A stretch of 64,000 nt of DNA, taken from positions 1 through 64,000 of the forward strand of contig MU831845.1 in the NCBI GenBank assembly GCA_029204225.1. Direction: 5' to 3'. The notes beneath the pieces are model-generated. The model ran no database searches. It saw only the letters and a program-made list of their open reading frames with translations, and was not told where the DNA came from. Each line of letters opens with the position of its first letter. Within the stretch, counting starts at the first letter, position 1. The stretch comes from Diphasiastrum complanatum (lineage: Eukaryota; Streptophyta; Lycopodiopsida; Lycopodiales; Lycopodiaceae). Below are positions 1-64,000 of the stretch, piece by piece. The position numbers and the translations under genes were made by a program.

Positions 1-1044
1 AACTAGATCTTGTTTTTTGATTACTAGTTTCTGATAGATTGTTTAACAAGCATACAATCACCTGTGATCATTCAAAGATCCATTTATGGTCCTTAGTACT
101 GTACTTTTCACAAGAGAAATTCTGTGCGAGAATGATCGTAGACCAGTGGTTAGTATTTACAATAATTGTAATACCAACGGTTGAACCATTGATTATTTTG
201 GTTAGGGTATTTGGAGAAGTTATGAGAGATAGATCCGGATCCTCAATGTATCTCATAAATTTCAAATTGGAAACTCTTAAAAGCTATTTTCAAAGAACCT
301 TAATTCTTTTGAATTTTTCAAATATGGACTCACACTAAAATTCATATGATACTTCCAACATGGGAATTTCTTTTCTGGAATGTTTATAATCATGTAAATT
401 ACTACTTGGATAAGCTTGGAATTTGAATGTTCCACGATGTTGGTATTTTCAATTTTTTAATTTCGGATTGTCCTCTATGCATAGATAGAGCTCAAATAGA
501 TGATAGTTACTATCACTCGTGTTGAATATATCTAGAAGAAAAGTCGTGTGTATAATAAGGGAATTCTTTTTGGAAGACATTTATTATTGTCTTTTCATTA
601 TTTAGATATTTTTCATTTGTCATCTCTCCAGAAACTTTTATAAGAAATTGGAAATTTCTTTTAAAAGGAGGAGTGAAGTGATGAGCAAATTCTATTTACA
701 AGTGTTTTTTACACAGTTTGCAAAATTACATGGAGTTTACAACAGTGTCGTCTTTTCGCCTATCAGGAATCCCGTTGAAGAATGCAGTGTCGCTTTTTTG
801 CATTTTTCACCTGACAAAAATCTCGTGGTAAAAATCATAGTGTCCATTTTCGCTTTAGATTATCAGAAGAAAGTTTTGAATAGTTAGCTCTCTCTCTCAA
901 GCCTGAAAGCTTGAACACTCCTGAGTATTCTAGCTCACTTCTTAGAGTTGTTTTAGAGATTGTTATTGCGCTACTGCTTATCAGCTTTGCGCATTAATTC
1001 CGACTTTCATTTTAGCCGTTCATAGATAGCATAGAGTACACGGC
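1..1044. other. Unrecognised DNA at left edge
   Basis: No gene can be supported here. An open frame at 39-338 (+, 99 codons) has no recognisable domain and overlaps another open frame on the opposite strand. The stretch 740-850 holds two CAGTGTCG words within T-rich DNA that resemble 42585-42660, so it may be the leader of an old retroelement, perhaps the one whose protease begins at about 1045. Confidence 0.4.
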
Positions 1045-1409
1045 TTCGATATGCAAGGTGCATTTTTGGATGATTCATGGTTTCTGGATTCTGGAGCTAC
1101 ACAACATGTGACCAATCAACATGAGATCTTCAACTCCTACATGCCTTACAGCACGAAAACAATTTGTTCATCTTGGTGGACAATAGTACTCACCACTATT
1201 GAAGGTGAAGGTACTGTAAGATTGCGATTCCAGCATGATCAATTCAAATAACTATCAAAGGTCCTATCTATTTTTAAACTCTCTACAAAATCTATTATCA
1301 ATGAGTAGAATTACAGATTTTGGTCATAAGGTAGAATTCAAGTCTGATCAATGCAAAATTGTTGATAAGAGTAATAAGATCCTTGCACTCGCCAAGAAAC
1401 AGGGTTACT
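1045..1409 (+). pseudogene. Old copia remnant, protease part (left half of split element)
   Basis: The frame at 1051-1251 reads a retropepsin start of copia type (FLDSGATQHVTNQHEIF, with the catalytic DSG). Degenerate protease and GAG-pre-integrase sequence follows up to the TTACT target site at 1405-1409. The same coding direction resumes at 7643 after a complete copia insertion. The frame stops at 1249-1251, so the copy is dead. The gag part upstream is not recognisable. This family differs from the element inserted in it. Confidence 0.75.
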
Positions 1410-2148
1410 TGTGAAGAATTGAAAAAGATTATCTATGTTAGATATAGGGGTCTTATGTTTTTACATCAAGCATCTAGGTGTAGGATGTTGATAGGAATAA
1501 ATTTGGCATAGATGGCAAATTATGCATTTTCACTTGTAATGCCACTATTGAGCCAAAATAGAGTAAGAGGCTAAACACTTGCCAATTAGAGTGTAGACAA
1601 GTGTAAAGTTTTTGTTTGATGAATTCCAAGAGGTCCAATAGGATTTAGAGGTGGAAACCTTGTGAGCTCCAATTGAAAATTGAGGTGTGCTTGAATATAG
1701 TCCAATAAACATTAAGAGGTGCATGGATCAATGAATCCATAGGATCAAGAGGTGACAAAATATGGTCCAATCATAGTAAGCATAGTGGTAGCTCGTGGAC
1801 CTACTAGTATCATTGTACTCCTCATTTTGAAGCCAATTGATTTGGTGATTTCATGGGATTTAGTGAGTTATTGGATTTCTAGCTTTCTCTCTCTACCCGA
1901 GAGCTCATGATGCATTTTCTCTCTCTACCACGAGGAGAGCAACTTGTTTTTACTTAGATTATTTTTTGAATACTTCCCACACGTGTGAGTGAGAGTTGGA
2001 AGTGATTGAATGCATGTAGTAGTGTGTTTTTGCCATAGGATTCAAGATTGATCTTGAATCTCAATCTAGTCTTGATCTTGGTGCATCTACACACCTTAGG
2101 AGATCACAAGTACATGTAGTGGACAGTCCACACGTGTGAAATTCAACA
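1410..2148 (+). repeat. 5' LTR of copia family 1
   Basis: 739 bp, TG...CA ends. It carries two copies of the palindrome CACACGTGTG (near 1978 and 2130), which contains the plant G-box CACGTG, and a CT-rich tract near 1885-1925. Promoter and poly(A) positions cannot be fixed by eye. Confidence 0.93.
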
Positions 2149-2906
2149 TGGTATCAGAGCCTACCTAAGGTTACCATGCATTTTGATCCATCTAAGTGAA
2201 AAAAATTTCATCAATCTTGAGCTAGAAGTTGTCAAGGCCCATTTTCCTAGCTATCTTGTTCAATCTTGGATCAAAAGAGATCAAAAGGACATTGATTGGG
2301 TCTGACCTGGTACTGTACGGATAAGGTGCTCAGACACGTGTGAGGAACATCCAATTTCAGTTTGGAAGTTCTCTCTCATGTTTTGATCCATTTATCTTGC
2401 TTGATAGCTTGTTTTGAAGCTATTTTTGTCTAGTTTCTGTTGCAATCAGTTTCATTACCATTTGGTTGAGCCAATCAAAAGTTATAAGCTTTTGAAGAGG
2501 GTTAGGTAGGGCACCTAGACCTGGGTGGACACATTTGGTTTGGTCAAGAGATTGCTTGGTTGATCCAAAATCACAGTTGTATGCTTGCCAATCTCATCTA
2601 TATGTGATCTAGGCACTGTTTTGAGATCTTAGCCATTTTGTTTCATGCAATATCATTGTATTTGAGTCAAATTTGGTTTTTTAGTGTATTTCACACGTGC
2701 TAAGAGTGTTAGATCCTAACTTTGCCTATACTCCATAATTTGATGTGAAATAGATCTTGTTTTAGAGAGATTTGAGTAGCTAGTGAGAATCAATTCAAAA
2801 TTGTTGCAAAGATCTTTCATAGGAGGAGATAGTACTCAATTATTGGATCCTATTGAAAGTGTGTAACAACATTTATTGTTCATCATTTTAGTTTTCTTCA
2901 CTTCAA
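2149..2906 (+). other. Primer-binding site and untranslated leader of copia family 1
   Basis: TGGTATCAGAGC at 2149-2160 is the standard plant primer site complementary to the 3' end of initiator tRNA-Met. The following roughly 750 bp hold no gene and end at the gag start codon at 2907. The leader is conserved in the minus-strand copy at 63347-64000 (for example the GGTACTGTACGG region). Confidence 0.85.
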
Positions 2907-5900
2907 ATGTCTTCAATGGTTTCATCCTTGTTGGAACCAAGTGAAAGATTGACCACTTCAAATTATTCAATTTGGAAAATGAGGATGGAGTCCATCTTGA
3001 TCCTTCAAGACGTGATGGACATAGTTCTTGGCCTTGAAGAAGAACCACAAGTTCTTCAAGAGGTTCAAAAATACAAAAAGAGAGCTAGGATGGCTCTCCA
3101 CTACATTAAGATGAATGTCTCTAATGAGATATGAGGGAGATAGGTACTTGTACAACAGCCAAAGAAGCTTGGGATTGTCTCAAGACTATCTATGAGGCTA
3201 AGAATACCTCTAGGCTTCTCACTCTTAGGAATCAAATCTTTCAAAGTAGCCAAAAGAGTGATGAGAGTGCATCTAGTTATGTTTGAGAGTAAAAGATATT
3301 CATAGAGAGGTTGTTTGCATTGGTGATTCCATCAATCAAAATGAGCTAGTTCAAGTCATTCTCAATGGCTTGAGAAGTGAATTTGATAACCTTGTCCAAT
3401 CCTATGCCATTAAGGAGGAGCTACCAAGTTTGGAGGCTCTCCAAAGTGTGCTAATTTCAGAAGAATCAAGACAAGAGTACAAGCTCTTGAGGATGGACAA
3501 GCTTTCTCTCACTCATAATGATGGCAAAGCTCTCTTTTCAAGGATAAGCACAAAGGGAGGAGCAAGAACCAACATCAACAATCCTCAAGCAAGGACAAAG
3601 TCAAATCCAAAGACAAAGATGAGGAGGAAGATGATTTCTCTAATGCTTCATCATCCAAGCTCAAGAAGAAGAAGATCAAGTGCTTTTATTGTGGCAAGAA
3701 AGGTCATTATGCCACCAATTGCTTCAAAAAGAAGAATCAACTCAAGCAAGCCAATATTACCAATGAGAAGGAAGACATTATTGCAAGTGATGGAGAGGGA
3801 TCTCTTATGGTCCTCTAGTTTCTCATCTACTCCTTTCAAGAAGAACGCCTATGGTATATTGATTAGTGGAGCCTCTTCACATATGTGTAGCTCCAAGGAC
3901 TCTTTTTCTTCTATTGCACCTTATGATGGAGTGAAGAAATCAATATACACTGCAAATGATTTTGAATGTCCTATTGAAGGCATAGGGAACATTCCCTTGA
4001 AGCTTGCATCCTCTAAAGTTCTTTCTCTCTCTAGAGTTCTTTATGTACCTAAGCTTACCAAGAATCTTATCAGTGTTGGCCAATTGCTTGATAATGGCCT
4101 TGATGTAAAATTCAATGTTGATACTTGCACTATCAAGAAGAATGATGAGATACTTGCATTAGGATCTAGATTTGGTGGCATCTATAAACTAGATCCAAAT
4201 GAGTATGTGAATGCTTGTAATGTTGCTCTTGTGAACAAGCTCTCTATGGAGGAATTATGGCATAGGAGGTTGGGACATCCCAACTACAAATCCATGCTCT
4301 CTATGATCAAAGAATCCAAAGCTATTGGCTTGCCAAAGTCATTCTCCAAGAAGATCAAGCCTTGTGAGGCTTGTGCTATTGCTAAATCTCACAAAAAGCC
4401 ATTTACAAGATCTTCTATCAAAAGCAAGCATCCTTTGGAGTTAATCCACTCGGATGTGCATTTCTCATCAACTACAAGCAAGGGAGGAGCCACTTGTTTT
4501 GTTACTTTCATTGATGATTACACAAGATTCACTTGGATATATCTTCTTGCTTCAAAATCTATGGTGTTTGATCATTTCCTTATTTTCAAAGCTTATGTAG
4601 AGAAGCAATTCTCATTCAAGATTAAAGCTCTTAGAAGTGATGGAGGTGGTGAATATGTCTCCAATAAATTTCAAGATTTTTGTGAGCTTGACGGCATTAA
4701 AAGAGAGTTTTCTTGTGCCTACTCTCCATCTCAAAATGGAGTGGCCGAGAGAAAGAATAGATCTCTATGTGAATGTGCAAAATCTATGAGAATTGAGGCA
4801 TCTTTGCCCAAAGATTTTTGGGGAGAAGCTATTAATTGTGCAAATTATCTTTGCAATAGGCTCCCACATATAGCTCTTGGAGGAAAGTCACCATATGAAA
4901 TCTTATTTTTGAAGAAGCCTAAGGTTGATCACCTTAGAGTTTTTGGATGCTTATGCTTTGTCCATATTCCCTTGGAAACAAGGAAGAAGGAAGATCCTAG
5001 TGCATGCAAAGGGATCATGGTTGGATACTCATCCACCAAGAAGGCCTATAGAGTCTTTATACTCTCTACTTCTCAAGTTATTGAAAGTAGAGATGTTGTC
5101 TTTCATGAAGATCAACACTCATCATTTGAAGAGGCCAAGATCAAGAAATCTATGGATGCATCATCAATTATTGATTTTGAAGACAATCATGATGTGATGG
5201 GGTCGAGATTTGAAGAAGACTCTCCTCGGATTTTTTCACCAAGAAGATCCATGAGAGACAGATCCGAGCCTAAGAGGCTCTCATATGTTGACAAAGGCAA
5301 ACAAGTGGATCTTGATTCCACTAATTATGTTTTTTATGTCTCTCATGAAGAGCCAAAGAATGTACAAGAGGCACTCAATACCAAGGAGTGGTATGATGCC
5401 ATGAAGCAAGAGTATGATGCATTGATCACCAACAATACTTGGGAGCTTGTGGATCCTCCATCCAACAAGCATGTGATTGGTTGCAAGTGGGTATTTCGGA
5501 TCAAGTTCAATCATGATGGCACCATCAACAAGCATAAAGCAAGATTATGTGCCAAAGGATTTGCTCAAATCCATGGTCTTGATTATGAGGAGACCTTTGC
5601 ACCAGTTGCAAAGATGGTGATAATAAGAATTCTTATTTCTCTTGCTTGTTTTTTCAAGTGGAAGGTGTTCCAATTAGATGTATCCAATGCCTAAATTGTT
5701 ATCTTGAGGAGGAGATCTATATTGAACAACCTCAAGGATTCATCAAGGATGAGTCCAAAGTGTGCTTGCTCTTCAAAAGTCTTTATGGACTCAAGCAAGC
5801 ACCAAGATCATGGTATTCAAGACTTAACTCTTTTCTTATCTCACTAGGATTTACTCTTAGTGACTATGATCCTTCCATGTATCTAAAGTTTGTTGATAGC

Positions 5901-6887
5901 AATATTGTCATTCTTCTAATTTATGTTGATGACATTATTCTTTGTGGAAGTTGTATCAAGTTAGTTGATGAAACCAAGCTAGCACTTGGATGTGAGTTTA
6001 AAATGCAAGATCTAGGAGAGATACATTACATCTTAGGCCTAGAAATTGATTTTTATGAAAATCATGTCTTTTTATGCCAATCTAGATATGCTCACTCTAT
6101 GTTGAAAAAATTTCATATGAAAAATTCTAAGAGCATAGATACTCCAATGGAGCAAATTGTAAAAGATCCTAATAAAGGTGATGAAATATCCTTTGAGGAC
6201 ATCACACTTTTTAGGAGTCTTGTAGGCTCCTTGATTTGGCTTACCATTACTAGGCCTGATCTTAGTTTTTGTGTGCACAAATTGAGTCAATTTATGCAAG
6301 ATCCTAAGATCCATCATTGGAAGATGGCCAAGAGGATTCTAAGATATGTATCTTCATCTTGTGATTATGGTCTACTCTATAAAAGTGAAGATCTATCCAT
6401 TATTGGCTACTCGGATTCGGACTTTGCAAGTGACAAGATGGATCAAAAGTCTATTAGTGCATACACTATCTTTCTTGGAGGCAATCTAATATCTTGGCTT
6501 TCCAAAAAGCAAGATACTATATCTCTCTCTTCATGTGAGGTCGAGTACAAAGCACTCACTACAACTACCAAAGAATTGCTTTGGATCAAGAGGTTATTAA
6601 TGGAACTAAAGTGCATCAAGGAGGATGATCTACCAATGATCAAGTGTGATAACATCTCGGCCCAAGCTCTTGCCAATAATCCCATATTTCATGCAAGAAG
6701 CAAGCACATAGAAGTGGCACACCATTTTGTGAGAGAAAAGCTTATTGGAGGAGAAATCTATTTGGAGCATGTCAACTCGTCCTCTTGTATTGCCAATCTA
6801 CTCACCAAGCCTTTGAGCAAAAGTGCTTTCATCAAGCATAGATCTAATCTTGGAGTTTTATCAAGATCAATGCTCAAATCTTCATAG
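2907..6887 (+). pseudogene. Copia family 1 gag-pol, frameshifted
   Basis: Gag starts at 2907 (SERLTTSNYSIWKMRMES, the copia gag N-terminus). Single-base losses near 3131 and 3283 break it. A long frame runs 3283-5694. The zinc knuckle (CX2CX4HX4C near 3680-3725) is not read in that frame: one shift near 3540 is undone near 3811, so the stretch between is translated out of register. The protease motif reads ISGASSHM and so lacks the catalytic Asp. The integrase core is well kept (HSDVH, FIDDYTRF, QNGVAERKN). A shift and stop at 5692 split the reverse transcriptase; the second frame (5646-6887) carries YVDDIILCGS and RNase H (SDSDFAS...ARSKHIEVAHHFV). The whole corresponds to a polyprotein of about 1,300 residues. 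Confidence 0.92.
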
Positions 6888-6897
6888 ATAATTTTTT

Positions 6898-6905
6898 AGG
6901 AGGAG
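6898..6905 (+). other. Polypurine tract of copia family 1
   Basis: AGGAGGAG directly abuts the 3' LTR and follows the RNase H stop by a few bases; this is the second-strand primer of LTR retroelements. Confidence 0.85.
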
Positions 6906-7642
6906 TGTGAAGAATTGAAAAAGATTATCTATGTTAGATATAGGGGTCTTATGTTTTTTACATCAAGCATCTAGGTGTAGGATGTTGATAGGAATAAATT
7001 TGGCATAGATGGCAAATTATGCATTTTCACTTGTAATGCCACTATTGAGCCAAAATATAGTAAGAGGCTAAACACTTGCCAATTAGAGTGTAGACAAGTG
7101 TAAAGTTTTTGTTTGATGAATTCCAAGCGGTCCAATAGGATTTAGAGGTGGAACCTTGTGAGGTCCAATAGGAAATTGAGGTGTGCTTGAATATAGTCCA
7201 ATAAAATTAAGAGGTGCATGGATCAATGATCCAATAGGATCAAGAGGTGACAAAATATGGTCCAATCATAGTTAAGCATAGTGGTAGCTCGTGGACCTAC
7301 TAGTATCATTGTACTCCTCATTTTGAAGCCAATTGATTTGGTGATTTCATGGATTAAGTGACTTATTGGATTTCTAGCTTTCTCTCTCTACCCGAGAGCT
7401 CATGATGCATTTTCTCTCTCTACCCGAGGAGAGCAACTTGTTTTTACTTAGATTATTTTTTGAATACTTCCCACACGTGTGAGTGAGGGTTGGGAGTGAT
7501 TGAATGCATGTAGTAGTGTGTTTTTGCCATAGGATTCAAGATTGATCTTGAATCTCAATCTAGTCTTGATCTTGGTGCATCTACACACCTTAGGAGATCA
7601 CAAGTACATGTAGTGGACAGTCCACACGTGTGAAATTCAACA
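6906..7642 (+). repeat. 3' LTR of copia family 1
   Basis: 737 bp, aligned end to end with 1410-2148 with about 20 substitutions or small indels by eye. It is followed by target repeat TTACT. Confidence 0.93.
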
Positions 7643-8797
7643 TTACTTATATAGATTGGCACATTGCTATTATGAGTCTAGTTAGACCTTGAAAACGTCT
7701 GTTCTATTCAATAAAGCATTAGTATGGCATCATTGCTTAGGACACTTGAATTATGCATCTGTTTTGAACATGTACAGACAATCTATGGTACTTGATCTCG
7801 ACTATCCATCTGGTAAGGTTGATCTCCTTGTCTGTCATAGTTGCATCTTTGGAAAGCAGGCTAGGATTCCTTTTAGATCAAATCATATGCATGCAGCAAA
7901 AGATCTGTTAGATGTTGTTCATATAGATACATGTGGATCTATGCAAACTCCTTCATTGTTAGATGCAAAGTACTTCATTACCTTTATTGATGAATTCTCC
8001 AGAAGAACGGCTATTTATTTCATTAAACAGAAGTCAGAGTCTTTCATCAAATTCAGACAATTCAAAGAGCATGCTGAAAATCAAACTGGCAAATGAATCA
8101 AAGCACTGAGGTCAGATAACCGGGGGGAATATATCTCCAACGAATTCAAGGATTACTTCCTATTCGTCTCAATCAAATGGTCTTGCTGAGAGAAAGAGCA
8201 AAACCTTAGTTGAATCGGCAAAGTGCGTGTTATCAATTCGACACTTCCGAAGTGCTTCTGGGCTGAAGCTGTTTCAACAACAACCTATATTTAGAACAGA
8301 TGTCCTACTAAAGGCCTCTCAGGCAAAATACCATTCGAAGTTTGGACATGTACCAAACCTTCTTTATCAAGCCTACGAGTTTTTGGATGTACTGCTTTTG
8401 CGCAGATACCTCATGATCTCATGAAGCAGCTCGACTTCCAGAGTATCAAATGTATTTTCATCAGCTACACTACTTTAGATCAAGCCTACAAGTTGTTCGA
8501 TCCCATTGAGTCAAAGATATTCACTAGTTGGAGTAAGCACATTGAACTGAAGTATCATTTTGTTAGAAGCAAAGTTCTCAATGAAGAGGTCAAATTGCAG
8601 TACTATAGAACGCAAGATATGACAACAGATGTTTTTACTAAAGTATTAAGTTTGGGATCACATAGAAGATTTTGTGTAGAACTAAGTTTGAAGGTCAAGG
8701 CATTCAAGGATTTAGATTAAGGGGGAATGTTAAATTATTTTCCTTCTTACCAATCGACTAATCAGCTTTAATCTTCATCCATTGTTAATCAAGTTTT
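7643..8797 (+). pseudogene. Old copia remnant, integrase to 3' end (right half of split element)
   Basis: After the TTACT site the coding resumes with GAG-pre-integrase (VWHHCLGHLNYASVLNM near 7722), the zinc-binding C..C pair, then integrase (VHIDTCGS, FITFIDEFSRRTA) up to a stop at 8094. Damaged integrase follows (LAERKSKTL near 8184). At about 8520 the C-terminal integrase region joins directly to the RNase H end (SKHIELKYHFVRSKV), so the whole reverse transcriptase, roughly 2 kb, has been deleted. A GGGGGAATGT tract at 8721 marks the polypurine site and the first bases of a 3' LTR that is cut off near 8797 by gypsy sequence. Confidence 0.85.
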
Positions 8798-10349
8798 GAA
8801 CTAGGTGCATAATAGAGTCCAAACGACATTACTTTATAAGCATAAGTGCCCCACTCTATCGCAAAAGTTATTTTATGGCGATCTGCAGGTGTAATCTTGA
8901 CCTGATTGTATCCACTGAATCCATCCAAAAAATTGTAAGCTTTTGCTCTAGCAAGGCGATCCGAAATGCTTTCAGTAAAAGGTAATGGAAAGTGATCCTT
9001 TCGCGTTACTTTGTTCAAAGCTTTGAGATTCACACAAATTCTCAATTTTCCATTCTTTTTAGGAACAATGACAATTGGTGAAACCCATTCCGTGTGCTCG
9101 ATCTCATAATGAAGTCGGCTTATAGCAATCTCTATAACTCTTTCTTTATCAAATCTATAACATTAGGATTACATCGATAGAACTTTGTGACTTTTGGAAT
9201 TGCATCAGGTACTAAGGGTATGGTATGCTCCATAACTGATGTTGGAATTCCCTTGAGATCTTTATAAGTCCAAGCAAAGCAATATTGATACTTAGTAAGC
9301 AATTTCCATAGCACTTGAAACTGTTCAGGAGTAAGTTGTGCTCCAGCTTGTACAATCTTTTCTGGTTCTCCTGGTTCCACAAGATTCATAGGCTGCGTCC
9401 TAGCTAGACCATCATAAACATTTTTCATTTCTGGCACCTATTCTTCAGGTTCGCGATGTGATTTTGGTAACATGATAACTACATCATCCAGAGCATAGCA
9501 TTTGAAATGCTCTGGCATATCATGCTAGACTTCCTCTGATTGTTCTTTGTCGAAAAATAGTCTTGGATATTCGCTTAGCTTTCTTAGCAAGAATCGATTG
9601 TGGAGGCGATAACTTCCTGGACTGTGATGTCTCGCGAGAATTCTGACTTGAAGAATCATCCTTGACTTTTTTTTTCCTTTATCCAATAAGAGTGGCATGT
9701 TTTTCAGCTCAACCTTTTGAGGTGGATTTTCCCATCTCATGACCATATTATAATGTTGCTTGGCTTGTTTCTTCGTCATTGATCCTATGATCTTGTCTTC
9801 CTTCAATATAACTGCTTTTGACGATTTTATTGCTGGTTCATCAGGAATATGATGTACTCCAAATCTGGTAGGATCCATGTGATTTAGAACCTGCTCATCA
9901 GTAAGTTCTGCATTGTCATCATAAGTGAAGACATGACTCACATGAATAAGTTCATCTTCAATTGGATCTGGTATGGGTTCCGTTGATATCCAAGCTACAT
10001 TCAGCACATTCAAAAAGAAAAGTGATTGGTGTATCCAAAGTTCGATCCAGTAATGAAATCTCGCTCAAGTCGGAGTGATTATCTTGTTGACACATATATC
10101 CTGCTGTACAATCAATTGTTGCAAGAGCTTGATTCTAGTTGACAATATCGGTTTGAGAGTCATAATGAACTCTCCAATTCTTTTACTGGTCGGTCACATG
10201 TATGATCCATTGTTGATGAATCATCATCCTCTTTTTGGACTATTGGCTTGATAATCCAAGTGATCAGATCAACTTTGACTGCACATTCACGATTTTCAAA
10301 AGTGATTTTGCCAGTACCCCAGTTATGAATCACTTGGACAACTTGTAAC
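8798..10349 (-). pseudogene. Old Ty3/gypsy remnant, protease-RT linker and reverse transcriptase
   Basis: Read on the minus strand from 10349. It shows the end of a protease domain region, a long linker (frame 10013-9525), then the RT entry (9437-9132, with the FAWTYKDLKGIP motif typical of gypsy pol). RT blocks follow (9045-8785: CVNLKALNKVTRKDHFPLP and FLDGFSGYNQVKI). The sequence ends at the FGLxxAP block near 8798, so the catalytic YxDD part, RNase H and integrase are missing. Frameshifts and stops separate the frames. The upstream part lies at 13634-13790, beyond a nested gypsy insertion. Confidence 0.85.
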
Positions 10350-11429
10350 TGTTATATACCTATGTAACTAGCAGTACTTCAGACCCCTAATAGTCCATTT
10401 AGTGTTGGGGGCTAAATGGGAAGGTACCCTTAGGATTAAGGGTATGTGTCCTTGGATAAGGACAAGCAAGTGACTATACCTTAGTTGGAGGTATGGAGTC
10501 ACGTGACCCTTGGATAAGGGGTACCCTTAGTATTAAGGATAGGTGCCTTAGATTAAAGTACTAGTGTCCTTGGTTAAGGGCAGGTAGGTGTCTATGCCTT
10601 GAATGGAGGTATGGAACCTAGAGAGGTGTTAGAAAGTCATTGGATGACTAGTTTTCTAAAACCTTGGGCCTCAACCTTGAACCATATCACTTTATTGGTC
10701 TAGGACCAAAGTATACATGCACAACTTGGGCAATGGGACCTAGTAGGAGGGCGCCCTTCTAAAGTGTCCATTGAGTTCCCAACTCCCACAAGAAAGGCAT
10801 TCAAAGAGTCATAGGTTATGGAAGGAGTCTCTTGACCTTCCATAAGCCTATGGAGGCTCTTGGAGATTCTTTAACTCCCCTAGGCTTCTCTCTCTCTCAT
10901 TGGATGAGCATGGAACTCCATAGTGCATTGGAGGGGTCCATGGGCCATCTACATGAGGGTAGTAAGGCGCCCATTGGGAGGGGGGAGATCTCTCTTGTTT
11001 GCTTTGCTTATGCTCTAGTGTTGCTACTAGTGTGTAGAGTGCTTTCTTGTGGTAGTATGCCTGAGGTTTGGATCTTGCTTATGGTATGGGACATAAGTAG
11101 GGTTTGGATCTTGAGAATGGTATGGAGTGTTGTGGTATGCTTGTGATTTGTTTATGGTTAGCAAATGGGTGCTAGATAGTCTTGCTTGGAGCTTGGATCT
11201 AGCTATGGTTGGGTGGTGAATTCTTGAGGCCAGCTTGTTATCTATCTTTGTGTTTAAAGAGTAGGGACACAAGTGGAGGAGAGATCCTTGGAGGCTTGCA
11301 AATCCTTACTTGCAGGTGGAGGCATCCTAGCTTGGAGTTGGGGAGCATCTTGAAGCTTGCAGGTTGCTTGGAGGACATTTGGAGGCTCTACCTTGGATTT
11401 GGAGGTCTTCCTCACTTTTATTTGTAAAA
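10350..11429 (+). repeat. 5' LTR of gypsy element
   Basis: 1,080 bp starting TGTTATATACCTATGTAAC. The region 10420-10600 contains several diverged copies of a CCTTGGATAAGG-type unit. The 489-bp 3' end (10941-11429) is repeated at 13155-13633. Short open frames in it (10832-11146, 11209-11427) recur in the second LTR and are not genes. Confidence 0.88.
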
Positions 11430-12479
11430 GTGATATCAGAGCTAGACAAAGGATGGTAACGTTTCTAACCTTCTTCAAGTTCTATTAAGATTACCAGCGA
11501 AAAAAAAAAATTGGGGAAGATTATAGGCTTTTCTAGTTGTAGGAAGCTTGTAGTTGAAGTACCCAATGAATCTAGTTCTCTTTGGAAGAGAGTAGTGATG
11601 CTTATAGAATTGTTTAGGGGCTGATTTTTTATCATGTTAGAGAAGTTTTAAAGTGGACTTTGGGTTTTTAAGAGTTCTGAAAAAAGATTTGTGGGATGGT
11701 TAGAGGAAGTCTTCCTCTATATACACAAACTTTTTTTTGCAAAAAGATTGATTCTAGCTATGTGTTTTGATCAAAACTAGTGTTTTTTTTGCATAAAGGA
11801 AGCGTTTGAAGTTTTGATTTTCATTTTGAAGTTCTTTTTTTCAGACCTGTAAATCTGAAAATTAGATCTGAAAAGTAAAGTTTTCATCTAAACTTCATTA
11901 GTTACACCTTTCTATCTCCTAGTTTCATGAAAATGGCAATGTAGGAAGGGAATGGTAGAGTAACTTTGTGCATAAAACAAGTTTTGAAATTCTGTTTTCT
12001 GTCATTTTGAAATTCTTATTTTCAGACCTGTAAATCTGAAAATTTGATCTGAAAATTGAAGTTTTCATAAAGCTTCATTAGTTATCCATTTCTAGACACT
12101 AATTTCTTGGTTTTGGAAATCTAGAATAGTGAGAAATGTGAAAACTTTGGTTGCTTTTGAAATGACAAATGGAATTGGAATTGGAATGGGAACTTTATGT
12201 AAACATTAGCTTGGAATAATTAATTGAAGTTTACATAAAGATTTGGTTTTCATTTTTGCTTTTGATTAGGGCAAATGTAGCTTGTCGTTGGTTTCCTCTT
12301 AAGCTTGGATTAAGCTTGCAAATAGTAGGCTTGGATTGAGCTTACAAACAATAAGAGTAAATGAATATAAGTAAATGCTTTTTATTTGCATTGGATGTAA
12401 CAATAGAAACATTTCTATCATTCTAATTTGAGCACTTGTTGTTGTATTTGCATAATAGGAAAACACACAAGCAACTCCA
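11430..12479 (+). other. Primer site and leader of gypsy element
   Basis: GTGATATCAGAGCTAGAC at the LTR edge is a one-mismatch version of the TGGTATCAGAGC primer site. About 1 kb of A/T-rich DNA follows without a gene. It contains two diverged copies of a segment with TCAGACCTGTAAATCTGAAAA (near 11843 and 12023), a direct repeat of about 180-bp period. Confidence 0.7.
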
Positions 12480-13154
12480 ATGGATCAAACCAATGAAAAC
12501 CCAACATTTGATCTATCAGACCCATCCAATGTGGCACAAGCTCTTGAACTTTTATACCAACAAATTCAAGCCACTAGTAAGTAGCTTCTTGAAACTAATC
12601 AAAGAAACCAAGACTTAGAGTCTAGGTTAGCCAATCAGAAGAAGCATGTAGTTCCACCTCCCGTAAAAGTGTTTAAGGGGGAGAAGAAGGATAGGAACTT
12701 ACAAGTGGTAAGTTCTTGGCTAAATGTTTGGAACAAATACTTTGCCATGAACCAATTCCTTGAATATGAAAAGTTATCCACTGTCACCATGTTCTTTGAA
12801 GGAAGAGCCTTAGATTGGTGGGATGACTTAGTTGCAAAGGGCAATTAACCTTGTACATGGGATGATTTTTGCAAGCTTTTTAGGGATTATTTTCTACCAC
12901 TTTTAGATGACTATGAACACTTTCAAAAGTTGTCATTTATGAATGAATAAAGGTTTGGAACAATTTATTCAAGATTTTCATGAGTACCTGAATCCACTTT
13001 ATAGTGACATTCTGCCTAAGGTACAAATGTTAATGTTCATTGATGGGTTACCAAAAGATTATCAAGTGGATGTTCGTAGAAACCATCAAAAAATCCTAGA
13101 AGATGCTATTAGAGCTGCAAAATACTTTGATGACACACCTAAGCCACCTTGGGG
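12480..13154 (+). pseudogene. Gypsy gag, broken
   Basis: Begins with an ATG at 12480 and reads a gypsy-type gag. The motif ALDWWDDLVAKG (near 12810) followed by TWDDFCKLFRDYFLP is the core of the retrotransposon gag domain. Stops occur near 12582 and 12846, and there is a frame change before 12943-13152 (LEQFIQDFHEYLNPL). The capsid part ends abruptly where LTR sequence begins; the zinc knuckle and all of pol are absent. Confidence 0.82.
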
Positions 13155-13633
13155 TGGCCATCTATATGAGGGTAGTAGGGCGCCCATTGGGAGGGGGAAG
13201 ATCTCTCTTGTTTGCTTTGCTTATGCTCTAGTGTTGCTACTAGTGTGTAGAGTGGTAGTATGCTTGAGGTTTGGTCTTGCTTATGGTACGGGACATAAGT
13301 AGGGTTTGGATCTTGAGAATGCTATGGAGTGTTGTGGTATGCTTGTGATTTGTTCATGGTTAGGAAAGGGGGTGCTAGATAGGTCTTGCTTGGAGCTTGG
13401 ATCTAGCTATGGTTGGGTGGTGAATACTTGAGGCCAGCTTGTTATCTATCTTTGTGTTTAAAGAGTAGGGACACAAGTGGAGGAGAGATCCTTGGAGGCT
13501 TGCAGATCCTTACTTGCAGGTGGAGGCATCCTAGCTTGGAGTTGGGGAGCATCTTGAAGCTTGCAGGTTGCTTGGAGGACATTTGGAGGCTCTACCTTGG
13601 ATTTGGAGGTCTTCCTCACTTTTACTTGTAAAA
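13155..13633 (+). repeat. Truncated 3' LTR of gypsy element
   Basis: Matches 10941-11429 closely (for example the GGCGCCCATTGGGAGGGGG block). The first roughly 590 bp of the LTR are missing. It is followed by the target repeat GTAAC. Confidence 0.87.
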
Positions 13634-13790
13634 GTAACCATGGGCGTCCCAATAGGACTTGGTAGACATTTGGTGCATCAGATAAGTCCATTGCTACAAA
13701 AGTAATGACAAACTGTACTCCAGCAATTTTGACTGGTATGTCTTCACCCATTCCTCGCGGAGCACTCAAATATCAATTCCATGGATGATG
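13634..13790 (-). pseudogene. Old gypsy remnant, protease C-terminal part
   Basis: On the minus strand the frame reads ...DLSDAPNVYQVLLGRPWL, the end of a gypsy retropepsin domain. It is continuous in direction and domain order with 10349-8798 on the other side of the nested gypsy element. The upstream catalytic part is lost at about 13790, where unrelated plus-strand sequence begins. Confidence 0.75.
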
Positions 13791-14861
13791 ACTCTTATGT
13801 TCACATCAAAATTGATGTTTTTTATGTGATTGAAAGTGTTGCAAATGGTGGTAATGTCAAGAAGACTTCAAGGATCAAAGAAGAGCACCAAGAAGATGAT
13901 CTTGAGGAGCCATCTCAAGGTTCAAGTGTGCCAATGATTGAGGAGGAGAGTCCTTCTTCTCAAGTTATGATTCCAAGAAGAATCTCAATAGACATGGCCG
14001 AGCCTATGTGGCTCACATTTCAAGGAAAGAAGAAGCAAATTTTAGGTTTCCAACATATCCATCTTTGCTTCCCTTGTATCATTTGAGAAATCACTTTGTT
14101 GTGATGAGATTTTTGCATATCAAGTTTGGAATGATAAAACTAGTTTTGTATGATGTCTCTTGGAAGGACATATCTTATGTTCTTAATGGTCTAGAACTGG
14201 TTCTAGATCAATTGGAAAGCAAGTGGTTATGTCATCAAATGTATGCTCTTGGATCTTGTAAGAGCAAGAATGAGGTTTTCATTCATAGTGTGAAAATTTG
14301 TGTTTTTTCATTTTGTGAGGCAGTTTGTAAACTTCTCATGAGAATAAGTGCATTATCCAAAAAGGACACTTATGTCCATGAGCAAGTAATAAGCCTCAAT
14401 GAGTTCAAGATTTTTATTGGTTACAGGATTAGAGTTATTATGCAAAATGTTCATAGTTTGACAACTAGTCAAGCTAGTATGCAAAATATTCTTGGTAATC
14501 AACATTTGTGCCTACTTTGTAATCTTGATCTCCATGATCATTTTGAGGCATTGAGGCCTCGGATCTCCATCATTATGGTTTTAAGAAAGATGAGCTTTCA
14601 AGTCAAAGGTCTTCCTCAAGCATGGAAGGAATCAAAGGGCAAGGTGCCAAGATGGTAGAATGTTCATCAAGGAAGGTGGTATTCGATTTTCATCAAAGAA
14701 ATCCTCTCATGGCAATGGTGAATTGGCTGCTACCACATGTTCTTTGGCTGGTCTTCACAACATATCCATGCCAAAGGATCCAATTAAGAAGCTATCATAT
14801 CACAACCTTGGACCTCTACACCAAGACAATTCTAACTAGGCTTGGTATAAATGTTATTTAA
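13781..14861 (+). other. Unrecognised degenerate open frames
   Basis: Three overlapping plus-strand frames (13781-14086, 14008-14658, 14622-14861) in different phases. The first reads an acidic stretch, then VMIPRRISIDMAEP, which faintly resembles the integrase-RT linker of copia elements. The 216-residue second frame has no recognisable motif. The overlapping phases suggest one decayed TE-derived coding region, but no family can be named. Confidence 0.35.
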
Positions 14862-15902
14862 TATTATTGATTGTGCACATAGATTGTGTTGTTTAGGTTC
14901 ACATATTTTGTCTTCATAAAAATTTCATAGATAATGCAATATTATCATTGATGTTAAATAAATGCAAGAATCTCTATTAGAAAAATATGGAGCTCCATTA
15001 TTCAAAATCTTAATATATTTATATTCTTAAGGCAAAGTCACATTCAAAGTAAACTATAGAAAATTATTTCAAAAAACATGTTGAGAAGTTTGGAGTGGAA
15101 GTCCTAGCTTTGAATGGAAAAATTTATTGCTAGTGCTACATGATTTAAAATTGTTGGATAGACTTGAAATATGGTAATGTTCCTACAAAGGGGTGGATGT
15201 CAAAGTACAAATGAAGGAAAATCAATAAGAAATTACTACACTTTATTCATGTTCTTTTGAAATTTAAATTTAAAGGAATGCAGGTAAATAGGTAACATTT
15301 TGTGGCCAAGTTATGGGGTTCTATAAGCATTATATGGTAATAAGTACCATAGAGCTCTATAATATTAAGTATTGGACCTTTTTTTCTATTTTGCTTTTAT
15401 ATTTATTCTTGCCCATTTCATGTTTATATCTAACTCAAAGAAAAGATGGCACGTGGTGGCCTAAAGTGCTATCCAAGTGGACAGATATGGTCATTCCAAT
15501 GAAGGAAGCATATTGCATAGATAATGTAAATAATGATTTAAAGGTGGTGGTTTTCTACAAGAAAAAAAAAATTGTAAAGTTTCTTCTATAATATAAAAAT
15601 TGGAGTAACTATGCTTATTGTTAATCTTAGTAATATTTTTTAATGTTATATTACTTGGCCATTTTCAAATTGGTGACATGGAGCTTCAAATTGCCCTCAA
15701 ACTAAGCAGAGTAAAATTCTAACCTTGAGGGTCTACCAATGATCCCAAAAGATTAATTTGTTCTATCTTGCCTTGGTGTCTCCCGATCTGTGTTATCAAC
15801 CTTTGGGCACCCAACACAAGCCTAAATAGTCACTTGGTGAAGAAACTTGTTTTCTTGTGTGTGGTCTTGGAGCTAAAACAACCAACCTCAAGGAGGTATG
15901 TA
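14862..15902. other. AT-rich DNA, no gene seen
   Basis: No gene or repeat could be supported. The open frame 15313-15591 (+, 92 codons) is hydrophobic and then lysine-rich, but has no family resemblance and no supporting context. Confidence 0.4.
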
Positions 15903-16026
15903 TTAGGTAATGGCCATTGGGAGAGCCATTACCATAAATAATCCGGGACCCGACAGCGAGTGGCAGAGGCCACGAGCTACTCGGGGACCGGATTATTTAT
16001 GGCCTGACCAAATGGCCATTACCTAA
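15903..16026. repeat. 124-bp foldback (MITE-like) inverted repeat
   Basis: Terminal repeat TTAGGTAATGGCCATT at 15903-15918 pairs exactly with AATGGCCATTACCTAA at 16011-16026. A second inner pair, CCATAAATAATCCGG and CCGGATTATTTATGG, continues the stem around a GC-rich centre. Nearly the whole unit can fold into one hairpin. No clear target duplication flanks it. It lies about 1.5 kb upstream of the permease start codon. Confidence 0.75.
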
Positions 16027-16059
16027 CATAATTGACGTTTGCTTGATTTTTTTATTCAC

Positions 16060-16068
16060 TCGATGATT

Positions 16069-16126
<58 letters not shown>

Positions 16127-16360
16127 GCTCCCTCCGCTCTCTCTCCCTCGCTACGCACGCTCTCTTCTCTCCGCTCTCTCCTCTCTCCTCTCCCCGCTCT
16201 CTCTATCTCCTCTCTCTTCTCTCCCCTCTCTCTCTCTCCTCTCCGCACGCACACACACACACACACTCTCTCTCTCTCTCTCTCTCTCTCCATCCGCATG
16301 CTCTCCTCTCTCCACTCTCTTCCTCTCTCCTCTCTCTCCAAGCGTTGTCGCACCCAGGTA
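16060..16360. repeat. CT-rich microsatellite cluster with (AC)n
   Basis: A nearly pure (CT)n run at about 16071-16124 is followed by degenerate CTCTCC repeats, (AC)n at about 16247-16265 and another (CT)n to about 16291. Open frames through this tract on both strands are repeat artefacts. Confidence 0.9.
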
Positions 16361-16711
16361 GCAATCTCAATCTAAAAATACAAAAAAGGTGACCGGAAAT
16401 AATATAGGGCCCAAAATGACCCTAAAATTTGGCGAATGGTGATTACAATATCGGGAATGCCATAAGGGAATCTGTAGTGTGGCCAATCCCCTTGTTTAGA
16501 ATGTAGTCTCAAAGGTAAAACCATAAAGCTAAAACCCACCTCCCTAACCCCTGGCGGACATTCTCTGGCCGCGTCGTCTTTTTCTTTTTCTTTCTCTCGA
16601 TCCTCTCTTTTTTCTCACGCAGAATCTCACTCCCTTTACGAATTGGTGCATACCTTCTTTACTCTGCTGCTACTGTTACAATCGCTGCTTGCTTGCTGAC
16701 TCACTCAAACA

Positions 16712-16757
<46 letters not shown>

Positions 16758-17549
16758 CACACACACACGCACACACACACAGACTCACCCTGTGTCTGTC
16801 CCTCTCTCGCGTGTCTTCCATATACTGTTTATACTGTCAGCCGAACACACACGCACATAAGAAAGCAACACACACGCACATACAGAAAGCAACAGCAATT
16901 TGTTTAAGGTTTAGACTCTAGAGGAGTTCCATACGCTACAGCCTCACACAAAAACAAAATTCTGGAGCTAGTTTCTTAATGCCCGATGGAAAAACCTTAT
17001 CTTCCATTTTCTGTTTGGCCCACAATCCACTCACGATGCATGGAGGTCAACCACGTACGCTTCTTCTTCACTCCTCTAACATTTACCCCATCGAAGCTCG
17101 AATGTGCACATGATATATATATCCACTGGCAGGAAGCATGAACATAAGAGAAGTTGCATTGGTGATTGTCACTCATCCTTCCATCTCGATTAGCTAGTAA
17201 ATACTCTATCATCTCTGAAGTATCCACAAAGTACAAAGATCAGATCTCCTTTGAAATTACAAAAAGTAGCTGTTGTTTGCGCACTGTGGAATGCAGTGGG
17301 TATGATGTTGGAGACTATAAATGCCAAAGCTGGCGTAATCGAGTGTTGCTGATAGCCAGATTGAGAAAAGGAGTCGCAAATCTTGATTTTGACAGAATGC
17401 TGTCTGATTTATCACAAAATTTTGCGGTATGTTGGGAAATATAGCTTTGCCTCACTTCTCCCGAAGTTATTGTTGAGCAATTGGATTGGGAGAAAAGAGA
17501 AATTTGTGCTGCACTTTAGTAAGAATTAATCTTTAGGACGTACTTTATC
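16361..17549 (+). promoter_or_regulatory. Upstream region of the permease gene
   Basis: No gene is seen. A (CT)n run lies at about 16713-16753, followed by CA-rich DNA. Two TATA-like sites are visible: GATATATATAT at 17112-17122 and TATAAAT at 17316-17322, about 230 bp before the start codon. Either could serve the permease; the second is the better match to the plant consensus. CT-rich tracts near plant promoters are often bound by GAGA-type factors, but that use here is inference. Confidence 0.4.
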
Positions 17550-18031
17550 ATGGCTCCACAAACTTTGGATATTGAAGGAGCGGTGGAGACCCAGATGAAG
17601 TCCCTGGCAGTGGACGATGATGGAAAGCCCGCCCGCACAGGTCAGAATGCTGAAAACTAACGCATCTAGGATTGCTTAGATAATGCACCATTATAATTTG
17701 ACTTAGAAGGAGATGCTGGAACAAACTAAAGGAGAATTCTGTATATATTTGATCGAGAGATGTTGATTTCAGGAAATCAGTGGACTGCTCTAGCTCATGT
17801 TATCACGGCAGTTTCGGGAGCTGGTGTGTTATCCCTGGCGTGGAGTTTGTCTCAGATAGGCTGGATTGCAGGCCCTGTGGTTATCGTTGTGTTAGCTCTT
17901 GCTACACTTTACGCTTCATTTCTACTAGCGGACTGCTATAGATCCCCATGTCCAGTTACTGGCACGCGCAATGACACTTACTCAAAATGTGTCGCTAATA
18001 TTCTAGGTGGGCGGGTGTGGGTGCGCGTTTG

Positions 18032-18121
<90 letters not shown>

Positions 18122-20169
18122 GTGACAAGTGTTTTGACGTGTATCAGGGAAGCCGCAAGCTTGGATTTGTGCACTAGCTCAGTATATTGATCTATACGGT
18201 GCAACAGTTGCCTACACGATTGTGTCTTCATCCAGCATGGCGTGAGTATTAGCGTTTCTGCAAAATCATTGAGCAACAGGTTGCCCTGTCCAATTTCTTG
18301 ACCTACAGTGCAATAGATTCGTCATTCTAGATAATAAAGGTCTCACGGATCTAAACAGAGCTTTGTATTTGTAATATTTCAGATCCATCGCCCAATCTGT
18401 GTGCTATAGAAAACATGGGTCCCAGGATGCATCTTGCGAGGATATGAGGTCTGGGCGCTACATGCTCATATTTGGAGCGATGGAGATTTTGTTTTCGCAG
18501 CTTCAAGATATGCACAGAGTTTGGTGGCTATCCATAGTTGCCACCTTGATGTCGTTTTCCTACTCTTTCATTCTCCTCACTCTCAGCGCTACCAAGGCTT
18601 CTGGTAAAGTGTCCATTTGGCTTATCTACGAATCAAACTTTCTGAAGAGCTCACAATTAATGAAAATTAGTCACTTAAATAAATCCATGACAAAAACAGA
18701 AAATTTAGTATCATGATTCTGCTGAAAGAAACTTCCTGGTTCTGAGACAATCATGATTATACCGTAAGCCCAGAATAAAGTGAACAAATAAGAATGAATG
18801 ATCAATCATTCTGGACTGGATCAATTTCCTGCTTGCTATGAAAGCTTTTAGCAGAAGAGAAATCGATGTTCTTTGTCAATGTCCTGCTTCAATTCTGAAA
18901 CAGATCAGAATGAGCTTGAAAGCCTTATTCCACACTAATGTGGGCGTGATGAATTTATGCATTTAGTCTTGAGTAGAGTAATTTCACGATTCCTACTATA
19001 TTCTTGAAGGATTTTGTGCAGATTAATGTTTTGAAGTGGGTTTCCGTTTTTCTTGTAACAGAGCACGGCCACTCGCACGGCACTGCATTTGGGGTGGCCG
19101 TTGGACCCCATGATGTGCTGGGGGACGTTTCTCCATACCAGAAAACACTGGGTGTGCTTCAGGCAATTGGGAACATGTCCTACAGTTTTCTATTCACATC
19201 CGTCTTGATCGAAATTCAGGTATAGCTTACCACCAGCTTCTATTGAAATCGTATAATTTCATTGGATCAAACCTTCAATACTTATATTGATCACCTTTCT
19301 TTATGAAGAGAATCTTTCAGGTGAAAATATATTCGTTTTTTAGTACTTCAGTTAGTACCTCTGAAGAAAATAACGTGGGGATTAAATTACACAGGACACC
19401 CTGAAATGTTCACCTCCAGAGAATAAAACAATGAAGAAAGCCATATCAGTCGGGGTACTTTACACCACAATATTTTACATGGCATTGGGTGGCATTGGCT
19501 ATGCTGCCTACGGGAGCAAAACTCCTGGAAACCTTCTTCAAGCTTTGGGGTCCTATCACCATGTCTTCTGGCTTGTTGATCTGGCTAACCTCTTCATTAT
19601 CATTCAAATCATGGGTGCATATCAGGTTAGCATCAAATATTACTGTATCTGAAAAAAGATTTCTTGCTTGAATGCTGGTATAATTGATATCAATCATACT
19701 ACCTATTGAAGATTTAAGTAAAATTCCTGTTCTGTAGGTGAATGCACAGCCCATCTTCGGATTTGTGGAGGATCATGCTGTCAAATACTTCCGTAGAAGA
19801 AGAATCATAAACGAGGAACAGCCTTCACATGTGGTTTTGTTTCAGACGAAATTCACCGTTGACCATCTCACCATCTTTAGGATTGTGTGGAGGACGGCTT
19901 TTGTCATTCTAACAACATTTATATCTATGGCCTTGCCCTTCTTCAATGCCATCCTGGGCCTGCTGGGTGCCATGGCATATTGGCCCCTCACAATCTACTT
20001 CCCGGTTAATATGCATATGAGGCAATCCAAAGTTCGGCCATGGTCAGCAAAGTGGATAGGATTACAGCTCTTTGTGGGAGTTTTCCTGCTGGTTTCGTGC
20101 AGCGGCATTGCTGGATCCATTCAAGGAATCCTTCAAGCAGTGAAAGGTCACCAAGCATTCCGCATTTAA
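17550..20169 (+). CDS. Amino acid permease (AAP-type, AAAP family), seven exons
   Basis: Exons: 17550-17640, 17773-18006, 18148-18241, 18383-18603, 19062-19219, 19395-19625, 19738-20169. All introns are GT-AG, phases agree, and the sum is 1,461 nt, giving 486 residues plus stop, the usual AAP length. The start is the ATG at 17550, followed by a hydrophilic N-terminus of about 30 residues. Family marks: TALAHVITAVSGAGVLSLAW (first membrane helix), LLADCYRSPCPVTGTRN, a WWLSIVATLMSFSYS helix, SVLIEIQDTL and GAYQVNAQPIFGFVED. About ten membrane helices are expected. The family imports amino acids with protons, mostly at the plasma membrane; which amino acids this one carries cannot be told. No frameshift or stop was found, so this is the only gene here that looks functional for the host. 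Intron 2 contains an 84-bp (CT)n run. Confidence 0.93.
18034..18117 (+). repeat. (CT)42 microsatellite in permease intron 2
   Basis: Uninterrupted CT repeat of 84 bp inside the 141-bp intron 18007-18147, starting 27 bp after the 5' splice site and ending 30 bp before the acceptor. It makes up more than half of the intron and adds to its polypyrimidine content. Confidence 0.95.
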
Positions 20170-21800
20170 TTCGGATCAACAAAACCCGGTCCTGTCATAT
20201 AGATTTCTCACACACTAAATCCTAATTTTTGTCTGAGTTTACCAGAACAGTCCAGGTTGCCCGATCATGCAACAACAGAACATTATCCTTTCAATCATCA
20301 ATCAAAGACAACGGTGTTGGATCAAACCAAATGACTGGGAGATTCTTAGTTTATGTCAACTAAACGAAGTGTTTATGTGATTAAGTATAATTTACTGCTG
20401 ATTAAGCCTGGAGATTAATTCTAGCCAATTTTTTTGGTCGTTGAGGTCAGTTATATAGTAGACCTGACTATATTCTTGAAGAAAAAAAACGATGTGTTAC
20501 TTTGTATGTAAAAACTGAACAAGGAAATCTCAAAAGAGCTTAGTAATTTATTTCCAATACCATACTGAAGATTGATTTCGAAGAAAAGTTCCCAATAGTG
20601 TTTGCTTTGGTATTTGGAGTAACTAGCTCAATCACAAATATTGAGTGTTCTCATTACACGTTGGTCAATGTTTTCCATGATATACCAGTCAAACGATCAA
20701 ATTACAAAAGAAAAGCACTTTGCTTTCAGTTCATTCTTCTACAATTGAATGTAGTACAGAATTTCAAAGCAGCTTTATGGTGAAGTTTTACTTTCACTTT
20801 ATTCTTCCATGATTGAATGCATGAAAATAGAATTTCAAGGCAACTTAGTGAGGATGAAGCTCGAACTCTAAAAGAAACTTTGAATTCTCCACTTACATTC
20901 CTAGCACCACTGATTTAAGTTTTTTAGTAATCTCATAGCATTGTGAACATGAGTGATTCCGAAATTGATCACCTTTCATAGGCACTCATGAAGTGAGGAA
21001 TGTGTACTATTTCACTTTTTGATCTTTTCTAATATGATACCTAAAAAAGAATGCACCATGAGAACAAGATCTAAATTGATGAAATATGAGCATGTGTTGT
21101 GCGTATAATGCGCAAGGATGCAAGATAGAAAAAATTGTAGCAACTCATCATTTATGAATGTTAAAACTGTGTCCCCCACTTACTTTGGTGAGGCATGCGA
21201 TGTAAAGTTAATATTTGTCTTGAAACAATCTAGTCTCATTTTTGCAAAAGACTTGTGCAAATATGACTTTGTTATGGAGAGAATATTGTTACTAGTAGTT
21301 GTGGATGATCATTGGCTTTTGATCTTTGCTCTCATGACATCTCAAGTGCAACATTATTGATTCAAATTTTGCTACAAAGCATTTGCAGTAGTGATCATTA
21401 TTAAGTGGCATTTTTTATCATGAAGAAGATAGAATGGCTTTGATAGTTCTAAGATGGAGCGTGAAGAATGAATTTTCTTTTTTGGAGAATCCAATGACAA
21501 AATGGAAGAGGATGTTTCGTGTAGTTGTGGATGGATGAAGGAGCTCCAAATTATTTCTCACTAGGAAAATGTCATTGAGCAAAAAGATTCCTCCAATGTC
21601 TACATGATCCTCATGTGAAGTCACTATCTATCAATTAGCTCTACTTTGAAACTTTGATGATGTCCCACAAGGAGTTCAAATTTATCTATAAGGTTAATGA
21701 ATGCTTTTAGCTTCAATAAAGCTTCACATGTATTATTGACACTAGGATTGTTTTAGGCACACTTTTGGGCACATGGGCAAAAAGTTTGCATTTAACCCTT
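20170..21800. other. Downstream of permease, no gene seen
   Basis: Contains the permease 3' UTR, whose end cannot be placed by eye. After that it is AT-rich DNA with short open frames (20598-20783, 21118-21360, 21418-21624 minus) that show no recognisable motif. Confidence 0.4.
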
Positions 21801-21815
21801 TCTCAGGGCATAATG

Positions 21816-21900
21816 CTTCTTGGTTTCCAAGGGGAGGCTCGAACCTGGGACCAAAGAAACTTTGGATGCCAAGCTAACCAGTTGAGCCAACCCCGTTGGG
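21816..21900 (-). mobile_element. 85-bp tRNA-derived SINE-like retroposon
   Basis: On the minus strand the insert has an A-box-like TGGCTCAACTGG and a B-box GGTTCGAGCCT spaced as in a tRNA gene, the split RNA polymerase III promoter. It is flanked by a perfect 15-bp direct repeat TCTCAGGGCATAATG (21801-21815 and 21901-21915), the mark of LINE-mediated insertion. No long body or A-tail is present, so it is either a very short SINE or a retroposed tRNA-like RNA. Confidence 0.8.
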
Positions 21901-21915
21901 TCTCAGGGCATAATG

Positions 21916-23569
21916 GAATTTCAAATAGCTAAAACCTAATTATTTCAATCATAAGGGTAATTAGACTCACATATGCATCCACATCTTTCACGACCAAAAA
22001 GATATTTACTTAGGTTGATGGGAGTTCATTTTTGATAATAATTCAAAATATAATCATGTGATCTTGGTTCTTGGATTATTATTGAACATGAATATCATTC
22101 ATGAGAAAATCTTATTTCATTCTAAATGTGTCACATGTACTTTGAATCTCGTTGCCCAATGTAAATTGTAAATGGCTAAGTCACCGGCCTGTGGAGACAA
22201 TTGTAATTAATTGCAATGTAAATATTGATTATAGTGACTAATTCCGAGATGGCCAAGGGGATACTGGGTCCCATGAGAGTTTGCTGGACTGACCTCCTAA
22301 AACATAGGAAAGGTTGATCGGTCAATGTGACATGTGTCATATTCTCACTAGGACACTTGGTCCAATGCAGGACACTTGGTCCAATGTATGAGTGACATGT
22401 GTCAGACATTCCACCTACTAGCTTGCCTATGTGTTAGGGTACTGCCAAGTGGCAAGTGTCGATTGTGCATGGAGTTTGCCATGTGTCAATGTTAGGATGT
22501 GCCAACTTGGTTAAGAGGTGCTTGAGGGGATATAGTGTGAGCCTTGCTGGGCAGCATTCTATTAAAATTTCACAAGCTAGTTTGGACCAATTTTGGTCAC
22601 ATGTATTGTAGTTGGCAAGATGGCCATGTAAATAGATGCCACATGTGCCAAAGAGCATAGGATACTTTTCCAAAGTTTTATTCTACATCTTGCTTTGTAA
22701 TGGCACATTTGAAATGAGGCCAAAAAGTGCTTAGATAGGGTAGAAAGAAAATAGGACCCAAAAATAGCATGTTTTTCATTGTTTTGGGTTCTCGAGATCT
22801 AGACCCTAATTAGGGTGGATCCAATGATAAATTAGGTTAGATGTTAGGGTTAGGTTATGAAGAGTTCAGATGAGCCCTAAAATGATCATATCCGATCTAC
22901 TAATGTATAAATATGTGATAGTTTTTCCATCAAATAATGAGTAAAAATTTGTGGGATTGATTTACAAGTTCAGGTACTGTACTTTGCCTATGGCAGTCCT
23001 CACTACAAGAGGACGAGCAATTACCAAGGCTTTTTTTGAGCATTTTTTTGAAAGATAGTTTTTAAAATGAGTCGTGGGGGGAGCGGAAAGCTTGAGTCTC
23101 GGCTCCGGTTTTTGGCCTCGGTATAAGCCTACCATATTTTAACTTATTTTTCAAACATTTATAGAGAGAGTTATAGAGAGGTATATAATGAGGGATATAA
23201 ATAGGGTTATAGAGAGGGTCAAAGTGGTCAAGAGGCATTCCAGGACACTCTGCTAACTGAGGGTAATACCGACTGATGAAAAACAAGGCCCCTCGGTATA
23301 ACCCACGGTATGTTATAGAGTGTAAATGGATCTTACTTTTGGAATTTGTTACTTATCAACACATTGAATTCCATTTTCTATCAACATTGGCTGCCAAATG
23401 CATAAGTGAATAAAGAAATGTATCTATCACAAAAAAATGATGATCACAAATTGTGTACTCACATGCGTCGACTTCTTGTTCGATGTCAACTAGTCAATTA
23501 TTAAAGTGTAATTGCATCTGTGAGAAATATGATTAATATTACAATGAGTTGAAATACATCGTATTGTCT
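21916..23569. other. Unrecognised DNA
   Basis: No gene was supported. A 17-bp unit GGACACTTGGTCCAATG is repeated with a 19-bp period at 22351-22386, and several words related to ACATGTGTCA occur between 22325 and 22650. A run of TATAGAGAG-type repeats lies near 23160-23220. The region may hold an old LTR, but no LTR pair was found. Confidence 0.35.
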
Positions 23570-24243
23570 CACTTATTCATTTGGTGGTTCATCATTATCA
23601 TTTGCCACATCATCATGTGACAAATCCGCCAAACCAAATGAGTCTATCTCTAATTCTACCCAATTATCTCCTATAGCTTCGCTATTAATAAGCTAATCTT
23701 GAAAAGCTAATGGTGATGGTGACAACGAGTGAGATCGAGAAGGTGTGTCGTGTGCCATCGATCCATCCAATGATGATTCATCATGCTCAACATAATCATT
23801 AGCTTGTGAAGCTTGCACATGATCATCCTCCGAAAATGTGTCATCGAATTCATCATCACGATCTTGTTCATGAGGTGCATCAGTTGGCAGCTCCATGTTC
23901 TCCACGACATCTCTATCTTCAAAAATTATTTTACTTCGAGGAGCGACTTGAATCACGTACCACCATTAGGATCTGAATGATCGGGGTGAAAGACCACCTG
24001 TAATGGATTGATGTTACCATAAATGTTGACTTGTAATTAGTGTCCACAGCTATGTTAAAGTTGCTTGGGTATACATGACACAACGCCCCCCAACGGCAAG
24101 GTCCGGGGCTCCGACGGTAAGGCCTCTATATGACTTGGCCTTCCAACTCCCTGAGCGAAAACATAGTTACTGGGATCATCTGTGATCGTAACAGACAGGC
24201 TAGAGGTTAGTTTTGAATTTTTATCCTTGACAGAATCCAACAT
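23570..24243 (-). pseudogene. CACTA (En/Spm) transposase TNP2-like C-terminal remnant
   Basis: Minus-strand frame 23956-23693 reads VIQVAPRSKIIFEDRDVVEN followed by an acidic, Asp/Glu-rich tail. A W-x-V-x-x-PR block before an acidic end is how TNP2-type CACTA transposases finish. One base upstream appears shifted (WWYVIQ is split), and a probable intron acceptor lies near 23990. The frame 24243-24055 may be a preceding exon. It fits as the far end of the TNP2 pieces at 31546-32060 on the same strand. The assignment is from motif memory only. Confidence 0.45.
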
Positions 24244-24310
24244 GGATTAATGGACCATCCTGCACCCGAAACAGTTGACAAACTACACAGTAATTATGCT
24301 TTGTATTTTT

Positions 24311-24370
24311 CAGAAACGCATTTTTGAACCGCGTTTCTGAACACGATTTTGAAACGCGTTTCAGAAACGC
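24311..24370. repeat. Short inverted-repeat cluster with GAAACGCGTTTC
   Basis: The words CAGAAACGC, GCGTTTCTG, GAAACGCGTTTC and CAGAAACGC occur in alternating orientation within 60 bp, giving several possible hairpins. It lies near where CACTA-like sequence ends and the DUF7869-like gene region begins, so it may mark a transposon end; this is inference. Confidence 0.55.
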
Positions 24371-24689
24371 AGTGCATCTATGCTACAGACATAGCATGTG
24401 ATAAGATGAAAAAGAAGCCACATTGTACCATAAAGCACCGTGCAAACCAGCAATGAAACTGGAAATGAGCTCATCTTGGTGTATATCCGAAAAAAGATAG
24501 AGAGCTCAAGAAAATAGGCTAAATATGTGTTGTAAGCTCATTGAAGAACACTTCAATGTGTTGTAAGCTCCTAAAAACATCACTCTATGGTACATGCCAT
24601 TGAAAAGAAGCCCATTGGGTTATGTACAATGGTGATCGTCAAATTTGGATCATTTCGAACATTGGGATAATTAAAAAAGACCTTGGACT

Positions 24690-26327
24690 CTAAAGTGCCA
24701 TTAAACACAAGTGCTCGAGATGAACCTGAATAAAATCTGCCTCATTCAAATTTTTGGGCACTCTGACAAAATGAGGCAACATTGTTTTCTTCTGATCCAT
24801 GCCATCAATAGCAAGGCCCAAATATTTTTGTGGACATTCCAAACATTTTTGTCGATGCTTGGCCAACTTTTGTCTTTCAACTGTTTGTTGATCTCTGTGC
24901 AGTTGAAGAGCTTTGGCAGCATCCACTGAAAATACAATGATTCACTTATTTAATAGAATAAGAATCATACCATAATGATATTAAAAAAGATTGCAACTTA
25001 ATTTTTTTCAAAACAGAAAGTATTAAAATGAATGACAAATTTGATTAATATTTACCTTTCTCATCATTTGGTCTTTGCAAGTTGTTTTGCAGACTTTAAC
25101 AACTCGCAAGTGGAGCATATTGTCATTCGTGATTTTTTGGAAATCTTTACCAGTCCAAGCTTTCTTTTCCAGATTCTAAGAAAATATGAGTAACTCAAAT
25201 AGGAAATATTATTTGTTTTGGCAAATTCTTTGTACATAAAAAATATTTCTAATTTTGTAAAATTATCCGGCAAGTAAAGATATAAGAAATTAGGCAATTT
25301 CTCTCCATGCACATCTATGAAATGCTTTAGAGAAACAGTTCGCTCTGTAAGGATCCCCGTAATGTTGGGTCTTTATGAAGTTGTGCATGTATTCGTTGAA
25401 GCCGTGAGTTTTCGATTGCGTGAACTGCTTTGTAAGCTTTGCGACACACCTCCAAAGCATTAAAAAAAAATACAAAAATGAGTTTTAGTCTAGCCTCACT
25501 GTTGCACACAAATAGTTATTTCTCTCATCCTTACTTCATAAAAATAAATTTGATCTTAATTTTTCAATTTCTTTGATACTCAACTTTTGCAAACAACAAA
25601 ATGAGCAGCATATAATATTCTATACTTTTCGAATCTCAGATTTTGTAGTCAACTGTTTTTGACGATTCATTAAATCAAGTGAGGATCTCAAGTCTCTCTT
25701 GTATTTTTCTTTTTGTTTGGAGTTTGATCTATAAATTGAACTTGTGACACTAGTAGGTGTTTGAATTGGTTGAGAAAGTGTTAGAATTTCATGACTCGAA
25801 ATTTTGGCTCCAACCTCAGGATGTTCTGGAAGCTGAAAAGGCTCTAAATCCAACGAATATAGCCCAAGTTAGATTTAAAACGATGAACATCACTTTGAGA
25901 AGGTCTCCTATGAATATGAGAAAAGCTTGAACGTTGTGGATCAACAGACTTACGTGGATCTGTTGATTTACTAGAATCAGTAATTGAGTGAATTGAAGCT
26001 TTTGACTCATCACTCAATGATTCAACTTGTTCAAAAGAACAATGTTCTAATTGTGCAGAGCCTATACTTGAAGAGGAGGACAAGGTCATAAGATTTGACA
26101 CAAGTTGAGTTACAAGCGTCATTTCTTGAAAAGTACTTGCTTGAGGAATTTCAGAAGATGAACGGGTAAATGATGATGATGCCACATCATTTATAAAAAC
26201 ATGTTGAGAATCAGGAGTGGCTTTATAAAAAAAAGCTTTCATTGGAAATATCAGATGAAGATGATGCACTTGTTGCAATATATTGAGTTACAACTACTGA
26301 AATAGAAGAGGTAGAACTACTTGACAT
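24690..26327 (-). pseudogene. DUF7869-like transposase-type gene, decayed
   Basis: Read on the minus strand from an ATG at 26327. A serine/threonine-rich N-terminus (MSSSSTSSISVVV) is shifted at an eight-T run near 26230 and again near 25853. Conserved blocks follow: ALEVCRKAYKAVHAIENSRL (about 25455-25400), KLPNFLYLYLPDN with YFLRIWKRKLGLVKI and a CSTCELLKSA cysteine pair (25312-25064), and KYLGLAIDGMDQKKTMLPHF (about 24820). The IDGMDQ-K-T-LPH block with the preceding Cys pair recalls eukaryotic DUF7869 proteins, thought to be DDE transposase relatives. Probable introns lie at about 25627-25513 and 25050-24930. The ending past 24690 is lost. It is divergent from the methyltransferase-like gene at 27567. 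The family name is from memory. Confidence 0.55.
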
Positions 26328-26360
26328 CGTAACCTTAAACAAAAATTCTAACTATGTACT

Positions 26361-27165
26361 TATGCTAAGCATAGACCTGTTAAAATAGTTAACACATAAA
26401 ACTAAATGTGCTCCACAAACTTAACTGCAACCTATGCTGGTCATAGAACAAATAAAAATCTATGTGAACCTCAATAGACGTAAACAAGAAAAACAACTAA
26501 ATGCAAATGAGCAACAAGCCTAGAAAGTAATTGGTTAGTTGAAATTTCCAGTGGCTACCATGCCAAGCATAACTCACCTCATCTGCGAATTCAGAAGCAC
26601 ACATGCTGCCAAAGCTCTCGCTACAACAAAGTCACAGATTTCTATAGTATATTGCATACGTTCTCGCTCACACATTTCTTGATGGTAAGATTATTGTCAT
26701 TTTTTAACTTTGTTCTATGCTTAGCATGGATACTAAATTATTGCATTACTAAATATTCAGGTTTTAGCTAGTGTTCAAATTCTTCAAACTTGGGTGACTT
26801 ATGCTCAGCATAGGTGGTTGCACGAGTCCTCTCCACTAACCTATGTTGAGCATAGATTGTGTTCGGGTCCTAAGTAACAACCTATGATCAACATAGGAAG
26901 CCGGCGAGATGTTTCTATTCTAACCACGTTTCGACCTATGCTGAGCATAGGTTGCATCTCTGGTCCTCTTCCCACCTATGCTCAGCATAGGATGTCTTTG
27001 CATGCTGCTTGCTAACCTATGCTTAGCATAGGTTAGAAGAGGACTAGAGATGCAACCTATGCTCAACATAGGTCGATAGGTGATAAGAATAGAAAGATCA
27101 TGTTGACATCCTATGCTGAGCATAGGTTGTTACTCAGGACCCGGACACAACCCATGCTCAACACA
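26361..27165. repeat. Array of palindromes with core TATGCT-N-AGCATA
   Basis: Full or one-to-two-mismatch copies of ACCTATGCT-N-AGCATAGGT occur near 26361, 26432, 26714, 26800, 26841, 26882, 26936, 26977, 27015, 27056, 27110 and 27151. Further copies lie near 27766, 28882, 29457, 29506 and 29590 inside the methyltransferase-like gene, mostly in introns. Around 26841-27151 spacing is often about 38-41 bp. Each unit is nearly self-complementary. No copies were noticed elsewhere in the window. The cluster occupies the gap between two divergent genes. Confidence 0.88.
26850..27153. repeat. About 300-bp inverted repeat at centre of palindrome array
   Basis: The left arm, about 26850-26972, runs ...CGGGTCCT.AGTAACAACCTATG...TTTCTATTCT...CGACCTATGCTGAGCATAGGTTGCATCTCT.GTCCTCTTC. 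The right arm, about 27032-27153, carries the complement in reverse order: GAAGAGGACTAGAGATGCAACC...AGAATAGAAA...GTTGTTACTCAGGACCCG. The spacer of roughly 60 bp holds two more palindromes. Confidence 0.8.
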
Positions 27166-27566
27166 GGTCGTTACTCGTATTTTGCCCGTTTTACAAGGCT
27201 TTGTCTAAGAAAAGTGAAACCTTTGAGTGTTTTAGTAAGAAAATGTGTTGAATTTTTAGTTATGATTTTTAGAGATTTTTTACAAAAACTACTTGTCTAT
27301 TTAAAGTTTTCGGTATTTTCATTAAGGTGATGTTTTAAATTTTCCTAAAAAATCTTTTCTGCAGATTCTCAATTGTCTAATCTTTGAAATGTCGAGGATT
27401 TTTTTTTAAATTTTGGGTAAACTTCAAGATATTCCACTGAAAGATAAAAAAAAATTCATGTACTACTTCACCAGAGGGGTCAACAACACAAAGCTATTTG
27501 AGCTTTAGCTAAGAAGCCTGGCAGGGGAGACTCACAATTTTGAATTCAAGGAAGATTGCTTGCTGA

Positions 27567-30500
27567 TCAACCAGATGAGGATGAGGAAGAAGGTCTTGTG
27601 AACGTGCTTGTAAAGGAGACGGATAAGTCTCGTTCTATTTTCATTCTGAACGAGACTATGATAAAGATTCGACTTTGCCAGGACAGCCTATTTTGATAAA
27701 GCTCTAGTTACTTTGGTGTGTAATTATAAAACAGATTTTTATTCATGTATGTTTACATTTGTTCCATGCTTAGCATAGTGGCTACTAAATATAAAATTCT
27801 ATGAACTTTTAAGTAAAAGCCTTTACTCATTATATTTAAAACTTGTTTTTTTGTTTCTGTCTAGGGCATGAAGCAATGCTTAAAAATGGTTCTAGCTGCT
27901 ATTATTGAGGGGAAAGATCCAGTCTACTCATTACGGAGTTCAAAAGGTGTATCTATTGGACCTCATAAGCCTGCTTCTGCCACTACTCAGATCACAAAGC
28001 CAGTCTCTGAAAATGTTGAGGATGATACTGTAGCTGTCCCTCATCCCAAAAAAAAAGATCTCATAATATTTCTGAGTCCTCTCTCACTAGACCCAAGTCA
28101 CGTCCAAAGACCATGGCTACACATTGCCAAAAGTCCATTCCATCTGTTGAAAGCAAGAAAGCCACGACCAAACCGTTGATGTCTTTACTTGGTGCCTCCA
28201 TCCGTCCCTTACAAGATAGCTCTGAACTTGCTAAATTAAGAGAAGATTTTCATAAAGCAAAAAAATTAAAGAAACAACTTTGATTTTAGATATGAATCAG
28301 TGTGATAGGCCATCTGTAGACCCAATAATAGGAGATAGGCCAATGGAAGTAACAGAACCATATGAAACACATGTACATAACTTAAAAATAAAATTTAAAG
28401 ATCATATATAAGCCATAGTTACTCCTTTTGTTGTTTTGGTTGATCCCAACGAATGTAACAATGTTGCATATTTTGATTTTTCTTTATTAGATTCATATCA
28501 TTTTTTGGTTCTTGGGGACATACACAGTTTACAAGCCCGAAAACAGTTATCTCAAGAGTATCCCCATATTCCATCCTTTCGAATTGTGAGTGCAATTGCA
28601 TTTGCTGGCCTGACAGTGGAAGAATCCAAATTATTGGCTTGGGAATATAACATTGATTAAGATTATCGGATGAAAATGACCGTCATACAAAGAATCCGAT
28701 TCTTTCACAAAGAATACACGGGAGTATCCAAAGCAGGAGATGTGAATCAACTAGAGCTGAAAGCACTTTGTGCTCAAGAGACAGGCCTACCTTTTTATTT
28801 GAAAAATCCTACGCAGAGCCTTACAAAATATGATAATTTTTTTCAGCTTGCTTTTCGTAGTGGCTAGGTAATTTTTTTTGGCTATGCTCGTCATGGAATT
28901 CTCTGGTCATAATATATGCTATAATTCTTTTAAATTATTTTTATCAGACTAAAATTTTGAACTCAATTTTAATACTACCTAAATACCTTATCAAATAATT
29001 TTTTTTTGTTTTATTTTAGGTGTGGGCCCTTGTTGATAAAATTTTTGACAAATGAAAAACTTTTCAAATAAAAGGCCAACCTGCTCAAGGTGTCTCAAAG
29101 TCAAAGAAAAAAGTTGTCAGCACTCAAACTCTGAAGCCAATCCCTACAGAAATGAGAATATCAGAGTGGAAGAACATGCAAGGGATTAGTTCTTCAAAGC
29201 TTATAATAAGTGTTCTTTCTAGAGTTGCCGATGGTCAACTTTCTTTGGCAGAAATGGAGAAGAATTTCAAAGGTAATAATCATAATCTTAATATTTATTT
29301 ATATGTTACTTTTTGTAATAAAGTTCCAAAAACCCTTGTGACAGGGTTAAATTATCAAGATTTCGAAGAGTGCCAAAGGCCTTATCCTTTGAACAGCCGA
29401 AATGAATCTTTGAGTCCATTTCTGGTTTTGTTTAGAGACATGGTATTTATTTCACCCATGCTTAGCATAGGTGCTTATTAATTGTTTTTTTTTTTCTATT
29501 TTATATCTCCTATGCTAAGCATAGCTTTTTCTTTATTTAATTATTTTTTTTGATACTTTAAATCTCCTATTCTATCTTGTATTTTATGTCTCACATGCTA
29601 AGCATAGCTTTTTCTTTTTCAGTCTCCTGAAGATAAGAAAAACAAAGTCCTTCCAAAGCAATTCAAGAGACATATTCTGAAGGCAAAAGCAGAAAAAAGA
29701 GACAAGGAGAGATTAGCACGGGGTGAGACCATTGCCGAAGAGGATCCATTAGAGACCTACCTTCCCAAAAGTGTCGATGATCAACCATGTTTAGTGGACG
29801 ATTGTAGAGAAATTTCAAAATTTTAAAAAAAAAAGGCCTTATACACTCTGCATTGCCAATATACCATATGGATTTCAGATGAAGGAATCATTAAATGGCG
29901 ATTTCTCCTTCAAATTCACTGAAATCCATAGTTTCATGCAGGGTTTTCTCGAAATCACAACTTTTCCATTTTGGAGAGTTGTTATTTTTCATTATTCTAA
30001 TTGGCAGTCAACTTCAGTACAAAAAGCTCTACTAACTTTTTATAATGCGAGAATAGAAAATACTGTGTGGTAAGTTTTTAAGTTCTTGAATTATTAATTC
30101 GTATTTTAATTCATAATTATATTTTAAATTTTTTTATTTTAAAGTTAAATTTTTTTATTTATTTTACTTGTAATGTTCCATGTCAGGTACAAGCTCAATG
30201 TCAGGAATTCGGAAGGAGCACGACTTTGCAATGAAATAGAATACATAACCATCGGTTATTATTCTTTGGATGACAAACGCTCAATGCTTCATTACAATAC
30301 TTCCGGACTAACAAGCTTTGGAAACTTGTTCCAGTATCTAGCCGTGACCAAAAAACTAAAGAATTCAATGACGGGTTCCATGGTTTGTCTTTACCAAAAG
30401 CCACAACAATTAATTAATCATTTAATTGATATTTTTCTCACCCAGCTGATTGGATTTTGGATTTATTTAGTGGTAGCAGCACTACGAATGCATGTGCTGT

Positions 30501-30837
30501 TCAAAAGGGTAGACATGTTGCTGCAGTAGATTTAGATTCTAATTTAGTTGATTTTGTGAAAATGAGAATGAAATCTCTTTCAGTTTTGTCAGATAAACTA
30601 TCTGAGGTGAGAAAGAGTTTAGATAGCGAGGATTCAGTAATTTCATTGTCCAAAGAACCTCAGCCTCCTACTAGCGGTAAAGTAGGCGATATAGGAGAAT
30701 TTGCTAATGTCTTGGTTCAAGATTATAATGTGGTTACGGTAGTCGAGAAAATTGTAGAAGAGGTGCCACTTGAAGCTACAGTGGCTACTCAAGAAAAAGA
30801 AAAAAATGTAAATGACCTCGATGATTTTTTAGAATAA
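27567..30837 (+). pseudogene. Spliced gene with ParB-like domain and N4/N6-type DNA methyltransferase domain, decayed
   Basis: Probable exons: 27567-27715, 27865-28867, 29020-29272, 29324-29442, 29623-30069, 30187-30837, with GT-AG junctions. The junction 30069/30187 restores a Trp codon and the reading frame. Domain order: acidic N-terminus; Ser/Lys-rich linker and short coiled coil; a ParB-like segment near 28490-28740 (HFLVLGDIHSLQARKQL, then GLTVEESKLLAWEYNID); a helical region; methyltransferase motif IV near 29855 (IANIPYGFQ, for the usual [DN]PPY); a GARLCNEIEYITIGYYS strand region; YQKPQQLINHLI; then motif I near 30455 (DWILDLFSGSSTT) with GRHVAAVDLD. IV before I is the beta-class order, as in bacterial ParB-methylase fusions. 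Decay: shifts near 28050, 29825 and 30430, and stops near 28283, 28408 and 28658. NIPY and FSGSS each lack an expected residue. Function is inferred: DNA base methylation. Confidence 0.62.
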
Positions 30838-31545
30838 AAATTTCTCTTTTAATATTAAATCAATCAAAAAAAATTGCGTTTATATTTTTTAATGTATTGT
30901 GTTTTGAGATCTTTTTGATTGATTTAATATTCTTAAATTTGTTTTTTAATGATTTAAAATTAAGAATTCGAAATATTTTAAAAATTTTAACATTGATAAT
31001 CATTACCAAAACTAAAATTGTAACGATTTGTCAAGTTTATAATATTTTAATTTTGAATGTGTTTTTATAATATTTTTTGTAGAAAAAACTATTGTTAGAA
31101 ATTTAAAAAAATGAAAAGATTTTTTTCAAGGTGATTTAAATATTTACACAAATTATTTAATCTCGATTATTGTAAAGTAATTTCATTTGCGTTTATTTAA
31201 TGTTTAAATATTCAACGAACTTACATAGGTATAAGTAAAGATTTTAAAAAATTTTAAAACTTTTAAAATACTTATTAAAAATTTTATCATAATTTAAAAA
31301 GTATTTTTTTATACAAGAGTTGTAATTTAAAAAACTTTTAAAATTTAAAAAAATATATATATAACTTTTGCTCTAAATAAGCAAAAAATATTTTTTTTTT
31401 ATTTTAGTGTTTGGGTATCTAATGATTTTATTTTGAATAGTATTATTATCTCATATAAGCTAATTTTAAGTTATTTATGAAAATCTATTGACCAAATTTT
31501 TGTAGTTTGAATTATTTTATTGTAAAATACAACATTTTTTTAATA
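30838..31545. other. Very AT-rich DNA, no gene
   Basis: Extremely AT-rich, with many TTTTAAAA and AAATTT words and short inverted repeats. No coding signal. It separates the methyltransferase-like gene from CACTA transposase sequence and would contain the right end of any transposon carrying the former, but no terminal repeat could be picked out. Confidence 0.5.
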
Positions 31546-32060
31546 TTACAATATATTTATTTGAAGCATTTTAAATCTGGATACTTTAAAAAAAAAATGG
31601 GTCTCCATGTCATTTCTATTTTTTTTGGTCATCATGTTTTTTATGAATCGTTCGAAGAAAAACATCCAACGACCATGGACAATGCTTGAAATAAAAATAC
31701 GAATAGTCCACTTAGCTTGTTGTCCCTTGTGAAGGCACCTTTTAGGCATCGCATGTGTCCTGTCGGAGTTTGAAATGAGGCTATTGCCTTCTTTATAATA
31801 GTCTCTTCTCTCCTCGAGAAGATCCATGGAGCCTTTGTGAGGACAATTGAATTCCCCACCATTTGTGGCCATAAATCGGCCATCTTTTCTACTTCTTTTA
31901 AGTCATCTCGTACATCTTTTTTATCTTTCAACCTGGTCAAGTGCTCCCAAATCGTGCTCCCGACATTCTTGAATAAAGTGCATCGGGTCCAAAAAATGGT
32001 TTATCAACAATTCTCCCAATACGGAAGTTCACGAAATATTGATAACCTCTTCATACCAAG
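31546..32060 (-). pseudogene. CACTA (En/Spm) TNP2-like transposase, central remnant
   Basis: On the minus strand the order of TNP2 blocks is kept: ELPYWEN near 32040; a LDPMH block and FKNVGSTIWEHL (the counterpart of the LDVMHIEKNV region, with a shift between); DLWPQMVGNSIVLTKAPW; RCLKGAFTRDNKLSGL near 31710; then a deleted stretch and RWMFFFERFIKNMMTKKN near 31660-31610, the counterpart of the W-x-x-PFER-x-x-x-x-L-K region. Frames 31940-31641 and 31872-31546 alternate, showing frameshifts. It is transposase of a CACTA DNA transposon, dead here. Part of the same strand's C-terminus may be 23570-24243. Confidence 0.65.
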
Positions 32061-32080
32061 AGGGAGAGTTGAAGAGAGAG

Positions 32081-32528
32081 TGTGAAAGATTCAACTAGTT
32101 TGATCATATTTGCTATATTTTCATATTTGGCATATTTAGGCCAACTTTGTTTTTAGACTTAGAGATTGACTTTTCAAAGTTCATTAGTCTAAATGTCATT
32201 TGAATAAACACTTTTTGAAAGTGTGGAAAAGTTAGAAGGCGAGTTTGAGTAGATTCAAATTTGAATGTTGGATACTTTGAATCTAGACCCAAAAACAGTA
32301 GGGTTAGCATTTTGGAGGGAAAGCCAAGTGGCCAAATAGGTTTTGGACCTATTATAAAAGGATGTAACTCATGGAGAGAGTGATCTTCTCTCTTCTCTAT
32401 CTCATTTCATGCTTATACATGGTTCTCTTGTGTTCTACTATCCATTGGTGCACTATACTTGTGATTGCATGCAATTCTATGTGTAGAATGATCTATATTT
32501 GTTATTTTTGGATCCACACACCTTCATG
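32081..32528 (+). repeat. LTR-like sequence, probably solo or 3' LTR
   Basis: It starts TGTGAAAGATTCAAC directly after a purine-rich GAAGAGAGAG tract, as at an LTR preceded by a polypurine tract. A TATAAAAGG box follows near 32351, and it ends near ...CACACCTTCA. About 450 bp. No primer site follows and no partner LTR was found. The end is uncertain. Confidence 0.5.
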
Positions 32529-32874
32529 CCCCAGTGCTAGCAGTCACATGAGCACAAAAGCGGAAGGAAGTGGCTACCTCACCACCCCCGTTAGTATCTG
32601 ATCGCCCCTCAACTGCAGGACCATATCCGAATGTGAGAGAAGAAGGAAGACTGAAAATCTGGCAAGTCCAACTTCTTGCTGATCACCACCATCTAATAAA
32701 GCCTCAGGTTTTATGTAAGCAAATTCTAAAACCGTCTTTCCTGAAGCATCCATTTTCCAGCAATAAATGAACTGACAACAATGCTCCTCCACGACAAGTA
32801 CAGGCATAGTGCCGAGGAACCAGTACTACTTTGGGCCGAGGACCCTGTTGTGGGTATTTCTTGTACAATAATAA
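32529..32874. other. Short unrecognised stretch
   Basis: Between the LTR-like repeat and a copia RNase H fragment. Minus-strand frames (32807-32574, 32961-32704) read Cys- and hydrophobic-rich residues with no known motif. It could be a captured exon or decayed TE sequence. Confidence 0.3.
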
Positions 32875-33437
32875 ATAACAAAAGATGATTGGTATCTCTG
32901 AAAAATCCAGAAAGTGAAGATCCTTGATCATCCTCTGATCCATACCATCTCCTTTGTGCAATGTGTAAGAGCTTTGTACTCGGCCTCACTAGATGGCAAT
33001 GAGATAGTGGCTTGTTTCTTCGACATCCATGATATAGCTCCATCACCTATGAAAATACAATGAGCACTAATGAATTTCCTATCCATTACATCTCCATCAT
33101 AGTCTGAATCTGAAAATCCAAAAAGATTAGGTGATGATCCCTCATACAATTTGCCAAAATCTTGAGTTCCAATGATGTACCTCAAAACTCGTTTTCCTAG
33201 CTTCCAATGCTCCTCACTAGGATCTTGCATGAATTGACTCAATCTTCCAGCACAATAGCTTAGATTCCATCTAGTAATGGTTAGATAGATGAGTGAACCA
33301 ACTAGCTTCCTATAGAGAGTAATGTCCTTGAAGGATCCTTCATTACCTCTTATAGTTAGCTTTACATGAGACTCCATAGGTATATCACTAGCTTTTGTAT
33401 CTACCATATGAAATCTTTCTAGAAAAGAATTAGCATA
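32875..33437 (-). pseudogene. Copia (family 3) RNase H fragment
   Basis: Minus frame 33407-32928 reads GSLIYLTITRWNLSYCAGRLSQFMQDP and GFSDSDYDGDVMDRK, up to SSEAEYKALTHCTKEMVWIRG. This is the same RNase H type as in the element at 49698-53550. The fragment begins just after the RT (YANSFLERFHM at about 33437) and ends near 32875 before the ARSKHIE block. Both ends are breaks, not LTRs. Confidence 0.85.
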
Positions 33438-34873
33438 TTTCTAATTAAGAATGGTTTTATTCCAAACTCAACAGATTTGAATGTTTATTTCAAGTCTGTA
33501 TTGAATTTTTTCATTATCATCACTATTTATGTAGATGAATCATTACTATTCAATAACAATCTGATGAAGGATATGAAATACATGCTAGCATAAGAGTACA
33601 AAATGACTGATATGGGTCTACAACCCATTACTCTCTCAGGATTTATATGTTTCAAATTCGATCTTATAGATAAATTTTCATCATTCAACAATGATATTTC
33701 ACCAACGTGCTAGATAGATGTGGAATGACCAACTGCAAATTGAGTCACTTTCCACTCGACCTTGGAATGAAGCTGTCAAAGGAACAATCTCCTCAAATAG
33801 AGGGAAGAAATGAAGCAATAAGTCAGAATCTCAACGAATCCAATCACATAAGAGGATCAAAGTTCATCCCAGAAGATCGAACCGATCCAGACATTCTAAA
33901 TCTTGATTTATAAATGATCCAGCTTGTTACTTTGTGTAGAAAACAAACACAATTTTTGAAGCAATGTCAACTTTTGATGTTGACCAGTGGAAAGCTACAA
34001 TAGACACATAATCCAATTCTCTGATAGAGAATCAAATGTGGACACCAAAATCCGATTCTATGCAAATGGTTATTCAAATCAAAGTATGATGCTGAAGGAA
34101 GTTTAAATCGATACAAGGCCAGACTAGTCACCAAAGGCTTCTCCCAGATTCTAGATCTGAATTATTCTAAGACCTTTAGTCTTGTTGTCAAACATGCTTC
34201 AATTCGATTACTTCTTCCATATGCAACTGCAACAGACTCAAAGTCCACCAAATGGATGTCCATATTGCTTTTCTCAACGAGACTATCAAAGAGAAAATAT
34301 ATATGTCACAGCTAGAGGGATATGAACTGAAGGGTAAGGAGCACCTAGTGTGTAAAATTCACAAGGCTTTGTATGGTCAGAAATAGTCACCAAGAGCTTG
34401 GTTTTAGAAAATTAATACATTTCTAATTAAGAATGGTTTTATTCCAAACTCGACAGACTCGAATGTTTATTTCAAGTCTGTATCGAATTTTTTCATCAGC
34501 ATCACTCTTTATGTAGATGATACATTACTATCCAATAACAATCTGAATTTGATGAAGGATATGAAATTCATGCTAGCAAAGGAGTACAAAATGACTGATA
34601 TGAATCGACAACCCATTACTCTCTTGGAATTTATATTTTTCAAATTCAATCCAATAGACAAATTTTCATTATTCAACAATGATATTTCATCAACATGCTG
34701 GACAGATGTGGAATGACCAAATACAAATCAAGTTACTTTCCACTTGACCTTGGACTAAAGCTGTCAAAGGAACAATCTCCTCAAATAGAGACAAAAAAGG
34801 AAGAAATGAAGCAATATTCATTTCACTCCATCATCGGCTCACTGATGTATACAATGGTCTGCACTCGACCCGA
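33438..34873 (+). pseudogene. Rearranged copia reverse transcriptase fragments with internal duplication
   Basis: The segment at about 33438-33816 (RT palm with VDES in place of YVDD, then MLDRCGMT and PLDLGMKLSKEQSP) recurs at about 34412-34803 (LYVDDTLLSNN, MLDRCGMT, PLDLGLKLSKEQSP). Between the copies lies the normally upstream RT entry (YKARLVTKGFSQ near 34115, ALYGQ near 34370). So either two copies of one family are joined head to tail, or one copy carries a duplicated RT end. Multiple stops make it non-functional. It ends at CTRPDLAMH where the repeat at 34874 begins. Confidence 0.75.
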
Positions 34874-36462
<1,589 letters not shown>

Positions 36463-37716
36463 TCATGTATTGGCGAAGAAAGAGAAAAGTAAGGTGTGCT
36501 TTGACAACCTCCCTAGGGGGTTTGTGAAGCCATAGAAAAAAGCATTGAGTTGATTATGTGCATAAGGTCCAGGAAAGAAAATACTCAGGTGGTTCATCAT
36601 ATACCAAATGGCATGGTCGAGACACCAATCTTCCTCGACCTCAACCATTGCAAGAATGTTGTCATTTCTTTTCACTGTAATCTGAAGTTGCTCTTGAGGG
36701 TTTATACCAAAATCTTAATCAAGTGGCTTCCAAACATTTTTGCATTTAATCCATCTTCTATAATAGAGCAGCAAAGTGAGCATTTGTTTTTTGATGTGAT
36801 ATCTAAATGTCATGGATGAGTAACATACTTTGCACTCAACTTGTTGATTTTGTTTTGTATCCCAACCATCATCCAACAACTCGGTGATTATTTCAGCACT
36901 CAAGTCCTTACAAATAAATATTGTTTTCGTTCTCCAAACATTGCATTTGGAAAAAAAATCAACAAAAATAGTAAAAGGTAGATACCAACGTAATCTATTA
37001 TTCTTTGATCTAGTGTTACATTTTAATATACTCTGAATATCAATATATAGCCTAGATCAAAAGCTTTCTGAAATTGCTGCATCAAGAGAAATCCATTTCT
37101 CACACGAAAAATCTGGTAGCGGATATGGCTCTAATCTACCAACTAAGCCATTTTTATCAGGAAAATAGGTGTGATCATAAAGAAAAATCTCCTGAATGTG
37201 ATTTTGGAGAACAACCTTTATATTGTAAAATACCGATATCTGAATGTATGACATCGATTATTCTTGCAATCGATTGAACTGTTTGTCATTCAACGAAATT
37301 TGATGGATACAAATATGCAAAACCAACAAAAACATCTCAAGAAAAATATAATTTAAAGAAAATGCTAACTCTAAAGAAATTAAATTTGAAAACTTGTAAT
37401 TGCATTTTCTTCTATCATTTGGATTAAAATCATGAATGTTGAGCTCATTGTGAAGATAAGCATGCTGAACTAAAACTTCCGTGATAGATTGACCGATAGG
37501 TGATACTTTAAAATCCATTATCCTGCCTTTCCAAGAGCTTCTATATATGTTATCCGATCTTTTTCTTTTTTGGAATGAGCCTTTTCCAGAGGGGTGCATC
37601 AAGATCCATTGATATTTTTGATATATTCTTGGTATCCATTGATCTTCTACATTTTTTTCATTGCAAATATTGATTGCATCAATGGTTCCTCTTGGTCTCC
37701 GATTATGTGTAGCCAT
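36463..37716 (-). CDS. Unrecognised minus-strand gene, probably spliced, possibly decayed
   Basis: The best open part starts with an ATG at 37716 and stays open to 37258. Its first roughly 115 residues are hydrophilic and basic (HPSGKGSFQKRKRSDNIYRS, a possible nuclear signal; then MDFKVSPIGQSITEVLVQHAYLH). The following hydrophobic stretch looks like translated intron. Further minus frames at 37254-37057 (PYPLPDFSCEKWISLDAAISE), 36903-36715 and 36675-36463 may be later exons. No family is recognised. The richness in Asn, Asp and Lys and the A/T-rich spacers resemble the unrecognised gene at 54280-55395, but no shared motif was found. Confidence 0.35.
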
Positions 37717-38152
37717 TACTCAAAAATATGAGTACGCAAGCTGAGAACGGAGAGAATGTAGAGATTGTGAGGGAAAGAATGACAATCCAAAATAAGAGAT
37801 AGAATGAAGAATATGAGAGGTATACCTATGAATGACAAGAAGTGCCTAAACTACAAGGATTAGCTAACCATAGTTTATGACTATTGACGTCAAATCAACC
37901 TCGAGTGTACAATGACGGACAACATAAGAATATTCGGGCAGTAACTGTGGTATAAATCACATTTGTTTGTTCTGCCCGACGGGATATTTGAAAATCATGG
38001 AAATTTGACCGGAAAAGTTAAATACAATTTCCATCTGTCAACTACTATTATACTTTGTCACAGATGGACACCATTCATTGGGAGACATAAGCGTTGAAAT
38101 TGTGCGAACATCTTGAGAAAGGGCCCATTTTGAGTTCTAATATCCCCTAATG
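37717..38152. other. Spacer without recognised feature
   Basis: Contains the presumed 5' side of the minus-strand gene and an abrupt junction to copia sequence at about 38153. No TATA box or repeat stands out. Confidence 0.35.
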
Positions 38153-40022
38153 AAGGGCAAGGGAAGTTGTTCAAACTAGATGCTTGTGTTATTGCTAACC
38201 AAGTTGGATGTGTTGCAAGGGAGCAAATACCCATTCAAGGCATTTGGCATAAAAGTATGGGACACCTCAACTTCAAGTCATTGGAGGTAATGGCTAGAAA
38301 GAAGGTTGCGATAGGTCTCAAACATGTTTGTGAGTCTTGTGCTTTGTCTAAGTCACATAGACTACCTTATACTAGATCTAGATCTAGATCTACAAAGCCT
38401 TTTCAACTCGTGCATTCGGATATTCATGGATTTACTACAATTAGCAATAGTGGAGCTAAGTTGTATGTAACATTCATTGATGATTTTAGTAGATTTTGTT
38501 GGATGTATCTACTAAAGAGCAAGGATGAAGTGTATGATGTCTTTGTTAAGTTCAATAATGCAAGGGAGAACCAATTTTCCACAAGGATCAAGTGCTTAAG
38601 GAGTGACAATGGTGGTGAGTACATATCTACCAAGTTCAAGGCCTTTTGTGATGAGCATGGATTCAAGAGAGAGTATACAATATCAAGGACCCCACATCAA
38701 AATGGAGTGGCTGAAATAAAGAATAGGAATTTATGTGAAAGTGCTAAAGCATGAGGTTAAGTGCTAATCTTGACAAACCATTTTGGGATCAAGCTTTGTT
38801 GTGTGCCAATTTCTTGTGCAATAGCTGGCCAAGTGCTATTTTGGATGGAAGGACACCTTCTGAGATGCTATTCAAGAGGAGGCCGAGTGTCACCTTTCTA
38901 AGAACCTTTGGATGCACATGCTATTTCAACATTATTACAAGACCAAGGAGAATCCATCTTCAAGAAGAGGTATTTTTGTTGGATATAGTGAAGTGAGTAA
39001 AGCCTACAAGGTTTACATTCCTTCTACTAATCAAGTGATTTTTGGTAGAAATGTCATCTTTGATGAGGGGAACATTCCAAAAGTGTCTTCAAGCATGATT
39101 GATAAAGGTGTGGATGGATCTAACATTCTTGATGTTGATGAAAATGATCCTACTTTGGATGGCGATGATGATGGACCTTCATCAAGTTCAAAGCCAAGGA
39201 GAACATCAAGAGAAAGACAAGTACCTTCAAGGCTCACTATGATCAAAAGGGTAAGCAAGTAGTTTCTGGAAATTATGTTGCTTTCCTAACCTCTTTGGAT
39301 GAACCTACGAGTGTATATCAAGCAAGGAAAGAAGAGGAATGGATCCAAGCAATTGATCTTGAGTATCAAGCTCTTATGAAGAATGGAACATGGAGATTGG
39401 TGGAGTTGCCTAAGGACAAGAAAGCTATTGGATGCAAATGGATCTTCAAGGTGAAGACAAACCAAGATGGATCTATCAACAAGTACAAGGCAAGGTTAGT
39501 GGCAAAAGGATATGCTCAACAACAAGGAATTGACTATGATGAGACCTTTGCACCCGTGACAAAGATGGTAAGCATTCAAGTCATCATTTCACTTGCTACA
39601 CTTTATGGATGGGATCTATGGAAAATGGACATTTCAAATGCATTCTTGAATGATGATATTGAGGAGGAAGTGTACATGGAGTAGCTCGAGAGCTAAATTT
39701 CATCAAAGCCAAATCATGTGTGTCTACTACAACATAGTTTGTATGGCCTTAAGCAAGCACCTAGGAGTTGGTATGCTATGCTTAACACTTTTTTACTCTC
39801 TCAAGGCTAATCATTCACTTTATTATAGGTTTGCTAGAAATGATGTTACCATCTTGCTAATCTATGTGGATGATATCATCTTGAGTGGTGGAGACAATCA
39901 AGATGTGGAGGATATCAAGAGTGCTCTTAAGAAGGATTTTGAGGTGCATGATATTGGTAATTTGCATTACATTTTGGGAATAGAAGTCATTAGGTCTTCT
40001 CTATCGACTTTCATTAGGGAAT
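38153..40022 (+). pseudogene. Copia family 3 fragment, integrase to reverse transcriptase
   Basis: Same family as 49698-53550. It begins at the end of the protease region (LFKLDACVIANQ) and includes GAG-pre-integrase (IWHKSMGHLNFKSLEVM) and integrase (VHSDIH, FIDDFSRF, QNGVAEIKN, with R changed to I). Linker (38912-39262) and RT follow (YKARLVAKGYAQQQG; LIYVDDIILSGG near 39860). Shifts or stops occur near 38752, 38960, 39258 and 39683. It stops at TFIRE near 40022, where gypsy LTR sequence starts, so RNase H is missing. Neither LTR is attached. Confidence 0.87.
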
Positions 40023-40579
40023 AGAGGCAAGGAACAACACAAGAAATCTCCCCCCCTTTTGGGCATCCTCTCCCTCTCTTATAGATGGCAAATGACTCAC
40101 TCCAAAGCATTGTGAAATGTCCACACAAGTCAATGAGAAGAGAGGAGGCAAAGGAAAGGCCAAGAGCCTCACAAATTAGTGGAATGTCAAAAGGCACCTT
40201 CCATAACTTATGTTTCTTGGTTATAACTTCTTGGTTTCTTTAGGGACATCAAGGGACCGTAGTAGGTGCACCCTCCTACTAACTCCCCATGACCCTTATG
40301 TGATGGCTAACTTTGGACCAAGGCCAATTATGTGATCATGGCTCAAGGTTGAGGCCCAAGGCTTAGGAAAATGACCAATAAGGTCCTCCTAACACCTTAC
40401 TAGATTCCATACCTCCATCCAAGACATAGACACCCTCATGCTCTTATCCAAGGACACAATTACCTTAATCCAATGGCACCTACCCTTATCCAAGGGTGAC
40501 TCGCCATTTAGCCCCCTTAGAGTCTAAATGGGCACATAGGAGTTACTAAAGTACTGCTAGTTACATAGGTATGTAACAA
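40023..40579 (-). repeat. Gypsy LTR fragment, minus strand
   Basis: On the minus strand it starts TGTTACATACCTATGTAACTAG at 40579, like the LTR at 10350, and follows it through the CCTTGGATAAGG units to the GGGGGGAGATTTCTTGTG part near 40040. The last third of the LTR is absent. Copia sequence lies on both sides. Confidence 0.75.
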
Positions 40580-41101
40580 AAGTGGTCATTGGAAGAGATG
40601 TCAATTTTTATGAGGAAAACTTTCCAAAAGTTTCTTCAAGTGCTGGTGTGGATGTTGAATCTAACATTCTTGCGTGGCATGTGTATTGTAAGTCCACATG
40701 TGAATAATTGTTAATAAACTTCTACCATGGCATGTGTGTTATAACACCATGAGTAGAAGCTTTCCTTTGCTTAATAAGTTCTAAACTTTTAAACTTAGGA
40801 AACTTAAGTTAGAAAACTTGAGAAATAAAAGATTCTAAGTTTAACTTGAGTTCTAAGTTTAGGGACTCAAGTTTCTAAGTTAGAAGTTGTGAGACTTAGA
40901 ATAGCAAGTAGAAGAATAATCCCATAAGTTAGTGGAAACTTATTGAAGGCCCTCTTGCTATAAACAGAGAGGCATTTTCCTTGTAAACAACACATTGAGA
41001 TTATGCTACATGCTTATCACATTACAAAAGTAAGGTATGCTAGATCTAATCATATTGATTTACTGTAGTTTGATGCATTTACATGATTGTAGCTTTTAAC
41101 A
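40580..41101 (+). pseudogene. Small copia linker fragment, then unrecognised DNA
   Basis: 40580-40672 reads like the integrase-RT linker of copia family 3 (VVIGRDVNFYEENFPKVSSS). It is a different copy from 38153-40022, because that linker is already present there. From 40673 to 41101 no gene is seen. A TATAAACAGAG box near 40960 and repeated TTCTAAGTTT/AAACTTAG words could belong to an old LTR or to the promoter of the gene starting at 41102. Confidence 0.55.
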
Positions 41102-41408
41102 ATGGCGATGTTCCATTTGCATGTTGCTCTTCTGATGGAATGCACTCCAATTATCAAGAAAAATGCGAAAGTTGTAGAGAATGTTGCTGCAATAGTTAGA
41201 GAATTGAAAATAAATAATCATATGAATATAGATTTGTGGGTGGATGGATCAATTTATCCTAATGATCCACCTACCAATTTGTGTCTAGATTTTAAATCTG
41301 TAACTCATCTTCTCAGATATGTATGTGAAGGAAATAGCGGATTACTTGGATATTGTCAAAGGTTGCGTGATATTGGAATGCATAGCATATCTTGTCTTAA
41401 TCAACAAT
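41102..41408 (+). pseudogene. Unrecognised gene, 5' part, split by retroelement insertion
   Basis: Open from ATG 41102 to the insertion point. It contains DLWVDGSIYPNDPP, SVTHLLRYVCEGNSGLLGYC and SISCLNQQ. The target repeat ACAAT (41404-41408) is duplicated at 54275-54279, and the frame continues at 54280 with Gln-rich heptads. No known family is recognised. The insertion separates this part from the rest by 12.9 kb, so the gene is broken. A TATA-like box lies near 40960. Confidence 0.45.
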
Positions 41409-42064
41409 TGTGAAAATTGTCAACATTTCCTAGCTAGTTTGAGGCCTAAATTGGCTAAAATTGTAAATAGTTTTGGTTCTGGAGTTTCACACGTGTGAAC
41501 CAGGCCACAATGTTTTTATTTACTGTATTTTTTCAGTATGATGAAGTGTCAAACTTCATACCCTTCAAAATGAGACCATTTTGATGTATTTTGGTCATAT
41601 AAGCCATTTTTAGCTATTTTTCCTATATAGGGAATATCTAGGGTCAAGTACCTTCTAGAGAGAGGAGAGAGAGTCATCTTCCTCATCCATAAATAGTAGG
41701 GAAGTCGTGGAAAACAGGTTGGAGAAACCTTTTGTATGCTTCATTGAGATCAATAGATCATTGTCATTGTTTCTTCCTCCATTGAGAGCATTGTTGTGTG
41801 TATTGTCTTCAAGCTATTGTGTATGATCTTAGGTGCTTTCCAAAAGTGATAGGCTGATGTATTATGGACTGTATAATGCTATTTTGGGCCGCACTTGATG
41901 TTTATGGAAGTTTCCATTTGTGATAAATGCTTTTTGATCAAGTTCTTTGCATTCTAGGTAGCATAGAATGTGTTGCCAATTCCTAGCTTATGTAGTTTGG
42001 AGTGCAAGCATTCAAGCCAATGATCTTGGAGTTTAGATCCACTTAGGATCTGTATTTTTTCACA
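41409..42064 (+). repeat. LTR A of composite element
   Basis: 656 bp, TGTGAAAATTGTC...TTTTTTCACA, with CACACGTGTG near 41488 and a CCTATATAGGG box near 41625, probably the core promoter. It is followed by a primer site at 42065. Confidence 0.95.
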
Positions 42065-43084
42065 TGGTATCAGAGCTGGTTGCCACTTGATTCGACTGCC
42101 CCTTGCTGTTGTTCTTGCTTGCAGTATCCGACAGTCTTGAATTTCGTGGTTGCTTCGCTTGCAGTATTTGCAGAACAACTTCTTTTTTGTTTGCGGATTC
42201 GACAGTTCTTTGTGCTAAGCTAGTTTATGGTCTGGCTTTGATTGCTTCGGGCCTTTCTTCTTCTTCTACTTAGTCGTGCTCTTGTTGGCGTATAGGGCGT
42301 GAAAATCAGCTGAGAAACTTGAGGCTTTGTTCCTCTGCGTGTCTTCTTGCAACAACATAGTAATGACTCTCCAAAGAGTCAGTTCTAGATGAGTCGTGTT
42401 GAGCAATCGTTGTCAAGTCTGTTAGCGCAGTTGCATGGGGTGAGTGTGAAGATGCCGCGACGCCAGCCTTTGCTGAAATGAATGTTGGTGAATATGCAAA
42501 AAATGCGACACTCTGACGAAATGCCTTAGGATTTGATTTACAGGGTGGCTTCGCTTTTCCTAGGGCACCTTCGGCATTTTGTCAGGCAGTGTCGTCTTTT
42601 TTTGCCTGTCACAAATCATGTGTAAAAAACACAGTGTCGCGGTTTTCACCTTTCTTTTGCCTGTGAGAATTTACTTGTATTTATGTTGTGCGACAATGTG
42701 AGTAAACATGCAGCATGAATGGAGGCAGATTAAAATGGGATTTAGGAGAGTAGAGGAGATAAATCCAACATCCAAGGCTTTAACAAAAGAATAATACTAC
42801 CCACATGGCTTAAGTCCTGTGATATGGATCTAAAACTTATTTTGTGGACTGTAGGCAAGAGGGAAGGAAGAGCAAGGAGACAAACTATGAAAAAGCTTGG
42901 AAGTCGTTCTTCCTAAGTGCAAATCCATAGCTTGGCACTAAAAACCTGGATAGCAAATCTAGCATTTCTATGGCAAGAGAGGATGCTACTTATGTCTAGA
43001 AATCTAGGCATCAAGCATACATAGTAGAGAAACAAGCATCAACACATAAAATGGAAACACTCGCCTCACAATTCTCTCTCTTTT
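42065..43084 (+). other. Primer site and non-coding leader after LTR A
   Basis: TGGTATCAGAGCTGGTTG at 42065 is identical to the site after LTR B, but the sequence then differs completely from the leader at 48544 onward. There is no gag. CAGTGTCG words at 42585-42650 recall 740-850. It looks like the leader of a non-autonomous relative that shares LTRs with the coding element. Confidence 0.6.
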
Positions 43085-45037
43085 CCTCTCTCAAAGTGTA
43101 AAATACCTATGTAAACCAAATGAGGGGAGATTTTCTTGGTTGTTACTTGCTTCTTTTCCCTAATGGAAGGCTAGTGTGTAGAGAGCATAGATTTGGCTTG
43201 CTTGTTCTTGAGAGGATCACCATCTTTGGCATAGGACTTAGATGGGAGTAGGATCTTGAGCATGCTAGTGATTCTGATGGTTGTGATTGTGGTTTAGCAA
43301 GGGAGTGCTAGATAGTCTTGCTTGTGCATAGATCTAGAAGGGTGGTAAATTCTTGAGGCCATTTGATTGTCTACTTTTGGAAGGATCTTAGGAGCATTGG
43401 AGGAGAGGCACAAATGATTGGAGGGCTTTTGGAGGCATCGGTGGACATCAACTCAAAGGCTTGGTCGACAGCTCTTCCTTGTTGTAGAAAGTGGTATCTG
43501 AGCCTCTTAAGACCAAATTGGGAATGGTAACTCTAAAGCTCTTTCTTTTGTTGCATAAAAATCTACCATCAAATTGTTTTGCTAGTGTGGTTGATTAATA
43601 TTTGTTTTCTTAGTTCAATATTTTATGGACCTAATGACTTAATTTGCATTAAGGGTAAAATTGGAGGACATGTTGTTAATGTACTTTTTGACACGAGATC
43701 CACTCATAATTTTATAAATGCAAATTTGGTATAGATGCTAAACCTTCCTATCAAAAAAAGTGAGAAGAAATACTGTGTGACAATGGCGTCTGGATGTAAT
43801 TCCAAACCCATGGATTATGTGGTTCCTAATGTACCATTGCACATATAGGACTATGTTGAAAAACTAGAATTCCATGTCATTAATTTGGCAAATGTGGATG
43901 TTGTTCTTGGGCAACAGTGGCATTATGATAAGAATAAATCTTTGAAAATTGATTTTGTTGAAAAGTCTTTAACTTTTATGCATGATTGTCTTTTAATAAA
44001 GATTAGTGCTAGTTTAAGTTGATGCTACTGGTATTAAATTTTACTCTAAGCTTGAGCCTAATTCTTCAATAAAGAACACAGAGTATAAATTTTATTATGT
44101 TTTCATAAAAACTTAATTTTTTGCAATGATGAGATTCTTAAACATAATGCCATGAATGTACCCAGTGAGAACACTCCTGAATTTGAAGCCTATAGTGGAC
44201 TTAGGCAAGAATTCAATGATGTTTTTCTAGACCTTTCTATAGGTTTACCACCTGAAAGGTCTATAGATCACAAGATTGACCTCATACATGGTTCAATTTT
44301 GATTGCACAACACTCTTATAGGATGAATGCATCGGAAGAGACTGAGGTACAAAGGCAATTAAGTGAGTATCTAGAGAAAGGGTGGGTTAAACCTAGTAAG
44401 TCTCCTTGGGCATATCACTAGTGGTTCTGGTCGCCAAGAAGGATGGGACTATAAGGTTTTGCATGGACTATAAAAAGTTGAACAAATTTACATTTAAAAA
44501 TAGGTATCCACTATAATGAATGGATAACCTGATAAATTATCTTGGTGGTGCAAGGTACTTTACCAAGATAGATCTAAGATCAGGGTATCATCAAATTCAC
44601 ATTAAGGTAGAGGATATACATAAGACAGGTTTTCGAACTCGGTTTGGACACTACAAGTTTTTGGTGCTTCCATTTGGTTTGACCAATGCACCAGTGACTT
44701 TCCAACAAATGTTGAACGATTTGTTCAGGCCATATTGGGAAGATTCTTAATAGTTTTCTTGGATGATATCCTGCTCTTTAGTAAGACTTCGGCGAAACAT
44801 AAAACGCATCTTAAGATTGTCGTGGACATCTTAAGAAAAGAAAAGCTCTTTGCCAAAGAGTCTAGGTGTGATTTTTTTGCTAAAGGGTTATCATACTTGG
44901 GGCATAAGATTTTCGAACGTGGTATAGAAATAGAGGCCGATCGTATTCGAAGGATTATTGAATCGCCAATTCTTACTACGGTTTGGGAAATCAAGTCATT
45001 CTTGGGTTTTGTGCAATTTTTTCGTCAACATATATGT
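43085..45037 (+). pseudogene. Gypsy fragment: LTR end, primer site, protease and reverse transcriptase
   Basis: 43085-43489 resembles the 3' part of the gypsy LTR at 10941-11429, followed by TGGTATCTGAGCCTC, a primer-site variant. Gag is absent. A retropepsin reads LFDTRSTHNFI near 43690 (DTG changed to DTR). RT blocks: 44152-44421 (DVFLDLSIGLPPERSIDHKI), 44520-44750 ([28 protein letters not shown]), and 44735-45040 with IVFLDDILLFS and SFLGFVQFFRQHI. Stops near 44420, 44515 and 44749. RNase H and integrase are missing beyond 45037. It probably inserted in, or was carried by, the A-B part of the composite element. Confidence 0.83.
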
Positions 45038-47870
45038 TAGAAATCAGTTTGATCTGATTCATTTTATGTAAGCTCTAAATGTGATATCGTAATTAGTGTA
45101 CAATTAATTAAATTTGTTGTATTCAGTAGTGTTCGGGACTTGACCCGCCATCCACATATCAGTCTAAACACTCGTCCTGTAGCCAGCTACTTGGGTTAGC
45201 CTGTTGAAATGTCACGTCTAACTTGTAGATCAAACTTGATAATCTTATGGTTGATGTTCACATTCTAATTTCACACGTGTGGAACTTGTTCACACGTGTG
45301 AGTGGAAGCAAAAGATTACTTGTATATAGTTGAATTTAATTTAGATCAATCTACACAAGTGTGAACTAGTTTTTTGACTAGAATCTATGAAACTGCCATT
45401 TGGCACTATTTCGTTGTATAGTAGCTAGCACTTCCATGTGAATGAGTAAATGCTCCCACATGCTAAGATGCTATTCACATGTGTGAAGGTAGCTGTACCT
45501 TATGTTGACAGATCCCCTGCTCCAGAGGACCTGTTGTTTACTTCGATTCTTTCTGGCCACTTTTTCAGAACCGTTTCTGCCTGTTATCAGGCTTCATGGC
45601 ATTCGTTAGATAGTTTCCTGATTTTACGATGCCAAACCAGGCAGAAGGAAACATGTAGACGTTGCAGAATAGATTTTATGTCCTGCATGTCAGAGGACTA
45701 CTCATGACGTCACTCTTGAACGCACTTACATTCTACATAGGATGCAAGCCTAGAACGCCCATTCATAGATCAGCATGTAAACCAATGAACGTTCAGTAGT
45801 TTCTACTGCTACTTACTCTAAAAGCGATTGAAATTAGATCCTACACTACACTGAACTGAGCTACATCAAGAACTGGATTGTACAGAGATATGCAAGAATC
45901 ACACCACAAATCCAGCCTATTTAATTTACTTGAATGCTAGCTCCTACATTAATTCACAAGAAAACATGAAATCTAATCCACAACTAGGAAAGCAAGAAAA
46001 CTAATCCACTCTAAATCCACAACCACACACAAAAGGATGGAAGGGCCAGATCATAAATGCATCACTCAAGAAACAAGCATGACCAAGGAGATCAATGGTT
46101 GCACCAAACTCGTGAAGGCTCTTCTCATTTCAGCATGGAATTGATACAAATCACAAAAAGCTCCTCTACACAAAGAGGGAGTCTCTTAAATAAGCAAGAG
46201 AGCTACTTAGGTGGCATCCTAGTGGAATTTCCACATTTCACAAATTACAAGTGGAATATTGCTCTCCACCAGAGGTCACCATCAAAAGGTGGCTCACTCT
46301 ACTTTCTTTAAGAGGGGTCTACTTGCCTTTATTACATTTGCCTAGAAATACTAGTTCCTACATGGTCATTCCATCTTCCGGGATTCACCACGAGGCTTAC
46401 ACAGTTCTTACTTGTCATTACTAACTAGTATTCCTCGGCTCTCATACTCGGCTCTCAGTCTTCATTAGTCTCGTCTTCTCAGAGACCTCCTCGGTCTAAG
46501 GTGAGAGGCGCTCTTGAGTTGTTCTGTCCGAGTATCTTGGGGATTCGACATAATCAACCAACATCATCCCACCCCTAATGTGTTGCAGGACCCACTGCAA
46601 CTCATATTGGACGATGTCGCTCCGCTTTCGCATTGGCATCTTCGATCGGCACTTGGAAAAGCGTAGATCCTCGTTCGCTTACATAAAACCACGTGCTTAT
46701 TGTCGCTAGTCTTTATCAACACTGTTTCTGCAAATTGCCGCAGTTTAACCAGAATGTCTTATTGCTATAAGTGGTTGACATTCTCAAAATTGGAGAGCTT
46801 TCCATGTGTCTCTTCGTTTGTCACTTGTATCTGCCATTGACGGTTTCATCTTTGGTTTCTTGGCAGATTCTAACTCATGGGAGGTCTGTATCCTCCATTT
46901 TCTTCTGGGTGTCTCCGTGGTTCTTCCCTCAGTTGAAGTTCCAGTCTCAAGGAAAACCTTTGATCTGCAGGTTGCAAAAACTTTGGTTATCAGTCTCAAG
47001 GAGTTGGATTCATCAAAAATTGGTGGTAGGAACAGATTTGGATGGACAGTTCAATAACGGTAAGGAAACGTGATGAAGGCTTGGTGAAAAGATGAAGGAA
47101 CTGATAGTTCTACAGTTGCAGCCTTGGACCCTTGCAATGTCAAGCTTTGACCACCACTTGCTAGGTGAGGAGCTCACTTTATTTGCAGGTTCACGTTGTC
47201 TTCATCTTTCTTTTTTCTGTAGCTTTTTCTTTTGATTCGTTACTTTTGGATCTCTTTGGGCTTCATAAGAGGGGATTCAACTATCATTGCTCCAGAGAGT
47301 TTCTTTTAATCAAGGTTGATTAGACTCATCTGTTGCTTAAGTTTTGTCCTTTCCTCCTCAGCTTCTTGGATTTTTCTCTTTATTTGTTCTCCCTTTCTGA
47401 AGGATCTTCGTCGTGACTGGGGTACTTCTTCTGATTGAGTCTCTTTAACCCCCCCCCCAAAAAAAAAAATATGTTGGTGGGGATGTTGTTACTGGTAACT
47501 GGTCATGTTCAAGGTTGGATCTGTGTGTGGAACACATAGTTGAAACTCGTTGAATATGTGACGGTACTAAATATTGAGCAAATTTTAACTAAATTTGTTT
47601 CGATCTTGCTATAGTTGACTCGAAGATGAATATGGCAAGGAGATGCAGGAATCAACTCTAATGTGACATGGATTTCGCATATTTCTCAAGAATCCTAAAT
47701 TTTTGTGCAAGGGAATCTGAAGATGGTGAGATGAATGAAAATGTGTTCTGGAGATGCTCTACAAAAGACTCTCGTGCAGTAGCTATTCCTCATGCAAAAA
47801 TCAATCACACAAAATAGGTGAAGAGAAACAAGGAAATAAACAAATGTGGCAGAGAGTGAGAACTGTATAG
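45038..47870. other. Non-coding retroelement-like DNA between gypsy fragment and LTR B
   Basis: No gene is supported; open frames at 45450-45707, 46057-46311 and 46771-47073 lack motifs. TTTCACACGTGTGG and TTCACACGTGTGAG (45270-45302), with relatives near 45353 and 45476, resemble the G-box palindromes of the copia LTRs, so 45038-45500 may be part of another LTR. A C9A11-like homopolymer junction lies at about 47451-47470. The rest could be the internal region of the non-autonomous element begun at LTR A. Confidence 0.4.
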
Positions 47871-48525
47871 TGTGAAAATTGTCAACATTTCCTAGCTAGT
47901 TTGAGGCCTAAATTGGCTAAAATTGTAAATAGTTTTGGTTCTGGAGTTTCACACGTGTGAACCAGGCCACAATGTTTTTATTTACTGTATTTTTTCAGTA
48001 TGATGAAGTGTCAAACTTCATACCCTTCAAAATGAGACCATTTTGATGTATTTTGGTCATATAAGCCATTTTTAGCTATTTTTCCTATATAGGGAATATC
48101 TAGGGTCAAGTACCTTCTAGAGAGAGGAGAGAGAGTCATCTTCCTCATCCATAAATAGTAGGGAAGTCGTGGAGAACAGGTTGGAGAAACCTTTTGTATG
48201 CTTCATTGAGATCAATAGATCATTGTCATTGTTTCTTCCTCCATTGAGAGCATTGTTGTGTGTATTGTCTTCAAGCTATTGTGTATGATCTTAGGTGCTT
48301 TCCAAAAGTGGTAGGCTGATGTATTATGGACTGTATAATGCTATTTTGGGCCGCACTTGATGTTTATGGAAGTTTCCATTTGTGATAAATGCTTTTTGAT
48401 CAAGTTCTTTGCATTCTAGGTAGCATAGAATGTGTTGCCAATTCCTAGCTTATGTAGTTTGGAGTGCAAGCATTCAAGCCAATGATCTTGGAGTTTAGAT
48501 CCACTTAGGATCTGTATTTTTCACA
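47871..48525 (+). repeat. LTR B, 5' LTR of coding copia element
   Basis: 655 bp, same family as LTR A and LTR C, with two bases private to B. Preceded by TATAG, followed by the primer site at 48526. Confidence 0.95.
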
Positions 48526-49697
48526 TGGTATCAGAGCTGGTTGGCTTCTATTTACAGTAAGTATTCCATTTTTGGTGATATTTGGATGTTTGATCAAGTT
48601 CTAGCATGATTTTGCATTGCTTTGTTGATCAAATCTTACTAACCTTTGTTTTGTGAGTTGAACTTGTGGATCAAAAGCATATTTCAGGTCTATTGAAGAT
48701 CAGAGGCTGAAAAGAAACTATTTTGGATCAGATCATAACACCTAATCATTTGTGATTGTGAGGCTTGTGCATATTCAATACTAACAATGTTCTTTTCAAT
48801 CCTATTGTTGACAATCTCCATTCTTGGATGAACACTCTCCTTAAGTGGATGAAACTTCTCCTTAAGTGGATGACAAATGCTCTTTTGAGTGAGTTGTAAT
48901 TCTCCTAAAGGCTGAGCAAAGCTCCCATTTGGATGAAAGATCCCCTTTTTTGGGTGAACATATTGTAAGCTCCATTGTGAAGAGCATATTGTAAAGATTG
49001 TCATCAATTTTGGCATAAATTTTGGTGTACTTTGTTGAGCATGTAAGTAACTCTCCTTATGTAATTTGATTGGAGCATTTGCTGGAAGGTGTTAACCATT
49101 ATGCAAGTGTGTTTTCAGGTTCTTAACAGGTTGAGGAACATTCTCATGTGAAGTGATCTTAGATCTACATCTAAACACCAAGATTTGACAAGATAGTGAA
49201 GCTAGTCTTGTGATTCACTAAGTGTGCTCATTCATTCACCTCTAAATCTTGTATTTATCACTTGCTGGAGTTTATAAACTTTTAGAAGTGTGGTTTACAT
49301 GTGGTTTTACAGGTTGAATCAATATCTTAGTGTGTTGATCATATGTTGATCAAGTTTGTTCATTACTAGGTAATCTTGGCATCCTAGTTTTGGGTATTTT
49401 CTAAGAATGCAAGTAACTCTTCACACCATAACTTGATTTGGTCACTTGCTGGAAAGTTTGAGAGCTTAAGCAAGAGTGTGTTCAGGTTGGTTTGATTTTG
49501 TAATCCATTCTTAGTGTGTGCAAAGTGTTGCATGTGTTTCAATCTTCCTTTCTATGCTTGGAAACCATCTAGGTTCAAGATAGAAGTGTTTTAGGGTCCT
49601 AAATCTTCATAGATCTCTTTATCTATCATTTGTTGAGAGAAAAGTGAGTGCTAAGTGCTTTAGGACAGAACCTAAAAGTTGAAGAAACATTAGAATC
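48526..49697 (+). other. Primer site and leader of copia family 3
   Basis: TGGTATCAGAGCTGG at 48526 begins a 1.17-kb untranslated leader. It contains imperfect tandem units around CTCCTTAAGTGGATGA (48836-48872) and repeated phrases such as CACTTGCTGGA (for example 49261, 49447). The minus-strand open frame at 48690-49016 is produced by these repeats. Confidence 0.8.
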
Positions 49698-52600
49698 ATG
49701 GCTTCCAATGGTGGGATCATGCTAGAGTCTAGTGAAAGGTTGAGTTCATCAAACTACTCTACTTGGAAAGTGAGGATGGAGTCCTTACTTGAGTTGAATG
49801 AACTCATGGACATAGTTGCAGAAATTGAAGAGAGACCTCTCACACTTCAAGAGCAACAAAGGTTTGATAAGAAGGCCAAAAGGGCTCTTCATATCATTAA
49901 AATGAATGTTACAAATGAACTTCTCAAGGAAGTTGGAAAGTGTCAAAGTGCAAGTGAGGCATGGAATGCCTTAAAGAAGCTCTTTGAATCAAAGTCCACA
50001 TCTAGGGTATTGACCCTAAGGAGACAAATATTTTCTAGTAGGCAAAGAGAGGGTGAAAGTGCTCATGCATTTATCTTGAGATTTAAGTCCCTAAGTGATG
50101 ATTTAGCATGCATTGATGAGAACATAAAAGATGGTGAAATAGTCCAAGTTATGTTGAATGGTTTGCTAAATGAACATGCTAACCTTGTGCAAAGTTTTGC
50201 CATTCAAAGAGTCTTGCCAAGTGTGGTTGACTTGCAAGAAATCTTATTGGCTGAAGAACATAGGTTGCAATCAAAGCTTGATGGTGCATCCTTGCAAGGT
50301 GGAGGTGAAGAGGCTTTCTTCACAAAAGGCAAATTCAAGGGCAAAGGTAAAGGCAAAGGGAAATGGTCCAAAGGTGGTAACTTTGATCATGATGATCACT
50401 CTTCCTCTTCCTCTTCTACTAAGAACAATAAGTCAAAGTTCAAGTGCTTTTATTGTGGGATAAAAGGTCATTTTGCAAATGAATGTTATAAGAAGAAAAG
50501 AGAGCAAGGAGAGAGGCAAGGAAATCTTACAATAGATGAGGAAGAACATAACACATGTGAATCACTTGTTATGACTTCAAGTTTGTTAGCCAACATAGAT
50601 GATAATGATCCTTGGTGGATTGATAGTGGAGCCTCATCTCACATGACAAGACATAAGGAATACTTTACATCCTTATTGTCTTATGAGGGAGAAGGTAACA
50701 TCATCTACACTGCAAATGATGGTCAATGTGACATCAAAGGCATAGGCACTATTCCTATTTCCCTTTCAACAAATAGGAAAGCAAATCTTGAAAATGTTTT
50801 GTACATTCCTTCAATCACTAAGAATTTGCTTAGTGTAAGTCAAATGATTGACAAAGGACTTGATGTGGAGTTCATTGGAGATGCATGTTTGATAAGTAAA
50901 TGTGGATCCTTGATTGCTCAAGGTAGGAGGCATGGTAAACTTTTCAAGCTTGATGCATGTGTGATCTCTAATCATGAAGGATGTATGGCTAGGGAGCAAT
51001 TGACAAACCAAGAAGTTTGGCACAAGAGGTTGGGCCATCCCAACTTCAAATCTTTGGAGGTAATGGCAAAGAAAGAGCTTGTTCTTGGTCTCCCTAAAAG
51101 TCTTGTTGCAAACAATAGTGTTTGTGAACATTGTGCCTTGTCCAAATCTCATAGACTTGCTTATTCTAGATCTACTTCTAGATCTAAAGAAGCTTTTCAA
51201 CTTGTACATTCTGATATTCATTCTTCTAGTACAACTAGCAATGGTGGGGCAAAGATGTATGCAACTTTCATTGATGACTTTAGTAGGTATACTTGGATCT
51301 ATCTTCTTAAAAGTAAGGATGAAGTGTTTGCTGCATTTGTCAAGTTCAAGAATGAAATGGAAAACCAATTCAATACAAAGATCAAATGCTTAAGATCTGA
51401 TAATGGAGGGGAATACACCTCAAATAGGTTCAAAGACTTTTGTATAGCACATGGGATTAAGAGGGAGATGTCTAGTCCTAGGACTCCACAACAGAATGGA
51501 GTGGCCGAGAGGAAGAATAGAACCCTTTGTGAATGTGCCAAGGCAATGAGACTACATGCTAATCTTGCTAAGTCTTTTTGGGGGGAAGCTTTAGCATGTG
51601 CTAACTATCTATGTAATAGATGGACAAGTGCTTCCTTGGATGGTAAAACTCCTCATGAGGTTCTTTATGGTAGAAGGCCGAGTGTCAAGCATTGTAGGAT
51701 CTTTGGATGTACATGTTTTGTCAATATCACACTTGATGATAGAACTAAAGAAGATCCTTCATCAAAGAAGGGTGTGTTTGTTGGCTATAGTGAAGTAAGC
51801 AAGGCTTACAAAGTGTACATTCCTTCTACAAAGAAAGTTGTCATAAGTAGGGATGTCATCTTTCATGAAGAGAATGTTTCCAATGTTGTTGATGTTGATG
51901 TTGATGTGCCTACTAATCATCATGATGTGCAAGATGTCTTGGATGAAGATGGAGATGCCACTCCAAAGCAAACTTCAAGGAAGACTCAAAGGCAAAGGGC
52001 TAAGCCATCAAGGCTAACCTATGATGAAAAAGGAAAGCAAGTGGTGGACAACTCTAACTTTGCTTTTCTTACCTCTTTTGATGAACCAACTTGTGTAGGT
52101 GAAGCAATTCAAAAGAAGGAATGGATCCAAGCCATGGATCATGAGCATCAAGCACTCATCAAAAGCAACACATGGAGGTTGGTAAAGCTTCCAAAGGACA
52201 AGAAGGCAATTGGTTGTAAGTGGATCTTCAAGATCAAGACAAATCAAGATGGATCAATCAACAAGTACAAGGCAAGGTTGGTGGCAAAGGGGTATGCTCA
52301 AGAATATGGTATTGACTATGATGAGACCTTTGCACCCGTGGCAAAGATGGTAACTATTCGAATCCTAATCTCTCTTGCAACTCTTTATGATTGGGATATG
52401 TGGCAAATGGATGTTACTAATGCCTTCTTGAATGGTGATCTTGAAGAAGATATTTACATGGAGCAACCCGAGGGCTATGTTTCACATGATGAGCCTAATC
52501 ATGTGTGCTATCTCCAAAAGAGTTTGTATGGGCTAAAGCAAGCACCAAGGAGTTGGTATGCTAAGCTCAATTCCTTCTTACTTTCTCAAAACTTTGTTAT

Positions 52601-53550
52601 GAGTGAGTATGATCATTCTCTCTACTTTAGATTGAATGAAAATGATATCACTTTACTTTTGATCTATGTTGATGACATTATCTTAAGTGGTGGTAACAAT
52701 CTAGATATAGATGAAATCAAGATGGCACTCAAAAGAGAGTTTGAAATTCAAGATCTTGGTAAACTTCATTATATCTTAGGAATAGAGATTATTAGAACTT
52801 CTAAATCTACATTCATATGTCAAGAAAAGTATGTTAACTCTATTCTAAAAAGGTTTCATATGGAAGATTGTAAAGTTGTTTCTACTCCTATGGAATCAAA
52901 TGTAAAGCTAACTACAAGAAGTAATGAAAGATCCTTCAAGGACATTACTCTCTATAGAAAGCTAATAGGATCTCTTATATGGTTAACCATCACAAGACCT
53001 GATCTAAGCTTTGTGGTTGGTAAGTCAATTTATGCAAGATCCTAGTGAGGCTCATTGGAAGCTAGGAAAGAGAGTACTTAGATACATCTCGGGATCTAGA
53101 GATTTTGGCATCTTGTATGGAGGTACTACACCTAACCTTTGTGGATTTTCAGATTCAGATTTTGCAGGTGATCAAATGGATAGGAAGTCAACAAGTGCCT
53201 TTGCAATCTATCTTGGAGATGGAGTGGTCTCATGGCTATCAAAGAAGCAACCAACTATCTCTCTATCTTCCACCGAAGCCGAGTACAAGGCATTAACAAC
53301 ATGCACCAAGGAGATTCTTTGGATCAAGAGGATGTTATTGGATCTTCACTTGCTGGAACCAGAGAAGACTCCAATCATACTTTGTGATAACCTTTCAGCC
53401 CAAAGCTTGGCAAGCAATCCTGTTTTTCATGCAAGGAGCAAGCACATTGAGATTGCTCACCATTTTGTGAGAGATCAAGTCATTGCCAAAGAGGTGGAGC
53501 TTCAACATGTCTCTTCAAAGGAGTGTGTGGCTGAAAGGACCTATATTTAA
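49698..53550 (+). pseudogene. Copia family 3 gag-pol, nearly intact
   Basis: One frame of 1,115 codons (49698-53045). Gag (SERLSSSNYSTWKVRMESLL); zinc knuckle CFYCGIKGHFANEC near residue 250; protease WWIDSGASSHM near 305; GAG-pre-integrase VWHKRLGHPNF near 440; integrase VHSDIH, FIDDFSRYTW and QNGVAERKNRTL (about 500-600); RT with YVDDIILSGG near 990. A small deletion near 53024 throws RNase H out of frame; it continues at 53011-53550 (GFSDSDFAGDQMDRKST, ARSKHIEIAHHFVRD). A second deletion near 53530 removes the TKPL tail. All catalytic residues checked in the first frame are present, so only late damage keeps it from being intact. Confidence 0.93.
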
Positions 53551-53610
53551 TTCATAGATCTAATCTTGGAATGTGCTCAAAGACTATGTTGAAACTAGCA
53601 TCCAATGTTG

Positions 53611-53619
53611 AAGAGGGAG
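53611..53619 (+). other. Polypurine tract of copia family 3
   Basis: AAGAGGGAG directly before LTR C, in the expected position for second-strand priming. Confidence 0.8.
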
Positions 53620-54274
53620 TGTGAAAATTGTCAACATTTCCTAGCTAGTTTGAGGCCTAAATTGGCTAAAATTGTAAATAGTTTTGGTTCTGGAGTTTCA
53701 CACGTGTGAACCAGGCCACAATGTTTTTATTTACTGTATTTTTTCAGTATGATGAAGTGTCAAACTTCATACCCTTCAAAATGAGACCATTTTGATGTAT
53801 TTTGGTCATATAAGCCATTTTTAGCTATTTTTCCTATATAGGGAATATCTAGGGTCAAGTACCTTCTAGAGAGAGGAGAGAGAGTCATCTTCCTCATCCA
53901 TAAATAGTAGGGAAGTCGTGGAAAACAGGTTGGAGAAACCTTTTGTATGCTTCATTGAGATCAATAGATCATTGTCATTGTTTCTTCCTCCATTGAGAGC
54001 ATTGTTGTGTGTATTGTCTTCAAGCTATTGTGTATGATCTTAGGTGCTTTCCAAAAGTGATAGGCTGATGTATTATGGACTGTATAATGCTATTTTGGGC
54101 CGCACTTGATGTTTATGAAAGTTTCCATTTGTGATAAATGCTTTTTGATCAAGTTCTTTGCATTCTAGGTAGCATAGAATGTGTTGCCAATTCCTAGCTT
54201 ATGTAGTTTGGAGTGCAAGCATTCAAGCCAATGATCTTGGAGTTTAGATCCACTTAGGATCTGTATTTTTCACA
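53620..54274 (+). repeat. LTR C, 3' LTR of composite element
   Basis: 655 bp, TGTG...CACA. It shares with LTR A the bases that differ from LTR B and has one private change (TTTATGAAAG near 54113). It is followed by target repeat ACAAT. Confidence 0.95.
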
Positions 54275-55395
54275 ACAATTACAGTTTGCTAATCAACAAT
54301 TGCAACATGCAAATAAGCAATTGCTTCATTATGTGCAACACACTGGTGCTGAAAACAATGCACTTCAAGAATGCTATGTCAAAGTTGAATGCTAAAGTCA
54401 CTACTCTTTGGCGATCAAACCAAGAAATGTTAGAATCCATGGAAAAGTTGTGATCCGAGAGTTTAAAATCTATTGTTGATATAAAAGTTATCAATAAGGC
54501 AATGATGAAGAGGAAAAGAAAGAGAGTATCGATGAAGAATATTGATGACTTATCTACACATAGCGGCAATCAGAAAAAAAGAATTTGAGCATTCAAGTAT
54601 GTTGTCATATAAACTATATATTTGATTTGTATATGTCATTTAAGTTTGATTTGCACTTTATAACATGGATTATTTATTTATTAAACATAATTGAGTTTTG
54701 TATGTTTGTTGCAGATCATGTTTGGTGGCAAAGAACTATTTAACAGATCATTCATGCATTGGATAATCTGTAAGTCATGTTTTACCAAGAAAGTCAGCAA
54801 AGGAAATGATAAAAAATGTTCAGTTTGAAAAAATGAAACATGAAATTGGACTGTTTTGATTAAGGTTTAATCATACTTGGATGCAAATGTGATACAAGGT
54901 GCATGTGATGTATCTGGAATTAGCATAAATGCTTATTCTACTTATTTTAGAATAGTTAAAGAAGTTTTTTCCCAAGTGATGGTGAAGAAAATTTATCTTC
55001 CGCGTCCATATTGGGTAAGATTAGCAAGAAATTATTATAATGATGGAATGTTCAAAGTAGTTGGCCAACCACTTCATATAACTGAATTATACAAATCAGA
55101 ATATGGTGAGCTCAATTACAACGATTGCAATAATATTTTTTTTGATATTGAAAACGTTCTAAAATACATTATTCGATTCCATAAACTAGATGAACATCAA
55201 GTAAATGAAAAAATCATTATTGTAATTAAATTGGATGAATCTGAAATCATCAAGGGTCAAAAGTTGGAACGAGTGAGTGCCACTTTGATGAACAAAATTT
55301 CAGATACAAATGATCGAACGTTTAGTGTTCAATCGGAAAATCACATATGGTGGTTGGCGGCATTCCAGGTTCCTATTTATTGTTTGAGCAAGTAA
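54275..55395 (+). pseudogene. Unrecognised gene, 3' part, split by retroelement insertion
   Basis: After the ACAAT repeat, the frame from 41102 continues with Gln/Asn-rich heptads (ANQQLQ, ANKQLL), suggesting a coiled coil. A shift near 54365 leads to KLNAKVTTLW and the basic cluster MKRKRKRV, a likely nuclear signal. Introns fit at 54597-54714 (GTATGT...TTGCAG) and from 54770 (GTAAGT). The frame 54877-55395 (172 codons) reads YLPRPYWVRLARNYYNDGMF, IIVIKLDESEIIKGQKLERV and ENHIWWLAAFQ. The family is not recognised. A spaced acidic block (KLDES) could be part of a nuclease-like fold, but that is only a guess. Confidence 0.42.
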
Positions 55396-56716
55396 ATTAT
55401 AATGCATTTATGAAAATAGCTAAAAAAATATAGTGTAAAACACTAACATATAAGTGGCTTGGACCAGCACATGATTTGGGGCAAATCCATGCCATACTAA
55501 ATTCCTACTTATAAACAAGCAATGTGTGGTTCTTGTGACTTCTTGGGCAAATCCATGCCATACAAGAGTCCGCAAGAAATCTTATTGTTAGATAAGCTTA
55601 AGAACTATGATCATAATTTACTATGCACTAGAGCACAATACTTGTTATCATAAACAAATCCTTTTATTTATGCCATTTATGAGGACGATTGTTTATACCA
55701 AAAAAGTTATATATACTACATTCAATCATGCCAAAGATGAGTGTAATTTTTGTGAATACTATAGCATTCATTCTTTATCATATTCCATATACCCAGCTTT
55801 AAATCTTTTGTCTTAGAGTAACTCTGAAATATATGAGAAACACTAACCTAAATGGTCAACGCAAGTGATTCATGTGATCTGGCCATATAAGCTTTTGATT
55901 TCTCTTGAAAACCATCAACGTCCGTATGCAAGTCTATTTATAACAATGCATATTAATGCACATGAAAGATATATTGTGGTTGTGATCCATACTATCTAAT
56001 ATAACCCATTATCGAAGCATTCTTACCATTGTACATCGTGCATGGCAACCGTTTAGGTAGTAGAGATCATACCTTATCTATTTGTATGCTAGAAATTGAT
56101 GGTATAAAGCTCAGAGCTTATGCGATCTTGCTGCTATACTGTTGAAAGCCAAATATGATAGCATATCTGGTTATAACATAAACGTGTTTGAAGTGCTCAT
56201 TGTGATAATACAAATCATACATTCAAACAAAATAATTGAGCTCATAGCCGGAACGTGGAATGAGACATGTATAGAAGCTCATCGCTGGTCTATCATAATA
56301 TACTTCTCCATATCAAAATTTCTAAAAAACTATCCTACTATATGTAGGATAGTAAACTGGATAGGCAGTGTTGAACCGCATTGAATGCTATTGAAACGTG
56401 GATACCTCATGTATCATGCATGCAAGCTATATAAAGAGAGCAAATACTTCTCTAGTTAGCAATATCATGTGGGATCGCGATTGAGTAGCATCTATAAATC
56501 TTCCATTGCAGTGATTTGCAATGTATATTGCCCACATACTATGCTCTTGATCAGCGATTGAAAGGATTCATTTTCAAACTCGATTTCTGGCTAGCTTACC
56601 TCTTTGGCCATTACTGCATGATCACATATGAATGAATGCTAAAAAGCCATATTTGAGCAGCAATTGCATACAAACTAATCTCATGCAAACTTTCTTATAA
56701 GTAATAGCCTATACTG
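55396..56716. other. Unrecognised DNA
   Basis: No gene is supported. The phrase GGCAAATCCATGCCATAC occurs twice (about 55481 and 55549). The open frame 56142-56384 has no motif. Confidence 0.35.
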
Positions 56717-59275
<2,559 letters not shown>

Positions 59276-59763
59276 TGTTACAAGCAAGATCTTTCAACAA
59301 AACATAAGACTAAGCATCATAAATGCCTCTACTCAGCTAGAGAGAGAAAATAACAAGTACAAAACTCGTGGAGAGAGAGAGGGCACAAAGAGCTTGTCTC
59401 CAAATTTGCATTACACACAAATTTCATCATCTTCTCAATGAGAGTACATCACATATATATAGATCCATGGACTCTTCTCCTACTTTGAGTTGAATTGGAG
59501 TTGTGGATCCACCTCTCAAGCTATCTAGACTTATTCAAGCCACCTCACTATGTCTAATTGTGCCACCTAGTCTTTTCATGCATTAAAGGTGGCATGTAAA
59601 GTACAAATGGCAATTCCTATGGTAGCTCGAGTTTCTACTTCTACCTACCTTGAATATTTTATTCTAAGATGGGTCTTTACTAAGCCAAAAGAGCTCAATT
59701 CATCTTTGACATTTTTAGGACCCATACACACAACATTAGATAGATTTTTCAATAATTTTGACA
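59276..59763 (-). repeat. 3' LTR of minus-strand copia (outer end uncertain)
   Basis: On the minus strand the sequence after the polypurine-like TTTTTAGGAG begins TGTCAAAATTATTGAAAAATC, matching the first 50 bp of the LTR at 6906 with changes (GGGTCCTA for GGGTCTTA). Farther in, similarity fades, so this is a diverged subfamily. The outer end is placed only roughly and could lie anywhere from about 59020 to 59280. Confidence 0.5.
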
Positions 59764-62700
59764 CTCCTAAAAATGTATCTAATGTGGATCAAGCATTGAT
59801 CTTGAGATAAGACCAAGATTAGACCTACGCTTTGAAAAGGCACTTTTACAAAGTGGCTTTGTGAGAAGATCGCAATACACAAAGATGTGTCGACATATTC
59901 TAAGTTGATTTCACCTCCAATGAGCTTTTCCCTTACAAAATGGTGTGCCACTTCTATATGCTTGCTTCTTGCATGAAAAATAGGATTGTTTGCAAGAGCT
60001 TGTGTCGATATGTTGTCACATTTGATCAAGGGAAGATCATTCTCTTTGATGCACTTTAGCTCCATGATTAACCTCTTGATCCAAAGCACCTCTTTAGTTG
60101 TTGTAGTGAGTGCTTTGTACTCGGCCACACAAGATGATAGATATATGGTATCTTGCTTCTTTGAAAACCAAGACACAAGATTGCCTCCAAGAAAGATAGT
60201 ATATGCATTAATGGACTTCCGATCCATTTTATCGCTTGCAAAATCAGACTCTGAATAGCCAACAATGGTTAGATTTTCTCAACATAGAAAAGACATATCT
60301 AGATTGACAAATAAAAGCATACTCTTCATGAAAATCAATCTCAAGGCCCAAAATGTAATGGATCTCTCCTAGATTTTGCATTTTAAATTCTTTTCCTAAT
60401 GCATCTTTGGTTTCTTGAACTAGCATCAAACAACTTCCACTAAGAATAATGTCATCTACATAGATTAGGAGACTGACAATATTATTACCATCAAACTTTA
60501 AGTACATAGAAGGATCATAGTCACTAAGCACAAATCCTAATGAAAGTAGAAAGTTGTTGAGTCTTGAATACCATGATCTAGGTGCTTGCTTTAAGCCATA
60601 AAGACTTCTAAATAGCAAACACACCTTAGATTTATCCTTGATAAATCCTTGAGGTTGTTCCATGTATATCTCCTCCTCAAGATAGCCATTCAAAAAAGCG
60701 TTGGAGACATCAAGTTGAAACAGTTTCCACTTAAAAAAATAAGGCAAGAGAGATTATGATTCTTATTGTCACTCTTTGTTACAGGAGCAAAGGTTTCTTC
60801 ATAGTCAAGGCCATATATTTGTGCAAAGCCTTTAGCACATAATCTTGCCTTGTACTTGTTGATGGAGCCATCATGATTGTACTTGATCTTGAACACCCAC
60901 TTGCATCCAATGATATGCATGTAAGGTGGTGGATCCACTAGCTCCCATGTGTGGTTGGTGATCAAGGCATCATATTCAATCTTCATGGCCTCATACCACT
61001 CCTTGGTATTGAGGGCTTCTTGAACATCTTTGGGCTCCTCATGAGAAACAAAATAAGCATAAGTGGAATCAAGGTCCACTTGTTTTCCTTTGTCATCATA
61101 AGTGAGACTCTTGGGCTCGGATATCTCCCTCATGGATCTTCTAGGAGTGAAAATCCGAGGACTTCCATCTTCAAATCTTGACTCCTCCATATGTTGATTG
61201 TCTTCAATAACAATAGGTGATAGATTTTGAGGTTGCTTGATCTTGGCCCCTCCAAGATTGGACTTTTCTTCTTCATGAAAATCTACATCTCTACTATCAA
61301 TTACTTTAGAGATAGAGAGCTTGTAGATTCAATAGGCTTTCTGTTGGATGAATATCCAACCATTACTCCTTTGCTTGCACAAGGATCATCCTTCTTTCTC
61401 GTTTCCAAGGGAATATGGACAAAGCATATGCATCCAAATACTCTAAGGTGTTCAACCTTAGGTTTCTTCAAATAGAGTGCTTCATATGGTGACTTTCCTC
61501 CAAGTGCAACATGAGGGAGTCTATTGCAAAGATAGTTTGAACAATTGATAGCCTCACCCCAAAAGTCTTTTGCCAAGGATGCCTCAATTCTAATGGTTTG
61601 GCACATTTACACATTGTCCTATTCTTTCTTTCAGCCACCCCATTTTGAGATGGTGTATATGCACAAGAAAACTCTCTTTTAATGCCTTCAAGCTCACAAT
61701 AATCATGAAATTTATTGGAAGCATAGACTTTGAAGCTAGAAGATATACCCAGGTAAATCTAGTGAGATCATCAATGAAAGTTACAAAGCAAGTAGCACCA
61801 CCCTTGCTCTTTGATCCAAGTGTATGAGCTCCAATGGATGTGTAGTCTTGATAGATGACTTTGAAAAAGGCTTCTTATGAGACTTAGATATGGCACAAGA
61901 CTCACATGGCTTGAAATTCTTGGAGATAAGATTAGGCAAGCCAATAGCTTTGGCTTTCTTGACCGTGGACACCATAGAATTATAGTTAGGATGTCCCAAC
62001 CTTCTATGCCATTGTTCCTCCAAAGACATATGAGTAGCAAAAGCACTATCACAAGAGTTAGCATACTCTTTGGGATCAAGCTTGTAGATTCCACCATATC
62101 TAGACCCAAATGCAAGGATCTCATCATGCTTCTTGATTGTACATGTATCAACATTGAAATTCACATCTAGTCCACTATCAAACAATTGCCCAACACTAAT
62201 AATATTTTCTGTTAACTTGGGAACAAAAAGTACATTAGACAGAGAAAGAACTTCTGATGAAGAAAGCTTTAAGGGAATGGTCCCTATGCCTTCAATAGCA
62301 CACTCATGATCATTTGCTGTGTAGATGGACTTCTTGGCTCCTTCATAAGGTGACATGGATGAAAAAGAATACTTGGAGCTACATATATGTGAGGAAGCTC
62401 CACTGTCGATATACCACTAAGGTGATGAAGAAAAACTCGAGACCATAAGAGATCCCTCTCCATCACTTGCATGAGCATCTTCCTTCTCTTCATCAGATAT
62501 GTTGGCTTGCTTGAATTGACTCTTCTTTTTTAAGCAATTGGTGGCATAATGCCCCTTTTTGCCACAAAAGAAACACTTGATGTTTTTCTTCTTCTTCTTG
62601 GATGTGGAAGCTTGAGAGGACTCATCCTCTTCTCCTTTCTCCTTGGAAATAAGATTGTTCTTGCTTGAAGAGGATTGGTGTTGATTCTTACTTCTTGTCT

Positions 62701-63346
62701 TGTGCTTGTCTTTGGTAAAGAGAACTTTACCATCAATGTTGAGAGACAATCTCTCCATTTTTAAGAGTTTATACTCTTGTCTTGATTCTTCAGAAATGAG
62801 CACACTTTGGAGTGCTTCCAAACTTGGTAGCTCCTCCTTAATGGCATAACTCTGAACAAGGTTGTCATATTCCTCCTTTAACCCATTAAGTATGACTTGA
62901 ACAAGTTCATTTTGGTTGATGGAGTCTCCTATGCATGACAATTCTCTATGGAGGTCTTTAACTCTCATTACATAAGCTGAAGCACATTCATCACTTTTCT
63001 GTACACTTTGAAAAATTTGGTTTCTTAGTGTTAAAAGTCTAGAAGTATTATTTGCCTCATAGATAGACTTGAGAGTATCCCAAACATCTTTGACATTAGT
63101 ACAAGCACCAATTTCTCTTAAGATGTCATTTGAGACATTCATCTTAATATAATGCAGAGCCATCCTGGCTCTCTTTCTGTACTTTGGAATTTCTTGAGGA
63201 ATTTGTGGTTCTTCTTCAATGCCAAGTACAATATCCATCACATCTTATAGTATTAAGACAGATTCCATTCTAACCTTCCAAATTGAGTAATTGGAGGTTG
63301 ACAATCTTTCACTTGCTTCTAATAGAAAGACACCCATTGAAGTCAT
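59764..63346 (-). pseudogene. Copia family 1 gag-pol, minus strand, decayed
   Basis: Gag starts at 63346 (MTSMGVFLLEASERLSTSNY), with an in-frame stop near 63248, then runs open 63241-62417 through the zinc knuckle CFFCGKKGHYATNC. A stop lies directly before the protease (WYIDSGASSHI near 62410). GAG-pre-integrase and early integrase are 62356-61781. The integrase core is shifted or deleted near 61800, and its C-terminus is 61606-61301. Linker and RT entry are 61190-60690; RT with YVDDIILSGS is 60747-60290. About 300 bp between RT and RNase H are deleted near 60285. RNase H is 60265-59800 (ARSKHIEVAHHFVREK). Gag is better preserved here than in the copy at 2907, which helps locate that copy's frameshifts. 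Confidence 0.9.
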
Positions 63347-64000
63347 AAAGAATGATGGAAATAAAAAAAGATGGATGAAAGAATTGCTTATCTTCTCACT
63401 ATAGAAACCAATCAAGGGTATAGAACCAAATACTATATAAGACTAAACAAAAAACTGTGAGATAGATCTCACTAGCTTGACAATCTCTCTAAAACAAGAT
63501 TTGAATCATCAAAAAAGATAAAGTATGGCAAAAGTTATGGTTCTCTGAATTTCACACATGTGAATTATTCCAAAAATGTCAAATTGGCTCAAATACATAT
63601 TTGTATGAAACAATTTGTCTAGAACCTATAAATCTTGTCTAAATCACATATAGATGAGATTGGTCAACTTCTGGATGATTTTTGTGATCATTCAGGCAAT
63701 AAATGACATGTACTCATGATTTGCCACAGGTCTAGACACCCTACCTACGACTCTTCAAAAGCTTATAACTTCTGATTGGCTTATCTAGCTATCATGATTC
63801 AAATTGCATCAAATTCTACACATTTCTAGCTTTCTAGTGGGCTAATTTGCTTAAAATTTGGATCTAAGGTGAGAGAGAACCACCAAACTGAAAATGGGCG
63901 GATTTCACATGTGCCAGCACCTGAAATTCCGTACAGTACCTGATCTGGCCCATTCAATGTGGTTTGAAACTTAGAATCACAAGAAAACCGCAAACTAGCT
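63347..64000 (-). other. Leader of minus-strand copia, cut by window end
   Basis: It follows the leader of the element at 2149-2906 in reverse orientation: the GGTACTGTACGG and TTTCAGTTTGG blocks recur near 63920-63945. By length the primer site and 5' LTR should start about 100 bp past the window. Confidence 0.75.

Follow-up and report, generated by a model that had tools for sequence, protein, structure and literature searches.

In the account of Dinatale et al. 2025 (PMC12477816), the Ectocarpus transposon Sola1-1_Ec32 carries, on the strand opposite to its transposase, a gene that encodes a ParB-like domain together with an N4/N6 methyltransferase. As a possible role, the same paper suggests that such proteins could attach to the element that encodes them and mark it, and it cites similar proteins in transposons of green and red algae (Iyer et al. 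2011; Petroll et al. 2025, Bostrychia). A bacterial-type amino-methyltransferase that acts on eukaryotic DNA and on transposons, N4CMT, is described for bdelloid rotifers in PMC8885841. Within the open-licence literature covered, mostly titles and the beginnings of abstracts, the combined ParB-like and methyltransferase architecture was found only in PMC12477816. No precedent for a land-plant case or for arrays of sites was found in that literature, again mostly titles and the beginnings of abstracts.

In the present work, a window of 64,000 nucleotides (the whole stretch of DNA that was analysed) was found by open reading frames and profile searches to hold a broken, multi-exon methyltransferase gene at 27544-30837 on the forward strand. 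We interpret this gene, with a probability of roughly 0.6, as a defunct accessory gene of a plant Sola-like transposon; the intact protein would read palindromes and mark its own element. The kind of gene has already been published for algae; new here are a high-copy plant lineage of such elements and the persistent palindrome arrays that they carry.

Gene structure and damage of the window copy

The gene at 27544-30837 is real. A preliminary description had proposed a gene with GT-AG exons and frameshifts, and its coordinates and quoted peptides were recovered from open pieces of the forward strand. The peptide GDIHSLQARKQL...GLTVEESKLLAWEYN of the ParB-like part lies within the piece 28412-28657, NIPYGF (motif IV) within 29795-30073, and DWILDLFSGSSTT...GRHVAAVDLD, with motif I, within 30430-30837. 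In the gene model built from the open pieces, GT-AG introns fit at 28868-29019, 29273-29344, 29443-29622 and 30070-30186, and the acceptor AG before exon 4 is kept in 11 of 12 aligned copies. As the first exon is uncertain, the start given earlier at 27567 cannot be upheld. The gene is composed of the following parts:

27544..27719, forward strand: possible first coding exon, an open piece of uncertain frame (the gene model used another frame and has no weight for this exon)
27865..28867, forward strand: exon 2, a linker and then the ParB-like region (28412-28867), with stops and frame changes; other copies at 70-99% identity among at least 150 scored genome matches
29020..29272, forward strand: exon 3, matched in L077, L081, L083 and L088 among other loci
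29345..29442, forward strand: exon 3b, covered by tblastn matches in relatives
29623..30069, forward strand: exon 4, a linker and methyltransferase motif IV (NIPYG in the window), the frame changing in an A-run near 29826
30187..30837, forward strand: exon 5, methyltransferase motif I (FSGSSTT in the window), with a frame change near 30436

The claimed frameshifts are present as well. Frame changes are located at four places (near 28057, 28284-28292, 29826 and 30436), and in-frame stops were found in addition at 28409, 28658, 28865 and 29053. The window copy is dead. Rfam at the gathering threshold and a tRNA scan gave no match in the whole window.

The methyltransferase half

The read-through translation of the gene matches PF01555 with an E value of 9.9e-12 and 45.7 bits against a cut-off of 26.7. 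The motif I piece at 30430-30837 alone stays slightly under that cut-off (E 1.6e-5, 25.4 bits), and copies detected by a profile search of the genome's contigs score up to 60.8 bits. Motif IV precedes motif I across the copies, with an IADIPYG-type motif in exon 4 followed by an LDLFSGSGTT-type motif in exon 5. The methyltransferase claimed in the preliminary description is confirmed by this order and by the read-through score over cut-off. By class, the C-terminal half is a beta-class amino-methyltransferase (N6 or N4), with predicted activity.

P0001 was the sole relative obtained from the protein-database searches, which gave none for the full read-through or for the ParB-like exon. It is a public protein of 187 aa from one 1000-base contig, 66% identical (E 6.8e-36), and it matches PF01555 at 4.8e-15. 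Its closest solved structures by sequence in the PDB are CcrM and RsrI (6pbd, E 2.2e-7; 1nw8 and 1eg2, E 3.9e-7). Given the E value of the PF01555 match, the identity to P0001 and the scored genomic matches to each half, at least 150 for either, the gene is more than a chance resemblance.

The catalytic motif of these enzymes is [DNS]PP[YFW], with DPPY as the beta-class standard. The second residue of motif IV departs from this standard here, and DIPY is the commonest form. With overlapping loci entered once, the first residue of motif IV is D in 10, N in 4 (window included) and Y in 2 of the 16 places including the window, and the motif is exactly DIPYG in eight of the 15 copies other than the window. 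Motif I reads FSGSGTT in 18 of 24 other places. The window copy looks catalytically damaged besides being frame-broken, since it has NIPYG instead of the usual DIPYG and FSGSSTT instead of the usual FSGSGTT.

The gene had been attributed to a mobile element of bacterial or phage origin. The mobile element holds, as described below. The class of the enzyme makes a bacterial or phage origin plausible, but searches among phages, plasmids and viral contigs revealed no donor. A tblastn search of phages and plasmids with the read-through and P0001 gave nothing at 60% identity or above, and the matches listed are mostly annotated as methyltransferase or hypothetical protein. The scan of viral contigs with the window or P0001 proteins revealed no relative.

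The N-terminal half

The pattern FFVLGGIHSLQARKQL...LTVEEAKLLAWDHN resembles the GH-R-A and N motifs of ParB. PF02195 was unmatched in the window and in three stop-free copies, and searches of Pfam, PHROGs, NCBIfam and the PDB gave no ParB match for the N-terminal half. A ParB profile was constructed from phages and viral contigs, with 16 of 23 sequences left after removal of near-duplicates; on the ParB-like exon, 355 of 1000 shuffles scored as well as the real sequence. An hhalign comparison of the family profile with phage ParB gave the expected register (GGIHSLQA...KQL ... N) without guidance, but 9 of 100 column shuffles were as good. Two single-sequence AlphaFold models, with pLDDT of 35.0 and 38.5, were of a quality too low to be of use. 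With the Pfam family unmatched and shuffles performing equally well in both comparisons, the ParB N-terminal fold named in the preliminary description is not demonstrated. We call the region ParB-like by pattern and analogy rather than a demonstrated homologue; the likeness is suggestive only and comes from the sequence pattern and the published twin architecture.

The methyltransferase may instead be joined to an unrelated, element-specific DNA-binding region which does not derive from ParB. We regard this as a serious possibility, if not the one we favor: the unmatched profiles and the equally good shuffles are what it would lead one to expect, and against it stand the ParB register that hhalign gave unprompted and the account in PMC12477816, which describes the corresponding gene of Sola1-1_Ec32 by the same two domains.

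A high-copy Sola-like transposon

The genome comprises 1.74 Gb in 5176 contigs. A total of 98 matches to the NAC family (PF02365) were found in it, a family which we take as a mark of plants, and the genome is thus presumably that of a plant; none of the 14 control genomes had a match, which is of little weight given that those named are bacteria and archaea. Homologous copies of the gene in the host genome are numerous for both halves. PF01555 gave at least 150 scored matches from 1605 candidates, and the ParB-like exon gave at least 150, the window's own included, from 2510 candidates. Among the matches listed for the ParB-like exon, the best other copy is 99% identical (C3:78164359) and the rest are 70-87% identical. 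Stop-free matches to this exon amount to 18 of the 150 scored, and none of the copies examined was intact in every exon. We fetched 28 loci, 20 of ten kilobases and eight shorter, which represent 24 distinct places and are a non-random sample chosen mainly for long open frames.

Alignment of these loci to the window delimits the element around the gene:

24620..31638, no strand assigned: transposon remnant with the left end missing; DNA alignments to L073, L077, L081 and L069 start at 24620, and those to L077 and L081 end at 31638 and 31640
24690..26327, reverse strand: broken N-terminal part of a divergent transposase-like gene, from translation and tblastn matches in L069, L073, L074, L075, L077 and L081; start codon inferred
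31628..31638, reverse strand: right terminal inverted repeat, reverse complement AACATGATGAC, matching the left ends of L077, L081, L073 and L088

The terminal inverted repeats are 11 bp long. Left ends read AACAC(G/A)ATGAC in L077, L081, L073 and L088. Right ends with the reverse complement AACATGATGAC are present in L077, L081, L079 and the window, and one- or two-base variants of it in L080, L083 and L087. The right terminus of the window remnant is GTCATCATGTT, and about 1.8 kb of the transposase-side end has been lost relative to L077. Two copies possess both ends (L077 and L081, with 8495 and 8794 bp), and each of the two is flanked by a 4-bp target duplication, GTAG/GTAG in L077 and TTCC/TTCC in L081. 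Both also carry stops in the methyltransferase gene. Target-site duplications of 4 bp are typical of the Sola superfamily. The gene is thus part of a cut-and-paste DNA transposon of high copy number, called Sola-like here from the length of its duplications.

The methyltransferase gene stands head-to-head with a transposase-like gene of the DUF7869 type (PF25273), to which single pieces of L081 and L069 match (E 3.3e-20 and 2.6e-19, respectively). What is left of this gene in the window has no DUF7869 match. The DUF7869 gene has the look of what we presume to be a DDE transposase. Both genes, on opposite strands, were found together in the window and in six of the 20 ten-kilobase loci (L069, L073, L074, L075, L077 and L081). 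No mention of the name DUF7869 was found in the open-licence literature. A reading of the element as a KDZ transposon was dropped, as the relatives match DUF7869 and the ends give 4-bp duplications.

The NAC matches and the copies with ends and target duplications also support the earlier claim that a plant nuclear genome carries this gene as part of a mobile element. Contamination from bacteria or phages, or a chance set of unrelated open frames that mimic a gene, would agree with the bacterial type of the enzyme class, and we give it practically no credence. The gene has GT-AG introns, its copies occupy numerous large contigs of the 1.74-Gb genome, which carries NAC genes, and both protein halves show selection (see below). 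This explanation is refuted by the dispersal of copies that have inverted ends and are flanked by target duplications.

Selection on both halves

An omega of the dN/dS type was calculated by a simple counting method in which stop codons were skipped. For the methyltransferase exon, nine sequences gave 36 pairs. All 29 pairs with dS above 0.7 have omega of 0.09-0.25, and the seven close pairs have omega of 0.25-0.74, as would be seen if inserted copies go on to decay. In the ParB-like exon, seven sequences gave 21 pairs, which include five pairs with L083 (dS 1.7-2.5, omega 0.07-0.11), ten close pairs (omega 0.13-0.60) and six pairs with L061 for which omega is undefined, as dS is saturated. 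From the values of the two exons it follows that both halves of the protein were maintained; they evolved under purifying selection.

Palindrome arrays

A 15-bp palindrome, CTATGCTNAGCATAG, occurs at 15 sites in the window at up to two mismatches, compared with 0.31 expected. All of them are inside the element, between 26360 and 29607, and are arranged as follows:

26360..27125, no strand assigned: array of 11 copies of the palindrome CTATGCTNAGCATAG in the stretch that separates the two genes, with spacings of 40-42, 54, 72, 84 and 283 bp, many of them about 41 bp apart
27764..27778, no strand assigned: one palindrome in the putative first intron, by motif search
29456..29607, no strand assigned: three palindromes within the intron that precedes exon 4, by motif search and intron alignment

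The exact palindrome was found at 4012 sites in the genome, and the reversed control at none. By our own arithmetic, base composition at 37% GC predicts about 7 exact sites. Eight intergenic stretches were examined, of which seven contain 8 to 14 palindrome sites and that of L069 contains three; the spacing of 40-42 bp is the commonest. Arrays fetched by the motif alone match the DNA of the element in three of three cases, and its proteins too in two of the three. The palindrome was absent from four of the 28 fetched loci (24 places).

A set of 143 sites, taken from 19 sequences, has an even composition at the central base (A 33, C 36, G 38, T 36) and arms that are 76-100% conserved; in this set, the flanks prefer C at position -1 (72%) and G at +15 (52%). 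Note that only the central base and the flanks are unbiased, because the arms of the palindrome were selected by the search. The seven inner bases, GCTNAGC, are the sequence of the BlpI/Bpu1102I restriction site, which is a mere hint. In the intron before exon 4, the columns of the sites are not significantly more conserved than the others (0.654 vs 0.616; 1688 of 10000 permutations, with 12 of 13 sequences placed).

The loci L083 and L086 hold arrays of the same palindrome, and their intergenic DNA with the sites masked has no blastn match at E 1e-3 to that of the window type. In the L083 subfamily, synonymous sites are saturated, the intergenic DNA is unalignable and the palindrome is still present. 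The palindrome has thus outlasted, from one subfamily to another, the similarity of the DNA around it. The rows of palindromes look like candidate binding sites.

Proposed mechanism

In the mechanism we propose, the protein would recognize the palindrome arrays, most likely through its ParB-like region, and the methyltransferase would mark the DNA of its own element with N6-methyladenine or N4-methylcytosine. Such a mark could keep the divergent promoter active against silencing by host cytosine methylation, or it could license the transposase. The window copy is unable to act in this way because of its stops, its frame changes and the substitutions in motifs IV and I. Several results speak against the mechanism: the negative ParB statistics, the four loci devoid of palindromes, the unexceptional conservation of the intron sites, the stops in both two-ended copies and the low share of stop-free matches to the ParB-like exon.

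As the main rival to our reading, the DUF7869 transposase or some host factor may be what binds the palindromes, with the methyltransferase marking some other sequence and its linkage to the sites reflecting shared ancestry only; we rate this a substantial possibility, somewhat short of an even chance. Sites clustered between two divergent genes are where any regulator of the element might bind, and the methyltransferase and transposase-like genes were both matched in the six ten-kilobase loci named above. Subterminal repeats are bound by the transposase in some DNA transposons. In both two-ended copies, however, all palindromes are internal and at least 2 kb from either terminus, unlike such subterminal sites, which is not decisive, and three sites of the window are inside an intron of the methyltransferase gene.

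The enzyme may also once have been active for the mechanics of transposition, by marking newly replicated or donor DNA, rather than for the evasion of silencing. The beta-class relatives CcrM and RsrI are adenine methylases, and a precedent is Dam, which serves Tn10 by marking DNA. We consider this unlikely, as no palindrome lies within 2 kb of the ends in the two two-ended copies, with the caveat that the target of the enzyme need not be the palindrome.

Our preferred reading of a protein that reads palindromes and marks its own element may be extended to a complete self-marking system. Within the promoter of the element, a ParB-like reader would load on the arrays of the 15-bp palindrome, whose spacing is about 41 bp, and the amino-methyltransferase would write 6mA or 4mC there, so that expression is sustained in the face of 5mC silencing by the host. 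The reader, the writer and the site would have co-evolved as a unit across the subfamilies with saturated synonymous sites. In this full form the proposal is rather doubtful.

Whether plants carry 6mA or 4mC written by an enzyme, and how transposons escape silencing by cytosine methylation, are open questions. With at least 150 matches to element-borne amino-methyltransferases and 4012 exact candidate sites in one plant, claims of 6mA or 4mC for these elements have a definite place to look. The palindrome arrays turn the published suggestion of self-marking into a testable mechanism.

Comparison with known systems

The architecture proposed here, a ParB region before PF01555, is the one found in a fusion protein of Wolbachia phage WO (L006, 15675-16886) and its relatives, where PF02195 matches at E 8.9e-5, slightly under cut-off. 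Fusions of this kind in phages and prophages have about 400 aa in one open frame, whereas the gene described here is multi-exon. A profile of 19 of these phage and prophage fusions matches the window gene in the methyltransferase half only. CcrM and RsrI, the best PDB relatives of P0001, are bacterial beta-class adenine methylases; DPPY is standard in their class, in contrast to the DIPY that is commonest here. The rotifer N4CMT is a host gene with a chromodomain fusion and is thought to help silence transposons (PMC8885841), whereas the enzyme described here is borne by a transposon.

The closest likeness is to Sola1-1_Ec32 as described in PMC12477816, which is also a DNA transposon with an opposite-strand gene for a ParB-like and methyltransferase protein; the likeness is one of description. 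Sola1-1_Ec32 is 21.5 kb in size and belongs to a brown alga, whereas the complete copies here are 8.5 and 8.8 kb and belong to a plant. A palindrome array is present here and receives no mention in section 5 of PMC12477816, on Sola1-1_Ec32. By analogy, the window gene looks like the same kind of gene as the Sola1-1_Ec32 accessory gene, and the function proposed for the algal elements gains a candidate recognition sequence.

Transposons and repeats around the element

Transposons are nested within the window. The polyprotein open frames, which we take to be of Ty1/copia type, lie on both strands, some of them nearly continuous, as at 49683-53045, where 1120 aa are open. An open piece directly beyond the right end of the Sola-like element is presumably similar to a plant CACTA transposon protein, and tandem units are found near the broken left end.

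Features of the window outside the element
3277-6887, polyprotein open frame
24308-24371, tandem units of ~13 and ~25 bp, TTTCTGAAACGCG type
31641-32000, minus strand, open piece DLWPQMVGNSIVLTKAPWIFSRREETIIKKAIASFQTPTGHMRCLKGAFTRDN
33428-33819 and 34410-34807, direct repeat pair, ~985 bp apart, 87-91% identical
49683-53550, polyprotein open frame
59736-63244, polyprotein open frame

Near-identical exon copy on a second contig

Over 28292-28864, the ParB-like exon of the methyltransferase gene is 99% identical to a copy on another contig of the same genome (G000:C3:78164359-78164931), which likewise carries two TAA stops. Because of this copy, the contig analyzed here (C327) may be an alternative haplotype or a duplicate of the C3 region.

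Palindrome array and site variants

Part of the intergenic palindrome array forms an imperfect inverted repeat, with 153-nt arms (26839-26991 and 27016-27168) that are 85% complementary and separated by 24 nt.

In two loci of divergent subfamilies, L083 (3944-5053) and L086 (3938-5032), some sites have the form TTATGCT...AGCATAA. These variants possibly reflect a drift of the site paralleling the divergence of the protein, and they are a candidate case of co-evolution between the putative DNA-binding reader and its proposed palindromic site.
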